Position numbers and translations under genes: made by a program. A stretch of DNA of 64,000 bases, taken from NCBI GenBank assembly GCA_012517355.1, contig JAAYVD010000053.1:62001-126000 (forward strand). The letters are read 5' to 3'. Positions 1-64,000 of the stretch are shown piece after piece. This DNA comes from Candidatus Rifleibacteriota bacterium (GTDB lineage Bacteria; Muiribacteriota; Ozemobacteria; Ozemobacterales; Ozemobacteraceae). The notes beneath the pieces were generated by a model. It was not told the origin of the DNA. It worked only from the letters and a program-made list of their open reading frames with translations, and ran no database searches. Every line of letters starts with the position of its first letter. Position 1 is the stretch's first letter.

Positions 1-23
1 TCCCCTTGAGCCCGTCCGGGCCA

Positions 24-52
24 TTCCCTGTTTTTCCCTCCTGTGGTATGCT
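24..52 (+). promoter_or_regulatory. Probable extended -10 promoter of the pseudopilin operon
   Basis: An extended -10 (TG at 44-45, then TATGCT at 47-52) sits 17 bases after a weak -35 (TTCCCT, 24-29). The ATG at 60 begins 8 bases after the -10, so transcription would start at or next to the start codon. No ribosome binding site precedes that ATG, which suggests a leaderless message. The same geometry is seen at 39733-39769. Confidence 0.5.
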
Positions 53-59
53 TTAGTCT

Positions 60-533
60 ATGGAGAGAGGAAAGAGGCCGGGGAAGGGGGCGTTCACCCT
101 CCCGGAGGTCCTGATCACCATCATCCTCATTTCCATCCTGTTCCTGCTGGGAGTGGTCTTCTCGAGCGGCCTGCGGCATTCGCGCAAGCAGCGCACCTTC
201 GAGATCGGCATCGGGCTCGCCCAGCAGGCGATCGAAACCCTGCGGGCCGCGCCCTTCGGCCTGCTCGACGACGAGGACGCCCCCGGCCACAGCCTCGAGG
301 AAGACCTCAACACCAGCAGCGGCGGCAATGACTTCCTCGAGCCGGTGTTCGTCTCGAACAACGTCCGGTACGAACGCAAGGTCGAGGTGATCAACGTTCC
401 GCCCGTCAACGACGTCAAGGGGGCCACCCCGACCGGCCTGAAGGCGGTGCGGGTCACGGTCCACTGGAAGGGCCCCGAGGACGAGCACGCCGAGCCCTAC
501 ATCATCACGACGACCATCGCCAACCTGAACTGA
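60..533 (+). CDS. Type II secretion/type IV pilus-like minor pseudopilin (GspI/PilV type)
   Basis: A 157-residue protein with a class III (prepilin) N-terminus. A short basic leader ends in GKGA, followed by FTLPEVLI and a hydrophobic helix of about 20 residues. Glu at +5 of the mature chain, needed for methylation and assembly, is present; the residue before the cleavage site is Ala rather than the usual Gly. The rest is a small soluble domain of GspI/PilV size. It is the first gene of a close-packed set: the next gene starts 3 bases after its stop. Expected role: minor subunit at the tip of a secretion pseudopilus or type IV pilus, processed by a prepilin peptidase not in this window. Class is clear; the exact subunit is inferred from order and size. 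Confidence 0.8.
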   Translation: MERGKRPGKGAFTLPEVLITIILISILFLLGVVFSSGLRHSRKQRTFEIGIGLAQQAIETLRAAPFGLLDDEDAPGHSLEEDLNTSSGGNDFLEPVFVSNNVRYERKVEVINVPPVNDVKGATPTGLKAVRVTVHWKGPEDEHAEPYIITTTIANLN

Positions 534-536
534 CCC

Positions 537-1307
537 ATGCAGACAACCGGCGCGAACATGATGCGGAACCTGGGCACGACCATCCCCGGCCGGTCCGACC
601 GGGCCCGGGGCATGACCATCCCCGAGGTCCTGATCGTGGCGGTGCTGATGGCCTTCATCATCTTCGTGGCCTACAAGATCTTCTTCTCGCAGGCCCGCAT
701 GGTGCAGCAATCGATCGAGTTCATGCAGGTCAACGACAGTTTCCGCAAGATCATCATGTATCTGGGCAACGACATCCGGGAAGCGACGCAGATCATCCTC
801 CCCGTCCCCATCAAGCACGAGGACGCCGGCAAGGTCGACACCGTCCCCGGCGTGGTCCTGCAGGTGCTCAAGCAGGAGATCGACCCCCGCCTCAAACCGA
901 CGGGCGAGATGGGGCAGATCACCCTGCTGCGCGAGATCATCTACGAGCTCGAGAACAACCCCAACCCGAACGCCAAGACGGTTCCCCGCTACCGCCTGAT
1001 CCGCACCGAGTTCCTCACCGACCACACGGGCGAGAAGCAGAAACAGCGACACGAGATCGTCGACAACGTGCGCGAATTCGCCCTGTTCCGCACGATCCGC
1101 AAGCCCCTCAAACCACAGAACCTCGACAGCGCCGGCGACCGGCTGCTGGTGACCATGCCCTCGCACGAGACCGGCACCGGCAACAGCCTGCTCCACCTGC
1201 GCGTGACCCTCGAGCGCACGCGCCAGAACGACATCGGTTCGGTCTACCAGATCTCGATGGCCACCTCGTTCTACAAACGCGGCAAGGAGGTCTTCCGGCA
1301 CCCGTGA
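537..1307 (+). CDS. Minor pseudopilin (GspJ/PilW-like)
   Basis: A 256-residue protein. After a 25-residue basic leader comes RARG, then MTIPEVLIVAVLMAF, a typical prepilin cleavage/methylation signal with Gly at -1 and Glu at +5. The C-terminal domain of about 200 residues is larger than that of the previous gene, as expected for a GspJ/PilW-type subunit. It lies between the GspI-like and GspK-like genes, and its TGA overlaps the GTG start of the next gene at 1304, so the three are translationally coupled. ATG at 537 is used; an ATG pair near 558 is an alternative. Expected role: part of the pseudopilus tip complex. Confidence 0.78.
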   Translation: MQTTGANMMRNLGTTIPGRSDRARGMTIPEVLIVAVLMAFIIFVAYKIFFSQARMVQQSIEFMQVNDSFRKIIMYLGNDIREATQIILPVPIKHEDAGKVDTVPGVVLQVLKQEIDPRLKPTGEMGQITLLREIIYELENNPNPNAKTVPRYRLIRTEFLTDHTGEKQKQRHEIVDNVREFALFRTIRKPLKPQNLDSAGDRLLVTMPSHETGTGNSLLHLRVTLERTRQNDIGSVYQISMATSFYKRGKEVFRHP

Positions 1308-3619
1308 ACCCACTCCGCCGCTGCCGCCGGGGTTCCGGCTACATCATCGTCATCACCTTCGCCGCCCTGCTCGGCCTGTTCCTGGTGATCATGGGCCGGC
1401 TGCGCAAGGGCCAGGCGGTGCTGCTGTCGAAAAGCGCCCGCGACTTCGTGGCCACCACGGTGGGCGAGGCCGGCCTGAACTGCCTGCTGTCCGAACTGCG
1501 CGCCGACCCCGCCTTCCGCACCGCCTGGTACTACAAGCAGACCGCCGCCGGCGCCGAAACCTGGACCAGTCCCGTCGTCAGCCGGGACACCTCCCTAGGG
1601 GAGGTCCTCGACCTCGAGGTGGACGGGGTCTCCAAGGGCGTCTACTCCGGTCGCACCTCGCTGGGCGAGTTCAAGCTGAAGGGGGCCCCCTTCTACGGGG
1701 CCAAGGAGGATGCCGCCACCCTCGGCCTGATCGAGAAGGAGCTGTATTTCTACGTCGAGGTGGTCTCGCACGTCGGCGACGGGAAGAGCGACGAGGGCAA
1801 CTCCTACCGCCGCATCAAGGCGATGCTCGAACGCCGCAGCCCGATCACCGAACACCTCCTGTTCGACGGCGAGATGCTCGACCTAGGCATGGGGCCGTAT
1901 ACCGCGGCCCCCAACCAGCTGCGCCAGGGGCGCCTGTACGGCTACCAGTACATCACCCTGAACTCGCTGGGCGGTTCCGACCAGGGATGCGAGCTGTACG
2001 AGATGGAAAAGATCGAAACCCCCGGCATGATCCGGGCCCTCAAACCCACCCGCATCGAGTTCGCCGACCGGAAATCGGTCACCCTCACCAACCAGAACGA
2101 TTCCGCCGCCGACAAGAAGTTCAACCCCTTCGACGGGTTCCTCCTCGACGGGGCCCGCGGCGCCCATCCCATCAAGTTCACCCACATCCCCAAGGAACGC
2201 CTCCTGGAAAAGGCCAAGCATCCCCGCAAGTACGGCGGCCTGGTCATCGAGCGCAACACCTTCCCCATCAGCCCCTACCGCAACCCCTACGACCCCAAGA
2301 CCGAGTACGTCGACCTCGACTTCGGGGAATACCGCGTCAACCTGTCCCCGTCCGACAGCAGCAGCGGGGGCGGCAACGACGAGGACGCCCCCGACGACGA
2401 CTCGGCCCCGCCCTACAACGGCGACGACCCCGCCCCCCTCAACACGCTGCGCGGCAAGTCCCTGCTCATCTATTCGAAAATGCCCCTCCGGATCTGGGGC
2501 TGCCCGGACCGCAACGTCCACATCTTCAGCGAGGGCGACATCGTGATGGCCGGCGACTTCAACCAGAACCCCGACACGCCCCAGGACTACCCCGACGCCA
2601 CCTTCCAGAACTACAAGACCAAGCTCAAGAACGGCAAGGGTTTCCACAAGGTGGCCGCCGTCATCGAGAGCCAGGGCCGCATTTTGATCGACGTCTCCCG
2701 GCCCTCCCTGTTCCTCGCCAACGAGATGAAGCCCTACTTCCTGTATGCCTTCGGCATGGCGCTCCATCCGGCCAGCCCCGACCTGGAGAAGGAGATGCGC
2801 GAAGCCTTCTGCCCGCTCGACCCCTCCAAGCGCAAGGGCATCCTCGGCCTCGGCCCGCCCGGCTCCGACGGCGTTCCCACCGCCCGATACGGCACCCTGG
2901 CCTGGCTGTACAACAACCCCCACACCGAGTCGGGGCCCGGCTACGATGCCAACATGGTCGACCTGATCGAGTTCCTGAAGCCTGGCCCGGTCGGCACCAC
3001 GCCCCGCTTCGGCATCCGCGACGACGTGGCGCGCCAGCAGATCATCGAGGAGATCAAGCGGGCCTGCCGGGAAGGCGGCAACCTCACCGTCGAGGAAGTC
3101 GACCGTATCTACCTCATGGCCTGGAAGTGGGCGGTCAAGGAGGAGAACGACAAGCCCGACGTCGGGTGCGGCCCGATGGCGCTGGCGGCCGGCCTGTTCG
3201 ACGAGGCGAAAAAAGATCTCAACGACGGCATCTTCATGCCCGAGATCACCATCAACGCCGCTCTCGTCAGCTCGACCCGCCGTTCCTCGCTGTTCCGCAT
3301 CGGGATGGCCTCGCCCAAGACCCTGGACGAGATCGGCAACGCCCCCGGCGGCGAGGACTACGGCATCTTCCACTACCTGAAGGAGCCCCGGTTCCTCATC
3401 CAGCGCGTCTACGGCAGCGAGATCCGGCTGGCCACCCAGGAGCCCGCCTACTTCGTCTCGGGAAAATACTCCCCGGCCGGCGGTCTCCTGCGCCGCCGGG
3501 TCTGGGACCCCAAAATGCTGACCAACAGCGACTTCAAGGCGCCCGAGATCCCCTTTACCTACAACCTGTTGACGTTCTCCGAGGAGACGATCAACAAGGA
3601 AACCTATGACAAGTTCTGA
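1304..3619 (+). CDS. Large GspK/PilX-like pseudopilus tip protein
   Basis: A 771-residue protein starting at GTG 1304, which overlaps the previous stop (GTGA). The N-terminus is short and basic, with RRGSGYI followed by a hydrophobic helix (about residues 11-31), as in GspK/PilX proteins that often lack the canonical Glu5. It is much longer than usual GspK proteins (about 300-350 residues). The extra part includes a low-complexity acidic Ser/Gly/Asp stretch around residues 345-365 and a long soluble region. Position after the I-like and J-like genes supports the K position at the tip. I do not recognise a domain in the C-terminal half; an adhesin or cargo-binding role is possible but not shown. 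Confidence 0.65.
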   Translation: MNPLRRCRRGSGYIIVITFAALLGLFLVIMGRLRKGQAVLLSKSARDFVATTVGEAGLNCLLSELRADPAFRTAWYYKQTAAGAETWTSPVVSRDTSLGEVLDLEVDGVSKGVYSGRTSLGEFKLKGAPFYGAKEDAATLGLIEKELYFYVEVVSHVGDGKSDEGNSYRRIKAMLERRSPITEHLLFDGEMLDLGMGPYTAAPNQLRQGRLYGYQYITLNSLGGSDQGCELYEMEKIETPGMIRALKPTRIEFADRKSVTLTNQNDSAADKKFNPFDGFLLDGARGAHPIKFTHIPKERLLEKAKHPRKYGGLVIERNTFPISPYRNPYDPKTEYVDLDFGEYRVNLSPSDSSSGGGNDEDAPDDDSAPPYNGDDPAPLNTLRGKSLLIYSKMPLRIWGCPDRNVHIFSEGDIVMAGDFNQNPDTPQDYPDATFQNYKTKLKNGKGFHKVAAVIESQGRILIDVSRPSLFLANEMKPYFLYAFGMALHPASPDLEKEMREAFCPLDPSKRKGILGLGPPGSDGVPTARYGTLAWLYNNPHTESGPGYDANMVDLIEFLKPGPVGTTPRFGIRDDVARQQIIEEIKRACREGGNLTVEEVDRIYLMAWKWAVKEENDKPDVGCGPMALAAGLFDEAKKDLNDGIFMPEITINAALVSSTRRSSLFRIGMASPKTLDEIGNAPGGEDYGIFHYLKEPRFLIQRVYGSEIRLATQEPAYFVSGKYSPAGGLLRRRVWDPKMLTNSDFKAPEIPFTYNLLTFSEETINKETYDKF

Positions 3620-3628
3620 CCCCCGGTG

Positions 3629-5908
3629 ATGGACAGCCCGGGTTCCCGCTGGCAAAACGCCTTCCTGTCCGGAGAGACCCTCCTGTCGCTGGTGCTGCTG
3701 ACCGGGTTCCTCCTGTCCTCCAGTTACGGCCTCCTCGACGGCCTGGAGGTGAAGACCCTCGATGCCCGGTTCCGCCACCGCCGCGTCGAACAGATCGAGG
3801 ACAAGGTCGTCCTCCTCTACATCACCGACGAATGTATCGAAAAACTGGGCAGCTGGCCCTGGCCCCGCAGCCTCCACGCCCAGGTGGTCGACAGGCTGGC
3901 AAGCGCCGGGGCGCGCATGGCCGTCTTCGACGTCATCTTCCGCGACCCCGACCGGGCCAACCCACAGGAGGACGAGGCCTTCATCCGGTCTTGTACAAAC
4001 TTTGGCAAAGTGATATTCCCCCTGCTGATCGAGCAGGTGAAGATCCTCGACCCCGACTCGCTGGAACTGCGCACCGAGTACGAGGTGGGGAAGCCGTTCG
4101 ACCGGCTGGCCTCGACCGCCATGGGGCTCGGGTTCATCAACGTCGACTACCAGAACCTCAACCCCGACGGCATCATCCGGCGGCTGCCCCTGGTCATGCG
4201 CGACAACCCCACGGGAGAGGCCCATCCCGGCCTCGACCTGGCCGTGGCCCAGGCCGCCCTCGCCGCCAGCTTCGCCGTCGACGGCGACCGGCTCCGGCTC
4301 GGCGCGGCCGAGGTCCCCCAGGTCGGCATTCCCGGCATCGACCTGCCCTGGAGCCAGGCCCGCCCCCCGTTCACCCGCGCCTTCCTGGTCAACTACCTCG
4401 GGGAGGCCACCTCGGGCTTTTTTCCCACCGCCTTCTATTCCGACCTCGCCCTCGGGGAGATCGATCCCGCCGTCTTCCGCGACAAGATCGTGCTGATCGG
4501 TCCCAGCGCCGTGGGCCTGTCCGACATCAAGCTCACCCCCTACGGGGAGATGCCCGGCGTCCTCATCCACGCCAACGTCGTGCAGAACCTGCTGAAGGGA
4601 AACTTCCTGTACCAGATCACCCCCGCCCTGCAGAACCTGCTGCTGGTCCTGCTCGCCATGCTCACCGCCCTCATCCTGACCGGCCTCTCCCCCCTGCCCG
4701 GGCTCCTGGCCGTGGGGGCCCTGCTGGCCGTCTACAACGGGGCGGCCTTCGCCCTGTTCACCCGCGCCTCGGTCGTCATCGAGATGGTCAACCCCACCCT
4801 CCTGGTGACCGGCCAGTTCCTGGGCGGCCGCTTCTGGCAGATGGTCCGGCACCTGCAGCAGGCCTACCAGTCCCTCAAGGAGCGGAGCGAGGAACTGGAA
4901 CAGTCGAACCTCCGCCTCGACCAGCAGGTGCGCAACCTGTCGAACCTCAACGAGGCCGGCTGCCGGTTCGCCTCCACCCTCGACATGGACCTGCTGGGCC
5001 GCGAGGTCATCGCCACCTTCCGGGACCTGTGGCTGGCCGACGACGCCCTCCTGACCATGGTCGACACCGAGACCGACAGCCTCGCTCCCCTGCAACAGGA
5101 GGGCTTCCCCGGCGAAGAGGCGAAACTCTTCCTGTTCGATCCCGGCGTGGTCCGCCACGTGGCCGCCATGCTGGAGAGCCGCCAGATCATCGCCGACCCG
5201 GGAGGCAAATGGTTCACCAAGTACATCCCGCTGGTCATGGGGCCCAAGATGTGGGGCGGAATCCTCCTGCGCGAGCGGCAGCCCGGACCACGCGAGGAGG
5301 AGACGGGCGATTTCTGGTCGACCCTGTCAGGCCTGGCCTCGACCGCCCTCGAGAACGCCCGCCTGTACAACCTCGCCACGGTCGACGCCCTGACCCGCCT
5401 CTTCGTCCGGCGGTATTTCCAGGTGCAGCTCGACCAGGAGTTCAAACGGGCCCGCCGCTACCACCACCGCCTGGCCCTGTTGATGACCGACATCGACAAG
5501 TTCAAGTCCTTCAACGACACCTTCGGGCACCAGCAGGGCGACCAGGTCCTGCGCGAGGTCGCCGCGGCGGTCAAACGGTCCCTGCGCGAGATCGACATCC
5601 CCGCCCGCTACGGCGGCGAGGAGTTCGGCATCGTCCTGCCCGAGACCGACCTGAACGGAGCCTTGATCGTCGCCGAACGCATCCGTCGGCACGTCGAGCA
5701 GACGATGGTCCCTCGCATCGGCGGGTTGGGCGACCCGCTCCGGGTGACCATCAGCCTCGGCGTGGCCAGTTTCCCCGAAAACCCCGTGACCCGCCCTGAC
5801 GACATGGTCAAACTGGCTGACGAAGCCCTTTACCGGGCCAAGGAGAACGGCCGCAACCGCGTCGAGTTCGCCCCGCCCGCAGAGGAAGAGGAGAAGGCCA
5901 CCGGCTGA
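3629..5908 (+). CDS. CHASE2-GAF-GGDEF diguanylate cyclase
   Basis: A 759-residue membrane receptor. A first membrane helix (about 15-35) is followed by an extracytoplasmic CHASE2 sensor domain (about 40-325), two or three closely spaced helices (about 335-400), a short coiled coil, a GAF-like region (about 430-560) and a C-terminal GGDEF domain. The active-site motif is GGEEF at residues 662-666. An RxxD inhibitory-site motif lies five residues before it, so it should make c-di-GMP and be product-inhibited. It begins 9 bases after the pseudopilin gene, so c-di-GMP signalling is probably coupled to the pseudopilus. Start ATG 3629 is chosen; GTG 3626 is equally possible, and no good ribosome site is visible. 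Confidence 0.9.
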   Translation: MDSPGSRWQNAFLSGETLLSLVLLTGFLLSSSYGLLDGLEVKTLDARFRHRRVEQIEDKVVLLYITDECIEKLGSWPWPRSLHAQVVDRLASAGARMAVFDVIFRDPDRANPQEDEAFIRSCTNFGKVIFPLLIEQVKILDPDSLELRTEYEVGKPFDRLASTAMGLGFINVDYQNLNPDGIIRRLPLVMRDNPTGEAHPGLDLAVAQAALAASFAVDGDRLRLGAAEVPQVGIPGIDLPWSQARPPFTRAFLVNYLGEATSGFFPTAFYSDLALGEIDPAVFRDKIVLIGPSAVGLSDIKLTPYGEMPGVLIHANVVQNLLKGNFLYQITPALQNLLLVLLAMLTALILTGLSPLPGLLAVGALLAVYNGAAFALFTRASVVIEMVNPTLLVTGQFLGGRFWQMVRHLQQAYQSLKERSEELEQSNLRLDQQVRNLSNLNEAGCRFASTLDMDLLGREVIATFRDLWLADDALLTMVDTETDSLAPLQQEGFPGEEAKLFLFDPGVVRHVAAMLESRQIIADPGGKWFTKYIPLVMGPKMWGGILLRERQPGPREEETGDFWSTLSGLASTALENARLYNLATVDALTRLFVRRYFQVQLDQEFKRARRYHHRLALLMTDIDKFKSFNDTFGHQQGDQVLREVAAAVKRSLREIDIPARYGGEEFGIVLPETDLNGALIVAERIRRHVEQTMVPRIGGLGDPLRVTISLGVASFPENPVTRPDDMVKLADEALYRAKENGRNRVEFAPPAEEEEKATG

Positions 5909-6078
5909 CCGGCCCACCTCCTTCCCCGGCGACTGGAAAGGCGGAATGGCCCTTGCCCAGCCAACCCTGCCCCGATGGCTTCGGACCTTGCCCTGACGAG
6001 GGGCATGGGGGGCAATACAGGCGGGGCCTGGACCGGCGACAGAGCGCCGAACCCGCTCGGGAAAGGGCCTGGCCGAAG

Positions 6079-7299
6079 TCAGCGCGCCTGGTAGGGAACG
6101 CTGGACGCCGCCCCGTTGCCGCCACCCCCGACCGTGAACAGCCAGCCGTGCTGGCAGGTCACCCCGGTGCGCTGGTCACGGAGGTAGATGTCGACAAAGT
6201 GCTGGCCCGCTTTCAGTTTCCCCTTCACGGTCGCCGACAACCGCCGGGTGGCAGGATCGAACCCGAAGGCGAGGGTGCCACCCGTGACCTTGGCGTTGAG
6301 CACGTAACGGGCGGGGCTGTAGTCCTCCAGCCGGGGAAGGGTGCAAGCCACGGTGGCCGGGCTGCCCACCACCTCGCCCGGCCGGGGGTGCCAGTCGGTG
6401 ACCTCGAGGGGCCCCATCCCGACCCGGATCAGGAACTTCTCCCGGGTATCGGTGCGGTAGACGACCTGGCGCTTGACCCGGAACGGATCGAGACCGGGGT
6501 AGCTGGCCCCGCCGTCGACGGTCAGGGCGCCGGCGTAGCCCGCCTGCCGGGCCAGGGTCTCGGTCTCCTCGGTGTAGATGCCGTATGGCCAGGTGAAGAA
6601 CAGGGTCGGCAGGCCGGTCCGCTCCTCGATGATCCGCTTGGGACGGACGATCTCCCGCTCGAAGAAGGCCTGCCGGGCGGCGGGGGCCGTCGGCACTTTC
6701 CAGAGGTTGGCATGGGTCAGGGAGTGGGGCTCGATCGACCAGCCGGCCGAGGCCATCTCCCGCAACTGGCCCCAGGTCATGCCGCCGGCCGAATCGATGA
6801 ACTGGGGATAGACGCAAGCCACCCCGACGAACCCGAATTCCTTCATGATGGGAAAGGCATGGTTGTAGACCGACTTGTACCCGTCGTCGAAGGTGAGCAG
6901 GATGGGTTTCTTCAGCGGCTGGTAGCGGCCGGCCAGGTATTCGAGCAGCTGGCGCGAGTTGATCGCCTCGAACCCCTGCGCCTTCAGGATCCCCATCTGC
7001 TCGCGGAACTCGTCCACCGACAGCTCGAACAGGCCGGTGGCCTTGGGCAGGACCTGGTGATAGCAGAGGGCGGCGATGCCACCCGCCAGCCCCGGGAGGG
7101 CGGAAGCCAGCAGCAACAGGCCGCACAGGACCAGGCGGCAGGCATGCGCCACCGCCCGTTGTCCTTGGCCGGAGCGGGCCGGGCCCGAGGGCTGAGGGGC
7201 GGAGGGCTGAGGGGCGGAGGGCTGAGGGGCGGGGGCCCGTCTGGGGGTGGCCGGGGGAGCGGGTCGGTTCCTTTGTGCAGCAGGTGCCATGCGTGGCAT
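6079..7299 (-). CDS. Membrane-anchored polysaccharide deacetylase (NodB family, CE4)
   Basis: About 406 residues. The NodB homology domain shows motif 1 TFDDG (136-140), motif 2 HSLTH (192-196) and the later WPYG motif, i.e. the metal-binding Asp/His/His set of CE4 enzymes that remove N- or O-acetyl groups from polysaccharide. A single hydrophobic segment (about 54-73) precedes it and would anchor the domain outside the membrane. The cytoplasmic N-terminal tail is Pro/Ala-rich, with three SAPQP-type repeats (15-bp units near 7190-7240). A C-terminal beta-rich region of about 120 residues follows the enzyme domain. ATG 7299 has AAGGAG only 2 bases upstream; ATG 7290 has it at 11 bases, so the start is uncertain by 3 codons. 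It is convergent with the cyclase gene. Confidence 0.82.
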   Translation of the reverse strand: MPRMAPAAQRNRPAPPATPRRAPAPQPSAPQPSAPQPSGPARSGQGQRAVAHACRLVLCGLLLLASALPGLAGGIAALCYHQVLPKATGLFELSVDEFREQMGILKAQGFEAINSRQLLEYLAGRYQPLKKPILLTFDDGYKSVYNHAFPIMKEFGFVGVACVYPQFIDSAGGMTWGQLREMASAGWSIEPHSLTHANLWKVPTAPAARQAFFEREIVRPKRIIEERTGLPTLFFTWPYGIYTEETETLARQAGYAGALTVDGGASYPGLDPFRVKRQVVYRTDTREKFLIRVGMGPLEVTDWHPRPGEVVGSPATVACTLPRLEDYSPARYVLNAKVTGGTLAFGFDPATRRLSATVKGKLKAGQHFVDIYLRDQRTGVTCQHGWLFTVGGGGNGAASSVPYQAR

Positions 7300-7337
7300 G
7301 TCTCCTTGGGTCGGTTCGTCAGACAAATGGTCCACCC

Positions 7338-7366
7338 ATTCTACCGGCTGGCCGGCCTAGAGGGAA
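7338..7366 (-). promoter_or_regulatory. Probable promoter of the polysaccharide deacetylase gene
   Basis: On the minus strand, TAGAAT (7338-7343) is preceded by TTCCCT (7361-7366) with a 17-base spacer. Transcription would start near 7330, giving a leader of about 30 bases that contains the AAGGAG site. Confidence 0.45.
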
Positions 7367-7493
7367 CCCCCAGCTTCGGCCGGGCCGCCTCGCGGATTCC
7401 GATCGGCAGGTCCTTTCCCCATCACCACGGTCAGGCGAGGCCGGTTCCGGCCAGCGGAGCGGAAACACCCCGGAGAAAGAAAGAACGACAGTC

Positions 7494-7595
7494 CGCTTCA
7501 AGGCTTTTCGCAGAGCCTTGCCTCTTCATCCCAACAGGGGCAAAGCCCCTGGCCCCTTGTTCCCGGCCAACACGCCTGCGGCGCGGCGGACGACA
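7494..7595. repeat. Divergent R2-like structured repeat
   Basis: This stretch resembles the first half of the R2 repeats (an AAGGCTT..CGCAG opening, then a hairpin CAGGGGCAAAGCCCCTGG) but diverges after that. It lies directly beside a full R2 copy. The sequence looks non-coding. Confidence 0.4.
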
Positions 7596-7615
7596 ACCCT
7601 CGGGCGGAAAAAACA

Positions 7616-7745
7616 ATGATCCGCATAAAGGCTTGCCGCAGGGGCTTTGCCCCTTCACCCCACCAGGGCCGATGGCCCTGGACCCTTTCTGCTGGCGAGG
7701 GGAACGCTGACGCGTTCCCCTCGCGGAAGCTCCGCTTCGCGGTCC
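7616..7745 (+). repeat. R2 dispersed structured repeat, copy a
   Basis: About 130 bp beginning AATGATCCGCAT, shared with copies at 61181-61322 (same strand) and 56532-56690 (opposite strand). It contains a 5-bp hairpin (GGGGCTTTGCCCC), an 8-bp hairpin (7663-7681) and a perfect 13-bp stem with a 4-base loop (7695-7724). Here the 13-bp stem reads GCGAGGGGAACGC. In the other two copies it reads GCGAGGTGAACGC, and the partner strand has changed to match, so pairing is conserved. Confidence 0.8.
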
Positions 7746-7767
7746 GTTCGCCCTTGACCGGACGGTA

Positions 7768-7799
7768 GAAAAAAAATGACCGCCGGGTTTCCGGCGGTC
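7768..7799 (-). terminator. Rho-independent terminator after hfq
   Basis: Read on the minus strand, a perfect 9-bp stem (GACCGCCGG with its complement, 7778-7799, 4-base loop) is followed by A and then eight U (7769-7776). It ends the hfq transcript about 370 bases after the hfq stop codon. A long U tail like this is also what Hfq-binding small RNAs carry. Confidence 0.85.
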
Positions 7800-7802
7800 G
7801 AA

Positions 7803-7886
7803 TCAAGGAAAGGAATGATTGAAGACAACTGACGAACAGATCGTGCAGTGCTCATCCTCATAAAAGCAAGGGTTGTGCCAGGTCAT
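7803..7886 (-). CDS. Possible 27-residue Cys-containing small protein, or the 3' part of a small RNA
   Basis: An open frame of 27 codons starts at ATG 7886 and stops 4 bases before the terminator stem. The peptide has three Cys (positions 7, 14, 17) in a CFYED...CTIC arrangement. No convincing ribosome site precedes it. The stretch 7800-7960 is visibly richer in A/T than its surroundings, which suggests a selected element rather than spacer. A 3'-UTR-derived small RNA sharing the hfq terminator is an equally good reading. The rest of 7887-8169 holds no gene that I can support. Confidence 0.25.
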   Translation of the reverse strand: MTWHNPCFYEDEHCTICSSVVFNHSFP

Positions 7887-8169
7887 TCGGGGCGTGGATT
7901 GCGCAAATTCTGGGCAATCATGGCTCTGGGGGCCGAAAGGTGAAAGAAAATTCAACACCGGACCCCGGCCGTGCGCACAAACTGGGCAGCCTCCCCGGCC
8001 TCCCGCCGCCCGCCCGGAGGGGATGTCGACCTCAGCCCCTTGCCGCCACGGAGGGAGAGGCGCCACTCTCGTGGCGCGCCGCGCCAGGGGGTGAGCGAAA
8101 AGACAACCCCGGGCCTGGGGACGACCCGGGCCCGGGGAAGGGAAGACGAGGTTCGGGAGGAACCGCTGG

Positions 8170-8400
8170 TCACTCCTGCTGGACGGATTTGAGGGAGAAA
8201 TCGTCCGGGAGCTGGATGGTGGAAATGGCGTGCTTGTAGATCAGTTGCTTCTTCCCCTCGGATTCGAGCAGGATGACGAACGTGTCGAAGTCCAGGACGG
8301 TCCCCTGGATCTGGAAACCCTTCATGAGAAAGATCTTGACCGGTTCGCCCTTTCCTTTGAGGACCTGGAGAATGGTGTCCTGGATGTTGATGGCTGGCAT
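8170..8400 (-). CDS. hfq: RNA chaperone Hfq
   Basis: A 76-residue Sm-like protein that forms a ring hexamer and pairs small RNAs with mRNAs. The Sm1 region begins NIQD (Q7 and D8, proximal-face RNA contact) and the Sm2 motif is YKHAIS (55-60), the most diagnostic Hfq sequence. The usual acidic, variable tail is very short. A clear AGGAGG site precedes the ATG. It starts only 13 bases after the stop of the TPR gene, so it is very likely transcribed from the tubulin-like/GTPase gene set upstream. This is unusual, since hfq is commonly beside miaA. Terminator at 7768-7799. Confidence 0.97.
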   Translation of the reverse strand: MPAINIQDTILQVLKGKGEPVKIFLMKGFQIQGTVLDFDTFVILLESEGKKQLIYKHAISTIQLPDDFSLKSVQQE

Positions 8401-8413
8401 GGGTCCCTCCTGT

Positions 8414-11400
8414 CTATCTGTTCTGTTCGTTCTCTGTCTGTCCTTCCCTGGTCGGGGCCGACGCGGGTTCCGGCGGGGGGCCGGCCTCGCTCTCCCGGTG
8501 GAAGGAACATCCCACCTTGCCGTCGGCGCCGAGGGAATAGACTCCCCCTGCCGGGCAGGAGGGGATATTGTAATCCACCAGGAACTTCTTTAGCAACTCG
8601 TCGCGCGGAAGTTCCTGCAGCACGCGCGGGGAAAGGCGCTGGAACATGTCGGTCAGGCGGCGGCATGAGTAGGCGCACCGGTCCCGCGCCAGGCCGGGCA
8701 GCGGGAACAGGCCGGGACCACGATGGACGCTGCATTCCAGCGTGCCCGTGGGGCCATTCACCGTCACCGTGCCGCCGGCCGGGCAGAGCCTGGACAGGTC
8801 CTGCAGCGTGCCGCCGAAGCAGACCCGCCGCAGAACGCACACCCAGTCCTGCCACCGGGGCTGCAGAAGGAACCACAGCGGCTGCAGCTGGGCAGCGCGT
8901 TCCCGCCACCCGGTGGGCACACCGCCGTAGTCGGCTTCGATCAGGATCAGCCCCTCGCGGGCCTTCACCTGGATGGCCGGCGTGAAACCGAATTTCAGCA
9001 GAAGAATCTTGTAGGCGTACAGGTCCCGGGCCAGGGCCTTCATGAAGCCCGGGTTCACCTCCACTCCTGGCACCAGCAGGGAGGCTTCGTGCAAGCCCTC
9101 GTCGTTCCACAGGTAGTGCGACAGGATGGCCCGGAAGGGGGCGAACGGGTTGGGCAGGAAGGGCAGGACCAGGCGGGGCAGCCGCGCCTCCCAGGCGTTC
9201 CAGTTGAAGTACAACCCCATCAGGGCTTCCGCGTCGTAGGGGAAGGTCTTCTCCAGCCGCTGGACGTCGGGAACGGGCGGCGGCTCGGCGGCGAAGCCCA
9301 GGACCAGGTGGTTCCCGAGGTGGAAGGCCCAGATGGGGATCCGGCCGAGGTTGCCGCACAGCCGGCGGCCGCCTTCGACCTCCTCGACGGTGGACGGCGG
9401 GGCGCCGAACAGGCGCAGGTAATACTCCAGGGCGGCGAGGGGGTCACGCTGGCCGAGCTGGGGCATCTGCAGGTCGAACCGGGCCGAGGCGGACGGGGAG
9501 AGGATGTCTTGCACCAGGATGGTCATCGCCAGCTGCTCGAAGCCGGGGAAGGCCACCAGGCGGTTGGCCAGAAACTCGAAGACCACCGGCCCGAAATGGA
9601 TGGCGAAAGCGGCCTCGGTCACCTCGGGCATGGCATCGGGCATGCCCGGCTCGGCCGCGCGGTCCTCCCCGGTTTCGGCGCCGGTCGCGGCGTCTGTCGC
9701 CTCTGCCGCGGGCGTTTCCCCGGCGGCCGCCACCTGAGCGGCTCCGGAGGCCTGATCGAGCTGGTAGAACCCGAACAGGGGCTTGCCCAGATCGAGCTCG
9801 CCGCGTTTGAGCGACTCGCACATGCGGGTGATGCGGATCGCATGCGAATACAGGCCCTCCCCCTGGTAGATCCCGATGAGGGTCAGCAGGATGCTCTTGA
9901 TCTTTTCGGGGTTGACCTGGCGACCGAACAGGCGGTGATACTCCTCGAGGGCCCCGTAATGGGCCTTGAGGGTGATGGCCAGGTAGAGGTCCTGCTCCAG
10001 GTTGTCCTGGCGGGGGTCGACCCGGTGGGCCTGCTTGATGTAATCGAGAGCGGCGTTGAACTTCCCCTGCTCGAGGTAGACCTTCCCGAGATGGACCAGG
10101 ATTTCGCCGACGTCGGGGCTCAGTTGCAGGGCCTTCTGCAGGTAGCGGTGGGCCTCGTCGAGCTTGCCGAGCCGGAAGTGGACCCAGCCGAGGGTGTCGA
10201 TGTAGGAGGCGTTGGAGGGTTCGAGCTTGACCGCCTTGGCGGCCATGGCGAGCGCCTTCTCGGTATCGCGGTCGAGCTCGGACAGCAGGTAGGCGTAGTT
10301 GTTGAGCGTCTCGGGGGCCTCGGGCTTGATCTGCAGGGCCTTGTCATACTGGGCGATGGCCTTGTCATACCGGTGGGTCACGTAGTACAGCGTCCCGAGG
10401 TGATAGTAGGGCTCGTAGACGTCGGGGTTGAGCTCGATGGATTTCAGCAGTTCGGCTTCCGCCTTGTCGAATTGCTGGTTCTTGAAGGCCGCCCACCCAA
10501 GGCTGTCCCGGAAGGAGGCGTTCTCGGGAAGCCGGTCGACCGCGCGCTGGCACAGGCTCTGGGCCAGCTCCCGGTTGAGGCCGTATTCCGCGTAGAGGAA
10601 CCCCAGGTTGTTGAGGGCGTGGGGGTTGTTCGGGAAGAGGGTCAGGATCTTCTTGTAGACCGCCTCCTCGAGCCAGAAGGGCTCGGGCTTCTTCATGCTC
10701 TGGTAACTCTCGTGCAGCCCCATGTAGATGCCCAGCAGGGTGTTCTGCAGCTTGCCGTTGGCGGGCACCAGGGCCGCCGCCTTCTCGAGAGAGCCGATGG
10801 CCAGATACAGGCTGTTTTCCTGGGTTCCCAGCAGCCGGAAGGCCTGTCCGATCACGTAGAAGAAGTGGGGATCGCCGCTGGGCCCCATGGCCAGGGCCTT
10901 TTTCAGATCCTCGAGGGGGTGCATGGGGGAGAAGAATTCGTTGGGCCGGGCCCGCAGCAGGTGGAACAGGATTCCCTTGACCAGGTGGTACTGCGGCATC
11001 CCACCCAGGAGATCCTCGGCTTTCAGGAGGGCATCCTCCAGGTCGTGGTCCTTGACGTTCTTCGGGTCGGGCTCCTTGTCGACGGCCAGCAGCAGACCGC
11101 GCAGCAGCAGGTCGTTGAGCACCGCCTGCTTCGGGGCCTTGGCCGGGTCCTCCACCCGGAGGTGGTCCAGCGCGATCTTCTTCAGGGCGATGGCCCGCGG
11201 CTCATCGGACAGGCGGATCAGGGCCGCCCACCGGAACAGGGCGGCCATCTGCGCCAGACCGTGGTTTTCGTTCTCGGCCAGGTATTTCTTCAACAGCGAC
11301 AGGTTGAAGTCGGGAGCCTTCTCCCGTTCCAGCCGGATCTCCTCCAGCCCGAACAACGGCAGCCCGAAATCGAGATCCGGCGTCTCGGCCCGCGCCGCCC

Positions 11401-11470
11401 CGACGGCCAGCCACCCGAGACAGACCACGAGCAGAAGCACCCACCGCAACCCCTGGAACCGTGCCATCAT
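8414..11470 (-). CDS. Large secreted TPR-repeat protein
   Basis: About 1018 residues. An N-terminal signal peptide (RWVLLLVVCLGWLAVGAARA) is followed by a mostly helical region in which TPR units of 34 residues are evident from about residue 290 to 510 (for example YYHLGTLYYVTHRYDKAIAQ). A Glu/Ala-rich linker (about 610-640) leads to a C-terminal mixed domain of about 250 residues. Near the end are two copies of a CPAGG...C-S-x-H motif separated by about 80 residues, which could be paired Cys structures. It lies 97 bases after the second GTPase gene and 13 before hfq. Expected to be a periplasmic scaffold, perhaps the extracytoplasmic partner of the GTPase/tubulin-like system; that is inference. 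ATG 11470 has GGAGG 5 bases upstream; ATG 11467 is also possible. Confidence 0.75.
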   Translation of the reverse strand: MMARFQGLRWVLLLVVCLGWLAVGAARAETPDLDFGLPLFGLEEIRLEREKAPDFNLSLLKKYLAENENHGLAQMAALFRWAALIRLSDEPRAIALKKIALDHLRVEDPAKAPKQAVLNDLLLRGLLLAVDKEPDPKNVKDHDLEDALLKAEDLLGGMPQYHLVKGILFHLLRARPNEFFSPMHPLEDLKKALAMGPSGDPHFFYVIGQAFRLLGTQENSLYLAIGSLEKAAALVPANGKLQNTLLGIYMGLHESYQSMKKPEPFWLEEAVYKKILTLFPNNPHALNNLGFLYAEYGLNRELAQSLCQRAVDRLPENASFRDSLGWAAFKNQQFDKAEAELLKSIELNPDVYEPYYHLGTLYYVTHRYDKAIAQYDKALQIKPEAPETLNNYAYLLSELDRDTEKALAMAAKAVKLEPSNASYIDTLGWVHFRLGKLDEAHRYLQKALQLSPDVGEILVHLGKVYLEQGKFNAALDYIKQAHRVDPRQDNLEQDLYLAITLKAHYGALEEYHRLFGRQVNPEKIKSILLTLIGIYQGEGLYSHAIRITRMCESLKRGELDLGKPLFGFYQLDQASGAAQVAAAGETPAAEATDAATGAETGEDRAAEPGMPDAMPEVTEAAFAIHFGPVVFEFLANRLVAFPGFEQLAMTILVQDILSPSASARFDLQMPQLGQRDPLAALEYYLRLFGAPPSTVEEVEGGRRLCGNLGRIPIWAFHLGNHLVLGFAAEPPPVPDVQRLEKTFPYDAEALMGLYFNWNAWEARLPRLVLPFLPNPFAPFRAILSHYLWNDEGLHEASLLVPGVEVNPGFMKALARDLYAYKILLLKFGFTPAIQVKAREGLILIEADYGGVPTGWRERAAQLQPLWFLLQPRWQDWVCVLRRVCFGGTLQDLSRLCPAGGTVTVNGPTGTLECSVHRGPGLFPLPGLARDRCAYSCRRLTDMFQRLSPRVLQELPRDELLKKFLVDYNIPSCPAGGVYSLGADGKVGCSFHRESEAGPPPEPASAPTREGQTENEQNR

Positions 11471-11567
11471 GTCTTCCTCCAGACCGGGCCCGGCCGTTCC
11501 CGGCCCGCCCACCACTCGCCTTGCGCCGTCAGGGGGAAGGGTCCTCCCCTCCCGACGGCCCGTGAGA

Positions 11568-13346
11568 TCACTTGTCCCCGCCCGGCGGGGCAACCGACCC
11601 GGCCACGGGACCGACCCGCGACACGTCGGCCGTCCAGTCCCGCACCGGCTCGACCATCCGTCGCCGGATCTCGTCGCCGAACAGGTCGACGATCTTGCGG
11701 ACCGCCGGCTCCAGGGAGCCGCCCTTCCGCTTCAGCCAGAAGGAGGCCTGCAGGTGGCAGACCAGCCACAACAGGATCCCCCCGCCCAAGAACATGCCGG
11801 CCCCCGGCTCGTGCGCCGCCAGCAGCGACACCACGAAATACCGCACCAGCAACAGGATGATGGCCAGGGGCAGGAGATTGAGCAGCAGCCCCTCCCCGCC
11901 CGAGGTCTTCGGCTCGAGCACGAACTCGCTGATCTGGTCCTGGATCGAGACCCGGACCGAGGCGGGCAGTGTCTCCCCGTCCGTCAGCCGGCCCAGCAGC
12001 AGCGAGCCGTCCAGGTCGGCCCGGTCGGCCCGCTCGGCGACCGTCCGGCGGAACCGCCGGAAGTGCTCCTCCAGGACCGGTTGCAGTTCGAGCAGCAGCC
12101 GCTGGGCCATCACGCCCTCCAGGTCGGTGCCCGACCCCGACAGGAACAACTGGAACCGCCCGGCCATGGCATCGACCGCCAGGCTGAGCCGCACGTAGAG
12201 ACCGAACGGCCCGCCCAGCCCTTCGGCGGCCGCCGCCTCGCGCCGGCGGAGGATCTCGGGGGTCAGACCGCGGAAGGCCTTGTCCATCGCCTGCCCGAGA
12301 GCGGCGCGGCAATCGGCCAACTGGCTTTCGGCCCAGGGCAGCAGGTCGGCGGCGAAGGCCCGGGCCTCGGCGAGCCGGCAGACGCCGGCCACGAACGCCT
12401 CCGTCTCGCGGCGCATGGCCGCCACGTTTTCCTCGCTGATCCGCTTCACCAAAGCCTGATCAAGCCGCTCGCGCAAAAACGCCTCGAGGGCGGCGAACTG
12501 GCCGGTGGGGCCGCCGGGGGCTCCCGTCTTCCCCGACAGGGCATTGCGCGCCGAGATGGTGAACAGGGGCAGCTCCTCGCCGGCGGGGGGCTTCAGGCCC
12601 AGCGGGGCCACCTTGGCCAGCAGGTCCTGCCGCACCTTCTCGCTGAAGGGGATGCCCTCGTCGATGCGGTTGAAGACGAAGACCACTCGCCGGAAGCCCA
12701 TTTCCCGGCCCAGGATCTCGTACAGGATGTGGGAATCGTATTTCTGGGTGGTCACCACGCTGAGGGCCAGGTCGGCCCGTTCGAGGACCTGCCGGAACAC
12801 CTCGCGATGGACGGCCTCGATGCCGTCGAGATCGGGGGTATCGACCAGGATGATGCGTTCCAGCGCCTCTTCGTCGTGGACGACGAAGGTGTCGTCTTCG
12901 CGCAGGATGCCGGCCAGGCGGGTGCGGGCCAGGCCTTCGCGGCGGCGATGGACGAAGACGGCCGGCCGCCGGGTGTAGCAGGCCCGGGCCGAGGCCTCGC
13001 CGATCTCGCGGCCGGCCAGGGCGTTGACCAGGGTGGTCTTGCCGACCTTGGTGCCGCCCAGCATCACCACGATCAGGCAGTCGGAGATCGATTTCTCGCG
13101 CTGGCGCAGCAGGCCGAGCCGCCGGGACACCTCGGCCTCGCGCCCGGGCGACGGCCGGCCCCACAGCCGGCGGCACTGGACCACCAGCCGGGCCAGGTCG
13201 GCGGCCAGCGACAGGCCGGGCGGCAGGTCGGGCTCGGAGAAGGCCTCGGCGTCCTCGGGGAAGGGAGGCAGGGCGGGGGGGTCGCCCGGCGCGGGAGCCA
13301 TGACCTGGGCCGGGCCGGCGGTCGCGAGGGCGGGGTCAGAGGACAT
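11568..13346 (-). CDS. Dynamin-like/Era-type membrane GTPase (second of a pair)
   Basis: A 592-residue GTPase with complete signatures: G1 GGTKVGKT (97-104), G3 DTPD (169-172), G4 NRID (226-229) and a later SAR/NA G5-like motif. The C-terminal half is helical and carries two membrane segments (about 490-509 and 518-537) followed by an amphipathic tail, a layout shared with dynamin-like and YfjP-type membrane GTPases. It overlaps the previous GTPase gene by 11 bases and is a clear paralogue of it. Expected role: GTP-dependent remodelling or bridging of the inner membrane with its partners (GTPase pair, VWA, tubulin-like protein). The family is clear; the function is inferred. Confidence 0.82.
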   Translation of the reverse strand: MSSDPALATAGPAQVMAPAPGDPPALPPFPEDAEAFSEPDLPPGLSLAADLARLVVQCRRLWGRPSPGREAEVSRRLGLLRQREKSISDCLIVVMLGGTKVGKTTLVNALAGREIGEASARACYTRRPAVFVHRRREGLARTRLAGILREDDTFVVHDEEALERIILVDTPDLDGIEAVHREVFRQVLERADLALSVVTTQKYDSHILYEILGREMGFRRVVFVFNRIDEGIPFSEKVRQDLLAKVAPLGLKPPAGEELPLFTISARNALSGKTGAPGGPTGQFAALEAFLRERLDQALVKRISEENVAAMRRETEAFVAGVCRLAEARAFAADLLPWAESQLADCRAALGQAMDKAFRGLTPEILRRREAAAAEGLGGPFGLYVRLSLAVDAMAGRFQLFLSGSGTDLEGVMAQRLLLELQPVLEEHFRRFRRTVAERADRADLDGSLLLGRLTDGETLPASVRVSIQDQISEFVLEPKTSGGEGLLLNLLPLAIILLLVRYFVVSLLAAHEPGAGMFLGGGILLWLVCHLQASFWLKRKGGSLEPAVRKIVDLFGDEIRRRMVEPVRDWTADVSRVGPVAGSVAPPGGDK

Positions 13347-15267
13347 CGCCGAACACCTCCTTCCACAGGTCCTGCAGGCGGGTGACCTCGAGGGCGACGT
13401 CCTTGCCGCGGAGGTCGATGGGGGTCAGCAGGCGGCCCACCGGCTGGTAGAGCCAGTCGGCGGCGGTCAGGAAGATGGCGCGCCGGGTCTTGCCGAAATC
13501 CTCGCGGGCCTTCTGGATGAAGGGTTCGTTGGCGAGCGACTCGGACAGCTTCAGCAGGTTCTCGGGCAGCAGGCCCTTCAGGTGCTCGAACACGGGCAGG
13601 GCGAGGCCGCCCAGGATGTACTCGCTGGCCCCGGGCAGGATGGTCAGGGTGTGGATGGACAGGATGGCGGCGGCCAGGCCGGCCAGGGCTGAGAAGCCCG
13701 GAACCACCGCCTTCATCGCGGTGATGAGGGAGGGGTTGTCGTCGCAGAACCGCTCCAGCTCGCTCTCGAACTTGACGATGACGGGAAGCAGCATCCGCTG
13801 GGAGCTTTCCCGGAAATGGGCGTCCAGTCGGCCTCCCAGACTCTCGGGAGTGGGCAGGTCGAGGGCCTTCAGCTCCTGGTGGAACTTCACCCACAACGGG
13901 TGCCCGCTGCCCTCCGCCTTGCCGCGGGCGAACTCCAACAGGTCGAACCGGGCATCCTCGAGAACCTGGCGGGCCTGCCGCAGGTCGGCCTGGTCGCGGC
14001 GATCGACCGGGTCGGGCGTCTCGCCACCCGCCCCCCCCAGCCAGCCGCCGAACGGGAGCTTGCTCAGGGTCCAGGAGAGGGCCTCGCCGGCCGACCGGTT
14101 GATCTGGCTGACCAGGTCGCTGACCGGGGTCTGGATGCGGGGCCCGAGCACCCGCATGATGGCGGCCTGCAGCTCGAAGGGGGCCTCGTGCCCGGGCAGC
14201 CGGCGCAGCGGATCGAACAGGGAGGCCTCGAACCGCTGGTTCATCGAGGCGATCACCCGGCGCCATTCCCGCTGCCGCCGGACCATCGCCTTGGCCGCCT
14301 GGCCCAGCCGGTTCCCGGCCTGCGCCAGGCCATGGCGGATGGCCTGGCCTTTCAGCCGCCGCCGGTCGGCCTGCGCCTCCCGCAGCTTCTCGCGCAGGGG
14401 GTCGAGGTCGGCTGGGGGCAGAAGGCCGTCGGTGATGCCGGTCCGCTCGGCGATGCGGAAGATGGCGCGCTCGTTCTCGGGCCACCGTTCCCCGTAGTCG
14501 CGCATCATGTCCTCGAGGGCCTCGGCATGCCGGGGCAGCGCCTGGTTGAACACGTCGAACCGGCACCGGGCCAGGGCCATCGCCTCGTTCAGGAACTTGA
14601 TGCCCGACTCGTCCTTGTACTTCTGCTGGGTGGTCACCCAGACCACGAAATCGGCCATGGCGAGACCGTAGCGGGTGGCATCGCGGCACCGGGTGTCGGA
14701 ACTGTCGATGTCGGGGGTGTCGAGCAGCACCGGCAGGTCGCCGGGCAGGTCGGCGTGCTCCGGCCGGTAGACGGCGTGCCGGCGGGTGTCGGGGTTCTTC
14801 AGCTCGCTGGCGGGCAGCAGGGCGAAGGCGGGGTGGGCCTGGACCACCTGCCGCAGCCGCTCGGGGGAACCGATCCCGATCAGCCGCTTGGTCTTGCTGG
14901 CGGTGCTGCCCGATTCGGTCACCACCTCCCCGACCAGGCTGTTGACCAGGGTGGACTTGCCGACGTTGGTGCCGCCGCAGAACACCCCGACCACGGGCAG
15001 CTCGAGGTCGGCGCGGGCCTCGGGCAGGAGGCGGTCGCGCAGCAGCAGCAGGCCGAGTTCCAGGCCGGTCAGGTCGAGGTCGGCGAACCGGGCGGGCGCG
15101 CCCTTGGCGGTGGCGATGGCCACCTCGACCCACCGGGCCAGGTCGTCGGCCCGCCCCAGCAGTTCCTCGCGACCGCCGGGCCCGGGGAAGGAGGGAAGCT
15201 CCGCCCCGCGCTCCGGGGCGTCTTCCTCGGCGGCGAAGGCAGGCAGGAGTCCCGGTTGCGGTTTCAT
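13336..15267 (-). CDS. Dynamin-like membrane GTPase with degenerate G4 motif (first of a pair)
   Basis: About 643 residues, from ATG 15267, 14 bases after the VWA gene. G1 is GGTNVGKS (98-105) and G3 is DTPD (183-186), with the same spacing as in the next gene. At the position of NKxD/NRID it reads NQAL (241-244), so the Asp that selects guanine is missing. It may bind nucleotide with altered specificity or act as a regulatory partner. A helical stalk-like region follows, then one or two hydrophobic segments (about 525-550) and a C-terminal helix. The two GTPases probably act as a hetero-pair, as many bacterial dynamin-like proteins do; this is inference. Lower confidence applies only to the exact start. 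Confidence 0.8.
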   Translation of the reverse strand: MKPQPGLLPAFAAEEDAPERGAELPSFPGPGGREELLGRADDLARWVEVAIATAKGAPARFADLDLTGLELGLLLLRDRLLPEARADLELPVVGVFCGGTNVGKSTLVNSLVGEVVTESGSTASKTKRLIGIGSPERLRQVVQAHPAFALLPASELKNPDTRRHAVYRPEHADLPGDLPVLLDTPDIDSSDTRCRDATRYGLAMADFVVWVTTQQKYKDESGIKFLNEAMALARCRFDVFNQALPRHAEALEDMMRDYGERWPENERAIFRIAERTGITDGLLPPADLDPLREKLREAQADRRRLKGQAIRHGLAQAGNRLGQAAKAMVRRQREWRRVIASMNQRFEASLFDPLRRLPGHEAPFELQAAIMRVLGPRIQTPVSDLVSQINRSAGEALSWTLSKLPFGGWLGGAGGETPDPVDRRDQADLRQARQVLEDARFDLLEFARGKAEGSGHPLWVKFHQELKALDLPTPESLGGRLDAHFRESSQRMLLPVIVKFESELERFCDDNPSLITAMKAVVPGFSALAGLAAAILSIHTLTILPGASEYILGGLALPVFEHLKGLLPENLLKLSESLANEPFIQKAREDFGKTRRAIFLTAADWLYQPVGRLLTPIDLRGKDVALEVTRLQDLWKEVFGDVL

Positions 15268-15281
15268 GCGGTTCCCGCCCG

Positions 15282-16316
15282 TCACCGGGCCCGGGTGAGG
15301 GTCGTCGCCCCCGCCCGCAGGGTCAGCTCGATGCTGCCCGGGCGGGCGGCATCGAAGGGGGCGGTCACTTCCGCGACCTGGACATTGTTGACGACGGCCG
15401 CCAGGCGGGCGAACCAGGTGCCCAGGTCGGCGCTGTCGGGAACGTAGGCGAAGAACCCGTCGGTGCCGTCGGCCAGGCGCCGGAGCACGTCGACCTCGAC
15501 CCACCCGAACCCGAGGACGAACAGGGAAACCTCGTGCTGGCGGGCCCGCCGCACCACGTCCTCCAGGCTGGCCCCGCCGACGTTGTCGTTGCCGTCGGTG
15601 GTCAACAGTTCGAACCGCAGCCAGGGCGCCTTCTGCAGGGGCCCCAGGGCGGTGTCGACCGCGGCGTAGAGGGCGGTGCTGCCCTGCGGGTTGTCCTGCC
15701 GGACGGCGGCTTCGAGGACGGCGGGGTCTGAGGTGGGCCCGGCCAGCTTCTGCACGTCGGTCTGAAACTTGTACACCAGGCCGGAATATGGTATCGCCAG
15801 ACCTTTCAGGAAGCTGCCGTAGTGGGTCACCTGGGCCTGCAGGTCCTGGGCGAACATGCTGCCCGACCAGTCCATGACGCAGGCGAAGGTGGCCCGTTCG
15901 GCCCAGGCGGTCATCTGGTGCAGGGGGGTGACCCGCTCGACGGTGGCCGGCTGGCGGGCCGCCGCGCCGTTGCCGAGGGACACGGCGAGGTCGGCGGGGG
16001 TCACCACCACCAGGGGGCCTCCCTGGGCGTCGGTGGCCGAGAACAGGATGGCGAAGCGCTTCTCGCCGGTGCGCACCACGCGGTGGATGCGGAGGGCCTG
16101 GGCCATGTCGTCCACCGGCCTGGCCTGGGCAGGGGCGCGGGCGCCGGCCCGGAGGAAGGGCCGCCAGGTCTCGACGGTGGCGTTGCCGGCGCCCCACTTG
16201 GACCCGAGGGCCCACCACAGCCAGCCCAGCCCGGCCAGGGCCAGGACGGCGAGGAAGACGAGGTAATGCCAGTACCGGATGGAGATGGTTTCGCTGCGTG
16301 GGCTGACTTCAACCAT
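15282..16316 (-). CDS. Membrane-anchored von Willebrand factor A domain protein
   Basis: A 344-residue protein. One N-terminal membrane helix (about 17-37) is followed by an extracytoplasmic VWA domain with an intact metal-ion adhesion site: DWSGS (149-153), Thr214 in GSTALY and Asp241 in TTDGND. It should bind a divalent metal and a partner protein. A beta-rich C-terminal tail of about 50 residues may be a second small domain. It is followed after 14 bases by the first GTPase gene and preceded, across a 438-base spacer, by the tubulin-like gene. VWA proteins are a predicted component of the FtsZ-like family 2 system. No good ribosome site is visible at ATG 16316. Confidence 0.85.
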   Translation of the reverse strand: MVEVSPRSETISIRYWHYLVFLAVLALAGLGWLWWALGSKWGAGNATVETWRPFLRAGARAPAQARPVDDMAQALRIHRVVRTGEKRFAILFSATDAQGGPLVVVTPADLAVSLGNGAAARQPATVERVTPLHQMTAWAERATFACVMDWSGSMFAQDLQAQVTHYGSFLKGLAIPYSGLVYKFQTDVQKLAGPTSDPAVLEAAVRQDNPQGSTALYAAVDTALGPLQKAPWLRFELLTTDGNDNVGGASLEDVVRRARQHEVSLFVLGFGWVEVDVLRRLADGTDGFFAYVPDSADLGTWFARLAAVVNNVQVAEVTAPFDAARPGSIELTLRAGATTLTRAR

Positions 16317-16754
16317 GGCGGAGGGCGGCGAGGGGCCGGTGGGCGATCGGGGTCGGGCCGGAGAGGCCGAGGAGGCCGAAGAGGCCGGAGAAGCCGGAGA
16401 GGCCGGAGAGGCCGGAGAGGCCGGAGAGGTCGGGGATGCGGACCCAGGCGGGAAGAGACGGGAGGCCGGTCACGGGGGTGGACACCCCCAGGGCCCCGGC
16501 CGGCCGCCTGACGGAGCGGTTCCCCGACGGGGTGGGTTTCCCTGGTGGCATGCGGCGCAGCGGCGGGTTGGTCGTTTGCCCCCCTGCCTTTGGAGGGACC
16601 GGACGGGAAACGGTCAGCCGCGGATGGACGCGGATGGACGCGGATGAGGGCGGGTGGGTCTCAGCGTTCATCAGGGGCGATACCAACGGTTCCGGTTTTT
16701 GGTGTGAAGCGGTCATCCCATCGACCAGCCTGAAAGTTCATCGGTGACACGGGA
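16317..16754. other. Spacer between tubulin-like and VWA genes, with simple repeats
   Basis: This 438-base stretch holds no gene I can support. It contains about eight copies of a 9-bp unit (GAGGCCGGA and variants, 16361-16431) and three copies of a 10-bp unit (GCGGATGGAC, 16620-16649). The latter resembles a low-complexity sequence seen between genes of many GC-rich bacteria. No terminator is obvious, so transcription from 19935-19964 could continue through it. Confidence 0.6.
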
Positions 16755-19700
16755 CTAGCCGGCCGTCCCGGAGCCGCCCGCGGTGCCGGCCGGCCGCTGG
16801 CTGAGGATGCGTTCGAACTGTTCGTGCAGGTCGGTCAGGATGCGGAGGATGCCGCGTTTGAGCGAGAGCAGTTCGTCGCTGGCCGGGTTCACCTCGTGGT
16901 TGGCGCGGATCTCCTGCTCGATGGCGTCTTCCAGGGTTCGGACCTTGTCGGCGAACAGGGGCCGGAATTTCTCGATGATGGCGTTCTGCTGGGGCAGGGG
17001 AAGCCCCAGCCAGTATTCCTTGTAGACGGTGTTGATCAGGTAGATGCCCATGGTGTTGTTCTTCAGGTAGTCGAACAGCTCGGGCACGGTCCGGCCGATG
17101 GGCTGGGGCTTGTCCTGCTGGAACAGCAGTTCGAACTGCACCAGTTCGTCGTTGTACTCGATGCCGTGCCGCGTCTTCTCGGGGTCGGCGAACAGCTCGT
17201 AGCGAAGCAGGACATAGACGAGGTAGAGCTGCTCGAGGGTCTTGGCGGGGATCAGTCCGTAGCTCGACCACAGCACCGGGTAGGCGTCGTTGGCCAGCAC
17301 GGCGTGGCAGTTGATGCGGGCGTTGTTCTTGCGGTACAGGCCGTGCCACTGGGTGATCGCACTGAGGTTGTAGGGGCAGATGCCGTGCAGGGTCTGCACC
17401 AGGCTGATGGAGAAGGGGTTGCGGGTGGGAGCGACGGTGACGCCCAGGCCGCCTTTCAGCAGGGTGTCCTTGATCTCGCCGGCCAGCTGGGTGCCTTCGT
17501 CGGCGATGCCCAGGGTGACGATGTTCATGCGGGTGGGGTGGTTGTTGCCGCGGTCATTGATGGTCAGCAGGGGGGCCGACTGGTTCATCATGCTCTCGAT
17601 CAGGCTCTTCTTGAACCCCTTGCGGACCGAGTCCTTCCAGTGGATGAACTCCTCGATGCCGCCGAACATGCGCCGGGCCACCACCTCGCGACAGTAGCTG
17701 ACGATCTCGTTCTCGAGGGAGTCGCTCTCGGGGTTGGTGTAGCCGTCCCAGTTGCGGCCGAGGTTGATCTTGACCAGGAAGGCCCGTTCGACGTCGTTGT
17801 TCGACAGCTCGCCGAGCAGGTACTTGTAGAACGGGTCGATGTCCCGTTCCTCGAAGATGAAGGTGCCGACGAACTTCTGGACGTTGGAGAACGGCTTGAT
17901 GCGGTCGAGACAGGCCTCGTAGGAGCGCTCGATGAACCCGTTCTTGCTGATCGCGTCGAGCTTGCGGGCGAACTCCTCGACCTGCCGCTTGATGTTGGTG
18001 ACCTGCACCCCCAGGAATTTCAGGAAGTCGCTGGTGGCGGCGAGGCAGAACCGCTCGTATTCGAGCTCGACGGCCTCGGCCGCCTTCTTCTCGAGCTTCT
18101 TGTACTCCTCGTGGATGTTGGTCAGCGAGAACAGGGTGCCCAGCTCCAGCAGCTTGCCGCCGAGCCCGAACATCGAGCTGAGGCGGGCCACCAGGGCGTC
18201 TTTCAACGTCGTGAACTCGCGCTGTTCCTTGACCTGGCGGCTCTTGATCTCCTCCTCCTTGCGGAAGGCGACCTCGCGCGGGAACCGGTTCAGGAACTTG
18301 TCGAAGGCGCCCAGGAAATCGATGGCGATGAGGGCTCCCTGGTCGGGGTCGTTGATGATCTCGAGCACCTTCTCCTTCAGGTAGCGGCCCGCCTCGATGG
18401 CGGCCTTCTCGAAGCCCACCTTGACCCGGGCCCGGATCTCGTCCTTCTTCACCTTCACCCGCTCCATCTCGTCGATCTTGCGCAGGATGTAGGCGGTGGC
18501 CGACTCGCCCGGCAGCTGGGCGGCCTCGGTGCGCATGGTGTGGAACTGCGGGTTGTCCCAGTACTGGGCCCGGGGAATGGCCTTGCGGGCCAGGTCGAGC
18601 AGCCCCTCGGGGGTCAGGTCGAGCCGCCCGGGATCGGCCTCGACGAAGGAGCTGACCAGCTGGTCGATGCTGATCTTGCCCGCCGACAGCTTCAGCCAGT
18701 AGGTGAGGTCCATCGACAGCTTGTAGGTGTAGAGGTCGAGGATGACGTCGAGCGGGTAGTGGAAGCTCTTGAACCCCGCCGTGCTGAAGCACTTGAGCTG
18801 CTTCCCCTCGAGGTCGGAGCTGACCTGACCGAGGATCTGCGAAGCGTTGTCGAGCATCGAGTTCTGCGCCTGGCGGAGGTTGGTGGCCAGCTTGGTGAAG
18901 ATCAGCTCGGCGGCGATGCTGTCGTAGGTGGGGATGTCGTCGAGGCCGGTGGTGCCCAGCAGGTAGCACTGGTCGAAGGGGACCTCCTCGGCCACCGCCC
19001 CGAAGGTGGTGGGGTCGTGGCTCTTGCCGAGCGGCCCGAAGTTGACCATGAACTTGTTGCGGCGGTCCTGGGCGAGGATGTCCTTGGCGCTGCGCGAGGG
19101 CGGGAACTTTTCCTTCCCCATGAAGTAGAACAGCTCGACGAGCGAGGCGTAGCCGTTGGCCTCGAGCCGGCCGGTGGCGTTGACGTTGGGGTCGATGGCG
19201 ATCTGGTTGAACGCCTCGGGGGTCAGCTGGATGCCGACCATCACGGGTTTCCCCTTGCCGCCGGACAACTGGTAGTAGGCCATCTTGGCCAGGTAGGCGA
19301 CGTCGAGGAACATGCCCGCGCCGGACCCGCCGCACAGCGAGCCGACCACGTAGAATTCGGGGGTCAGGATCTGGCCCTGCTTGTTCGTCAGGGGCACGAT
19401 CAGGTCGTCCTGGTTGACGTTCTTGCGGGCCATGATCTTGCTGACCTTCGACTTGATCAGCTGGTAGATCTTCTGCAGGTCGACGAACAGCCCGAACCGC
19501 CCGGTGAACCGGAACTGGTGCGCCCCCTGGCTGATCTGCCCGATGTGGTGTTTCAGTTTCACGGGGAACCACTCCTGCAGGTAGGAATACGTGTCGGTAT
19601 CGAGGTTTCCCGTGATCTGGTTGGCGTTCTGGATGTTGATCTGGTGGTATTCCTCCTCGCGGAGGCGCGCCCCTTCGATCTTCTCGGCCTCGCGGGCGTC

Positions 19701-19901
19701 GAACAGGTCGGTGTCGATGCAGAGCAGATCGATGAAATCGGGCAGGGCCGGCTTCTGGTCGACCTGGGCGAACGCGCGCCGGATCTGCGGACTGTTGAGG
19801 AAGGCCTCCTTGAAGTTCATCAGGACCTTCTTGCCGGTGCCGCCCAGACCGATGATCAGGGCGGGGTTCAGCGCGATGCGTTGCTCGAAGTTGATGCTCA
19901 T
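16755..19901 (-). CDS. Tubulin/FtsZ-like GTPase (Tubulin_2 / FtsZ-like family 2)
   Basis: A 1048-residue protein, far longer than FtsZ. The N-terminal domain has a nucleotide-binding start (IGLGGTG, 17-23), CIDTD (61-65) at the place of the second loop, and GSLCGGSGAGMFLD (187-200), equivalent to the tubulin signature GGGTGS that defines the superfamily. A long helical, partly coiled-coil region follows (about 450-650), with mixed domains to the end. There is no signal peptide, so it is cytoplasmic. ATG 19901 is chosen because a strong promoter lies 34 bases upstream; the frame is open further but would run through the promoter. The VWA and GTPase genes downstream match the predicted membrane-remodelling association of this family. 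GTP-driven polymerisation is likely but not shown. Confidence 0.85.
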   Translation of the reverse strand: MSINFEQRIALNPALIIGLGGTGKKVLMNFKEAFLNSPQIRRAFAQVDQKPALPDFIDLLCIDTDLFDAREAEKIEGARLREEEYHQINIQNANQITGNLDTDTYSYLQEWFPVKLKHHIGQISQGAHQFRFTGRFGLFVDLQKIYQLIKSKVSKIMARKNVNQDDLIVPLTNKQGQILTPEFYVVGSLCGGSGAGMFLDVAYLAKMAYYQLSGGKGKPVMVGIQLTPEAFNQIAIDPNVNATGRLEANGYASLVELFYFMGKEKFPPSRSAKDILAQDRRNKFMVNFGPLGKSHDPTTFGAVAEEVPFDQCYLLGTTGLDDIPTYDSIAAELIFTKLATNLRQAQNSMLDNASQILGQVSSDLEGKQLKCFSTAGFKSFHYPLDVILDLYTYKLSMDLTYWLKLSAGKISIDQLVSSFVEADPGRLDLTPEGLLDLARKAIPRAQYWDNPQFHTMRTEAAQLPGESATAYILRKIDEMERVKVKKDEIRARVKVGFEKAAIEAGRYLKEKVLEIINDPDQGALIAIDFLGAFDKFLNRFPREVAFRKEEEIKSRQVKEQREFTTLKDALVARLSSMFGLGGKLLELGTLFSLTNIHEEYKKLEKKAAEAVELEYERFCLAATSDFLKFLGVQVTNIKRQVEEFARKLDAISKNGFIERSYEACLDRIKPFSNVQKFVGTFIFEERDIDPFYKYLLGELSNNDVERAFLVKINLGRNWDGYTNPESDSLENEIVSYCREVVARRMFGGIEEFIHWKDSVRKGFKKSLIESMMNQSAPLLTINDRGNNHPTRMNIVTLGIADEGTQLAGEIKDTLLKGGLGVTVAPTRNPFSISLVQTLHGICPYNLSAITQWHGLYRKNNARINCHAVLANDAYPVLWSSYGLIPAKTLEQLYLVYVLLRYELFADPEKTRHGIEYNDELVQFELLFQQDKPQPIGRTVPELFDYLKNNTMGIYLINTVYKEYWLGLPLPQQNAIIEKFRPLFADKVRTLEDAIEQEIRANHEVNPASDELLSLKRGILRILTDLHEQFERILSQRPAGTAGGSGTAG

Positions 19902-19934
19902 GTCGGCTCCCGGTACCCAGGTTGGATGGAGGAG

Positions 19935-19964
19935 AGTATAGACAGTGGCGGGAATAGGTGTCAA
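19935..19964 (-). promoter_or_regulatory. Strong sigma-70 type promoter of the tubulin-like gene set
   Basis: On the minus strand, a perfect -35 TTGACA (19959-19964) and -10 TATACT (19935-19940) are separated by 18 bases. Transcription would start near 19928, about 27 bases before the ATG at 19901. It is the best consensus promoter in the window. Confidence 0.85.
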
Positions 19965-20230
19965 GGGAATCCCCGTGGGCCGACTAAATGAAAAAGGCCC
20001 GGAAAGAGGGATCGGCACGGCGAACCACTCCCTCACCCCCGGCCGGAGAAGCAGCCGGAGGGGCTTGCCGGGACTGCCCCACCACGTGCCGGGCAATCCA
20101 ACCGGCGAATGACCGCCAGGGTGGCCGGCGCGCCCCCCCGGTTTCCGCGTCGGAAGAGAGGCATCCGTGCGGACCAATCCCGTCAGGGGCGGCCCATCCC
20201 GTAGGTGCGGTCCCCCGTGGCCGCCCCGGC
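19965..20230. other. Intergenic region upstream of the tubulin-like promoter
   Basis: This lies between the stop of the heptose kinase/nucleotidyltransferase gene and the promoter at 19935-19964. I see no gene, clear terminator or repeat family in it. Confidence 0.5.
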
Positions 20231-21727
20231 TTATTCCCAGCCCTCGCTGGCGATTCCCTGCCGCAGTTCGTCCGGGTTCAGGGGCACGTTCCCCATGCGG
20301 CCGACCTGGCAGGCGGCGGCGAGAGAGCCGAGGAAGGCGCTGGGCCAGATTTCGTGACCCAGCGCCAGGCTCATCGCGGTGCAGGTCAGCAGCGAATCCC
20401 CCGCCCCGGCGGTATCGCGCGGGGCCTTGTGGAAGGCGGGGAGCCGGTCGGTGGCCTGGGGCCCGGGCCCCGCGGCTCCCGACTGGATCAGGACTCCCTC
20501 GGCGCCCAGGGTGATCATCGCGTGCCGGGCCCGGGCCACCGAACGCAGGGTCTCGGCCAGGACGACCAGGCCGGATTCCTTGTCGTGGAGGGAGATCCGG
20601 GCCTCGCGCTCGGTGGGGGTGATGAGAGCCATGTCCTTGAACCGCGCCACGTCGCCGAACTGGGAGGAGGCCTGGCTGTCGGCCACCATCAGAACCCCCC
20701 GCGCCCGGGCCCCGGCCACGATGCGGTCCACCAGTTCCTGGGGGAGACAGCCGTAGTTGAAATCCGAGAAGATGACCAGGTCGACCTCCGGCAGGATCCG
20801 CTCGACGCCCTCCCCCATCGCGGCCCGGAGGTCAGCGCCGATCGAGTGCTGCCGCAGGTGGCTCACCCGCAGCAGGGTCTTCTGGGCGGCCCGGAACCGC
20901 TGTTTCAGGGTCGTCGGCCGCGTGACGTCCGAAAAGAGGTGCGGGTGGACGGCGTATTCCCCGAGCCGCTCGCGCACGAAGGCCGCGGTCGCGTCCTCCC
21001 CCGTCACCGAAAAGAAGTGGACCTTGGCCCCCAGCCTGGCGGCGTGGGCGGCGACGATGCCCGCCCCACCGAGGAAGCGATCGCTGGCGATCGGGGAGAC
21101 GACGATCGTCGGGTCTTCCTGGGACATGCCGAGCGCGTCGCAGGTGAGGTACTCGTCGACGATGATATCCCCGATGACGCAGATCCGGAGCCGGGGAAAC
21201 CCGTCAACGATCCGCCTCAGGGTGTCGCTGTCGAACCCGTGGCGGGCAGGGAAATCGCGAGGTTTGACGATATCGGCCGGCGAGGTGGCGGCCATTTCCC
21301 GCTTGAGCAGGTCCACCGAGGAGAACGAGATCTCCCCCGAGCCGAAGACGAGCCGGCCACCATAGCCCTCCAGGACGGCGGCCTCGGGGTTCTCCTTGCC
21401 CTCCCATTCCTTCCCCTTGACCACGAACGCGGGGCGGAGGCCGGCCACGAAGTCGGCGGGCGGATCGTGCAGGAGGAAGGCATGGTCGACACAGCTGAGG
21501 GCCCGGATGCCCTCGAGCCGCAGCCGGGCGTCCACGTAGGCCTCCGGCGAGCCGGCGTCCAGCACCCCAACCACCAGAAGGTCGCCGAGATCCTTGGCAA
21601 AGCGCAGGAGACGCAGGTGACCGGGGTGCAGGAAATTGAAGTTGCCGGAAACGAACGCGACCCGGTGGCCGGGCGGGCCGGACCGGATGGCATCCAGGGC
21701 GGCCTGGGAGTCCTGGTGCAGCGGCAT
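20231..21727 (-). CDS. Bifunctional heptose-phosphate kinase/nucleotidyltransferase with reversed domain order (HldE-like)
   Basis: About 498 residues. The N-terminal third is a cytidylyltransferase-type nucleotidyltransferase with the catalytic HxGH motif (HPGH, 34-37) inside VSGNFNFLHPGH. The C-terminal two thirds are a PfkB/ribokinase fold with DTAGAGD (438-444), Asp444 being the expected catalytic base. E. coli HldE has the same two activities in the opposite order (kinase first). Expected reactions: phosphorylation of heptose-7-phosphate at C1 and transfer to a nucleotide. It is the last gene of the sugar cluster; the SIS isomerase and nucleotidyltransferase of the same run support a heptose pathway. 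ATG 21727 is chosen because the nucleotidyltransferase fold begins shortly after it; ATG 21769 is possible. Confidence 0.8.
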   Translation of the reverse strand: MPLHQDSQAALDAIRSGPPGHRVAFVSGNFNFLHPGHLRLLRFAKDLGDLLVVGVLDAGSPEAYVDARLRLEGIRALSCVDHAFLLHDPPADFVAGLRPAFVVKGKEWEGKENPEAAVLEGYGGRLVFGSGEISFSSVDLLKREMAATSPADIVKPRDFPARHGFDSDTLRRIVDGFPRLRICVIGDIIVDEYLTCDALGMSQEDPTIVVSPIASDRFLGGAGIVAAHAARLGAKVHFFSVTGEDATAAFVRERLGEYAVHPHLFSDVTRPTTLKQRFRAAQKTLLRVSHLRQHSIGADLRAAMGEGVERILPEVDLVIFSDFNYGCLPQELVDRIVAGARARGVLMVADSQASSQFGDVARFKDMALITPTEREARISLHDKESGLVVLAETLRSVARARHAMITLGAEGVLIQSGAAGPGPQATDRLPAFHKAPRDTAGAGDSLLTCTAMSLALGHEIWPSAFLGSLAAACQVGRMGNVPLNPDELRQGIASEGWE

Positions 21728-21923
21728 GATGGAACTCGCTTTCCCTGCTGGGCAGGAGGGTTTCCCCATTCTTAATCCATGCACGGGAAGAATGCAACGC
21801 AGGGGCGGCGGCGCCCCTGCCATCCCTGGCGGTCAGCAAGGCGGCGCCTTCCTTTGCCCCCGGCCCTCCAGGCGGGGTTTCGCCGGCGAGGGTGGGGCCC
21901 GCAGAGCCCGGCCCGGCCGCCGG

Positions 21924-22892
21924 TCAGGCCCCGGGAACGTCGCTGACCCCGTCCTGCCGGTCGGGATACAACATGCCGAACAGCCAGGCCTTGGCCAGGC
22001 GCTTGGCCGGGGGGAGCAGTCCGCGGGCCACCGGCAGGCCGGCCAATCGGTGCTCCAGGCCCTTGGCCGCCGCGATGAAGGGCATGCCCAGGACCTCCGC
22101 CAGGGCCATTCCGGTGAAATACCGGACGTAGGACCGGGGAAAGACCCCGGAATACGGCGGGGTCTGCATCAAGCGAACCACCCGCAGGACGATCTTCAGC
22201 CACAGGAAGGGCCGCCGACCGGCGGCGTTGAAGACACTGTCGGGCAGCACGCGGCACCGGACCACCGGCCGGGCCAGGTAGCCCGCCCCGTGCCGCAGGG
22301 CCACCGCGCGCAGGAGGAAGGTGTCTCCGAAGCACCCCAGTCCGGGCCGGAAACCGCCGCCTTCCAGCATGGCCTCGCGACGGTAGACGGTACCTGCCGA
22401 ATGGGAGAACAACACCCGTTCCACCTGCAGCACATCGGCGAGATACCGGCCAGGGTCGGCCCAGACCGGTTCCGCCCACCGGGTCAGCCCCAGGGTGGCC
22501 AGCCGACGCGTTTCGTCCCAGGTCTCGATGGCGCCGAACACGATGCCGGTCCGCGGGTGGCTGGCGGCCATCGCCATGGCCGCCTCGAAGAAGCCGGGCA
22601 GCACCATGTCGTCGGCCGCCCCCGCGTAGACGAAATCACCCCGGGCCTCGTCGAGCAGGCGCTGACAGGTGGCGAGAGCGCCGCGGTTGCGGTCGTTGGC
22701 CAGCACCCGGAGACGGGCGTGCCGGGCGGCATAGCCCCGGGCGATGGCCACGCTGTCGTCGCGTGAGGCATCGTCGCAGATCAGGAACTCGTCGGGCGGC
22801 CGCGACTGGGCCAGGACCGCCTCGATCGCCTGGGGCAGGAAGCGGGCATGGTTGTAGTTGGGCATGATCATCGTCAGGGTCGGACCGCCCAT
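21924..22892 (-). CDS. Family 2 glycosyltransferase
   Basis: A 322-residue GT-A type glycosyltransferase. The N-terminus shows TMIMPNYNHARFL and LICDDASRDDSV, the nucleotide-sugar binding start of GT2 enzymes. AADD (within GAADDMVLP) stands at the metal-binding DxD position. The C-terminal 100 residues are basic and amphipathic, suited to the inner membrane surface. AGGAG precedes the ATG by about 7 bases, and the previous gene ends 9 bases before it. Expected to add a sugar to the O-antigen or a related surface glycan on its lipid carrier. Donor and acceptor cannot be told from sequence. Confidence 0.85.
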   Translation of the reverse strand: MGGPTLTMIMPNYNHARFLPQAIEAVLAQSRPPDEFLICDDASRDDSVAIARGYAARHARLRVLANDRNRGALATCQRLLDEARGDFVYAGAADDMVLPGFFEAAMAMAASHPRTGIVFGAIETWDETRRLATLGLTRWAEPVWADPGRYLADVLQVERVLFSHSAGTVYRREAMLEGGGFRPGLGCFGDTFLLRAVALRHGAGYLARPVVRCRVLPDSVFNAAGRRPFLWLKIVLRVVRLMQTPPYSGVFPRSYVRYFTGMALAEVLGMPFIAAAKGLEHRLAGLPVARGLLPPAKRLAKAWLFGMLYPDRQDGVSDVPGA

Positions 22893-22901
22893 GGGTTTCT
22901 C

Positions 22902-23621
22902 CTAGCCGGGAGGCTCGTCGGGCAGCCGGGAAAACTCGGCCACCGCGGCCTGGTAGCTTTCCAACGTGCCGATGTCGCGATGGAAGACGGTGTTGGTGTA
23001 GGTGTGGATGCGGCCCAGGAACCGGGGGATGACCTCGGTGCTGAAATCGATCACGGCGCGACCCAGGCCACGCAGGAATTCCAGCACGGTGGGTTCGAGG
23101 ATGTAGACCGCGCCGTTGGCGAGGTTGCCGGGCGGGTCGGCGACCTTTTCGTGGAACTCCTGGACCACGCCGCGGTCGTCGACCCGCACGATGCCGCAAC
23201 TGTGCGGGGTCGGGGTGACGAAGAGCATCATCGTCATCTCGCACCCCGGGGGCCGCCGCCGATGTGCCTCCTGAAAGTCGCGCAGCGGGAACCGCGAAAG
23301 ATTGTCGCCGTGGATGAGCAGGAACGGCTCCTGGCCGAAGAAGGCGGCATTCCTCAGCACGGTGCCGCCCGTCCCCAGGAGGGTCTCCTCGCGCACGGTC
23401 CGCACCACCCCGGCGTAGGGACCGCGTTCCAGGTGCTCCAGGACGCGATCGGCGAAATGGTGGAGGTTGACCAGGATCGGAGAGACCCCGCCCCGGGTGA
23501 GCAGTTCCAGCCAATGATCGAGGAGGGGCCGGCCCTGGACGGGGACCAGGCACTTGGGAATCGTCGCGGTGAGCGGCCGCAGGCGGGTCCCCAGCCCCGC
23601 CGCCAGGACGAGGGCTTTCAT
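22902..23621 (-). CDS. Sugar-1-phosphate nucleotidyltransferase (HddC-like)
   Basis: A 239-residue nucleotidyltransferase with the signature LAAGLGTRLRPLT at residues 6-18, KCLVPV, and GDN at the metal site (HGDNLSRF). Its size and the compact C-terminus fit HddC-type D-glycero-D-manno-heptose-1-phosphate guanylyltransferases rather than the longer GlmU or RmlA enzymes. The neighbourhood (phosphoheptose isomerase-like protein, heptose kinase, 4,6-dehydratase-like SDRs) supports a GDP- or CTP-activated heptose or deoxyheptose. The exact nucleotide and sugar are inferred. Confidence 0.75.
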   Translation of the reverse strand: MKALVLAAGLGTRLRPLTATIPKCLVPVQGRPLLDHWLELLTRGGVSPILVNLHHFADRVLEHLERGPYAGVVRTVREETLLGTGGTVLRNAAFFGQEPFLLIHGDNLSRFPLRDFQEAHRRRPPGCEMTMMLFVTPTPHSCGIVRVDDRGVVQEFHEKVADPPGNLANGAVYILEPTVLEFLRGLGRAVIDFSTEVIPRFLGRIHTYTNTVFHRDIGTLESYQAAVAEFSRLPDEPPG

Positions 23622-23688
23622 CGTCGTGCTCCTTCCCTTTGGCCGGCGGCCTCCCGGCCCCGCCGTCCGGCGGTTTGCGGCCGGCGGC

Positions 23689-24729
23689 TCAGAATTCCAG
23701 CAGGCATCGGCCCGCGATCTCCCCGTTGCGCATGCCGGCGATGGCTTCGTTGGCCGCCGAGAAAGGCATCCGGACGGTGATCAGGTCCCGCAGGTTCATT
23801 TTTCCTGCCTGGTACAACTTTACGAAACGTGGTATGTCGGCGGCGGGCTGGCTTTCCCCGCCATGGGACCCGGTCAGCACCTTGCCGAAATGCAGGGGAA
23901 GGGTGTAGAGCGAAGCCAGGTCGCCCTTCCGCGGCACCCCCACCAGGACGACGCGTCCCTGTGGCCGGGTGAGGTCGAGGGCCAGGGCGGTCAGCCGGGT
24001 GTCGGCGGTATTGTTGACCACGACGTCGGCCCCGGCCGGGCCGAGGATCCGGCGGATCTCGGCCGCCGCCTCCAGGCGGGAGGCGTTGACCAGGTGGGTG
24101 GCGCCCATCTTCGCGGCCAGTTCCAGGCGGTTGTCGAACAGGTCCACGGCGATGACCGGGTGGGCCGTCACCATGGCCGCCCCCTGGATGACGTTCAGGC
24201 CGACCCCCCCCGCCCCGAAGACGACGATCGATTCGCCGGTCTGCAGGCGGGCGTTGTTGGCGATGACCCCCATCCCGGTGGTGACGGCACAGCCGAACAG
24301 GGGGGCGAGGTCGAGGGGAAAATCGCTCGGGATGGCGGTCAGCCGGTTCTCGGACACGACCGCGAGTTCGTTGAAGGTGGTGACGCAGCCGGCATTCACC
24401 CGCCGGCCATCCCAGTCGTAGACTGGCGGCGCGGCTTCGATGCCATTCCCCTTCCGCCAGTGGAGCACCACATGGTCGCCGGCCTGCACGTGACGGACGC
24501 CGGGCCCGGTCTCGAGCACCTCGCCCGACCCCTCGTGTCCGAGGAGGTGGGGCAGGAACCGGTCTTCCCCCTTGACGCCGTCGATCTCGCCCAGTTGGGA
24601 TCCGCAGATCCCGGAGAAGCGGATCCGGACCAGGACCTGCCCGGCTTCCAGGCGGTCGGGAAGGCGGACCTCGCCGAACTCGAGGGGGGATCGGAGCCCG
24701 GTCAGGATGGCGGCTTTCATCGTTCGCAT
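23689..24729 (-). CDS. Zinc-type medium-chain alcohol/polyol dehydrogenase
   Basis: A 346-residue MDR-family oxidoreductase. Catalytic zinc ligands are visible: CGSQ (Cys40 region), GHEGSG, and FGCAVTTG. The Rossmann motif is GAGGVGLNV. The lobe that normally holds four Cys for the structural zinc is replaced by a segment with a single Cys (HWRKGN...GCVTTF), so that site is probably absent. It overlaps the upstream methyltransferase gene by 13 bases; AGGAGG lies 10 bases before ATG 24729. Expected role: oxidation or reduction of a sugar intermediate in the surface-sugar pathway. Confidence 0.8.
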   Translation of the reverse strand: MRTMKAAILTGLRSPLEFGEVRLPDRLEAGQVLVRIRFSGICGSQLGEIDGVKGEDRFLPHLLGHEGSGEVLETGPGVRHVQAGDHVVLHWRKGNGIEAAPPVYDWDGRRVNAGCVTTFNELAVVSENRLTAIPSDFPLDLAPLFGCAVTTGMGVIANNARLQTGESIVVFGAGGVGLNVIQGAAMVTAHPVIAVDLFDNRLELAAKMGATHLVNASRLEAAAEIRRILGPAGADVVVNNTADTRLTALALDLTRPQGRVVLVGVPRKGDLASLYTLPLHFGKVLTGSHGGESQPAADIPRFVKLYQAGKMNLRDLITVRMPFSAANEAIAGMRNGEIAGRCLLEF

Positions 24730-25934
24730 GGCGGTGGTTCCTCCTGGGGGATGTGGGGATGACCGGCCGCGGGCGGCCAGGCGGGGGGAAGCACGAGACG
24801 CGGGGCCAGGGCGCCATGGCGGGCGGCGATGGCACCGGCGGTCGGCCCGGGGAAGGGCACCAGGACGCGGGCGTCTGCGGGAATGGCCGCCGGGGCGAGG
24901 ATCTCCCGGCCCAGGAACCGGCGGCCGACCCGGTCGGGATCCTCGTCGACGAAGAACGCCACCGAGGCTTCCAGCTCACCGCCCAGCCAGGCACCGGCGA
25001 TGGACGTGCCGAAGATCCCCAGTGGGCCCCGGGCGGCCAGCGCGCGGGCCTGGCCGAGGATCTCCGCCAGCCAGTCCAGCGCGGCCGTCACCGTTCCCGC
25101 CGCCGGCCCGTCGGGGGGGGCGACCGTCCCCTCCTGGCCATCCGGTCGGACCTGGCCGACCAGGGTGATCTCCCGGGGGATCAGGTCCCGGGACTGGAAG
25201 GTCACCCCCACCCCGGCCCGACCCATCACGGTCGCGAGGGTGGCGGGAGAGAAATGGACGCAATGGTCGGCGATCACCAGGTCGAAGGGATTGTGGGCAT
25301 GATCCGGCACCTGGACCAGGATCCGCCCGCCCGGCGCCAACCGGGACCGGATGGACCGCAGCTGCCCGACGGGGTCGGGGAAGTGTTCGAGCGCATGCAG
25401 CAGGGTGACCAGGTCGAACGAGCCGTCGATGGCGGCCAGGTCCCCGCTGTGGAACCGGGTGACCCCGGGAAGGCCCTCGATCGTGGCCCGGTGGCGCTGG
25501 TCGTATTCGAACCCGGCCAGCGTCCAGCCCGGGTGGAGCCGGCCGAACGAACGCAGGAGATTGCCGTTGCCGCACCCCACGTCCAGGAGGCGGCCGCGTT
25601 CCGGCAGCCCCAGGGCCTGTTGAACGCCACGCAAAAGACGTTCCGACCGGGGCGACGAGATGCCGTCCGCCGAGGAGAAGGTTCGCTGTTCCTGGCCGCC
25701 GGACTGGTGATAGACCTCGTAGGCGTCGTAGATCCGCCGGGCTTCGTCCTCGAACCCACGATCGATGACCGCCTGCACCAACCCGCAGGCTCCGCAGATG
25801 GCAATTTTTCCATCTTTGTACCAGGGACGGCAGTCGGAGGTCACCCGCCGGAACCGGGCATACCGGGGCAGCGCGGCCACCGGCCCGGCCCCGCAGACGA
25901 GGCAGCCGACGACATCCCGCGTCTCGGTGGTCAT
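24717..25934 (-). CDS. SAM-dependent C-methyltransferase-like protein with zinc-ribbon N-terminus
   Basis: A 405-residue protein with three parts. The N-terminal module has paired Cys (CLVC at 11-14, CGAC near 47-50). A class I SAM domain follows, with DVGCGNGNLL and the post-motif LHALEHF. The C-terminal domain of about 130 residues resembles the C-methyltransferase C-terminal domain (FGTSIAGAWLG). This arrangement is that of sugar C-methyltransferases such as TylC3/NovU relatives, which act on 4-keto nucleotide sugars. It fits beside 4,6-dehydratase-like enzymes. A branched deoxysugar or deoxyheptose is therefore a reasonable product, by inference. Confidence 0.78.
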   Translation of the reverse strand: MTTETRDVVGCLVCGAGPVAALPRYARFRRVTSDCRPWYKDGKIAICGACGLVQAVIDRGFEDEARRIYDAYEVYHQSGGQEQRTFSSADGISSPRSERLLRGVQQALGLPERGRLLDVGCGNGNLLRSFGRLHPGWTLAGFEYDQRHRATIEGLPGVTRFHSGDLAAIDGSFDLVTLLHALEHFPDPVGQLRSIRSRLAPGGRILVQVPDHAHNPFDLVIADHCVHFSPATLATVMGRAGVGVTFQSRDLIPREITLVGQVRPDGQEGTVAPPDGPAAGTVTAALDWLAEILGQARALAARGPLGIFGTSIAGAWLGGELEASVAFFVDEDPDRVGRRFLGREILAPAAIPADARVLVPFPGPTAGAIAARHGALAPRLVLPPAWPPAAGHPHIPQEEPPPCER

Positions 25935-25941
25935 GGCGTGC

Positions 25942-26811
25942 TCACTCTCCTTCCCCCAGGAGGTCGGCGATCACCTCGTCGGGGCCGGGACCGGGAATCC
26001 CCAGTTCCTGCGCCACCCGCGTGGAATCGAGGGTGGCATGCCGGGGCAGGTGGCCCAGGTCGACCCCCGCGTCGGCCGACGCCACCGGCCGGACCAGCCG
26101 GGCGGGGCAGCCCAGGTGGCGGGCCAGCCGGGCGGCGAACTCGGCGTAGGACAGGTCCTCACGGCCGGAAAACTGCCAGATGCCCCCCGTGGGGTGACCG
26201 GCCACCGCCACCAGGACGCGCACGGCGTGGGTGAGGGAGATCGGGGCCAAGACCAGGTCGGTGAACGGCCGGATCTCCTCACCGAGCCGGAGACGGCGGG
26301 TCCAGTCGGCCACCAGGACGGATGCCGGCCCAAACACCTTGGCCAGCCGGACCACCGCGTGTGGTGCCTCCGGCAGGGCCAGGATTCCCCGTTCGACCTC
26401 GGCCTTCTGCCGGCCGTATTCGGTGGGAGGGTTGACCGGTCCGGTGGGGGCCGGGCGGGGGTCCAGGCCGTCGAAGACCTGGCTGGTCGAGGGGTAGACG
26501 ATCCTGACCCGGGCCGCCGACAACCGACGCGACAAGGCCAGGGTATGGGTGACGTTGATGCGCCGGGTGGTTTCGGGATCCCGGGCACACCGGTCGATCG
26601 AGGACACGGCGGCGCATACGAAGGCGCGACCCACCCCCGCCGGCACCGGCCACGCCGCAACGTCGTCCCGGCCGAGGTCGAGGACCAACCCGGGAGAGGC
26701 CCCGGATGGTGGTTCCTGGCGGGTGGTGAGAGGGGCGGGCCCGGTCGCCGCCAGGTGCCGGGCCAGGGCTCCACCCAGGAACCCTTCGGCGCCGATGACC
26801 AGGTCGGTCAT
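25942..26811 (-). CDS. RmlD-type nucleotide-sugar reductase (SDR)
   Basis: A 289-residue short-chain dehydrogenase starting GAEGFLGGAL (NAD(P) binding). It has a Ser/Thr-rich PSTSQVF before YGRQK (the catalytic YxxxK) and the RmlD-like lower half. It should reduce a 4-keto nucleotide sugar, as dTDP-4-dehydrorhamnose reductase does. It starts inside the stop of the upstream methyltransferase (ATGA overlap at 26808-26811) and ends 7 bases before the next one, so translation is coupled. The substrate is probably the keto-sugar made by the dehydratase-like enzymes of this run. Confidence 0.8.
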   Translation of the reverse strand: MTDLVIGAEGFLGGALARHLAATGPAPLTTRQEPPSGASPGLVLDLGRDDVAAWPVPAGVGRAFVCAAVSSIDRCARDPETTRRINVTHTLALSRRLSAARVRIVYPSTSQVFDGLDPRPAPTGPVNPPTEYGRQKAEVERGILALPEAPHAVVRLAKVFGPASVLVADWTRRLRLGEEIRPFTDLVLAPISLTHAVRVLVAVAGHPTGGIWQFSGREDLSYAEFAARLARHLGCPARLVRPVASADAGVDLGHLPRHATLDSTRVAQELGIPGPGPDEVIADLLGEGE

Positions 26812-27683
26812 GCCCGGTTTCGGGCCAGGCAGCGGGAACCGCCCACCGGGACCGACCGGGGCGTGCAGCAGACGGCGAACAGGTAGTGGGCCATGGCGGC
26901 GAAACCGGTATGCACCACCTCGTCGTTCATCGAAAACGAGAACACGTTGTGGAAGAAGCTTCCCAACAGCGTTTCGAGCTGTTGCTGGGTCTTGCAGTTG
27001 ACGTGTCCCGCCTTGCTGATGGGGGAGGCGTGCCGCTGCGACTCGAGCGAGGGGGTGCCGATCACCAGCACGCCGGTCGGTGCCAGCGAGGCGACGAGGT
27101 GGCCGAGGAACCGTCGTTCGTCGCGGGGGTCGATGTGCTCGAGGACGTCGAGCGAGTAGGCCCCGTCGAAGACCCCCGGCACCGGCCGTTCGACCAGGTC
27201 GTGGACGAAGCAGGTGATCGGCCAGCGCGGGTCCTGGTGCGCGTTGGCATCGTCGACGAAGATGCCGTCGATGTCCACCGCGGTCAGCGCCCCGACCTCC
27301 TGCCGGACCATCCGCGAGAAGAACGCGTCCCCGCAGCCCACCTCGAGAACCGCCTGTCGGCCCTTCAGCATCTTCGCCACGAACTTGTACCGGGCGAGGT
27401 TGAACAGGATCTTCTTCGGATCCTCGTGCCACATCTGGTTGCTCATGTACCCGAAGCGCGCGAAACCGGTCTCCTTCTGCACGTCGAGACAGTGCTGATA
27501 CTGCGGCTCCACAGTCCCCCGGGGCCGGAGGGAAGGCCCCCCCTGCGGGCCGCGAACCGGCTTTTTCCCGTCACCCTCGATGCCCGCACGGGGGCTCTGC
27601 CGAAGGCCGTTGGGTCGGGGCCTGGTCCTACGGGTCATACCGGTCACACCGGTCATACGGCTCATGGGGGTCTTCGGGGTCAT
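26808..27683 (-). CDS. SAM-dependent methyltransferase
   Basis: About 291 residues from ATG 27683, which overlaps the upstream stop (ATGA). The recognisable class I methyltransferase part begins near residue 58 (YQHCLDVQKETGF) and has EVGCGDAFFSRM, DIDGIF and LDVLEHI. The first 50-60 residues are low-complexity and encoded by near-repeats of ACCGGT-type units (27630-27665). The true start may instead be GTG 27512, directly before the conserved part. Expected to methylate a sugar or a glycan end. The proportion of real protein in the N-terminus is uncertain. Confidence 0.72.
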   Translation of the reverse strand: MTPKTPMSRMTGVTGMTRRTRPRPNGLRQSPRAGIEGDGKKPVRGPQGGPSLRPRGTVEPQYQHCLDVQKETGFARFGYMSNQMWHEDPKKILFNLARYKFVAKMLKGRQAVLEVGCGDAFFSRMVRQEVGALTAVDIDGIFVDDANAHQDPRWPITCFVHDLVERPVPGVFDGAYSLDVLEHIDPRDERRFLGHLVASLAPTGVLVIGTPSLESQRHASPISKAGHVNCKTQQQLETLLGSFFHNVFSFSMNDEVVHTGFAAMAHYLFAVCCTPRSVPVGGSRCLARNRA

Positions 27684-28342
27684 TCGAAATAGATGAACGA
27701 GTGGTCGCCGGTGTACCCGGTCTGCGCGAACCACCACTGCCACTCCTCGGGAGTGAAGAAACATTCGCAGGTCAGTTGCCAGTAGAGAAGGTTCACCTTC
27801 TCCTCCTCGGTCCGCCAGGATTCGACGCAGAGATACTTGTCCTTCCGCGACACGCGCTCCATCTCCTGCAAGGCCTTGTACAAATCGAAGCAGAAGAGGT
27901 TGTGCAGGGTGTTGATCGAGAAGACGAAATCGAAGCTTTTGTCGGGGAACGGCAGGGCGGCCGCGGAGGCGATCTGCAGACGGGGTTTGACCTCCTCGCG
28001 GGCGTTTTCGATGGCGTACCGCGAGATGTCGATGCCCTCGACGTGCAACCCGGGCACCGCCTGGGTCAGGTCATACAGCAGAAAGGCCTTGCCGCACCCG
28101 ACGTCGAGCACCCGGTCGCCGGCCTTCAGGCCGTAATGCCGCGCCATCCCGTCGGCCACCGCCCGCCACCGTCCGTCGTAGCGGTAGCCGCCGTAGCCGA
28201 CCTTCCGGTCGCCGTCCCAGTAATCCCGGTCGAACCGCTTGGCCAGCTTCGCCGCCTCGGCCTTCGGAAACTCGTTCACCCGCGCCAGGTAATCGCGCTT
28301 GGTCTTCTTGTGGATCGGGGTCAGGAAATCGACATACGCCAT
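27680..28342 (-). CDS. SAM-dependent methyltransferase
   Basis: A 220-residue class I methyltransferase with DVGCGKAFLLYDL (motif I), GIDISRYAI, and FDFVFSINTLHNL in the third and fourth strands. A ribosome site GAGAGGTGA lies before ATG 28342. It begins 4 bases after the stop of the phosphotransferase-like gene and ends in an ATGA overlap with the next gene. The C-terminal 60 residues are rich in Trp and Tyr (QWWFAQTGYTGDH). The substrate is unknown; its place in the sugar operon suggests a nucleotide sugar or glycan. Confidence 0.82.
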   Translation of the reverse strand: MAYVDFLTPIHKKTKRDYLARVNEFPKAEAAKLAKRFDRDYWDGDRKVGYGGYRYDGRWRAVADGMARHYGLKAGDRVLDVGCGKAFLLYDLTQAVPGLHVEGIDISRYAIENAREEVKPRLQIASAAALPFPDKSFDFVFSINTLHNLFCFDLYKALQEMERVSRKDKYLCVESWRTEEEKVNLLYWQLTCECFFTPEEWQWWFAQTGYTGDHSFIYFE

Positions 28343-28346
28343 CTGC

Positions 28347-29498
28347 TCACCTCTCGCCGAGAATTCGGTCCAGCCATGCCGCCGCGGCGTCCAACCGCGT
28401 CTCCCGCGGGTCGCCGGGAGGGACCCCGGCAATGGCCGGGGCGGCGAAGACACGCCGCTCCCTGTCAACGGGCAGGAATTCGTTCAACATGATACAGCAC
28501 CACTTGAAGCGGTACAAGGGGGAAAGGAGCCGGATCCGGTCGAGCATCCGGCCCGGGTCGGGGGTCAGCGCGGCCACGCGGCGGGCGAAGCCGTCGAACG
28601 CGGTGGCCGGCACCGGAACCGCCGGCTGGGCGAAGAAATCGGCCACCAGCTTGGCGGGGTCGTCCCACCCGGCATACTCGAAATCGAGGAAGGCCAGCGC
28701 ACCCGAGGGCCGCCGCAGGGCATTGTGGAAGCCGAAATCCGAGGGGGACAGGCAGCGGCTGGCCGGGTCGAGGGGGTCGTCCCCGCCCATGGCTGCCACG
28801 CGTTGGTCGAGCCCGGCGCGGAGGTCGTGCCAGGCCGGCGTCAGCCGCTCCATCACGAACCGGACCGCCCGTGCGGCAACCGGGTCGCCGACCGCGGCAT
28901 GGTCCGCCACCCCCTCGCCGCCCGCCAGCCTCCCCACCGCCGCATCACGGTCGGGCCCCTCATCCTCCCCCTGAACCGCGGCCACCGGATCACCCGCCGG
29001 GTCGCCGCCCGCCCACGCCGACAGGCGGGTCACCCGCCGGTCGACGACCGCGATCGCCGCGGCCACGGTGAACGCGGCTTCGGAGGCGGCGGGCAGGCGG
29101 TGCGCGCGGTCCCCTTGCCGGCCCTGGTTCACGCGTTCGAGGAAGGCCAGCGCCTGCTCCACCTCCGGCCCGCCGATCTCCCCCGGGGCGGGCCGGGTTC
29201 CCTCGATGAATTCGTGGAGGGCCACCCGCTCGCCGGCATCGCAGGCCAGGGGCCGGGGAACGCAGTCGATGCCCAGGCCGGCGGCGTAGTCCAGGAAGGC
29301 CCATTCCGCCCCCATCCGGTCACGCGGGTCGCCGGGGTGGTGGAAATAGGCCTTCAGCAGCATCTGGTCGGCCTCGTGCCGGAGCCGGAACACCCGGTTG
29401 TTCCCCCCCGCCGGCACCGGCTCCAGCGTGAAGGGTCCGGCCCGGCCCAGTCGCGACAACAGGGCGGGAACCACGGCAGCCAGGCGGTCGCCGGTCAC
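28347..29498 (-). CDS. Aminoglycoside-phosphotransferase-like (APH/choline kinase fold) kinase
   Basis: About 383 residues from GTG 29498, overlapping the HAD stop (GTGA). The kinase features are GGNNRVFRLR (nucleotide loop), Lys in MLLKAYF, LHEFIEG (hinge), SPSDFGFHN (catalytic loop with Asp and Asn) and FLDFEYAGWDD (metal-binding Asp). A stretch of about 45 residues rich in Gly/Asp/Ala (around 165-210) looks like an insert. APH-fold kinases in sugar clusters phosphorylate sugars or alcohols, so this may supply a sugar phosphate. Antibiotic resistance is a less likely role here given the context. Confidence 0.75.
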   Translation of the reverse strand: MTGDRLAAVVPALLSRLGRAGPFTLEPVPAGGNNRVFRLRHEADQMLLKAYFHHPGDPRDRMGAEWAFLDYAAGLGIDCVPRPLACDAGERVALHEFIEGTRPAPGEIGGPEVEQALAFLERVNQGRQGDRAHRLPAASEAAFTVAAAIAVVDRRVTRLSAWAGGDPAGDPVAAVQGEDEGPDRDAAVGRLAGGEGVADHAAVGDPVAARAVRFVMERLTPAWHDLRAGLDQRVAAMGGDDPLDPASRCLSPSDFGFHNALRRPSGALAFLDFEYAGWDDPAKLVADFFAQPAVPVPATAFDGFARRVAALTPDPGRMLDRIRLLSPLYRFKWCCIMLNEFLPVDRERRVFAAPAIAGVPPGDPRETRLDAAAAWLDRILGER

Positions 29499-30133
29499 AA
29501 AGCGACCCCGACCAGGCGGCCGAACTCCGCCCAGGAGGCGACTTTGGGGAAGGGAAGGGCCAGCGTGCACCCCCCGCCCGGGTCGAACAGGCACCGTCCC
29601 CCGATCGCGGGAAACGCCGGGTCGGTCAGCAGTTCCGGCAGGTCGTCGAGGAAATGCGTGCAGCCGCGTTCCGCGATGCGGGCCAGCTTGCCCGCCTTCG
29701 TCTCCTCGAACCAGACGTCCGCCCGGGCCAGGCCGATGCCGTCCGGCCGGAAGAACCCCTGCGCCTCGAGCCAGCCCATCGCGGCGGCGTGCAGATCGTG
29801 CGGCTCGCCCGCGTAGGGCACCCGGGTCTTGTGGCTGATGATGCACACGGCCATGCCGTCCCGCCGACAGGCCCGGAAGAAATCGAGGACGCCGGGGAAG
29901 GGTTCGGCCGCGCCGATGCCGGGGCCGTAGACCACCCCTTGCAGTTCGGTCCAGGCGGGCTCCCGGCCGGCGCGGCGCAGGAAATCGCGGACCGCCGTCT
30001 TGGTGGGCGGAAGGTCGGCCGGCACCAGGCCGCGCCCGACGGCCACCTGCCGGAAGACCTCGTCGTACCGGATGATGGTGTTGTCGAAATCGAGACCGAT
30101 CCGCCGTGGCCCCGCGGGCACGGCGGGCGTCAT
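29495..30133 (-). CDS. HAD-superfamily phosphatase-like hydrolase
   Basis: A 212-residue HAD protein: motif I LDFDNTI (DxDNT), motif II ISHKT, Lys in ETKAGKL, and motif IV FLDDLPEL. It should be a magnesium-dependent phosphatase. It overlaps its neighbours on both sides (ATGA at 30130, GTGA at 29495). In a heptose pathway a bisphosphate phosphatase (GmhB role) is required, and this gene could fill it, although it is not a close GmhB match by eye. Confidence 0.75.
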   Translation of the reverse strand: MTPAVPAGPRRIGLDFDNTIIRYDEVFRQVAVGRGLVPADLPPTKTAVRDFLRRAGREPAWTELQGVVYGPGIGAAEPFPGVLDFFRACRRDGMAVCIISHKTRVPYAGEPHDLHAAAMGWLEAQGFFRPDGIGLARADVWFEETKAGKLARIAERGCTHFLDDLPELLTDPAFPAIGGRCLFDPGGGCTLALPFPKVASWAEFGRLVGVAL

Positions 30134-31065
30134 GACGGGGCGGGCGCGGCCCGGGCGGCGAGGATCCGCTCCGCCACCGCTTCGGGGGTCAGGCCGGCGC
30201 GGCGCCGCGCCTCCGCCTGGCTGCCCACCCGGTGCTGGAACCCGGATTCGATGCCGAGTCGCAGCACGCGTGGCCGGGGCCCGGGCCGGCCGGCGAGGAA
30301 CTCGGCGACCGCCGAACCGAGGCCGCCGCGGACGGAATGTTCCTCGATCGTGGCCAGCAGGGGCACCCGGTCGGCCACGGCGGCCAGAAAGCCGGTATCC
30401 AGGGGCTCCACGGTGGGCAGGCTGGCCAGGCCCGCCGCGACGCCGGCGGCGGCCAGGCGGTCGGCGGCGGCGACGGCGATCGGCAACGTGGTGCCGGTGG
30501 AGAGCAGGCAGACGTCTTCGCCCTCGCGCAGGGGCAGGGCGCGGCCGATCACCAGGGGCGGGTCGGCGGGGTGGACGACCGGCTCGTTCTTCATCCCGAG
30601 CCGCAGGTAGACCGGCCCGTCGAGGTGCAGGGCCTGCCGCAGCAGGAGACGCAGTTCGACCGTATCGCCCGGGCACAGGACGGTCATGTGGGGCAGGACC
30701 CGCATCATGGCGATGTCCTCGAGCGCCTGGTGGGTTCCCCCCAGGCCGGCGTAGGACAGCCCGGCCCCCACCCCGACGACGATCACGGGCAGCCGGTGGT
30801 AGCACAGGTCGAGCCGGATCTGCTCGTAGCACCGGTAGGTGTTGAACGTGGCGATGGTGTAGGTCACCGGTCGCAGGCCGCTCAGGGCCATGCCGGCGGC
30901 CATGCCGGTCATGTTGGCCTCGGCCACCCCGGCGTTGAAGAACCGGTCGGGGTGCCGGGCCTTGAATTCGTCGAACAGCCGGTTCCCGATGTCCCCCGAC
31001 AGCAGGACGAGCCGGGGATCGGCGGCGGCGAGGGCGGTGATCTCGCGGGCGAAGGCGTTCCTCAT
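30130..31065 (-). CDS. Transketolase-like protein, C-terminal (pyrimidine-binding and C) half
   Basis: A 311-residue protein equivalent to the second half of transketolase/DXS. It includes the pyrimidine-binding region with FNAGVAEANMTGMAAGMA, where the Glu that activates thiamine diphosphate is expected, and a C-terminal domain (CLLSTGTTL, LATIEEHS). It overlaps the N-terminal-half gene by four bases (ATGA). The two halves should form one enzyme that moves a two-carbon unit between sugars. Split transketolases occur in several sugar and natural-product clusters, where they build or extend unusual sugars. Confidence 0.85.
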   Translation of the reverse strand: MRNAFAREITALAAADPRLVLLSGDIGNRLFDEFKARHPDRFFNAGVAEANMTGMAAGMALSGLRPVTYTIATFNTYRCYEQIRLDLCYHRLPVIVVGVGAGLSYAGLGGTHQALEDIAMMRVLPHMTVLCPGDTVELRLLLRQALHLDGPVYLRLGMKNEPVVHPADPPLVIGRALPLREGEDVCLLSTGTTLPIAVAAADRLAAAGVAAGLASLPTVEPLDTGFLAAVADRVPLLATIEEHSVRGGLGSAVAEFLAGRPGPRPRVLRLGIESGFQHRVGSQAEARRRAGLTPEAVAERILAARAAPAPS

Positions 31066-31892
31066 GGCAGGCCCAGCTCCTGGCGGGCGCGGGCGACCTC
31101 CTCCGCCGTCGGGATGCGGTAATGCCAGTTGTTGTCGTCCTCCATGAAGGAGACCCCCTTCCCCTTCACGGTGTCGGCGACGATGGCGAACGGCCGGCCC
31201 GTCCCCGCGGCGGCGTCGGCCCGGGCCAGGGCGGCGGCGATGGCGGCGTGGTCGTGGCCGTCGATCCGCATCGCCGTCCAGCCGAAGGCTTCCCATTTCT
31301 GCGGCAACGGCTCGAGGGCCATGACCTCGGCGCTGCGACCGGTGGCCTGCCACTTGTTGACGTCGATGATGGCGATCAGGCGGTCGAGCCGGCGGGCGGC
31401 GGCGTACATGGCCGCTTCCCAGACCGAGCCCTCGTTGCATTCGCCGTCGCTGAGCAGCACCACCGTCCGGTGGCGGCGGCCGGCCAGGTTCGCCGCCAGG
31501 GCCATGCCCACGCCGATCGGCAGCCCGTGGCCCAGCGACCCGGTGGCCACCTCGACCCCCGGCACGCACCGCGGTCCGGGATGCTCCTCGAGCGGGCTGT
31601 CGGGCCGGGTGTACCCGTCGAGCAGGCCGGCAGGGAAGAAGCCGCGATGCGCGAGAACCGCGTACAGGGCGGGGGCGGCGTGCCCCTTGCTGAGGATGAA
31701 GCGGTCGCGGTCGGGGTCGTCGGGACGGCGCGGGTCGACCTGCAGGAACGACGCGTAGAGGACCGTCAGCAGGTCGAGGCACGACAGGCACGAACCCAGG
31801 TGCGGGGCCTTGGCGGCGTGAGACATCCCGATGACCCGGCCGCGCAGGGCATCGGCCACCGCCCGGGCGGACCCGGCTGGACCGCCCCCCAT
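31062..31892 (-). CDS. Transketolase-like protein, N-terminal (thiamine diphosphate-binding) half
   Basis: A 276-residue protein equivalent to the first half of transketolase. The thiamine diphosphate/metal motif begins SDGECNEGS and ends about 30 residues later at DVNKWQ. SKGHAAPALYA and GSLGHGLPIGVG are also characteristic. Its ATG overlaps the stop of the epimerase gene by one base (TGATG). It works with the C-terminal-half gene immediately downstream. A housekeeping transketolase is normally a single chain, so this pair is probably dedicated to the surface-sugar pathway. Confidence 0.87.
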   Translation of the reverse strand: MGGGPAGSARAVADALRGRVIGMSHAAKAPHLGSCLSCLDLLTVLYASFLQVDPRRPDDPDRDRFILSKGHAAPALYAVLAHRGFFPAGLLDGYTRPDSPLEEHPGPRCVPGVEVATGSLGHGLPIGVGMALAANLAGRRHRTVVLLSDGECNEGSVWEAAMYAAARRLDRLIAIIDVNKWQATGRSAEVMALEPLPQKWEAFGWTAMRIDGHDHAAIAAALARADAAAGTGRPFAIVADTVKGKGVSFMEDDNNWHYRIPTAEEVARARQELGLP

Positions 31893-32836
31893 CACTGCAG
31901 CCCCGGAAGCTTCTTCATGGTCCGGATATTGTAGCAGATGTCGTCGTCGGTCAGCCGGCCCGACCGGAACGCCTCGACGACCTCCCGGATGCCGTCCTCG
32001 ACCCCGAACCGCGGGACGAACCCGGTTGCCAGGAGCTTCTGCGACGACAAGCGGTACGAGCGCGGGTCGTTCGAGGGCGAGACGACGATCTCGGCCGGCA
32101 CGTGGGCGGTGACCCGGCGCGCGATCTCCATGATCGAGAGGTTCTCGAACCCGGCGTTGTAGATCCCGGCGGCGGCCTCCCCCTTCGCGATCAGGTGCAG
32201 GTAGACCCCGATCATGTCGCGCAGGTGGATGTTGGGCCGCACCTGGTCGCCGCCGAACACGGTGATGCGGCCACGGGCCAGTGCCTGCATGGTCAGCATG
32301 TTCACCGACAGGTCGAGCCGCATGCGGGGCGAGTAGCCGCAGATGGTGGCCGGTCGCACGATCTGCAGCAGGATGCGGTCGCGGTAGCTCAGCAGGACGC
32401 GTTCGCTGATCATCTTCGTCTTGTTGTAGTCGGAGATCGGCACGAGGGAAAGGTCCTCGGTCACCTCGGGCTCCTCCTTCACGCCGTAGACGCTGCCCGA
32501 GCTGGCGTAGATGAACCGCCCCACCCCGGCGGCGATGGCGGCTTCGACCAGCCCCATCGAAGCCAGGGCGTTCGTCTCCCAGGACAGCTTCGGCGCCAGG
32601 TCGCTGCACGGGTCGTTGGCCACGTTGGCGAGATGGATCACCAGGTCCTGGCCCCGCATCGGCAGGCGGTCGGCCTGCCGGACGTCCTCCTGCACCACCT
32701 GCAGCCGCGGATGCGGTGCCAGGCGGTTGCCGAACCACATGGCGTCGACCACCGTCACCGCGTGGCCCTCCTCGAGCAACCGGCCGGTCAACACCGTGCC
32801 GACGTATCCACATCCACCCGTCACCAGTATCTTCAT
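31892..32836 (-). CDS. NAD-dependent sugar epimerase/dehydratase (extended SDR)
   Basis: A 314-residue extended SDR. GGCGYVG at residues 7-13 binds NAD, HLANVAND follows, YASSGSVYG provides the catalytic Ser, and YNKTK is the YxxxK motif. The C-terminal nucleotide-sugar binding part (FGGDQVRPNIHLRDM) is typical of UDP-glucose 4-epimerase relatives. GGGAGAAG precedes ATG 32836. A gap of 55 bases separates it from the upstream SDR gene. It probably epimerises or dehydrates the nucleotide sugar of this pathway. Confidence 0.85.
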   Translation of the reverse strand: MKILVTGGCGYVGTVLTGRLLEEGHAVTVVDAMWFGNRLAPHPRLQVVQEDVRQADRLPMRGQDLVIHLANVANDPCSDLAPKLSWETNALASMGLVEAAIAAGVGRFIYASSGSVYGVKEEPEVTEDLSLVPISDYNKTKMISERVLLSYRDRILLQIVRPATICGYSPRMRLDLSVNMLTMQALARGRITVFGGDQVRPNIHLRDMIGVYLHLIAKGEAAAGIYNAGFENLSIMEIARRVTAHVPAEIVVSPSNDPRSYRLSSQKLLATGFVPRFGVEDGIREVVEAFRSGRLTDDDICYNIRTMKKLPGLQ

Positions 32837-32891
32837 CGCTTCTCCCGGCGCCCGGCGCCGCTTCCGAGATTGTGTGTCCCGTGGTTCCCCG

Positions 32892-33878
32892 TCAGGGTTT
32901 GTGCTGGTAGTCCAGCGGCATCGCTTTGAGCACATCGAAATGCCGGCGCACCCAGGCGATCGTCTCGTCGAGCCCTTCCTCCAGCGTGATCTTCGGCTCC
33001 CAGTCCAGCTCGCGGCGGGCCTTGGCGCTGTCCAGCAGGTAGGCCGCATCCTTGCCGGGCCGGTCGCCGACGATCTCCACCACGTCCTCGAACCGGACCT
33101 GCAGCCGGTCGGCGATCAGGCCCACCAGCTCGCGGATCGTGACGTGCCGCGGGGTGGAGAGATGGTAGATCTCGCCGGGCCGGCCGCGGGTGGCGGCTTC
33201 CCAGGTGCCCCGGACGACGTCGCCGATGTGGATGAACGACCGCGTCGAGTGGCCGCCGCCATGCAGCGGCAGCCGTTTTCCGAGCAGGATGGACAGGATG
33301 GCCCGCGGAATGACCCGGTACAGCTGCTGCCCCGGCCCGAAGACGTTGGCGGCACGGGTGAACACCACCGGAAACCGGTAGGTCTGGAAGAACGCCATCA
33401 GGCTCAGGTCGGCGGCCGCCCGGGAAATGGCGTACGGCGTGCTGGGGTGGTAGACGGTGTGCTCGGCCACCAGCCCCGAACAGGACCCGTAGACCTCGGG
33501 GGTCGAGACGTGCAGGTAGGTCTGCAGGAAGGGCCGGGTCCGCAACCGGTCGTGCAGCCTGATCGTCGACACGACGTTCGTCTGGTACCAGTGTTCGGGG
33601 TGCTGCCAGCTCTCGCCCACCATGCTCTGGGCCGCGAAGTTCACCACGCGGGCGGGCCGCGCCTCGTCGATGACCCGCATGATCGCCTCGAGATCGTGGT
33701 TCAGATCGAGCCGGTGGAAGGTGAAAGACCCGGTCCCGACCTCCCGGTAGGGAAGGAACGCATCGGGCGGCGGGTCCGACCGGCTGATGCCGACCACCCG
33801 CGCGCCCTGCCGCATGGCGTGGGCACAGAAGTGGGCCCCCGAGAACGAATTGCTGCCGATCACGACGACGGGTTCCAT
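32892..33878 (-). CDS. GDP-mannose/dTDP-glucose 4,6-dehydratase-like SDR with YxxxR
   Basis: A 328-residue extended SDR with GSNSFSG at the NAD site, NFAAQSMVGESW, HVSTPEVYGS, and a C-terminal sugar-binding part with STRSFIHIGD. In place of the catalytic YxxxK it reads YAISR, so Lys is replaced by Arg. This is uncommon and may affect activity. The pattern PYAISRAAADL otherwise matches 4,6-dehydratases. A good GGGAGGGAAG site precedes ATG 33878, one base after the SIS stop. By context it could act on GDP-heptose to start deoxyheptose synthesis. Confidence 0.8.
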   Translation of the reverse strand: MEPVVVIGSNSFSGAHFCAHAMRQGARVVGISRSDPPPDAFLPYREVGTGSFTFHRLDLNHDLEAIMRVIDEARPARVVNFAAQSMVGESWQHPEHWYQTNVVSTIRLHDRLRTRPFLQTYLHVSTPEVYGSCSGLVAEHTVYHPSTPYAISRAAADLSLMAFFQTYRFPVVFTRAANVFGPGQQLYRVIPRAILSILLGKRLPLHGGGHSTRSFIHIGDVVRGTWEAATRGRPGEIYHLSTPRHVTIRELVGLIADRLQVRFEDVVEIVGDRPGKDAAYLLDSAKARRELDWEPKITLEEGLDETIAWVRRHFDVLKAMPLDYQHKP

Positions 33879-33879
33879 G

Positions 33880-34608
33880 TCACTTCCCTCCCGGTCGGCG
33901 ACCGGCCGCGGCCGGGGTCGGGGCCCCCACCGGCGTGCCCGCCGCCGCGCCCGCCCTGGCGCCACTTGTCGCGCCGCCCGCGCCGGTCACCGCGTCGATC
34001 CAGTAATGCAGCAGCGCGGCGTGGCAGGTCTCGATCAGGCCGTAAGTGGCACCGGCCACCCAGACGTTCAGCGTGCCCATCGCCCGCAACGGGTTGTCCG
34101 GGGCCATCCCGGTCAGGGTGACGATCTTCATGCCGAGCGAGCCGGCATACTCCGCGGCCAGCAGGATGTTGCGCGACCGGCCGGAACTGCTGATGGCCAC
34201 CAGCAGGTCGGCGGGCGTGGCCCGGCGTCGCAGGGGCTCGCGGAAGACGTTCTCGTAGCCGAGGTCGTTCGAGATGGCGGTGATCAGCGACAGGTCCGAA
34301 AACACCTGGGTATGGACGCCGGCGTTCTTGGCCAGGTCGGCCGAACAGTGGCTGGCCATCGAGGCGCTGGCCCCGTTCCCGATGAAGAAGATGGCGCCGT
34401 TGCGAGCCCGCACCTCGAGGGTGTCGTCACGCCAGCGGGCGAACCCCTCGTCGGGGGCGAGGGCCGCCCCGTCGGCGGTCCGGAACGAGGTCTGTCCGAG
34501 CATCTTCCGGATGCGCTCCACCTGGGCCGCCCAGGTGACCGCCGATACGGCGTCCTTCCCCGTCTTCCCAACCGTCCCCGACTTCCCCGACTTCCCCGGC
34601 TTCCCCAT
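33880..34608 (-). CDS. SIS-domain sugar isomerase (phosphoheptose isomerase GmhA-like)
   Basis: About 242 residues. The GmhA-type SIS domain shows FIGNGASASMASHCSADL, equivalent to the GNGGSA..H..AEL of GmhA, ISSSGRSRNI for phosphate binding, and GLIETCHAALLH with the acidic/His pair. It would convert sedoheptulose-7-phosphate to D-glycero-D-manno-heptose-7-phosphate, the first step to heptose. Both ends are low-complexity: a Gly/Lys-rich start (GKPGKSGKSG) and an Ala/Gly/Pro-rich tail. ATG 34608 has a strong AAGGAGGG site; GTG 34632 overlapping the flippase stop is the alternative. Confidence 0.8.
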   Translation of the reverse strand: MGKPGKSGKSGTVGKTGKDAVSAVTWAAQVERIRKMLGQTSFRTADGAALAPDEGFARWRDDTLEVRARNGAIFFIGNGASASMASHCSADLAKNAGVHTQVFSDLSLITAISNDLGYENVFREPLRRRATPADLLVAISSSGRSRNILLAAEYAGSLGMKIVTLTGMAPDNPLRAMGTLNVWVAGATYGLIETCHAALLHYWIDAVTGAGGATSGARAGAAAGTPVGAPTPAAAGRRPGGK

Positions 34609-34628
34609 CTTCCCTCCTTGCCCGCTCC

Positions 34629-36161
34629 TCACCGGCTTTCACCCGCCGCCGGGACGCCCATCATCCGTCGCCGGATGCGAAAGACCCACGGCACGATGAC
34701 CAGATGGACGACAAGATACCCGAAACCCATCCCTTCCGCACCATGGGGGATGCCGAGCCCCAGGTTCGCCAGGGTGACGAGGACCGCGGCCGCCACCGAC
34801 ACCTCCATCATCGGCTCGGTGCGGAAGGCCCGCAGGCAGGTCGAAATGGGGATGGTGACGGCCTGCAGCACCACGCCTCCGAGGAACAGGGCGGTGGCCC
34901 CCGGCCCCAGCAGGCGTTCGGCGACCGGCAGGGCGAGATGGTTCACGCCGACCACCGCCGCCAGCAGCACCCCGCTGCCCACCACCACCACCCCGGTGGT
35001 GATGCGCATCATCCGCCCCAGCAGCCGTTCCACCTCCGCGTGCTCGCCGCGGGCGATCATGCCCCCGAACCGGGGCATCTGGGGGGCGTTCCAGATGTTG
35101 GCCACCGAGGTCAGGCCGTTGATCAGGCTCCAGGTCATGCCCATGCGGCCGGCCTCCGCCGCCCCGTGGAACCGGAACAGGACCGGAGTGAAGAGGGAAA
35201 AGCAGAAATAGCCGCTCACCCAGCTCACCGCGATCCGCCACTGCACCGGCCACAGCTCGTCCCGCCAGGACAAGGCGGGGCCGGCCGGCGCGCCGCCGGA
35301 GGCGTCCCCGGGCCCACCGGCAGCGGGCGGGGTCGGCGGAGTCGGCGGCGCTGGGTCGGCGGTCCCCTGTTGGCGCCCCGCATCGTGCTGGGCCGCGGGG
35401 CCGGCCGCCCCGCGGTCGGGGGTCTCCCCCGGCCCCCCCGGCTGGCAACAGGCCGCGCCCGTTGCGCCCACGGCACAGCGGTCGTCCCGCCCGGGGCGGG
35501 CCAGCGAGAGCAGGAACCGGGAATACCTGGCCAGCAGCAGCCCGGTGCCGACCGCCAGGCCGGTCGCCAGGCCGGCCGGCGCCGCCCACAGTTCCAGTCC
35601 CGTCCAGATGCCGGCCCAGGTGACGATGGTCGCGGCGAACCCCGCGAAGAACCGGAAGGTGTTGACATTGGGAAACTGCCCGCACCCCTCGAGGAGCGAC
35701 CAGCACGGCTGCAGGAAGACCGTGACGCCGGTCAGCAGGCAGAGACAGGTCCACGGCCCCGACCAGTCGACCCCGGCCCCCCGCGCCCGCAGGAACCAGC
35801 CGCCACCGGTCACCAGAAGGAGGGTCAGCAGCAGCGAGGCGACGCCGAACCAGCGGAAGACGATGCGGGCCAGTCCGGCCAGCCGCGCCCGGGCGGCGGG
35901 GTCGCCGGTGATGCCCCCGGCGGGGTCGAACCCGAGGTGCGCCCACTCGTGGGAGGCGAACTGGACGATCACCGTTCCCAGGCCCATCTCGGCGAACACC
36001 GACAGGGCCAGCAGCGAGGCGAACGTGAAGTGGAACCCCTGGACCTCGGGGGTGAACCGGCTGCCGATCAGGCTCAGCGTGACCGGGAGGGCCAGCACGT
36101 TCCAGGCCCGGGTGAGGATGCCGAACCCGACGCTGCGGTCGATCTCCAGGCGGGCGAGCAT
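34629..36161 (-). CDS. Polysaccharide flippase (Wzx/MATE-like) with a low-complexity loop insert
   Basis: About 510 residues with roughly twelve hydrophobic segments, as in lipid-linked oligosaccharide flippases. Its place in the sugar cluster supports that role: moving the undecaprenyl-linked glycan across the inner membrane. Between helices near residues 225 and 300 lies a 70-residue hydrophilic stretch rich in Gly, Pro and Ala (including PAPPTPPTPP) that is not expected in the family. ATG 36161 follows AGGAAGGGAG; GTG 36185 is also in frame but has no ribosome site. Confidence 0.82.
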   Translation of the reverse strand: MLARLEIDRSVGFGILTRAWNVLALPVTLSLIGSRFTPEVQGFHFTFASLLALSVFAEMGLGTVIVQFASHEWAHLGFDPAGGITGDPAARARLAGLARIVFRWFGVASLLLTLLLVTGGGWFLRARGAGVDWSGPWTCLCLLTGVTVFLQPCWSLLEGCGQFPNVNTFRFFAGFAATIVTWAGIWTGLELWAAPAGLATGLAVGTGLLLARYSRFLLSLARPGRDDRCAVGATGAACCQPGGPGETPDRGAAGPAAQHDAGRQQGTADPAPPTPPTPPAAGGPGDASGGAPAGPALSWRDELWPVQWRIAVSWVSGYFCFSLFTPVLFRFHGAAEAGRMGMTWSLINGLTSVANIWNAPQMPRFGGMIARGEHAEVERLLGRMMRITTGVVVVGSGVLLAAVVGVNHLALPVAERLLGPGATALFLGGVVLQAVTIPISTCLRAFRTEPMMEVSVAAAVLVTLANLGLGIPHGAEGMGFGYLVVHLVIVPWVFRIRRRMMGVPAAGESR

Positions 36162-36213
36162 CCCTGCCACTCCCTTCCTGCTCACGGCGGCGGCGCCGGC
36201 GACCGGGCGGGGG

Positions 36214-38130
36214 TCACTCGATGAACAGGAGCACCTGCCGCAGCTGCAGCTCCAGTTCCAGAGGCAGGGCCATGGGAATGGGCCGGATCGGCTCGGCGAC
36301 GTTGTGGACGGCCGACCGGATCCAGCCCAGCTGTCCGAGAAGGTAGGCGGCCAGGGCGCAGAACCGGCAGGCCTTGTGGTCGGGGAAGTTGAGTTCCTGG
36401 CAGGCCAGCGTCGAGATCTGGTCGAGGGGGCGCTTGCCGTTGGCGCGGTCCCAGAACCAGATGAGGAAGCGGTTGGCCTCGCGCAGCCTTGCCTTCAGCG
36501 ACGGCAGCGAGTTCTCGCGGTCGAACGGCAGCCACAGCGCCCGCCAGAAGGCATACAGCACGAGCCGCTTCACGGCGGCCGGCAGGGCGGGGGCGTTGCG
36601 CAGCGGCACGTCGTCGAGCAGGCTGCGCGGCACGAAGTTGATCTGGTGGTGGAAGGTGTCTTCGGGGGAGTCGGCCAGCAGACGGCCCTCGGTTCCGACC
36701 TGCCTGGCGAAGCCGGTGTCGGGATACGGGGTGGCGAACTGGCCGATGTAGAGCGGGAAAGGCAGCGGGTGGAAGAACTGGAACCAGGGCAACCCTTCCT
36801 GCATCCGGTCCAGGGCCCGCTTCTGCAGGTGGTAGCCGTTGATCGTCTCGCCGGGGTTCATCGCCATGCAGGTGTAGAGCGGGGCGAGCCCGGTCTCGCG
36901 CATCACCGCGTTGGCCTTCTGCACCTCGTCGAACCCCTGCTGCTTGTTGATGAACAGGTAGGTGTCGGGATTGGCGCTCTCCATGCCGATCTCGATGCCC
37001 ACGCAGCCCGCCCGCTTCATGAGGGGAAGGAGGTCGGCGTTGCGCACGAGGTGCTCGGCGCGGTCGAGGCAGACCCATTTGATGTCCATGCCCGCCTCGA
37101 GGACCCGGGTGCAGAACTCCCGGACGAACTCGCGGCCGAGGGTGAAGTTGTCGTCCCAGAAGTGGAAGAACCGGATCCCGTATTTCCGCCCGATCTCCTG
37201 CATCTCGGCCAGCACGTTGGCCGCCGACCGCCATTTCACCTTGCGTTCCCACAGCACCGGCGAGACGCAGAAGGAACAGTCGTAGGGGCACCCGCGGGAG
37301 GCGATGATCGGCAGCCGTTCCCCGCCCAGCACGTGGAGCGGCATGTCGTAGGCATGGATGTCCAGCAGGTCGAGGGCGGGGAAGGGAAGCCGGTCGAGAT
37401 CGCCGATCCTTTCCCGGCGCGGGTTCTGGCAGAAGCGGCCCTCGGCGTCGCGATACGCCAGGCCCCGGATCGCCGGCCAGCGGCCGGGGTCGCCGTCCAC
37501 CATGGCCCGAAGCAGCTCGGCGAACGTCTCCTCGCCCTCGAACATCACCACCGCGTCGGCGATCGCGGCCGCCTCCCCGGGGCGCACCGAGGGATGGACC
37601 CCGCCCAGCACGACCTTCACCCCAGGCATCTCCTGGCGGATCCCCTGCACCAGGCGCTGCACGAAGGGGAACTGCACGGTCCAGCTGGTGATGCCCACCG
37701 CGTCGACCCGGTGCCGCCGCAGCAGGGACAGGCATTCGAACAGGTTCAGGTCGTTCAGCTGGGCATCCAGGATGGCGCCGTTGACCCGGGGAACCTCGCG
37801 GCCGATGAAGGATGCCAGGTAGGCCAGGCCCAGGGGAACGATCCGCTTGTGGCGCCGGTTGGCCGGCAACGGCGGCTGGATCAGCACCAGCGTGAAGTCA
37901 TCGGCGGCCACCGGGCGGGCGAAGGTCAGTTCCCCGACCCGGCGCTCGTGGAACAGGTCCCGGAGGTTGCGATCGGGCGGGGCCCCCAACACGTGGCCCA
38001 CCCCGATCCGGAACAACTCCTTGAGGGCGTGGACGAAGGGAAGCTGCTGCAGCTTCAGCCCCCACGCCGAGTTCTTCCAGCGGTAGACCCGTCCGAAGAG
38101 TTCCTTGATCACGTTCCGCCCTTTCCGCAT
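36214..38130 (-). CDS. B12-binding domain radical SAM protein
   Basis: A 638-residue protein. The N-terminal cobalamin-binding-like Rossmann domain (about 80-215, VKVVLGGVHPSVRP) is followed by a radical SAM domain with the CxxxCxxC cluster motif at C281, C285 and C288 (RGCPYDCSFC), and a C-terminal helical part of about 200 residues. Relatives perform difficult methylations or rearrangements. In a surface-sugar cluster the target could be a sugar, a lipid carrier or a lipid A part. It is the first gene of the run, with an extended -10 at 38186-38191. The start is 38130 (ATG); GTG 38112 is an alternative. Confidence 0.85.
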   Translation of the reverse strand: MRKGRNVIKELFGRVYRWKNSAWGLKLQQLPFVHALKELFRIGVGHVLGAPPDRNLRDLFHERRVGELTFARPVAADDFTLVLIQPPLPANRRHKRIVPLGLAYLASFIGREVPRVNGAILDAQLNDLNLFECLSLLRRHRVDAVGITSWTVQFPFVQRLVQGIRQEMPGVKVVLGGVHPSVRPGEAAAIADAVVMFEGEETFAELLRAMVDGDPGRWPAIRGLAYRDAEGRFCQNPRRERIGDLDRLPFPALDLLDIHAYDMPLHVLGGERLPIIASRGCPYDCSFCVSPVLWERKVKWRSAANVLAEMQEIGRKYGIRFFHFWDDNFTLGREFVREFCTRVLEAGMDIKWVCLDRAEHLVRNADLLPLMKRAGCVGIEIGMESANPDTYLFINKQQGFDEVQKANAVMRETGLAPLYTCMAMNPGETINGYHLQKRALDRMQEGLPWFQFFHPLPFPLYIGQFATPYPDTGFARQVGTEGRLLADSPEDTFHHQINFVPRSLLDDVPLRNAPALPAAVKRLVLYAFWRALWLPFDRENSLPSLKARLREANRFLIWFWDRANGKRPLDQISTLACQELNFPDHKACRFCALAAYLLGQLGWIRSAVHNVAEPIRPIPMALPLELELQLRQVLLFIE

Positions 38131-38185
38131 TCCCCGGGGACATCCCCTGAACTGGAGCACGCCCCGGGATCTTTGGGTCCCGGCC

Positions 38186-38191
38186 AGTATA
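38186..38191 (-). promoter_or_regulatory. Extended -10 of the sugar cluster promoter (minus strand)
   Basis: TGG followed by TATACT on the minus strand, about 56 bases before the radical SAM start at 38130. No good -35 is seen, as is common for extended -10 promoters. It faces away from the plus-strand promoter 14 bases away, so the two may compete or share regulation. Confidence 0.5.
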
Positions 38192-38204
38192 CCAGAATCC
38201 GCGG

Positions 38205-38210
38205 TATAAT
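38205..38210 (+). promoter_or_regulatory. -10 element of the GT4 gene promoter
   Basis: A perfect TATAAT, 26 bases before ATG 38236, with AGGAGGT (38220-38226) as ribosome site. The -35 is weak. It is divergent from the sugar cluster promoter. Confidence 0.55.
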
Positions 38211-38235
38211 GGACCCGCCAGGAGGTCCTCACCGC

Positions 38236-39711
38236 ATGCCCCGCCCGACCGCCCCAACGCCGTCCGCCGGCCTGCCCCCCGCCGGCCCGTCGGGCCGACG
38301 CCGGCGTCTCGCCTTCCTCCACCTGACCTTCACCTGGCCGCCCCGGGGCGGGGCGGGGGTCGACGTCCACGAGATCCTGTCCCGCCTGCGGGACCGGTAC
38401 GAGGTCTGCCTGTTCGTCCCGGTGTTCTCGGTGGGATTCCGGCGCTTCCGGACCGACCGCCCCCTGCCCTACCGGGTGGTCACGCTGCCCTTCCACCCCT
38501 GGACCTACACGGTCACCGGCGTGAAACGGGCCTTTCGACAGGCGGTCGACGCATTCCGGCCCGACCTCGTGATCGTCGGGGACGCCTGGACGATGAAACC
38601 CCACCTGGTCGAGGCCATGGCCGGCTACCCGGTCGTCTCGCGGTATTACGCCTACGAAAGCCTCTGCCTGATCCGCAACGGCCAGTTGTTCCGCCACGGC
38701 GCCCCCTGTCCCAACCACCTGCTGCGCGACCCGGTGACCTGCCGCGCCTGCGCGCTGGCCTGGATCACCGACTCGCTCGTGCACCGGCGGCTCGACCAGG
38801 CGGCCCCCCTGCACGAACTGGTGATGGCCGGGGCGCTCCTGCCGTCCTTCCCCGCCACGGTGCGCAGGAGCCTGCACAGCGCCTGGCAGGTCATCGGCTA
38901 CAACTCCCTCCTGGCCGGCCTCGTGGCCCCGCACAACCCCCGGGTCCACCTCCTGCATTCCGGGCCCGGTTTCGACCCCCGCCCGCCGGCAACCAACGCC
39001 GGCCCCGGCTCCACTCCCAGCCCCGGCTCCACCCCCAGCCCCGGCTCCGCTCCCAGCCCAGGCTCCGCTCCCAGCCCCGGCTCCACCCCCAGCCCCGGCT
39101 CCGCTCCCAGCCCCGGCTCCGCTCCCAGCCCCGGCTCCACCCCCACCCCCAGCCGCCCGCCCTGGCTCGCCACCCTCGACGGGCTCAAAGCCCGGGGCCG
39201 GCGCCTCGTCCTGGTGCCGGGCCGGCTGGACGACCCCGCCAAGGGCGGCGCTTTCGCCCGCGCGGTCGCCGCCCGGGTGGCCGCCGCCCACCCGGACGTC
39301 TGCTTCGTCTTCACCGGGAACCGGTCCCCTGCCCCCGCCTGGGAGGTCCATCTCGGCTGGGTGCCGGGCACGGAGATGCCCAGGCTGTACCGGGCCACCC
39401 ACCTCTGTTTCGTGCCGTCCCTCTGGCCCGAGCCGCAGGGCATCGTCGCCGTCGAGGCCTTTTCCCTGGGCCGGAAGGTCGTCGCGGCGGCGGTCGGCGG
39501 CCTCCGCGATCTCGTCGCCACCCAGCCTGGCGGGTGGGTGTTCCCCCCGGGCCAGGTGGAACCCGCCGCCCAGGCCATTCTCGCCGCCCTCGCCGCGCCC
39601 GCCCCTCCCCACGGGCCGCCGGCCGCCGGCCCGCTCGCCGCCTACACCTGGGAAGCCATCCTGGCGCGCTTCATCGACATCATCGAGGCGGACGACACGG
39701 CCCCCGGTTGA
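38236..39711 (+). CDS. GT4-like glycosyltransferase with a PGSTPS repeat linker
   Basis: A 491-residue GT-B protein. The N-terminal domain (LHLTFTWPPRGGAGVDVHE) and the C-terminal domain (LVLVPGRLDDPAKGG, then LWPEPQGIVAVEAFSLG with the ExxxxxE nucleotide-sugar motif) match glycosyltransferase group 1/GT4. Between them, residues 257-304 are eight tandem six-residue repeats (PGSTPS or PGSAPS), coded by perfect 18-bp units. They form an extended hinge unlike ordinary GT4 linkers. The strong ribosome site fixes the start. It lies divergently beside the sugar cluster and probably contributes to the same glycan. Confidence 0.83.
   Translation: MPRPTAPTPSAGLPPAGPSGRRRRLAFLHLTFTWPPRGGAGVDVHEILSRLRDRYEVCLFVPVFSVGFRRFRTDRPLPYRVVTLPFHPWTYTVTGVKRAFRQAVDAFRPDLVIVGDAWTMKPHLVEAMAGYPVVSRYYAYESLCLIRNGQLFRHGAPCPNHLLRDPVTCRACALAWITDSLVHRRLDQAAPLHELVMAGALLPSFPATVRRSLHSAWQVIGYNSLLAGLVAPHNPRVHLLHSGPGFDPRPPATNAGPGSTPSPGSTPSPGSAPSPGSAPSPGSTPSPGSAPSPGSAPSPGSTPTPSRPPWLATLDGLKARGRRLVLVPGRLDDPAKGGAFARAVAARVAAAHPDVCFVFTGNRSPAPAWEVHLGWVPGTEMPRLYRATHLCFVPSLWPEPQGIVAVEAFSLGRKVVAAAVGGLRDLVATQPGGWVFPPGQVEPAAQAILAALAAPAPPHGPPAAGPLAAYTWEAILARFIDIIEADDTAPG
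39004..39147 (+). repeat. 18-bp tandem repeat inside the GT4 gene
   Basis: Eight consecutive 18-bp units (CCCGGCTCCACCCCCAGC and close variants), each coding six residues. The units differ mainly by ACC/ACT or GCT at one codon. Copy number is likely to vary between strains because the units are nearly identical. Confidence 0.95.
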
Positions 39712-39732
39712 CCCGCGTGGGTGCCCCGCTGG

Positions 39733-39761
39733 TTGTCATCCCCGGCCATTTCCAATACACT
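39733..39761 (+). promoter_or_regulatory. Promoter of the SpoIIE phosphatase pair, probably leaderless
   Basis: TTGTCA (39733-39738) and TACACT (39756-39761) are separated by exactly 17 bases. The ATG at 39769 starts 8 bases after the -10, so the message would begin at the start codon; no ribosome site is present. The same spacing occurs at 24-60. Confidence 0.65.
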
Positions 39762-39768
39762 GACGGGA

Positions 39769-42708
39769 ATGGCTCAGGACGCACCATCCGGAACCACCGC
39801 CCTCCCCTCGCCTGCCGCTCACGGGCCCGCCGAGAACGGCGGCTCACCGATCGGCGGCATTCCCGGATGGGTCCGCGCCGCTTTCGTCCTGTTCCCCTTC
39901 CTGCTGGCGATGGCCGGCCAGGCCATCCTGACGGGGGGGGAGGGCGACCAGGCCCGTCTGGCCGCCGAACACCACCTCGACACGCTCCTCAGCCAGGTCG
40001 AGGCGGCGCGTGACCCCCACGAACACTTCACCCGGTTCTTCCGGCGACTGGAGGACCGGACCTTCGCCGCCAGCGAACCCCAGGAACTGTGGGACCACAT
40101 TCTCACCGCCCTGAAGGAGCGCTATCCCGACCAGGTCCAGGGCGTGTTCCTCGACGGCGGGGGCAACCCGGTACCGGGCCTGACCGACCGCCCGACCGCC
40201 CGCACCCTGGCCCGCACCTTCTACCAGGCCTACCGCCGGTTCCGGGACGAGCACACGGAACTGCCTTCCCTCGCCCTCTCCTTCATCCGGAGCTACTTCG
40301 GCCAGTTCGTGCCGCAGGGATTCGCCATCCACGGCCAGCTGCTCTTCGCCGCCGGCCCGCCCCGGACCACCTTCATCTACCTGTCGGATGCCCACCCGCA
40401 AGGCATGTTCTTCCTGTTCTTCTCGCCCCGGACCTACCTGCGCACCCTGGCCCTCGAGGAGGAGATCGCCGCGGTCAGGCCCCGCGCCGAAGGGGCCCGC
40501 CTGGGCCTCGCCCTCACCGGGGAGAGCGGGTCGCGCCTCTGGCGCCGGCTGGGCCTTCCCGGCTCCCGGTTCGCCGCCCACTGGCGGCAGCTCAACCATG
40601 CCGCGCCATGCCGCCTGTGGGAAGGGCCGACCCTGGTGGCCCGCCGTCTGGTCTTTCCCGGGGTCTGGGTCGTCGGCCGGCTGGATGTGCCGCCCCGGGC
40701 CCTGCATCCCGGCGAGGTCCGTCCCTTCCTGGTGGCGTTGGCCCTGGTGGCGTTGGCCCTGTTCCCTCTCGGGCCGCTTGCCTCCTTGTTGTCCTGGCTC
40801 GCCGGGTCGGTGCGGCTCGAGCTGCTCGCCGCCTTCCTGTATTCGGCGGGGGTCCCCCTCCTGGTCATGGGCCTGACGGCGCATTCCTACCTGGCCGACC
40901 GGCGGGAGGTTCTCGTGGCAGCCTCCCATCGGGCCATGGAAGCGACGCTGATGGGGTTCGACGGCCGCTTCCGCCTCCATCTGACCCGGCTGGAGGACGA
41001 CCTCCGGCGACTCTATTACGCCCGCCCCAGCGCCCCCCCCGACGGGTTCGCCGATTTCCGGAACCGGTTCGCCGACTGGCATGCCGCCTTCGGGTTCGAC
41101 AGCTGCTACATCTTCGACCGCCACGGGGCGACCGCCTTCCAGTTCCAGGACCCCACCGCGGGAGCCGTGAGTCCCAACACCCGGCAAGCCCTGGGCCGCG
41201 TCGCCCGGCAGTATGCCCTGCAGCAGGACCGGGAAGTCCGGGAAGCGGAGGGAACCGCCTCCAGTCCGGTTGCCGCCAGATCGATCGACGAGTTCAGCGA
41301 GACCCCGATGCCCATCGACCTGTTGTTCTTCAACGAGATGAAATCGGGTCACTTGCGGTTCTACCTGTACTGTTTCCCCCTCGGCACCGCCGACAACCGG
41401 GTCACCCACTACGGGTTCCTGGTCTGGGACACCGACCGCATGGAGCGGAACTACCTCCAGGCGGAACTCGGCCGCCTGTCACGCCGCGCCGGGGGCGGGG
41501 AGTTCTTCGCCTGGTCACCCCTCCGCCGGGGTGAAGAGTTCCCGCCCGACTTCCGGCACCGGCGGCTGGTGGCCCCGGCCATGGCCAAGGTGTCCTCCCG
41601 CTCCCGCAGCCATCGAACGGTTCTCTCGGGCCGCCAGGGAACCTACCTCCTGACCGGGCTGCGTTGCACCTCCCTCTCCCGATTCTCCCTCCTGGGCCTG
41701 GTTGCCGACCAGCCCATCCTGGCCGAGATCGCCGGCCTGCGCTGGAACATCGCCTTCATCGCCCTGGTCATCGCCGGGGTCAGCGTCATCATCGGCGTCC
41801 TCCTCGCGGGCTTCTTCCTCGTGCCGATCCGCCGCCTGACCGAGGGCATGGCCGCCATCGCCGGCCGCCGCTTCGACACCCGCATCCCGGTGACCTCGGC
41901 CGACGAGCTGGGGGGGCTCGCCACCCTGTTCAACGATGCCCTGGCCGACCTGCAGGATCTCGAACTGGCCAGGACCGTCCAGGAACACCTGTTCCCCAAG
42001 ACCTCCCTGACCGCGGGAGGCTGGGAAGCGGCGGGGGCCTGCTGGCCGGCCAGCCAGGTCGGGGGCGATTTCTTCGATTTCCACCCCGGCCCCGACGGCC
42101 GGCTCCGGCTGGTGATCGGTGACGTCTCCGGCCACGGGGTCGGCGCCGCCCTCGTCGTGGCCCTGGTCAAGGCCGCCCTGGGCCACCCCGCCACCCCGGC
42201 CGACCCCGCCGGGGCACTGACCTGCCTGAACGGCCTGCTCGGGTCCATCTTGCAACGCAAAAAAATGATGAGTTGCGCCCTCGCCTCCTTCGACCCCGCC
42301 GCCGGCTCCCTCGCCCTGGCCAATGCCGGCCAGACCTACCCCGTCCTCGTCACCCCCGACGGGGCGACCTTTCTCGAGGCGCGGGGCTACCCGCTGGGCA
42401 GCTCCCGCCGGTGGAAGGCCGCCGACCTGCGGATCGACCTCCCGGCCGGCGCGGCCGTGGTCTTCTACACCGACGGCCTGGTCGAGGCCACCGCCGTCGA
42501 TGGCTCCCCCGTCGGCTACGGGCGGTTCCTCGAAACCCTGCCCGGCCTGATCGGAACCGACGCCGCGGCCACCGTGGCGGCCCTGCGGGCCTGGCACCTC
42601 GCCCTCGCCCCCCGCCAGCCCCCGGCCGACGACATCACCCTCCTGGTCCTGCAAAAGCGGCGTTCCCCGCCGCCCCTCGCCGCGGCCCCCACCGGAGCGC
42701 CCGCATGA
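39769..42708 (+). CDS. Membrane receptor SpoIIE-type PP2C phosphatase (first of a tandem pair)
   Basis: A 979-residue sensor phosphatase. A first membrane helix (about 32-50) precedes an extracytoplasmic region, then a pair of helices (about 322-375), a second large extracytoplasmic sensor region, another helix (about 660-685), a HAMP linker (about 686-735) and a C-terminal SpoIIE/PP2C domain. Metal-binding Asp motifs are GGDFFDF (765-771) and GDVSGHG (Asp785). Such phosphatases usually act on anti-sigma-factor antagonists; no such partner is encoded here. The start ATG overlaps no gene and is set by the promoter at 39733-39761. Confidence 0.88.
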   Translation: MAQDAPSGTTALPSPAAHGPAENGGSPIGGIPGWVRAAFVLFPFLLAMAGQAILTGGEGDQARLAAEHHLDTLLSQVEAARDPHEHFTRFFRRLEDRTFAASEPQELWDHILTALKERYPDQVQGVFLDGGGNPVPGLTDRPTARTLARTFYQAYRRFRDEHTELPSLALSFIRSYFGQFVPQGFAIHGQLLFAAGPPRTTFIYLSDAHPQGMFFLFFSPRTYLRTLALEEEIAAVRPRAEGARLGLALTGESGSRLWRRLGLPGSRFAAHWRQLNHAAPCRLWEGPTLVARRLVFPGVWVVGRLDVPPRALHPGEVRPFLVALALVALALFPLGPLASLLSWLAGSVRLELLAAFLYSAGVPLLVMGLTAHSYLADRREVLVAASHRAMEATLMGFDGRFRLHLTRLEDDLRRLYYARPSAPPDGFADFRNRFADWHAAFGFDSCYIFDRHGATAFQFQDPTAGAVSPNTRQALGRVARQYALQQDREVREAEGTASSPVAARSIDEFSETPMPIDLLFFNEMKSGHLRFYLYCFPLGTADNRVTHYGFLVWDTDRMERNYLQAELGRLSRRAGGGEFFAWSPLRRGEEFPPDFRHRRLVAPAMAKVSSRSRSHRTVLSGRQGTYLLTGLRCTSLSRFSLLGLVADQPILAEIAGLRWNIAFIALVIAGVSVIIGVLLAGFFLVPIRRLTEGMAAIAGRRFDTRIPVTSADELGGLATLFNDALADLQDLELARTVQEHLFPKTSLTAGGWEAAGACWPASQVGGDFFDFHPGPDGRLRLVIGDVSGHGVGAALVVALVKAALGHPATPADPAGALTCLNGLLGSILQRKKMMSCALASFDPAAGSLALANAGQTYPVLVTPDGATFLEARGYPLGSSRRWKAADLRIDLPAGAAVVFYTDGLVEATAVDGSPVGYGRFLETLPGLIGTDAAATVAALRAWHLALAPRQPPADDITLLVLQKRRSPPPLAAAPTGAPA

Positions 42709-45569
42709 AGGAACGGCTCGCCGCCCTCGCCCGCCGGCTGCAGCCCTGGTTGGCCGCCGCCGTCCTCGCCGCCCTGCCCCTGGTCTTCCTCCGACTCGGC
42801 TGGGAACGGGACCTCGATCATGCCCTGGCCCTGGCCCGCCGGGAGGCCCAGCTCCCCTTCGAGCAGTTCCGCCACAATCTCCAGCAAAACGGCCGGCTCG
42901 AGATGGCCATCTCCGGCTACGGCGAAGCGGTGGTCGCCAACCTGGGCAAGGGCCCGGACGCCGAAGAACGCCTGCGGGGGGAACTGGCCACCCTGAAAGG
43001 GCGGTTTCCCGGAACCTTCGAAATCGCCTGCTTCCGCCCCGACGGCAGCCTGATCGCCAGCCTTTCCGACCTCCACCATTGGCATGAGGCACTGGACGGG
43101 TTCGGCCGCGACCGCATCGCCCTGGTGAACGGCGACCCCACCCCGATGTGGCGGCATCTTCCTGCCTATCGCCCGTTCCTCGGGTGCTTCCGGGCCCGGA
43201 AGATCCGCGATTTCGTCTCGTGGAGGGGCGCCCTCAGCTCCTTCCACCGGCGCCGCGGCTATTCCTTCCTCACCACCGCCCACCCCGGCCGGCCCTGGTT
43301 CCTGCTCTGGGTCAACCTTCCCGAAGACATCCGCGAGTTCGGATACCGGTTCTGGATGACCTGGCAACCCCCACTCACCCCCGACACCCAGATCGCCATC
43401 GTCGACCTCCGGCAACCCCTGGAAAACCTCTCGGCCCGCCTGGCCAGTTCCCCGGCCGTCCTGCACCACGCCCTCCTGCGCCTGGGCCAGGAGGAGGACG
43501 GCTGCCTGTTCGACGGCGGCTGGATCTGGAGCCAGGCCGTCATCTCCCCCGCCAAGCGGGTCGTCATGGCCCGCCCCGATGCCCCCCTCGCCGCCTGGCA
43601 GGAAGCCTGGCGGCGCCTCGACCGCGGCCTGGCCCTCCTGTTCCTGGCCGGAACCGCCGCCGGCGCCTTCTGCCTCGGCCGGGCCGACCGCTGGTCCCTC
43701 CGGGTCAAGATCCTCGTCCTGTTCCTCTACACCTCGGGCGTCCCCCTCGGCCTGCTGGCCCTGGCCGCCCGCGGCTTGCTGGCCGATCGCGAGGTCCTGC
43801 TCCAGAATCGCCGGTTCCAGGTGCAGGAGGACATCCTGGGAGAGGCCGCCCGCCTGCCCCTGGAACGCCTCAGCCTGTTCGAAGCCGTGCTGCGCCACCA
43901 TCTCGGCCCTCCCCTGCCGCGTGGCGCCCGGGCGGTTCCCGAGGCGATCGCCCGGGTGCAGCGGTTCCTGAAGGTTCTCCACCCGGAACTCTGCCAGCTG
44001 TTCGACGCCCAGGGGCGGAACCTGGTCAACCAGGTCGCCGGGTTCCGGCGGGAGTTGGCTCCGGTCACCCAGATCATGGGCATGCTGGCCCGCCAGCGGG
44101 CCGCCGAGATCAACGGCACCGACCCCGGGTTGCAGGACGCGACCAAGGAACAGGCCCTCCGCGCCACTCTCGAATCGATGGGCATCGACCTCGAACCCTT
44201 CACCGCCATGCTCGAGGAGAACGTCAACCATTTCACCTTCTCGACCCTGGCCAACTCGGCGGCCCACTACCTCGTCTTCCGCCTGCTCGACCTCGCCGGC
44301 CGCAACCCCGCCAGCCTGGTCATCCTGTGGGGCCGCGACGAACTGTTCGAGGACCTGCCCCGGCATCTCCTCCGGTTCGCTTCCCACTGCGGGGAGATCA
44401 AGGTGGGTGCCGCCCTGGAGTGGTTCGTCCGGACTCCCGATTTCCCCGCCGGGAAGGAGATCCAGCCCCTCAACCTGGCCGCCCGACGCCAGGCCGCCGC
44501 CGTCCATCGCACCCTCCCCTGGGCTTCGGGTTCGCTCCTCATGTCCGGGATCTTCGCCCCCGAAAACGACGAGCACGTCTACTTCGCGGCCTCCACGGAC
44601 CAGGCGATCCAGGCCGACCTCCGCTTCCTCGCCTGGCGGCTGGGCGCCACCGGGATCGGCCTGGTGGCGTTCGGCCTGGCCCTCGGACTGCTGCTCAGCC
44701 GCCAGTTCCTCCGTCCCCTCGGCCGGTTCGGGGAAGGCTTGACCGCCATCCGCGCCCGCGATTTCCGCAAACGCCTTCCCGTCGAGGGTGGCGACGAGTT
44801 CGCCCGCCTGGCGGAAACCTACAACACCGTGCTGGAGGGCATGGCCGACCTCGAGGTGGCCCGCATCGTCCAGGAGACCTTCTTTCCGCGGGAACCGCTG
44901 CGGGCGGCGGGTTGGGAGGTCTTCGGCTCCACCTTGTCCGCCAGCCGGGTGGGCGGGGATTATTTCGACTACTTCCCCCTGCCCGACGGGCGCTGGTTGC
45001 TGGTCATCGGTGACATCACCGGCCACGGCGTGGCCGCCTCCCTCGGCGTGGCCATGGCGAAGGCGGTGGTCTGCCACCCCGGCAACCCCGACCACCCCTC
45101 GGGGATCATGACCCTGATGAACGGCATGGTGATGGGCGGGCTCGAGCAGAGCCGCATGATGACCTGCTTCCTCGCCATCTTCGACCCCCGCGACGGCCGT
45201 TTCGTGGCCACCAATGCCGGCCACAACTTCCCCTACCTGGTCGGCCCCGGAGCCGCCGGGGAAATGGCCATCCGCCATCCCATGCTGGGGTTCAAGACCC
45301 GCAAGCCGTTCGAGGAGGTCGCCTGGACCCTCGGCCCCGACGACTGGATCTGCCTCTACACCGACGGGTTGATCGAAGCCCTCGGCCTCGACGGCGCCTC
45401 CATCGGCTACGAGGAGTTCCGGGCCGGCCTCCCCGGCTGGCGCCGGCCCGACGCCACTGCCACCCACGACGCCATCCGCTCCTGGCACGCGGCCCGCCGT
45501 GCCGTTCCCGCCCTCGACGACGACGCCACCCTCGTCATCCTGCAGCGCTCCCACCCCCCGGACCGGTAA
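42705..45569 (+). CDS. Membrane receptor SpoIIE-type PP2C phosphatase (second of a tandem pair)
   Basis: A 954-residue paralogue of the preceding protein with the same plan: N-terminal helix (about 13-30), sensor region, helix pair (about 305-350), second sensor region, helix (about 645-665), HAMP-like linker and PP2C domain with GGDYFDY (750-756) and GDITGHG (Asp770). Its ATG overlaps the previous stop (ATGA), so both are made together. The sensor regions have diverged much more than the phosphatase domains, suggesting different signals with a common target. It is followed by an R1 repeat. Confidence 0.88.
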   Translation: MKERLAALARRLQPWLAAAVLAALPLVFLRLGWERDLDHALALARREAQLPFEQFRHNLQQNGRLEMAISGYGEAVVANLGKGPDAEERLRGELATLKGRFPGTFEIACFRPDGSLIASLSDLHHWHEALDGFGRDRIALVNGDPTPMWRHLPAYRPFLGCFRARKIRDFVSWRGALSSFHRRRGYSFLTTAHPGRPWFLLWVNLPEDIREFGYRFWMTWQPPLTPDTQIAIVDLRQPLENLSARLASSPAVLHHALLRLGQEEDGCLFDGGWIWSQAVISPAKRVVMARPDAPLAAWQEAWRRLDRGLALLFLAGTAAGAFCLGRADRWSLRVKILVLFLYTSGVPLGLLALAARGLLADREVLLQNRRFQVQEDILGEAARLPLERLSLFEAVLRHHLGPPLPRGARAVPEAIARVQRFLKVLHPELCQLFDAQGRNLVNQVAGFRRELAPVTQIMGMLARQRAAEINGTDPGLQDATKEQALRATLESMGIDLEPFTAMLEENVNHFTFSTLANSAAHYLVFRLLDLAGRNPASLVILWGRDELFEDLPRHLLRFASHCGEIKVGAALEWFVRTPDFPAGKEIQPLNLAARRQAAAVHRTLPWASGSLLMSGIFAPENDEHVYFAASTDQAIQADLRFLAWRLGATGIGLVAFGLALGLLLSRQFLRPLGRFGEGLTAIRARDFRKRLPVEGGDEFARLAETYNTVLEGMADLEVARIVQETFFPREPLRAAGWEVFGSTLSASRVGGDYFDYFPLPDGRWLLVIGDITGHGVAASLGVAMAKAVVCHPGNPDHPSGIMTLMNGMVMGGLEQSRMMTCFLAIFDPRDGRFVATNAGHNFPYLVGPGAAGEMAIRHPMLGFKTRKPFEEVAWTLGPDDWICLYTDGLIEALGLDGASIGYEEFRAGLPGWRRPDATATHDAIRSWHAARRAVPALDDDATLVILQRSHPPDR

Positions 45570-45572
45570 CCC

Positions 45573-45655
45573 GACCGACACGAGGTCGGAAGGGCTTCCC
45601 CTTTGCCGCCACGGCTGGCGGCGCGAAACGCGGGTTTCGTGCACCGCCAAGGGGC
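45573..45655 (+). repeat. R1 dispersed structured repeat, copy 1
   Basis: About 83 bp between two convergent genes. It has a CCGAC/GTCGG hairpin (45575-45589), a GCCGCCA/TGGCGGC hairpin, a GCGAAAC/GTTTCG hairpin, and flanking CCCCTTTG/CAAGGGG outer arms. It lies 4 bases after the phosphatase stop and could also act as a bidirectional terminator or RNA end. Confidence 0.8.
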
Positions 45656-45683
45656 CATCCCGGGGACCCAGGGCTTCCCCGCC

Positions 45684-47276
45684 TCAGGTCTTGCGCTTCT
45701 TCACCTTGGCCGACGGGAACAGCACGTTGTTCAAAATCAGCCGGAACCCCGGCGCTTGCGCGCGATAGTCCTCCTCGGTGCGGCCGGGCGTGTGCCCGCC
45801 GTAGAACGAGAAAAACCCCTTGCCGTGATAGCCCATCAGGTAGCGGACCGAGACCCCGTCGCTGTTCTCGCCGAGGATGACGGCGTTCTTCTTGACCAGC
45901 GACTTGCGGAACGAGGTCGTCTCGCCGTCGAACCCCCGCACGACCTGGGAGTGGTCCTGGTTGAGAAGGCAGGGGATGGGATCGACCTGCGCCGAGAACG
46001 GGAACAGGGAGAAGGTGCTGCCCCGGCCCGCCCCGGTCACGTCGATATCGGAGTATTCGGACAGCGAGTCGGTGAGCACCGTGAAATCGGTGAAGGCGAA
46101 GGTGTTGTCGTAGTTGAGCTTCTGGTTGGCCTCCGGGTCGGCCGGATCGCCGTCGAAGGGGGCGGGAACGATATCGACCCCCTGGGCGGCCAGGGCGATG
46201 TCGACCGTCTCGGCGGCCGAACACATGGCGAACACGAACCCTCCTCCGGCCACGTAATCCCGCAGGGTCCGGGCCACCTGCTGCTTCATCAGCCAGACCT
46301 TGGCGAACCCCAGGGATCGGGCCAACGCCTCGTCCTCGGTGTTCATCAATTGCTTGTGCCCCTGACCGGTGAAATCCTTGTGGTGGATGTGGATCCAGTC
46401 GAAATCGGCCAGCTTCCCCTTGAGGATGCCGTCGTCATAGATGGTCTGGTAGGGAATGCCCGCATAGATCAGGAGCTGCGCCACCACGTCGCCCCGCTCG
46501 GCCGCCGGCAGGTAGATGCCGATCCGCGGGGCCATTTCCAGCGGCACGACGTCCATGTTCTCCTCGGTGATCAGGGCCAGGATGCCCCCCACCTCATCGG
46601 CCGACAATCGCTCGGTGAGCACCCCCGCCCGCTTCGCTCCATCGATGACGCCCTCGTCGTCGGGCATCAAAAAACTGCCGCCGCGGTAGTTCAACAGCCA
46701 GTAGATGTTGGGAACCTGCTTCTGCAACAGGCGGTAGACCAGCCCGTAGGCCCGGCAGTGGTCGGTCTGCAGGTTGTCCATCGGCACCAGCACGGCGGGG
46801 CCCCCGCCCTGAGCCACGGCGGCCCCCGTCAGGCCCAGCCACCAGGCGACCAGAAGGACGGCCAGGGCCGGACAACCCCAACCACGGCCCTCGCAGCGGT
46901 CTCCAGACCGCGATCCACCCCGCCCACGTCCGCCGGGGCGTTCTCCAGACTGCGATCCACCCCGCCCACGTCCGTTGGAGCGTTCTCCAGAGCGCGCCCC
47001 TGCCGGCCCGATGTCGGGAACGACGCCACACCCCCACCGGGGGCCAGGCCGAACGCCCGCTTCGCGCCGCGCCAGGGGGCCGCCCCGCCGGCCGGCGACC
47101 AATCGCCTCCGCGTCCGCCGCCGCCACGGCCCGGGGTCCGGACAACCCGACCCGCCGATCGTCGATCCCTCCACCGCCGCCCCCCTTTGCCCCAATGCTA
47201 CCCAAACCCGCCGCCCCTGTCCATGCCACCTTCGGCATGAGCGGCTCTCCCCGGGCAAGGGCCATTGTCGGGCCAC
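45684..47276 (-). CDS. Secreted ThuA/class I amidotransferase-like protein; 5' end unresolved
   Basis: The conserved part (about 385 residues, 45684-46830) starts with a hydrophobic export signal (LAVLLVAWWLGLTGAAVA). It continues VLVPMDNLQTDHCRAYGL, WLLNYRGGSF, IHIHHKDFTGQG, FVFAMCSAAET and FFSFYGGHTPG. It resembles a family often labelled asparagine synthetase B in databases but built on a ThuA/class I glutamine-amidotransferase-like fold; the function is unknown. No ATG, GTG or TTG lies in frame just before the signal sequence. The frame stays open to 47276 (GTG) through 42-bp tandem repeats and low-complexity sequence that do not look like real protein. The N-terminus has probably been altered by repeats, or a frameshift or rare start is involved. 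Confidence 0.6.
   Translation of the reverse strand: MARQWPLPGESRSCRRWHGQGRRVWVALGQRGAAVEGSTIGGSGCPDPGPWRRRTRRRLVAGRRGGPLARREAGVRPGPRWGCGVVPDIGPAGARSGERSNGRGRGGSQSGERPGGRGRGGSRSGDRCEGRGWGCPALAVLLVAWWLGLTGAAVAQGGGPAVLVPMDNLQTDHCRAYGLVYRLLQKQVPNIYWLLNYRGGSFLMPDDEGVIDGAKRAGVLTERLSADEVGGILALITEENMDVVPLEMAPRIGIYLPAAERGDVVAQLLIYAGIPYQTIYDDGILKGKLADFDWIHIHHKDFTGQGHKQLMNTEDEALARSLGFAKVWLMKQQVARTLRDYVAGGGFVFAMCSAAETVDIALAAQGVDIVPAPFDGDPADPEANQKLNYDNTFAFTDFTVLTDSLSEYSDIDVTGAGRGSTFSLFPFSAQVDPIPCLLNQDHSQVVRGFDGETTSFRKSLVKKNAVILGENSDGVSVRYLMGYHGKGFFSFYGGHTPGRTEEDYRAQAPGFRLILNNVLFPSAKVKKRKT
46901..46996. repeat. 42-bp tandem repeat at the 5' end of the ThuA-like gene
   Basis: Two units of 42 bp (46901-46942 and 46943-46984), differing at a few positions, plus the start of a third. 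Being 14 codons long, they do not disturb a frame. They lie directly upstream of the signal-peptide coding part. Confidence 0.85.
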
Positions 47277-47410
47277 CGCGGCGGCTCTCCCCGACGAGGG
47301 GCGGTCTGACCACCGCAGCGGCTTCCTCCGGCGAGGAACGGTCAGGCCATCACGGCGACTCTCCCCGGGGAAGGGCGGTCAGGCCATCACGGCGGCTCCC
47401 TCCGGCGAGG
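47241..47410. repeat. 37-bp tandem repeats between the ThuA-like and AarF genes
   Basis: One 40-bp unit (47241-47280), three 37-bp units (starting 47281, 47318, 47355) and a partial fifth (47392) share GCGGCTCTCCCCGGCGAGGG followed by CGGTCAGGCCATCACG. The last units run into the C-terminal codons of the AarF gene. There are no unique spacers, so this is not CRISPR. Confidence 0.88.
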
Positions 47411-49241
47411 GGCTGTCCCAGGACGGCCACCAGCGCATCGGCTGGCCCAGGCTCCACCGCAGGGTCTCCAGGCCGAGCCGGTGCAGGAGGGCCTGCAAAT
47501 CGAGGTTGGACACCAGCGACCGGTAGCGCGAGGGACGGTCCCACCAGGGCATGGCCAGCCCGACCCACCGTGCCGGCAGTTCCTTCCCCACCAGGCCGAC
47601 CAGAAACTCCCGCAAGGCCACGTCCTGGTCGAAGCCGGGATCGAGCTCGGCCAGGACTCCCTCCAGGGTGAACAGGGACTTGCGCAGCAGCAGCAGGTCC
47701 TGCGGAAAGGCCACGCCCCGCCGAAGGAGGCCGTCGACCACCGCCACCGCCCGCCCCAGCCAGGACGACCGGTCGGCCAGGGCCTCGGCGAGGGCGGCGG
47801 CCGTCATGGCCGGCGTCGGTTCCGCCCCGGCCGGCCCGGCCGGCCCGGCCGCCCGCAGACGGCGCACCGCCGCCAGGACCCGCCCCGGATCGTCGGTCAT
47901 CGTGCCCATGGCCACCTGCACGAGCGCCTCCCGGGCCGCCCGCCCCAGATGCCCCGCCTGGCTCCAGTCGAGGAACCCCGGCTGCGGCGCCGTCCTGTCT
48001 CTTGCATCGCAAAACAGGTTTCCGGCATGCGGGTCCCCATGGAACACGGCCACCTCGTCCGGGCTGAACAGCGGCTCCAGGATCAGCAGGCGGAACAGGT
48101 GGCCGGCCAGGACGGTCTGCCCCATGGCCATGGGCGGCACGGATGTTCCGCCTCGCGCTTCGGGGCCGTCAGAGGGGATTTCCGGCACCCGGGCGGCCGG
48201 CCCATCCGGCATGCGGAAAACGGACGATTCGCCACGCCTTCCGGGCCCTTCAGGGGGTATGCCCGGGTCCAGGTCAGGCGGGGCCGGGCGGTCGGTCACC
48301 TTCCCCCCGGGCAGCCGGCTCATGACCGTCATGCCGGGCGAGGAAAACGGCAGCACCTCCGGCACCGCGCCCGGGGCCAGCTCCCGGTAGAAGCGACCGG
48401 CCTCCCGCAGGTTCTGCTGCTCGCGGGGAAGGTCCATCTCCCGGGCCAGGGCATCCCGCACCTCGCGGAAGGTGTCGCGAAAAGCGAGGTCCCCGAGGGA
48501 ATACCGTTCCCGGCGCCCCTCCAGGAAGAGGGCGATCCCGTCGAGCAGGGCCATCTCCTCGGGCAGGCGCGCCGCCGCCTCGGGTTTGACCAGCTTGACC
48601 ACCGCCTCCCGCCAGGGCGACCCGGCGTTCCCCCGCGGCCGCCACCGGAGGGCCAGCACCACCCCGACACTGCCCTCGGCCAGCACCCCGTCGGCCAGGT
48701 CGAACTCGCAGAGATCTTCCCAGGGCCCCAGGGCGGCCGCGGCGCGGGCCCGCGCGGCGGCGGGCGGGGTCTGCCGGATGCCGTTCTCGAGGCGCCCCAG
48801 CAGGTCACGCAGGGCGGGATCGAGCCCCGGCCGCCGGGCGATGACCTGGCCCAGCTTCCACAGGCACGGCAGGCGGGCGGCCAGGCACAAGAGCCGCTCC
48901 CCCGCCCCGCTGTCGGGAGGAAGCAGCACCTGCTCGAGGAGCAGGTCGAGGAACCGTTCTTCCCCCAGCTCCGCCAGCAGCCGCGCCACCCCGTCCTCCA
49001 CCACCGGCCGGAATTCGGCGTGCCGCTCGGGAACGGCGCCGGCCAGCCCGGTCTCCCGCACCAGGGTGGCCGCCAGCTTCTCTCGCAGGGGCGTGAGGTC
49101 GAGGCCGGCCAGCCGTTCGCGCAACCGGGCTTCCTGGTCGGCGGGGGGAAGGTCCCACAAGCCGGGGACGGCCAGGCCCAGCATGGTGCGCTGCGTTACG
49201 AGCGGCAACCCGCTCATCATCTCCAGCCAGGCAGTATCCAT
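47379..49241 (-). CDS. AarF/UbiB (ABC1/ADCK) family kinase-like protein
   Basis: A 620-residue protein. The kinase-like part shows AVVKLVKP (Lys), EMDLPREQQN, VMSRLPGGKV, HGDPHAGNLF (catalytic loop) and FLDWSQAG (metal Asp). Relatives bind ATP and support quinone synthesis or lipid transport. The N-terminal 180 residues are helical and unlike classical UbiB. Between the hinge and the catalytic loop there is an extra stretch of about 60 residues containing two 27-residue near-repeats (IPPEGPGRRG... and IPSDGPEARG...). The C-terminal codons lie in the 37-bp tandem repeats. The promoter at 49260-49288 fixes the start. Confidence 0.83.
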   Translation of the reverse strand: MDTAWLEMMSGLPLVTQRTMLGLAVPGLWDLPPADQEARLRERLAGLDLTPLREKLAATLVRETGLAGAVPERHAEFRPVVEDGVARLLAELGEERFLDLLLEQVLLPPDSGAGERLLCLAARLPCLWKLGQVIARRPGLDPALRDLLGRLENGIRQTPPAAARARAAAALGPWEDLCEFDLADGVLAEGSVGVVLALRWRPRGNAGSPWREAVVKLVKPEAAARLPEEMALLDGIALFLEGRRERYSLGDLAFRDTFREVRDALAREMDLPREQQNLREAGRFYRELAPGAVPEVLPFSSPGMTVMSRLPGGKVTDRPAPPDLDPGIPPEGPGRRGESSVFRMPDGPAARVPEIPSDGPEARGGTSVPPMAMGQTVLAGHLFRLLILEPLFSPDEVAVFHGDPHAGNLFCDARDRTAPQPGFLDWSQAGHLGRAAREALVQVAMGTMTDDPGRVLAAVRRLRAAGPAGPAGAEPTPAMTAAALAEALADRSSWLGRAVAVVDGLLRRGVAFPQDLLLLRKSLFTLEGVLAELDPGFDQDVALREFLVGLVGKELPARWVGLAMPWWDRPSRYRSLVSNLDLQALLHRLGLETLRWSLGQPMRWWPSWDSPSPEGAAVMA

Positions 49242-49259
49242 GGGTAGTTCGCGCCGTTG

Positions 49260-49288
49260 ATCCTATCATGGCGGCCTCGCCCGCACAA
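49260..49288 (-). promoter_or_regulatory. Promoter of the AarF-like gene
   Basis: On the minus strand, TTGTGC (49283-49288) and TAGGAT (49260-49265) are 17 bases apart. The ATG at 49241 follows 18 bases after the -10, leaving a leader of about 12 bases without a clear ribosome site. Confidence 0.55.
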
Positions 49289-49463
49289 GAGTTTTTTTGC
49301 ACTGCAAAACCTTTTTTTCGATGCCCCACGCCCGGCCGTGAACCTGCCGAGGGGTGGAAAGGCCCCGAGACCGGCCCGCACCGACGTGGAAGGTCCGGGT
49401 CGGAGGCCGCCGCGGACGCGGCCGGCCCCCGACTCCAGCCGAGCCCCGGGGGGGACCGGGACG

Positions 49464-49545
49464 GCCCCCTTGCGGTGCGCGAAACAGGCGTTTCGCGCCG
49501 CCATCCGTGGCGGCAAGGGGACACTTCCGACGTCGTGTCGGTCGG
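49464..49545 (-). repeat. R1 dispersed structured repeat, copy 2
   Basis: An inverted copy of R1 (82 bp) in the 406-base gap between the AarF promoter and the EamA gene. The outer arms read CCCCTTGC and GCAAGGGG, with inner hairpins GCGCGAAAC.. and CCGCCA... The rest of this gap (49289-49647) holds no gene I can support; 49615-49640 is a short CCCACG-type simple repeat. Confidence 0.85.
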
Positions 49546-49647
49546 GACTACGCCTGGACCTCGACGGGAGTTCGTCGGGACCTCACCGGGACCTCCCCGG
49601 GACCGCGCCCGGGGCCCGACCCCCGCCCACGCCCACGCCCACGCGGG

Positions 49648-50076
49648 TCACCAGAACAGCAACAGGCTGCCCAGGAAGATCAGTCCCCCGCCCAGTCCCG
49701 TCCGCCAGGCGATCGGCTCCCCGAGCACCGCCCAGGCCAGAACCATGGTGAACACCGGCGCCCCCCCGAACAGGAAGGGGAACAGGGTCGATACCGACTG
49801 GTCCTGCAGGGCCTGGTAGTAGCAGTACTGGGCCAGGAGCAACGACATGACCCCGCTGGCGCCGAAGGCCAGCCACTCCCGCCGCCCGAGGCCGGCCAGT
49901 CCGGCCCTCAGGTCTGGCGAGACCAGCAGGATCGGCCCCAGGCAGGCCAGGGCCACCAGCAACCGGGCGGCCACCCCGGCCGGCGGCGCCTTCCGCCCGG
50001 CCAGCCCGAGCTTGTCGACGATCGGGATGACCGCCCACCACACGAACGTCAGGCCTGCCGCCCAGCGACCACCCAC
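49648..50076 (-). CDS. Half-size EamA/DMT-type membrane transporter
   Basis: About 142 residues with five hydrophobic segments: one EamA domain, half of the usual ten-helix DMT transporter, which would work as a dimer. Start GTG 50076 is chosen because GGTGA lies 4 bases before it and it begins just 4 bases after the CsoR-like gene. Hydrophobic motifs QYCYYQALQ and APVFTMVLAWAVLGEP are typical of EamA repeats. Coupling to a metal sensor suggests it may be under that sensor's control and export a metal or related compound, but substrates of this family cannot be read from sequence. Confidence 0.78.
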   Translation of the reverse strand: MGGRWAAGLTFVWWAVIPIVDKLGLAGRKAPPAGVAARLLVALACLGPILLVSPDLRAGLAGLGRREWLAFGASGVMSLLLAQYCYYQALQDQSVSTLFPFLFGGAPVFTMVLAWAVLGEPIAWRTGLGGGLIFLGSLLLFW

Positions 50077-50080
50077 GCCG

Positions 50081-50344
50081 TCACCAGACCTGGGCCAGCA
50101 GCTGTTCGATCTCCTCGACCGCCGCCTTCGGCTGCTTGTGCCGGATGGCATCGCCGACGCAGTGCTGCACGTGGTCCGTCAGGATGATGCGCCGGGTGCT
50201 CTCCAGGGCGGCGAGAACGGCTTTCACCTGCTGCAGGATCTCGGGGCAGGGCTTCTCCTCGGCGAGCATCCGACGGATGCCCTCCACGTGTCCGGCGATC
50301 CGCGCCAGACGGCGATCGACATCGGGGTGGGAACGGTGTTTCAT
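50081..50344 (-). CDS. CsoR/RcnR/FrmR-family metal or aldehyde sensor repressor
   Basis: An 87-residue all-helical DUF156 repressor. The CsoR copper fingerprint is present: Cys33, His58 and Cys62, with the same spacing (25 and 29 residues) as Cys36-His61-Cys65 of the M. tuberculosis protein. His61 is an additional possible ligand. AGGAGG precedes the ATG. It sits first in a two-gene unit with the EamA half-transporter. A G/C-block dyad lies between its promoter and start (50360-50372), fitting autorepression. Copper is the best guess for the ligand; RcnR-type nickel sensing is less likely from the residues. Confidence 0.88.
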   Translation of the reverse strand: MKHRSHPDVDRRLARIAGHVEGIRRMLAEEKPCPEILQQVKAVLAALESTRRIILTDHVQHCVGDAIRHKQPKAAVEEIEQLLAQVW

Positions 50345-50359
50345 GGCTTCCTCCTGGGC

Positions 50360-50389
50360 GGGGAATATCCCCTCCCCCAGGATAGCATA
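50360..50389 (-). promoter_or_regulatory. CsoR-like gene promoter with probable operator
   Basis: The -10 TATGCT (minus strand, 50384-50389) is followed by a G-rich run and the near-perfect dyad GGGGATATTCCCC (50360-50372). CsoR/RcnR-family operators are G/C-tract dyads of this kind, and its place just after the -10 suits repression. Confidence 0.5.
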
Positions 50390-50704
50390 TTCAATCCTTT
50401 GGAAAAAGTCCTCCGTGGACGCCGCGGAACGCCCGCATTACCAGCATCCCCCGCGATTTTCATCCGCGCCGGGCCCCCAGGCCCCGTGCTTCCGTCCCCT
50501 TCCCCATCGCCTTCCGGCGGCCCCCGGCTCTCCGCCGTCCTTTGGAAAGTTCGTCGCCCCCCCCCCGACGTGGATTGGGGGAACCGAACCAATCGTCTGC
50601 CTGCCTTGCATCCCCACGCCCTCCGACCCTTCCCGGCGATGGACTCCCTTACCCAGGCCTTCCGCGCCGATGCCGGAGGTCGAGCGTCCTCGGGGGAATT
50701 CTGC
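50390..50704. other. Divergent intergenic region
   Basis: These 315 bases between the CsoR-like promoter and the HD-GYP promoter hold no gene I can support. The sequence is rich in C runs; no repeat family copy is seen. Confidence 0.5.
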
Positions 50705-50710
50705 TATAGT
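50705..50710 (+). promoter_or_regulatory. Extended -10 of the HD-GYP/BMP operon
   Basis: TGC followed by TATAGT, 25 bases before ATG 50736, which is preceded by GGAAGGAGG (50722-50730). No -35 match. Confidence 0.5.
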
Positions 50711-50735
50711 ATCCCCACGAGGGAAGGAGGGTGCC

Positions 50736-51929
50736 ATGAAACCACTGGAGATGAGTTCCATCGCCGAGGTGTGGCGATCGGCCCTGACCATCATCGCCGA
50801 CAGCCTCCACGGTTACGGCCAGGACCTGCAGATCTGGTTCCCCTGGGGAAAGACCTGGCGGGGCCACGACCAGAAGGGGATCCTCCCCCCCACCGACCTG
50901 CCCGCCGACCTCCTCAAAGCCAAAGGCGACCGGTTCGCCGGGCGGTTCTGGGTCTGCCACCCCCAGGGGGGCGTGTCGTGGCTCCTCTGCGTCAAACCCT
51001 CCTCCCCGCAGGCCCCCGGCCTGGCCGGATGGGCGCCAACCCCCCGCGACACCGCCGCCCTGGTGCTGCTGGCCGAGTTCCTGCGCCTCGAAAGCCTCCT
51101 CGGTCTGGCCGTCCGCGTCCTGGAGAACCGGGCCAGCGAACGCCAGGGCCACTGGGACCGCGTCCGCAACCTGGCGGTGACCGTCGGCCGCCACCTGGGA
51201 CTCGCCCCGGCCGAACTCGTCGACCTCGAAATGACCGCCCTCCTGCACGACCTGGGCAAGATCGCCCTGCCCAACGAGATCCTCGAGGAATCCCGGCCCC
51301 TCACCCCCGCCGAACGCCGCCAGGTGGAAGGCCATTCCCTCGTCGGCGCCGCCATGATCCGCGAGATTCCCGGCCTCGAGCGGGTGGCCGATTACGTGCA
51401 GTCGCACCACGAAACCCCCGACGGCACCGGCTATCCCCGCGGCCTGGCCGCCGGCGACATCCCCCTCGTCTCCCTCATCGTCGGCGCGGTCGACGCCTTC
51501 GACGCCATGACCCACTACCGGCCCTACGCCACCGAACGCACCTACAAGGAATCCATCCAGGAGATGATCGCCCAGACCGGCAGGTTCGACGACCGCGTCC
51601 TGTGGGCCCTCCAGGATGTCCTCAAGCGGCTCGGCATCCTCGACACCCACCCGATGGTCAACCCGCCGACCACCGAGGGCCCCGCGGAACGGCCCCGCCC
51701 GGCCACCCCCTCCGCCACCCCCGTCCCGGAAAGCCCTCCCCAGGGCGGCAGAACCCTTCCCCCCAGCCCGCCGGCCGCCCCAACCGACGGCCCCCAGCCC
51801 GCCCCCGGCGCCGGAACCCGCGCCTCCAGCCGCTCCACCCCCCGGAAAGGAACCTCCCGCCGTTCCCGCCGGCCAGGGGCCGGACGCCCCGCCGACCCAT
51901 CCCACACTCACGGGAGGACTTCCCCATGA
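50736..51929 (+). CDS. HD-GYP domain c-di-GMP phosphodiesterase
   Basis: A 397-residue protein. A short N-terminal region (1-130) of unknown type, with no membrane segment, is followed by an HD-GYP domain. HD is at His171-Asp172 with DLGK, and the HHETPDGTGYP motif spans 224-234, so the metal and GYP signatures are intact. It should degrade c-di-GMP, opposing the GGDEF protein at 3629-5908. The last 75 residues are Pro/Ala/Arg-rich and look unstructured. The stop overlaps the start of the BMP-like gene (ATGA). Confidence 0.92.
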   Translation: MKPLEMSSIAEVWRSALTIIADSLHGYGQDLQIWFPWGKTWRGHDQKGILPPTDLPADLLKAKGDRFAGRFWVCHPQGGVSWLLCVKPSSPQAPGLAGWAPTPRDTAALVLLAEFLRLESLLGLAVRVLENRASERQGHWDRVRNLAVTVGRHLGLAPAELVDLEMTALLHDLGKIALPNEILEESRPLTPAERRQVEGHSLVGAAMIREIPGLERVADYVQSHHETPDGTGYPRGLAAGDIPLVSLIVGAVDAFDAMTHYRPYATERTYKESIQEMIAQTGRFDDRVLWALQDVLKRLGILDTHPMVNPPTTEGPAERPRPATPSATPVPESPPQGGRTLPPSPPAAPTDGPQPAPGAGTRASSRSTPRKGTSRRSRRPGAGRPADPSHTHGRTSP

Positions 51930-52900
51930 CCCCCTCGCTCCGCCGCTCCCTTCCCTGTCTCGCCCTGGTCCTGGCGCTCGCCGTCGTCACCGGTTCCGCC
52001 CTGGCGGCCCCCCAGCCCCTCCGCGTGGGGGTGGTCCTGTCGGTGGGCGGCCTCCACGACCAGTCCTTCAACGACGCCACCTACGCCGGCGTCCAGAACC
52101 TCCGCCAGCGGCCCGACCTGCTGGTCGACGTGATCGAACCCGCCGACGTCGCCGCCATCGAACCCGCCCTGGAGTTCCTCGCCGGGCGCGGCCACGACCT
52201 CATCGTCGGGGTCGGCATCTTCGCCAACGACGCCGTCCGCCAGGTCGCCCAGCGACACCCCGACCGCAACTTCGCCCTGTTCGACTCGGTGGTCAGCCTG
52301 CCCAACGTCCTTTCCATCCTGTTCAACGAAGAGGAAGGGTCCTTCTACGCGGGGGCTTTCGCCGGGCTCCTCACCAAGACCAACACGGTCGGGTTCCTCG
52401 GCGGCATGGTCTCCCCCGTCATCCAGGGATTCGAAAAGGGCTTCCGCAGCGGCGTGGCCTTCGTCAACCCGCAAGCCACCGTCCTCACCCGCTACGCCGG
52501 CGAGACGCCCGCCGCCTTCAACTCCCCCGAAGCCGGCACCCGCCTCGGGCTCGAGATGGCCGCCGCAAAGGCCGACCTGATCTACCACGCGGCCGGCCGC
52601 ACCGGCCTCGGCCTGATCCAGGCCGCCCGCCAGGGCGGCTTCCTGGTCATCGGGGTGGATGCCGACCAGTCGGTCATCGCCCCCGGCAAGGTCGCCGCCA
52701 GCATGGTCAAGCGCCTCGACGTGGCCCTCGACCGCGCCGTCCGGGCCGTCGCCGAGAAACGTTTCAAGGGCGGGGTCCTGACCCTGGGCCTCGCCGACGG
52801 CGGCATCGAACTGGCCTTCTCGCGGTTCAACAAGGGCCTGGTCACCCCCCTCATCCAGGAACGCCTGCGGGAGGTCGAATCCTTCCTGCTCCACAAGTGA
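51926..52900 (+). CDS. BMP/PnrA-type substrate-binding protein
   Basis: A 324-residue secreted protein with a signal peptide ending ALA|AP. The basic-membrane-protein fold is indicated by VGVVLSVGGLHDQSFND at the start of the mature chain, DLIVGVGIF, FNEEEGSFYAGAFAG, GFLGGM and GVDADQSV. This family binds nucleosides (PnrA) for ABC importers. No permease or ATPase gene is nearby, so it is either an orphan component or a ligand sensor for the HD-GYP protein to which it is translationally coupled. GGGAGG lies 8 bases before the ATG. There is no lipobox, unlike many BMP lipoproteins. Confidence 0.85.
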   Translation: MTPSLRRSLPCLALVLALAVVTGSALAAPQPLRVGVVLSVGGLHDQSFNDATYAGVQNLRQRPDLLVDVIEPADVAAIEPALEFLAGRGHDLIVGVGIFANDAVRQVAQRHPDRNFALFDSVVSLPNVLSILFNEEEGSFYAGAFAGLLTKTNTVGFLGGMVSPVIQGFEKGFRSGVAFVNPQATVLTRYAGETPAAFNSPEAGTRLGLEMAAAKADLIYHAAGRTGLGLIQAARQGGFLVIGVDADQSVIAPGKVAASMVKRLDVALDRAVRAVAEKRFKGGVLTLGLADGGIELAFSRFNKGLVTPLIQERLREVESFLLHK

Positions 52901-52910
52901 CCCGCGCCCC

Positions 52911-53072
52911 TTCCGACACCACGTCGGCCATACCCCTCGCCCGCCACGAATGGCGACGCGATACGTCCATTTCGCGCACCGCCAAGAGGCCGACCCCAAC
53001 CATGTCCGAAGTGTTCACTGGCCGCCACCGAGGGCAGAACGCAACCCCCGTTTCGCGCCGCGCCAATGGACC
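52911..53072 (+). repeat. Two degenerate R1 copies in the BMP-STN gap
   Basis: Two consecutive weakened R1 units (about 52911-52990 and 52990-53072) occupy nearly the whole gap between the BMP and STN genes. CCGACAC..GTCGG, CGCCACGAATGGCG and TTTCGCGC remain recognisable. Confidence 0.6.
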
Positions 53073-53101
53073 GTCCGATCAACTTCGATAAAGGAGGCCC
53101 C

Positions 53102-53986
53102 ATGCACCGTTTCCCCCGCTTCGCCGCTCTCGCCCTCGTTCTCGCCACCGCCCTGCTGCTGCCGTCCCTGGCCGCCGCGGCCGACCTGACGACCCGCATC
53201 AGCCTCGACTTCCGCGATGCCGACATCCGTGACATCTTCAAACTCGCCGCCGAAAAGGGCGGCTACGGGCTGGTCGTCGACAAGTCGGTGCGGGGCAACC
53301 TGACCCTCCGCCTGCTCGACGTCCCCCTCTTGCGTGCCCTCGACACCATCGCCATGGCCACCGGGTTCGAATGGTTCCTGGTCGACAACAACGTCGTCCT
53401 CTGCGACGGCCGACGCCTGCCCATCTCCTCGATCGTCCGGCCCCTCGGCCACGTCGATGCCAGCGAAGCCGCCAAAGTGCTGCTGATCGCGATCAAGAAG
53501 GACATCAAGGTCGCCACCACCTCCGGCAACTCCCTCGTCCTGACCGCCCGCCAGCCCGTCCTGAAAGAGGCGGAACGCATCCTGGCCGGCATCGACAAGC
53601 CCCGCCGCCAGTTCACCGCCATTCTGCAGGTGATGGAAGAGGGCAAACCGCTGCACGCCCTCGAATTCAAGGCTTTGCCCGGGTCGGAGACCAAGCTGTT
53701 CCAGGGCACCCAGGTCGTCTATCCCAAGGGGGCCGACCAGCCGCCCGCCAAGATGGAGATCGGCCTGCGCGGCAACCTGGAAACGGCGATCCGACCTGGT
53801 TCCGACCTGCTGGAAGGACGCCTCGACCTCGACCTGTCCTGGGTCGAGAAATTCGATGGTTCCTACCCCCAGGTATCCCGCCGCAAGCTCCAGACCTTCT
53901 GGCACGGCCAGGCCGGGAAGGCCCTGAAGCTGGGCGCCTTCGACGGCAACCGCGAGGTCCTGCTGACCTTCACCTGGGACCAATAA
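53102..53986 (+). CDS. Secreted STN/secretin-N domain protein lacking the secretin channel
   Basis: A 294-residue protein with a signal peptide (LALVLATALLLPSLAAAA). An STN domain at about 28-95 (DFRDADIRDIFKLAAEKGG, then VRGNLTLRLLDVPLLRALD) is followed by a secretin N-type module (VDASEAAKVLLIAI, then ERILAGIDKPRRQ) as in PilQ/GspD. The outer-membrane channel domain that should follow is missing; instead there is a beta-rich C-terminus of about 110 residues. It could be a periplasmic partner of a pilus or secretion channel. AGGAGG lies 4 bases before ATG 53102. It has no visible partner in this operon. Confidence 0.75.
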   Translation: MHRFPRFAALALVLATALLLPSLAAAADLTTRISLDFRDADIRDIFKLAAEKGGYGLVVDKSVRGNLTLRLLDVPLLRALDTIAMATGFEWFLVDNNVVLCDGRRLPISSIVRPLGHVDASEAAKVLLIAIKKDIKVATTSGNSLVLTARQPVLKEAERILAGIDKPRRQFTAILQVMEEGKPLHALEFKALPGSETKLFQGTQVVYPKGADQPPAKMEIGLRGNLETAIRPGSDLLEGRLDLDLSWVEKFDGSYPQVSRRKLQTFWHGQAGKALKLGAFDGNREVLLTFTWDQ

Positions 53987-54313
53987 CCGGCCCACCCTCC
54001 CATCCGTCCCACCGCCCGCCGGACCAGCCTCCCGCCGCTGTGGCGGTTCGCTTCCGGGAGGTCACCTTCCCATGCCGATCGAGACCCGTTTCCTGGCCGG
54101 GCCCCCCGACCCCAGGATCCCAGGGGAAGCACACCCACCACCACTGCCGACGAGGGCGGCACCGGCGCTGCCCTCGCCAGGCAGGCGTTCCCCGGCAGAA
54201 ACGGGAAAAAGGCCGGACCAGGGCTCGGCCGGGCTCGTTCCGGAGTTCCACCCCCTGCCTCTCCCAGGCAGGTTTCCCGCGCCATCACCGACCCTGCGGC
54301 GGGGTACCCACCC
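53987..54313. other. Intergenic region after the STN gene
   Basis: These 327 bases contain short C-rich open frames that look like chance. Imperfect inverted arms CCTGCC/GGCAGG occur near 54255-54275. No gene is supported. Confidence 0.45.
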
Positions 54314-54343
54314 TTGCGGGGTGGGGGGGACGGTTCGTATAAT
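54314..54343 (+). promoter_or_regulatory. Promoter of the glycine-zipper gene
   Basis: A perfect -10 TATAAT (54338-54343) with a partial -35 TTGCGG (54314-54319), 18 bases apart. The gene start at 54395 follows a leader of about 45 bases with AGGAGGG. Confidence 0.6.
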
Positions 54344-54394
54344 GAAAGCATCCTCACACCGTTGATCCGCCTCGAAATTCAGGAGGGAACCGAT

Positions 54395-55129
54395 ATGATG
54401 ACGCTGACCTTCCGCCGCCGACAGGAGATCTCCATGCTGACCGTGCTGTGCATGGTCCTCTCGCTCTGGACCTTCACCGCCCCCAAGGCCCACGCCGGGT
54501 TCCTGCAATCCGCCGGAGGCCTGTTGAAGACCGTCGTGATCAACGGCGGCGCCCTGGCCGCCGGCTACATGGGCGGCGTTCTGGGCATCGCCCTGGGCGG
54601 CGGTCCCATCGGCATGGTCGCCGGCGCCGTCGGCGGTTTCATCCTCGGGAAAAAGGTGCTGACCTGGACCACCGCCAGCGTCGCCAACGCGGCCACCGTC
54701 GCCGGTGCCGTCGCCGGCGGGCTGCTCTGCGCGGGGATGGGCCTTCCCCTGCTGGCCGCCGGCGTCGTCGGCGGCGCCCTGATCGCTCGATTCGGCGCCC
54801 AGTTGATCGGCAAGCTGTTCAAGAAGGTGACCGGCAAACCAGCCCCCGTCGTCGATCTGAAGGCCCAGGATGCCAAGGCGCAGGAATTCATCAACCAGCT
54901 GTCGAAGGGCACCCCCGCCGCCGCGTCCCCCGCCCCCGCCACCCCGACCAAGCAGGCGGTGGAACCGAGCAAGACCGACGCCACCCAGGGTGCCTACGAG
55001 AAATACCTGGCCGCCTACAAGGCCTACATGGCCGCCACCCAGAGCGGCAATGCCGCCGCCGCCCAGAAGGCCTACGCCGAGTACAAGACCAACCTCGACC
55101 TCTACAACGCCTCCCTCGGCAAGAAATAG
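54395..55129 (+). CDS. Secreted glycine-zipper protein with Ala/Tyr-rich helical tail
   Basis: A 244-residue protein. After a signal peptide (cleavage near AHA|GF) comes a long Gly/Ala-rich region (about 35-145) with GGVLGIALGGGPIGMVAGA and further GxxxG runs, i.e. a glycine zipper able to form membrane-embedded helices. A Pro/Ala linker follows, then a C-terminal helix with a repeating AYxAYM/AxY pattern. No enzyme motif is present. It may be an outer-membrane or envelope structural protein. It has its own promoter and is followed by a strong terminator, so it is a single-gene unit. ATG 54395 (of an ATG pair) follows AGGAGGG by 7 bases. Confidence 0.75.
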   Translation: MMTLTFRRRQEISMLTVLCMVLSLWTFTAPKAHAGFLQSAGGLLKTVVINGGALAAGYMGGVLGIALGGGPIGMVAGAVGGFILGKKVLTWTTASVANAATVAGAVAGGLLCAGMGLPLLAAGVVGGALIARFGAQLIGKLFKKVTGKPAPVVDLKAQDAKAQEFINQLSKGTPAAASPAPATPTKQAVEPSKTDATQGAYEKYLAAYKAYMAATQSGNAAAAQKAYAEYKTNLDLYNASLGKK

Positions 55130-55153
55130 CCCCCGTCCCCTCGTTTCCCACTC

Positions 55154-55188
55154 CCCGCCGGCACTCCGCCGGCGGGTTTTTCTTCTTT
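55154..55188 (+). terminator. Rho-independent terminator after the glycine-zipper gene
   Basis: A perfect 9-bp stem (CCCGCCGGC, 55154-55162, with 55168-55176) and a 5-base loop, followed by TTTTTCTTCTTT. Confidence 0.92.
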
Positions 55189-55438
55189 CCCTATCTTCTT
55201 TCCCTACCTTCTATCCCTACCTTCTTCTGTCCATCCCTGTTCCCCCGTTTCTCTCCTGTCCCTTCAACGAAAGCATGGACTTCTCACCTTTGATCCGTCG
55301 ACCAAAGCTCGCCCCTTCACCCCTTTCCCCATTCCCCTCCGGCTCCCAAAGTCCTTTGATCTCCCCCCAATCCGGAAGTTCCCCCATTCCCCTCCGGCTC
55401 TTTCCAGGCCGGCGTACCCCTTCGCCTGGGATTTCGGG
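55189..55438. other. Pyrimidine-rich intergenic stretch
   Basis: 250 bases upstream of the methylthioadenosine phosphorylase promoter. It begins with near-repeats of TTCTTTCCCTACC and TATC units and is C/T-biased throughout on the plus strand. No gene is seen. Confidence 0.5.
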
Positions 55439-55444
55439 TAGAAT
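55439..55444 (+). promoter_or_regulatory. -10 element of the methylthioadenosine phosphorylase gene
   Basis: TAGAAT, 40 bases before ATG 55484; the ribosome site AGGAGG is at 55474-55479. No -35 match. Confidence 0.4.
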
Positions 55445-55483
55445 ACCCCTGCACCCCCACTTCACCTTCTCACAGGAGGCACC

Positions 55484-56293
55484 ATGCACCAGACCACCCA
55501 TCGCGCCGACATCGGGGTCTTCGGCGGAAGCGGCTTCTACTCCTTCGTCGCCAAGACCGAGGAGGTCAAGATCAACACCCCCTACGGCCCCCCCAGCGAC
55601 TCCGTCTCGATCGGCGAGATCGACGGGGTGAAGGTCGCCTTCATCCCCCGCCACGGCCGGGGCCACACCCTGCCGCCCCACAAGGTGAACTACCGCGCCA
55701 ACCTCTGGGCCATGCACGCCCTGGGCGTCTCCCGGATCATCTCCCCGTGCGCCTGCGGCTCCCTGCAACCCCACATCAAGCCCGGCGACTTCGTGGTCTC
55801 CGACCAGTTCGTCGACCGCACCAGCGGCCGGGCCGACACCTTCTTCGACGGCCCCTCGGTCGCCCACATCTCCTCGGCCGACCCCTACTGCCCGGAACTG
55901 CGCCAACTCACCGCCCAGGTGATCCGCGAGAGCGGCATCGTCGTCCACGAGGGCGGCACCATCGTGGTCATCCAGGGGCCACGCTTCTCCACCCGATCCG
56001 AAAGCCACTGGTTCACCAAGATGGGCTGGGACACCATCAACATGACCCAGTATCCCGAAGTCGTCCTGGCCCAGGAACTCGGCATCTGTATCGTCAACAT
56101 CGCCCTGGTCACCGACTTCGACTGCGGCCTGGTCGGCAACGTCCCCGAAGTCACCGCCACCGAGGTCATCGCCACCTTCAACCGCAACGCCGAGAACCTC
56201 CGCCGCATCATGCAGCCCCTTCTGACCCGCATCCCGCGCGAGCGCACCCGGTGCCGCTGCGCGCAAAAGGTCGCCGAAGCCGTCATCAGCTGA
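55484..56293 (+). CDS. mtnP: 5'-methylthioadenosine phosphorylase
   Basis: A 269-residue nucleoside phosphorylase of the PNP/MTAP family: GVFGGSGFYSF (phosphate loop), PRHGRGH, NYRANLWA, INMTQYPEVVLAQE and VTDFDCG. The Asp residues in TDFD are those that accept a 6-amino purine, and the MTxxPEVVLA stretch is typical of methylthioadenosine phosphorylases. It releases adenine and 5-methylthioribose-1-phosphate from the by-product of polyamine synthesis. It has its own promoter and strong ribosome site, and is convergent with the PfkB kinase across an R2 repeat. Confidence 0.9.
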   Translation: MHQTTHRADIGVFGGSGFYSFVAKTEEVKINTPYGPPSDSVSIGEIDGVKVAFIPRHGRGHTLPPHKVNYRANLWAMHALGVSRIISPCACGSLQPHIKPGDFVVSDQFVDRTSGRADTFFDGPSVAHISSADPYCPELRQLTAQVIRESGIVVHEGGTIVVIQGPRFSTRSESHWFTKMGWDTINMTQYPEVVLAQELGICIVNIALVTDFDCGLVGNVPEVTATEVIATFNRNAENLRRIMQPLLTRIPRERTRCRCAQKVAEAVIS

Positions 56294-56531
56294 CGGAAGA
56301 TCGGTTCCCCAGGGACCTCAGGGCAGCGGGGAAGCAGGAGAGTTGGGGGAAGGGGCGAAGGGTGTCAGAACATCCTCTCTGGGAAGGAATGGCCAAGGAA
56401 TGGTGGGGAGGGGGAAGCCAGGAGTCTCCCTTTCGTCCCGCTTTCCAAGCTGATCCCGTAACCCTTTCCCCCGAACGTCAAATAACGGGGGCCGATGGCG
56501 GCCACCGAAAATGCGATGGTGGCACCATTTT
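56294..56531. other. Intergenic region after mtnP
   Basis: 238 bases with G-rich simple sequence (56330-56420) and no gene I can support; it leads into R2 copy c. Confidence 0.45.
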
Positions 56532-56690
56532 TCTACCGTCCGTTCCAGGGCTGACGGACCGCGAAGCGGAGCTTCCGCGAGGTGAACGCGACAGCGTTCA
56601 CCTCGCCAGCAGAAAGGGTCCAGGGCCATCGGCCCTGGTGGGGTGAAGGGGCAAAGCCCCTTCGGCAAGCCTTGATGCGGATCATTGCCA
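56532..56690 (-). repeat. R2 dispersed structured repeat, copy c
   Basis: An inverted copy of R2 with the perfect 13-bp stem (GCGAGGTGAACGC, 56577-56606), the CCAGGGCC/GGCCCTGG hairpin and the AATGATCCGCAT end near 56688. It lies between convergent genes. Confidence 0.85.
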
Positions 56691-56702
56691 TTTTTCCGGG
56701 GG

Positions 56703-57611
56703 TCATTTCACGGCGATCATGGTCTTGAGGGCCTTGAAGCGCGCCTCGATCTTCGCCTTGGTGAGGGTCTTGTAGGTGTCGAGGCTGAAATGCTCGCAGG
56801 TGAAGGCTCCCATGGCGCTGCCGTAGAGCATGGCACGCCGGAACCCGTTCTCGGTGAGATCCCCGTCACGGGCCAGGCAACCCATGAAGCCGCCCGCGAA
56901 GCTGTCGCCCGCGCCGGTGGGATCGGTGATCGAGGGCAGCAGGAACGCGGGGGTGAAGAACCGGGTCTTGGCGGTGGCGGTCATCGCCCCCAGTTCCCCC
57001 ATCTTGATCACGAGCCGCCCCGGGCCCATCTTCAGCAGGGCGGGGATCGCCGAGTTGAGCTTCTTCTCGCCGCTCAGCATCAGCGCCTCCTGCAGGTTGA
57101 TGAACAGCACGTCGACCTTCTTCAGCACCTTCTTCAGATCCTTCAGGGCGCCGGTGATCCAGAAATTCATGGTGTCCATCGCGATCAGCCGGGGTTTCTT
57201 CACCCGTTCGATGACCTTCAGCTGCAGGGAAGGATGGATGTTGGCCAGGAACAGGAACTCGACTTTCTGGTAGGCGGCCGGCAGCTTGGGATCGAATTTC
57301 TCGAAGACGTTCAGGTGCGTCGCGTGCGTGGTGGCATCGCCGAAATCGTCGCCGTAGGACCCGCTCCAGTGGAAGGTCTGGCCGGGAACCTGCTCGAACC
57401 CTTCGAGGTCGACGCCGTGCTTCTTCAGGAAGGCGATGTGCGCCGGTTCGAAATCCCGGCCGGCCACGCCCACCAGGCCGACCTTGGTGAAATAGCTGGC
57501 CACCGTCGAGAAATAGGTCGCCGAACCGCCCAGGGCCCGCTCGCGGGTGCCCTTGGGGGTCTGGAGGGTGTCATAGGCCACGGATCCCACCACGATCATC
57601 TTGACGCTCAT
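56703..57611 (-). CDS. PfkB/ribokinase-family sugar or nucleoside kinase
   Basis: A 302-residue kinase with GGSATYFST near the start and DPTGAGDSFAGGF (catalytic Asp) near residues 234-246; the full length fits the ribokinase family. The substrate is not readable. Because it faces a methylthioadenosine phosphorylase, adenosine, ribose or methylthioribose are reasonable candidates. Extended -10 at 57659-57664 and AAGGAG at 57624-57629. The distance from that ribosome site to ATG 57611 is 12 bases, rather long. Confidence 0.85.
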   Translation of the reverse strand: MSVKMIVVGSVAYDTLQTPKGTRERALGGSATYFSTVASYFTKVGLVGVAGRDFEPAHIAFLKKHGVDLEGFEQVPGQTFHWSGSYGDDFGDATTHATHLNVFEKFDPKLPAAYQKVEFLFLANIHPSLQLKVIERVKKPRLIAMDTMNFWITGALKDLKKVLKKVDVLFINLQEALMLSGEKKLNSAIPALLKMGPGRLVIKMGELGAMTATAKTRFFTPAFLLPSITDPTGAGDSFAGGFMGCLARDGDLTENGFRRAMLYGSAMGAFTCEHFSLDTYKTLTKAKIEARFKALKTMIAVK

Positions 57612-57658
57612 CGTCGTCAGCTTCTCCTTCGTCGGTTGGTTTGCAGGACAACGCCCTG

Positions 57659-57664
57659 ATGATA
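57659..57664 (-). promoter_or_regulatory. Extended -10 of the PfkB gene
   Basis: TGG followed by TATCAT on the minus strand, about 48 bases before ATG 57611. Confidence 0.4.
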
Positions 57665-57734
57665 CCAGAATCCGGGAGTCCGGAGGGCGCCCCCACGGAA
57701 TTTGGGGGACGGCGGGCCGCCCGCCGCGGCGCGG

Positions 57735-58262
57735 TCAGAGCCGGAGCAGCACCCCCGCCGCCACCGCCCCCGACAGGATGGCCGCCAGCACCGCCTCCAG
57801 GGCGAGCAGTACCCGGGCGGGCCCCAGGGGCCGGCCGGCCGCCAGCCTCTTCACCCAGGCCTCGCCCGCCTCGCCGGTCAGAAACTCCTTCGGGGCCAAC
57901 GCCAGCAGCCCGCAGATCGTCATGACCCAGGCCAGGGCGGGCAGGGAAAGCGCGATCACCACGGCGGCCGCCAGGCGGCTCCCGGAGAACCCCGCTTGCA
58001 GGAAAATGGCGGCCAGGGCGATCCCCGCCAGGGCCCCGGCCACGGCCAGGCGGCCACTCCACGCCTGGAGCTTCACCACCTGCGGGTGGTCGGCCATCTT
58101 CCCGCGGATGGCCTGCATCCAGCGCGTCATGCCGACCACCGGTTTCCCGGGGACGAGCGCGGGTGAGGCCGGGGCGGCAGCGGGGGAATCGGAGACGGGG
58201 CCTCCTTTTCCGGCAGAAGCTCCCGCCGCCTCCGAAGATCCGGGAACGCTCAGGCGACCCAT
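57735..58262 (-). CDS. Small integral membrane protein of unknown function
   Basis: A 175-residue protein with a 65-residue Ala/Pro/Ser-rich hydrophilic start and three hydrophobic segments (about 70-90, 97-122, 150-174). No family is recognised. AGGAGGTGA lies before ATG 58262, a near-perfect ribosome site. It follows the PilN-like gene in the same direction, with an R1 repeat in between. Confidence 0.65.
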   Translation of the reverse strand: MGRLSVPGSSEAAGASAGKGGPVSDSPAAAPASPALVPGKPVVGMTRWMQAIRGKMADHPQVVKLQAWSGRLAVAGALAGIALAAIFLQAGFSGSRLAAAVVIALSLPALAWVMTICGLLALAPKEFLTGEAGEAWVKRLAAGRPLGPARVLLALEAVLAAILSGAVAAGVLLRL

Positions 58263-58294
58263 GTGACCTCACCTCCTGGAATCGTGTGGAGGAG

Positions 58295-58380
58295 GGCCCT
58301 TTGGCGGGGCGCGAAACGGGCGTTTCGCGCCGCCAGCCGTGGCGGCCAAGGGGAAGCCCTTCCGACCTCGTGTCGGTCGG
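58295..58380 (-). repeat. R1 dispersed structured repeat, copy 5
   Basis: An inverted R1 copy between two minus-strand genes. The outer arms are CCCTTTGG and CCAAGGGG, so where other copies pair C with G this one pairs G with C. The inner hairpins GCGCGAAAC.. and CCGCCA.. are intact. Confidence 0.85.
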
Positions 58381-58409
58381 AACCAGGCCGCGACGCCCGT
58401 CCCTTCGCT

Positions 58410-59174
58410 TCAGCGAGGCTCATCACTTCCGGAACCGGCGTTTCCGGTGGTGGCCACGAGGTCGAACCGCCAGACCGGAACCTTCTCGTAGGTGTTGCGG
58501 TTGAGGTTGCACAGGGAGGCTTCGGGGAAGTTTCCGGTCTTGTACAAACTCTCCACCAACGCGGTGGCGGCCTTGAAGCTGAGGGCATACCCGGTCACCT
58601 GCAGACGGCCGTCGCTGTCCAGGCGGACGTTGGTGAGCCAGGTGGCGGGCCCGCCTTCGGCAACCGGCTGGCCGCCCTTGATCCGGGGTTCGCAGGTGGA
58701 CGCCTGGAACAGCGAAGAGAAGACCTTGACCATCCGCTGGTTCCAGAGATCGACGTGCGGCCGCCCGGCCGGCTCGCCGCACACCAAGGCGTGGTTCAGG
58801 GTCACCGTCAACAGCACGCCGCCGTCGGTGCGCTCGGCGGAGACCGACATGGTGATGGCCCGGTTCACGAGGCGCGTATCGGCGAAGGCGTAGTCCTGGA
58901 TCTTCTTGAGAACGGGGACCACCCCTTCCTGGAGAGCCATGAACCCGCTCTCGACGGGGATCTCGAAGCCCTTTTCCCATCGCACGGTCGGGGAAATGCG
59001 CAGGTCCTGGAATTTCACCCCTGGAACGGTCAGCGTGTCGTCGAGGAAATCAAGGGCGGCCTTGACCTTCTTGAAGGCGGCCGGGCCACTGTCATTCACC
59101 GGTTCCTCGGCCCGGACCACCCCTGAACAGGCGAACAGGACCACCAGGGCGATTCCCAGCATCAACTTGCGCAT
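58410..59174 (-). CDS. Secreted protein with a PilN-like domain
   Basis: About 254 residues. The N-terminal hydrophobic export signal (LMLGIALVVLFACSGVVRA) could be a signal peptide or, at LFAC, a lipobox. The C-terminal third (TNVRLDSDGRLQVTGYAL, then FKAATALVESLYKTGNFPE, then VWRFDLVAT) resembles the C-terminal domain of PilN/GspL pilus assembly proteins. The middle part has two Cys. A GGAGGT ribosome site fixes ATG 59174. It may belong with the pilus/secretion machinery hinted at by the pseudopilin and STN genes, but no pil genes are adjacent. Confidence 0.6.
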   Translation of the reverse strand: MRKLMLGIALVVLFACSGVVRAEEPVNDSGPAAFKKVKAALDFLDDTLTVPGVKFQDLRISPTVRWEKGFEIPVESGFMALQEGVVPVLKKIQDYAFADTRLVNRAITMSVSAERTDGGVLLTVTLNHALVCGEPAGRPHVDLWNQRMVKVFSSLFQASTCEPRIKGGQPVAEGGPATWLTNVRLDSDGRLQVTGYALSFKAATALVESLYKTGNFPEASLCNLNRNTYEKVPVWRFDLVATTGNAGSGSDEPR

Positions 59175-59217
59175 GAACGACCTCCGTAGGAATTTGGGAT
59201 GTCTGACTCTCACGCTG

Positions 59218-59225
59218 ATTCTATA
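59218..59225 (-). promoter_or_regulatory. -10 region of the PilN-like gene
   Basis: Minus-strand TGGTATAGAAT contains an extended TATAGA (59220-59225) and TAGAAT (59218-59223), about 45 bases before ATG 59174. Confidence 0.4.
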
Positions 59226-59394
59226 CCAGATCCCATCCCCTCTTGCATCTGTTTAGGGGCAGGGGGCGCGGGGGATCACGAAACCGGCGTTTTCACCGCA
59301 AACGCCGGGCGGACACGAAGCGAAGGAAGAGAGAAAGAGGAGAGGAGGAGAAGTTGAAGGATAGAAGAAGAAGAAGAAGAAGGAAAAGGAGAAT

Positions 59395-59655
59395 GGGAGA
59401 AGCGGGGGAAGGGGCGAACGGGGCTGCTGGAAACAGCGTCTTCACCGAGCAGGCGGAGGATGGTAAATGGAAGGGAGAGGGCGGGAAAAAGAAGGAAAAG
59501 GGGAACGGGAGAAGCGGGGGAAGGGGCGAACGGGGCTGCTGGAACCAGCGTCTTCACCGGGCAGGCGGAGGATAGTAAATGGAAGGGAGAGGGCGGGAAA
59601 AAGAAGGAAAAGGGGAACGGGAGAAGCGGGGGAAGGGGCGAACGGGGGCTGCCGG
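59395..59655 (+). repeat. 112-bp tandem repeat upstream of the arginine deiminase gene
   Basis: Units begin at 59395, 59507 and 59619 (exact 112-bp period; the third is partial). Each is a purine-rich run plus a short GCTGCTGGAA.CAGCGTCTTCACC core. The preceding 59300-59394 is a GAA/AGG-rich simple sequence. The whole 535-base gap otherwise holds only the promoter at 59676. Confidence 0.92.
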
Positions 59656-59675
59656 GGATGGGCACCCGCCTGTGG

Positions 59676-59681
59676 TAAAAT
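59676..59681 (+). promoter_or_regulatory. Extended -10 of the protein-arginine deiminase gene
   Basis: TGG followed by TAAAAT, 28 bases before ATG 59710; GAGGTGA serves as ribosome site. An upstream in-frame ATG at 59680 overlaps this element and is therefore unlikely to be the start. Confidence 0.5.
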
Positions 59682-59709
59682 GATGAAAGCGTCTGTGCGA
59701 GGTGATGGT

Positions 59710-61185
59710 ATGTTCAGAAACGCCCGTCTCTTCCGGTTCCCCCTGGCCCTGGTGCTGACCCTGGTCCTGGCGTGGTCGGGACCGACCGGCCTGCTGGCCA
59801 AGGCCCGCGAGGTGAAGATGGCCGACGTCGAGGCGATCCGCCTGCTCGGCCCCAACAACCTGCCCGTCAAGGTCCTGGTGGTGCTGAGCTACAGCTCCGG
59901 CAACCTGAAGTTCGTGGCCAACCTGGTCAAAATCGTGGCCCGCATCCACGAGGTCGACCGCATCCCCGCCGCCGAGAAGTTCACCGTCCAGGTGTTCGCC
60001 GGCCACGACGACCTGCTGGCCGAGCTGAAGAAGATGGTCGGGGCGAAGATCTACGACACCTACGTCGAGAAGGGCCCCGCCTATGTGGACGGGGACATCT
60101 GGATGCAGGACTGGGGCGAGATCGGCATGGTCAAGCTGCGCGACGACCCCAAGCCGCAACTGCTGATCCTCGACTCCAACCGCGGCAAGGCCTCCTACAT
60201 GTTCATGGAAGGGGGCACCGTTCCCCCTCTGTTGGCCAAGGTCTGGAACGCCTGCTACATGAAGAACCCCGCCCCGCAGGTCAGCGGCGGCGACATGGGC
60301 GGCAACCTCGAGGTCACCCCCGATGACATCCTCGTCGTCGGCAACACCATCACCCCGCAGTTCCGCGATTTCCTCGGCCGGCGCGGCTACAAGGACCGCA
60401 TGGTCGAACTCGAGGCCGACTGGCTCGCCGTCGGCCACTGCGACGAGTTCCTGTCGATCGTGCCCAACGACCGCGTCCCCGACGGGTTCACCCTCGTCAA
60501 GGGCGACCCCGCCCTGGCCTTCAAGCTCATCCTCGAGGCCGACCGCGCCGAGATCGCCGCCATCACCGCCAAGGAGTATCGGGAACAGCTCCTGTTCCTG
60601 TGGGACTACCTGCACACGCCCGGCGAGAACCAGAAGCGGTGGGTGGCCTTCCTGCGCGCCTATCAGCCCGACACCGGCGCCTCACCCGGCAACCGCCCGC
60701 CCCGCCTGACCGACAAGGGCCCCTACGAAACCCCCGAAAAATTCGGGAAGGGCTCGGCCGACCTGTTCATCCGCCAGAACCTGGCCATCGCCGCCGTCAT
60801 CGACCAGAACATCGACCGTCTCACCACCCGCATCAACGCCGTCAACCGCCGCGGCGACCGCGCCCTCTCGCTCGCCGCCTTCCCCATGCTCTATGGCCGC
60901 AAAAACAGCAAGTTCCTCGGCTACCTGCCCGGGGTCATCAACCAGCTCATCCTGCGCAAACACCTGGTCATCGCCGATCCCAAGCTGAAACTGTTCCGCG
61001 AAGCCATCCGCAAGGAAGTCGAACCCCTGGGCCTGACCCCCCACTTCATCGACGACACCCCGTACCACACGCGCTGGGGCGACGTCCACTGCGCCACCAA
61101 CGTGTTCCGCCACCCCAACCGCTACATCGTGCGCCCACGCAACCTCCCCGCCATCTGGGCCCCCCCCGCCGAAAAGAAGCAATGA
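59710..61185 (+). CDS. Secreted protein-arginine deiminase (PAD C-terminal domain family)
   Basis: A 491-residue protein with a signal peptide (cleavage near LLAKA). The mature part matches the catalytic domain of animal PADs: DIWMQDWGEIG with Asp134, GGNLEVTP, WLAVGHCDEF with His243 and Asp245, and GDVHCATNV with the nucleophile Cys461. These correspond to Asp350, His471, Asp473 and Cys645 of human PAD4. It should convert arginine in peptides or proteins to citrulline outside the cytoplasm. The N-terminal calcium-binding PAD domains are absent. It is distinct from the Porphyromonas PPAD type, which belongs to the agmatine deiminase group. Its stop codon lies within the start of an R2 repeat. 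Confidence 0.9.
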   Translation: MFRNARLFRFPLALVLTLVLAWSGPTGLLAKAREVKMADVEAIRLLGPNNLPVKVLVVLSYSSGNLKFVANLVKIVARIHEVDRIPAAEKFTVQVFAGHDDLLAELKKMVGAKIYDTYVEKGPAYVDGDIWMQDWGEIGMVKLRDDPKPQLLILDSNRGKASYMFMEGGTVPPLLAKVWNACYMKNPAPQVSGGDMGGNLEVTPDDILVVGNTITPQFRDFLGRRGYKDRMVELEADWLAVGHCDEFLSIVPNDRVPDGFTLVKGDPALAFKLILEADRAEIAAITAKEYREQLLFLWDYLHTPGENQKRWVAFLRAYQPDTGASPGNRPPRLTDKGPYETPEKFGKGSADLFIRQNLAIAAVIDQNIDRLTTRINAVNRRGDRALSLAAFPMLYGRKNSKFLGYLPGVINQLILRKHLVIADPKLKLFREAIRKEVEPLGLTPHFIDDTPYHTRWGDVHCATNVFRHPNRYIVRPRNLPAIWAPPAEKKQ

Positions 61186-61322
61186 TCCGCATTGAGGCTT
61201 GCCGAAGGGGCTTTGCCCCTTCACCCCACCAGGGCCGATGGCCCTGGACCCTTTCTGCTGGCGAGGTGAACGCTGATGCGTTCACCTCGCGGAAGCTCCG
61301 CTTCGCGGTCCGTTAGCCCTGG
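61181..61322 (+). repeat. R2 dispersed structured repeat, copy b
   Basis: Begins AATGATCCGCAT, so its first bases supply the TGA stop (61183-61185) of the deiminase gene. The 8-bp hairpin is at 61229-61247 and the 13-bp stem GCGAGGTGAACGC at 61261-61290. The remaining gap to 61489 holds no gene I can support. Confidence 0.88.
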
Positions 61323-61489
61323 AACGGACGCGAGAAAAGAAGTGACCCCCGCCCATTCGTAAAACGATCTCGGCAAGTGGGTTTCGCCCAGGCAAAGCGA
61401 CCTCCGGAAAAACGATTCCACCAGAACCGGTGGGACACCTTGTCTTCCTGAAATCCGCATCCATGGCCGGAGAGAAGAACTGTTTGGTG

Positions 61490-63844
61490 TCACTCGTTTT
61501 TCCGGCCCTGCCAGCGAACCTTCACCCGGCCGCCGCGCGGGGCCAGGGCGCCCACGTCGAGGTCGGGGCCCGCGCCCGGGGCGAGGGTCACCGGCTGCCC
61601 ATCGATCTCGACCCCCGCCAGCCTCAGACGGTCGGTTGGCAGCAGGTCGGGCATGGCGTAGAGCGGGGCCGCCCCCGCCACCGGGCGGAAGAACAGGTCG
61701 ACCGCCCCGCCCGCGATCAGCAGCTGCGTGTAGAGGTGGGCCAGGAAGCACAACTCGAAGGCGTGGTAGCCGGCCATCGCGTGGCCGCCCTTGATGCGCT
61801 CGTCGCCCAGGGCGAACGGCTGCCCCTGCGCGGTCACGTGGAAATAGACCCCGCCGTCGTACTGGTCGAGGAAACAATTGTTGTAGAAGGCGGCTGACAA
61901 CCGCGCCAGGGCCAGGGCGGCCGGGTCGCCATCCCGGCCCGCCTGCAGGGCGAAGGCCAGGATGCCCTGTTCCTGCTGCCACCAGACCTTGCGGTCGTGC
62001 CAGACGAACGGATGGAACCGCCGCCCCTCCGGCCGCCGCCGCTCGACCACGTCGTACCAACCGCCCCGTTGCCGGTCGAGGCCGACCAGGGGCATCGCCG
62101 CCAGCAGTTCCCGGGCCACCCGCAGGAATTCAGGGTCGGGGAAGGCCGCGGCCAGCCGCTGCAGGTTCCAGGCGATCTTCAGGTCATGCCCCACCACCGC
62201 CCGGTCGCGCTGCCAGAACCAGGTGCGGTCGGGCGTCCAGTCGGCCAGGAACCGCTCCTGCACGAACGGGGTGGCGGGCTCGCCGCGCCGGGCCGCCATG
62301 TCCATGGCCGACGCCGCCCCGGCCGACCGCCGGAAGGCCGGCCAAGCCCCTTCCCTGCCACGAAGGGCGGTGCGAAAGACCCGATCCGCGCCCGGCCTTG
62401 AGGCCGCCCCGCCGGAAACGCCCGGTGCCGCGACCCGGCCTGGCCGTACGTCCCCGGGGAAATGGTGGCAGATCAGCCCCCCCAGCTCCCGCAAACGCTC
62501 GCCGTCGGCCGGGTCGCGACGCGCCAGGAACAGGTTGATCAGGTAAGCGGGGGCGTGATCGCCCACCGAATTCCAGTTCTTGCGGCTCCGGTTCTTGCCG
62601 AGGGTCACCGCGTCGGGCCGCAGCGTCTCCGGGTCGAGGTGCGACCAGTAGCCCCCAGCCACGGGGTCGCGGAAACGGGCCTCGAAGAAGGCCTGGGTCG
62701 CCCGGATCTCCTCGAGAAGAACGGGGTCTCCGGTCGCGCGGAAGGTCTGCGTCAGCCCGGCCAGCACGTAGATCTGCTCGTAAAGAGGAATGCCGCCCCG
62801 GTCGTCGGCGAACCGCGAGGCGGTGACCCGCTCCCAGTGCCCGACCGGTTCGAGGTCGGAAGAAGCCTGTGGCCGCCGCGGGTGGTCCCCCGAAGCGCCA
62901 GTTTCGCTCATCGCCGGGGGCCCGACCGACACGATGTCGGAAGTGCCCCTTTGCCGCCACGGATGGCGGCGCGAAACGCCAGTTTCGCGCACTGCAAAGG
63001 GGCCGACCGACACGAGGTCGGAAGTGCCCCCTTGCCGCCACGGATGGCGGCGCGGAACGCCAGTTTCGCGCACCGCAAGGGGGCCGTCCACCCAGACCCG
63101 GGCGTGGTCCCAGTAGATGCCCCGGCCACCCGGATCGGCGCGCCGGAACTCCCGCCGCAGGTGCTCGCACCCCAGCCGGGCCGCCTCCAGGAACCGGTCC
63201 TCGCCGGTCATCAAAAAGGCCGACGCCCACCCGTAGATCATCCGCGACAGGACGGCCGCCTCCTGCACCCGCGGCTCCTTCTGCCGACCCTCGAACGAGA
63301 GGTTCGTCGAGAACCGGTCGAAATCGACGACCCCGTCGGGGAACTGCCAGCGCAGGTAGGTGTCACCCAGGTGACGGACCTGGTCCACATACCACCCCGG
63401 CTCCTCGAACCGGAACCCGCCGGTCGGCCGTTCCAGCAGAAAGACCTTCTGGATCTCGAACACCGGCCCCGCCGCCTCGGGATAGAACGTCCCGAAGGCC
63501 GCCGCCAGCCGCCCGGGCACCAGCTCGCGGCCGGCGGGCACCACCTTGCGTGGGGCCGGCTCGCCCAGGTTGCGCAAGGGAACCGCCGTCCCCTCCGTGG
63601 TCAGCTGCCCGGACACGATCGTCCCGTCGTGGGTCCGCAGACACAGCACCCGGCCCAGCGGCCGCCACTCCACGATCGTCCCCGTCACCAGGTCGGACCA
63701 CGGGGCGAGCGGAAAGGCGACCCCAGCCGGCACCGCGCGTTCCGGCCCCGCGGCCTCCGCGACACCCGCCAGCCCCGGCCCCAGACTACCCCAGGCCGCC
63801 AACCACCCCAGCAGCGTCAACACCACCAGCCGGTTCCCGCGCAT
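61490..63844 (-). CDS. Secreted AGE-like (N-acylglucosamine 2-epimerase fold) protein with three R1 units in frame
   Basis: A 784-residue protein with a signal peptide (cleavage near AEA|AG). The region from about 145 onward has the alpha/alpha-barrel features of the N-acylglucosamine 2-epimerase/cellobiose epimerase family (FFEARFRDPVAGGYWSHLD, DHAPAYLINLFLA, HDLKIAWNLQRLA, FVWHDRKVWWQQEQG). Catalytic His are likely in VGHDLK and the final GYHAFELCF region. Residues 254-334 are three tandem 27-residue units (AVRETGVSRRHPWRQRGTSD type), a translated R1 repeat, in a place where the family needs no such loop. A further degenerate R1-like stretch may lie near residues 480-510. GGGAGGATC precedes the ATG. 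Enzyme specificity is unknown. Confidence 0.78.
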   Translation of the reverse strand: MRGNRLVVLTLLGWLAAWGSLGPGLAGVAEAAGPERAVPAGVAFPLAPWSDLVTGTIVEWRPLGRVLCLRTHDGTIVSGQLTTEGTAVPLRNLGEPAPRKVVPAGRELVPGRLAAAFGTFYPEAAGPVFEIQKVFLLERPTGGFRFEEPGWYVDQVRHLGDTYLRWQFPDGVVDFDRFSTNLSFEGRQKEPRVQEAAVLSRMIYGWASAFLMTGEDRFLEAARLGCEHLRREFRRADPGGRGIYWDHARVWVDGPLAVRETGVPRRHPWRQGGTSDLVSVGPFAVRETGVSRRHPWRQRGTSDIVSVGPPAMSETGASGDHPRRPQASSDLEPVGHWERVTASRFADDRGGIPLYEQIYVLAGLTQTFRATGDPVLLEEIRATQAFFEARFRDPVAGGYWSHLDPETLRPDAVTLGKNRSRKNWNSVGDHAPAYLINLFLARRDPADGERLRELGGLICHHFPGDVRPGRVAAPGVSGGAASRPGADRVFRTALRGREGAWPAFRRSAGAASAMDMAARRGEPATPFVQERFLADWTPDRTWFWQRDRAVVGHDLKIAWNLQRLAAAFPDPEFLRVARELLAAMPLVGLDRQRGGWYDVVERRRPEGRRFHPFVWHDRKVWWQQEQGILAFALQAGRDGDPAALALARLSAAFYNNCFLDQYDGGVYFHVTAQGQPFALGDERIKGGHAMAGYHAFELCFLAHLYTQLLIAGGAVDLFFRPVAGAAPLYAMPDLLPTDRLRLAGVEIDGQPVTLAPGAGPDLDVGALAPRGGRVKVRWQGRKNE
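62843..63085 (-). repeat. Three tandem 81-bp R1 units inside the AGE-like gene
   Basis: Units start at 62843 (degenerate), 62924 and 63005 with an exact 81-bp spacing, i.e. 27 codons each. In the middle unit the outer arms are CCCCTTTGC (62946-62954) and GCAAAGGGG (62994-63002). In the next they are CCCCCTTGC (63027-63035) and GCAAGGGGG (63075-63083), a paired change. Hairpins CCGACACGATGTCGG, CCGCCA..TGGCGG and GCGCGAAAC..GTTTCGCGC lie within. Confidence 0.92.
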
Positions 63845-64000
63845 CGTCCGATCCTCCCAGGCGAATCCGCCCGTCGCAAGGTACCACGTTTTACCGATCC
63901 CGCCAAGAACCGGGCCAAGGCCGTGAGCGGCCCGCCTGCCGGGCGCGGAGCGTTCGGAAGCAGGAAAGAGGGGTCCAGGGGCCTGTGAGCCCTGGGGTGG

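Follow-up and report, generated by a model that had tools for sequence, protein, structure and literature searches.

The comparison of gene neighbourhoods allows us to delimit a unit of four genes, FtsZl1–vWA–DLP-A–DLP-B, which is supported by the sequences of related genomes and in which a tubulin-superfamily gene stands beside a pair of genes for bacterial dynamin-like proteins (DLPs). In our judgement the chances are about even that the unit is an inner-membrane remodelling apparatus, combining a tubulin-superfamily filament former with a heterotypic dynamin pair. The DNA comes from a MAG of Candidatus Riflebacteria (family Ozemobacteraceae), and the window (the whole stretch of 64,000 nucleotides that was analysed) carries on its minus strand six genes, here called TUB, VWA, GTPase A (DLP-A), GTPase B (DLP-B), TPR and hfq. 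A preliminary description of this DNA had proposed such a gene set, read from one strong promoter and closed by a terminator, and each open reading frame was located where it had been placed. The promoter is of the sigma-70 type (TTGACA-N18-TATACT, 19935–19964, minus strand) and matches at 11 of 12 positions. Two promoter-like sites occur in the region against 0.6 expected from shuffles; what takes the TUB promoter beyond chance is the conservation of its hexamers among 17 aligned loci, ten of which have both of them 30–43 nt upstream of the TUB ATG, with a TATACT −10 element in about 15 (by-eye reading), and it is kept across genera. The terminator-like stem-loop (7778–7799, minus strand) has a 9-bp stem followed by a T-run. 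The reading frames of VWA and GTPase A share the bases GTGA, and the two GTPase genes overlap by 11 bases (13336–13346), the latter as previously described; these overlaps suggest translational coupling of VWA, DLP-A and DLP-B. The 438-bp gap between TUB and VWA holds a 135-codon open reading frame with no Pfam match; an Rfam search of the window gave no matches.

TUB (16755–19901, minus strand, 1048 residues) matches PF13809 (Tubulin_2) with an E-value of 4.6e-52 (178 bits, cut-off 27), so that the tubulin-like GTPase predicted earlier is indeed a tubulin-superfamily protein. The signature 187-GSLCGGSGAGMFLD-200 is present, with Ser188, Gly191, Gly192, Gly194, Gly196 and Asp200 invariant in all 25 aligned homologues. 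The N-terminal tubulin-like domain is followed by a long helical region (486–668) and a C-terminal α/β and helical region. According to Foldseek, the AlphaFold model (pLDDT 77) is most similar in the PDB to TubZ (probability 1.00), and several tubulins are also among the matches; the best E-value is only 0.007, the score being diluted by the helical half of the protein. A PDB sequence search with TUB returned coiled coils alone, a viral fold library gave no significant match and NCBIfam holds no specific name for TUB or either DLP. The gene is single-copy, an ordinary FtsZ is encoded separately elsewhere in the same genome, and orthologues are found in 20 of 24 Ozemobacteraceae genomes. Their identity of 60–92%, compared with 36–48% for VWA and the DLPs outside the nearest genera, is unusually high, as would be expected of a multi-contact scaffold.

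The preliminary description had placed the protein in FtsZ-like family 2. That assignment does not hold: the family of Makarova and Koonin that is linked to vWA, GTPase and OmpA-like genes is FtsZl1, while FtsZl2 has no gene associations, no coiled coil and an α/β C-terminal region of ∼300 residues (PMC2875224). The vWA and DLP neighbours and the long helical region rule out FtsZl2, and by its sequence features TUB is assigned to FtsZl1; the tubulin-like/vWA association itself, in the sense of these authors, stands on the PF13809 match and the vWA partner. No OmpA-like or protein-kinase (Pkinase) match was found among the operon proteins using Pfam; such a partner is frequent but not universal for FtsZl1, and its absence is no defining failure.

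The vWA partner, VWA (15282–16316, minus strand, 344 residues; PF00092, E-value 1e-7), has one N-terminal transmembrane segment and a vWA domain with DxSxS and TTDG motifs. Its metal site (Asp149, Ser151, Ser153 and Asp241), previously described as intact, is invariant in 11 orthologues. The two GTPases that follow had been described as paired paralogous membrane proteins; the pair is confirmed, and its identity can be refined to a bacterial DLP pair on the basis of a structural model for DLP-B and sequence homology for DLP-A. DLP-B (11568–13346, minus strand, 592 residues) has the motifs GGTKVGKTT (G1), DTPDLD (G3) and a canonical G4, FNRID, with a hydrophobic tip at 481–536. Its AlphaFold model (pLDDT 82.8) shows a G domain and a long helical stalk with a tip, and the top Foldseek matches are BDLP (E-value 4.9e-10), IniA and Cj-DLP1/2, with mitofusins also found. 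The Dynamin_N score is 29.2 bits over the whole protein against a cut-off of 27, with no single stretch passing, and the assignment is thus made by structure and not by Pfam. DLP-A (13336–15285, minus strand, 649 residues) matches MMR_HSR1, and Dynamin_N at 24.4 bits, below the cut-off of 27; it is classed as dynamin-like through G-domain homology to DLP-B alone, the two giving a profile match (99.8%) over the G domain. It has GGTNVGKST (G1), DTPDID (G3) and a hydrophobic segment at 520–553, but its G4 is degenerate (FNQALPRH): the Asp of NKxD, retained in DLP-B, is lost. Bacterial DLPs usually occur as operon pairs (PMC6104087), so the novelty claimed earlier for the pairing is not upheld; the position beside FtsZl1 does seem to be new.

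The arrangement recurs across genera and is not an adjacency peculiar to this genome. DLP-A lies directly after VWA in all eight genomes that have both TUB and a DLP-A orthologue, despite the low identity of DLP-A, and in genus g6 exactly TUB, VWA, DLP-A and DLP-B stay together with TPR–hfq at another place. VWA orthologues occur in 16 genomes, every one with TUB, and in none of the TUB-less genomes. The first two observations also speak against a mere juxtaposition, in which FtsZl1 and vWA do one job, the DLP pair performs independent membrane repair or surveillance and the promoter is simply common to them in some genera. We regard this as unlikely, though it has evidence of its own. In genera g4, g8, g10 and g11 TUB is present but orthologues of the DLP genes are absent (g10 and g11 lack VWA as well), and TUB therefore does not need the DLP pair; genus g7 has the pair with TUB not found, in a genome that is 64% complete. 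In other phyla DLP pairs are unlinked to FtsZl1: PF13809 is absent from 13 of 14 genomes with DLP-type genes, and none of 69 other FtsZl1 loci from many phyla has a DLP pair beside it. Of 30 FtsZl1 genomes searched whole, two from planctomycetes and one from an anaerolinean clearly encode a protein or pair that resembles DLP-B, in no case within the retrieved FtsZl1 locus, and ten flanking proteins from five FtsZl1 loci of other phyla gave Pfam matches to a kinase and Hsp70 but to no GTPase. Synteny within the family also runs on beyond the operon into pilin and GGDEF genes, which makes gene order alone weak evidence for the four-gene unit. The pairs found in g4, g8 and g11 were considered as displaced copies and rejected, with 15–18% identity to DLP-B compared with 20–23% for pairs from most other phyla; they look like a different DLP subfamily.

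It is improbable that the DLP pair acts like LeoA/LeoBC in an anti-phage or conflict system, with TUB–vWA as a sensing scaffold. DLP-B does match the PADLOC profiles for LeoA (5.4e-10, 37 bits) and LeoBC (9e-5), and phage protection of populations by Bacillus subtilis DynA has been reported (PMC8844932). The LeoBC matches, however, reach 13.9–19.7 bits, PADLOC gave G-domain matches only, with no full-length LeoA or LeoBC of the Leo (Eleos) system, and no further PADLOC-type partner was found. The near-vertical presence of single-copy TUB in the family, its high identity, fixed position and housekeeping surroundings do not resemble the patchily distributed islands that defence systems typically form. 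Least probable of all, and to us very doubtful, is a system of six components in which TUB, vWA and the GTPase pair are joined by a secreted TPR envelope partner and by Hfq as post-transcriptional regulator. The preliminary description had seen TPR as a possible periplasmic stand-in for the OmpA-like partner and Hfq as linked to the system. In g1 and g2 the six genes do follow one another directly on the same strand, the gaps being short from VWA onward, and in 16 of 20 genomes TUB has the TPR block as its neighbour. TPR (8414–11467, minus strand, 1017 residues; TPR families) has a signal peptide and two CPxxG...CxxH motifs close to its C-terminus; Hfq (8170–8400, minus strand, 76 residues) has the Sm-fold profile PF17209 (E-value 3.9e-24) with YKHAIST. 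Neither proposal is supported, because TPR and hfq are adjacent in g6, at a distance from TUB, in g5 genomes that lack TUB, and also in families f3 and f7 of the same phylum; the conserved order equally reaches the unrelated pilin and GGDEF genes. Outgroup families of the phylum have miaA–hfq, the locus from which the present hfq descends, although here miaA is absent and TPR immediately precedes hfq. By these comparisons TPR–hfq is taken to be an older adjacent pair not specific to the tubulin-like system, its members being at most co-transcribed neighbours, and the case shows how a contiguous operon can lead to the misassignment of neighbours. An 87-residue open reading frame at 7803–8066 was rejected as hfq, being in the wrong frame. 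The genome has a further hfq gene at another place, and its product is longer.

For the four-gene remodelling apparatus, we infer that TUB would use its GGTG and GGSGAG loops to bind GTP and would polymerize on the cytoplasmic side of the inner membrane to form a scaffold, in which the long helical region would probably be an arm for docking or spacing. A hetero-oligomer of DLP-A and DLP-B would enter the membrane with its hydrophobic stalk tips. In it DLP-B would be the GTP-driven switch, and DLP-A, which has lost the guanine-specifying Asp, would have a structural or regulatory role or an altered specificity. The vWA protein, anchored in the membrane, may use its metal site to connect this assembly with a ligand or with a partner in the envelope. 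At a site defined by the filament the membrane could thereby be locally tethered, constricted or stabilized, in a manner comparable to that of Streptomyces FtsZ with DynA and DynB. Against a filament role for TUB stand the Foldseek E-value and the T6-H7-T7 elements, required for ordinary filaments, which the authors who described FtsZl1 could not identify in it (PMC2875224). That an FtsZl1 filament directly recruits the asymmetric DLP pair to shape a membrane, either an internal one or that of the envelope, and does so without dependence on FtsZ-based division, is a tentative proposal that we think rather less likely than the apparatus as such; if it is true, a concrete membrane effector would be known for FtsZl1 for the first time. 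Proteins of this family are widespread, and the open literature that was searched yielded no experimental description of them. Were FtsZl1 genetically tied to a dynamin pair, 'predicted membrane remodelling' would become a claim that can be tested, and its effector would have a name.

The locus shares with the FtsZl1/vWA operon (PMC2875224) a PF13809 protein of ∼1000 residues with an N-terminal tubulin-like domain and long helical region, a vWA partner with an intact metal site and an additional canonical FtsZ. It differs in having a membrane DLP pair in place of the single, typically non-membrane TxKD GTPase of bacteria, and in lacking an OmpA-like or protein-kinase gene. In Streptomyces, DynA and DynB (the latter with two transmembrane segments) stabilize FtsZ rings (PMC8748795); a dynamin pair alongside a tubulin-superfamily protein is common to both cases, with cooperation presumed here, but the filament there is ordinary FtsZ whereas here it would be FtsZl1. 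Like Cj-DLP1/2, IniA/IniC and LeoA/LeoBC, the present proteins are two adjacent large GTPases with stalk helices and a hydrophobic tip, with the structural match for DLP-B; unlike them, the pair is linked to a tubulin-superfamily gene and the G4 Asp is lost in member A. The same A/B asymmetry at G4 is found in most such pairs of other phyla, and it raises a question about bacterial dynamin pairs in general that biochemistry can address directly.

The window (GC content 69%) lies in a 7.1 Mb MAG whose closest named relatives are Candidatus Riflebacteria and Ozemobacteraceae, the nearest being Ca. Ozemobacter sibiricus with 92% identity in the tubulin-like protein. The minus-strand gene row of the preliminary description was found exactly as described: the 1048-residue tubulin-like protein TUB (16755-19901), the vWA-domain membrane protein VWA (15282-16316), GTPase A (13336-15285), GTPase B (11568-13346), a secreted TPR protein (8414-11467) and hfq (8170-8400). 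A gap of 438 bp separates TUB from VWA, VWA and GTPase A overlap in GTGA, and the reported 11 bases are common to the two GTPase genes. The claimed promoter is real: 10 of the 17 loci aligned carry its hexamers a short way upstream of TUB, with the TATACT -10 element kept in ∼15 of the 17 (read by eye); the claimed terminator corresponds to a terminator-like hairpin at 7799-7778. Overall, the observation stands and its interpretation is partly supported, with the family name, the nature of the GTPases and the inclusion of TPR-hfq corrected.

The assignment of TUB to the tubulin superfamily is borne out by a PF13809 match (E = 4.6e-52) and by conservation of both glycine-rich loops. The best PDB match of its AlphaFold model (pLDDT 77) is TubZ, with a probability of 1.00 but an E value of 0.007, and tubulins appear lower in the list; the predicted tubulin fold is supported, and the structure alone does not clinch it. 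The 'family 2' label is a misnomer, because the widespread vWA-associated family of Makarova and Koonin is FtsZl1 and FtsZl2 has no partners; the label probably derives from the Pfam name. A 2023 study equated PF13809 with the FtsZ-like sequences of these authors (PMC9871819). TUB is single copy and an ordinary FtsZ is encoded elsewhere in the genome; besides the latter, a 458-residue frame (G000:C136:17754-18011) gives a second, weak tubulin match (PF00091, E = 7e-9).

The 'two paralogous membrane GTPases' are indeed paired and homologous over the G domain, and they belong with the bacterial dynamin-like proteins (DLPs). Pfam gave only a generic GTPase and a marginal Dynamin_N match for the two. 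The structure model of GTPase B (DLP-B; pLDDT 82.8) matches BDLP at 4.9e-10, followed by IniA, the Campylobacter DLP pair and mitofusins; the model shows stalk helices as well as a helical, hydrophobic hairpin (483-542) at the position of the membrane tip in DLPs, and a hydrophobic segment is present in GTPase A (DLP-A) too. The pairing, put forward as new, is expected, since most bacterial DLPs are side-by-side operon pairs (PMC6104087). Where a canonical G4 motif has NKxD, every DLP-A orthologue reads FNQ; DLP-B retains FN[RK]ID. Adjacent DLP-type pairs in several phyla (loci L195, L196, L197, L209, L212 and others) show the same asymmetry, the first member usually without the G4 Asp and the second usually with it (exceptions are in genera g4/g8 and in one other); no description of it was found in the parts of the literature examined.

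Components were mapped in all 40 genomes of the phylum returned by the searches. TUB is present in 20 of the 24 Ozemobacteraceae. VWA orthologues occur in 16 genomes, all with TUB, and closely follow that gene (one genome has two genes in between); the DLP-A orthologue occurs in nine, directly after VWA in all eight that have TUB. Adjacency within the family, taken alone, is weak evidence, because the conserved order extends to a polysaccharide deacetylase gene and convergent GGDEF and pilin genes; the modules are defined by the separations in genera g6 and g5. In g6, TUB-VWA-DLP-A-DLP-B is on a different contig from TPR-hfq. The TPR and hfq genes themselves are neighbours in almost all members of the family, g6 and the g5 genomes that lack TUB among them, as well as in families f3 and f7. 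Families f2, f4 and f5 have the order miaA-hfq, and TPR genes are close by in some cases. TPR-hfq is therefore an older pair, most likely derived from the classical hfq locus. Neither the TPR protein as a stand-in for OmpA nor Hfq as part of the tubulin-like system survives this distribution.

Among the genomes and loci compared here, the FtsZl1-DLP operon looks specific to part of the Ozemobacteraceae. The retrieved flanks (at most 10 kb on each side) of 69 further FtsZl1 loci, the majority cyanobacterial and the others from melainabacteria, planctomycetes, chloroflexota and bacteroidota, contained no match to DLP-A/B. Outside the family, 14 genomes had a related DLP, single or paired, and 13 of them lack PF13809. 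A clear DLP-like protein or pair, away from the FtsZl1 locus, occurs in three of 30 FtsZl1 genomes. Dynamin is not mentioned in the original FtsZl1 description, and no title or abstract from a full-text search of open papers (subscription papers being outside its scope) reported experiments on FtsZl1; as far as open papers show, the tubulin-dynamin variant is experimentally untouched. Beyond gene identity, we can only infer a mechanism. Most economically, TUB would be a filament scaffold placing a dynamin hetero-oligomer at the inner membrane; the vWA protein, whose charge distribution points to no clear topology, may make a metal-dependent envelope contact. A precedent is Streptomyces, in which FtsZ rings are stabilized by DynA and DynB, the latter with two transmembrane segments (PMC8748795). 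The DLP pair would be an accessory effector outside the core, because TUB persists without orthologous DLP genes in g4, g8, g10 and g11, and without VWA in g10 and g11.

At its C-terminal end the TPR protein carries the motif CPxxG-x(n)-CxxH twice. These motifs, possibly metal-binding, are conserved in most TPR proteins of the family, but the homologues in f3 and f7 lack them. Alongside the short operon Hfq, a second Hfq with a long extension is encoded (G000:C96:141433-141609), and most genomes of the family have its equivalent; the open frames span roughly 107-284 residues. The polysaccharide deacetylase gene after hfq (6079-7335, minus strand) keeps its position in most genera. The convergent cluster at 60-5908 (plus strand), syntenic family-wide, comprises two pilin-like genes, a 771-residue protein with no Pfam match and a CHASE2-GGDEF protein. 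Protein-arginine deiminases are best known from animals; a 572-residue protein at 59467-61185 (plus strand) carries this domain (PF03068, E = 3e-26).
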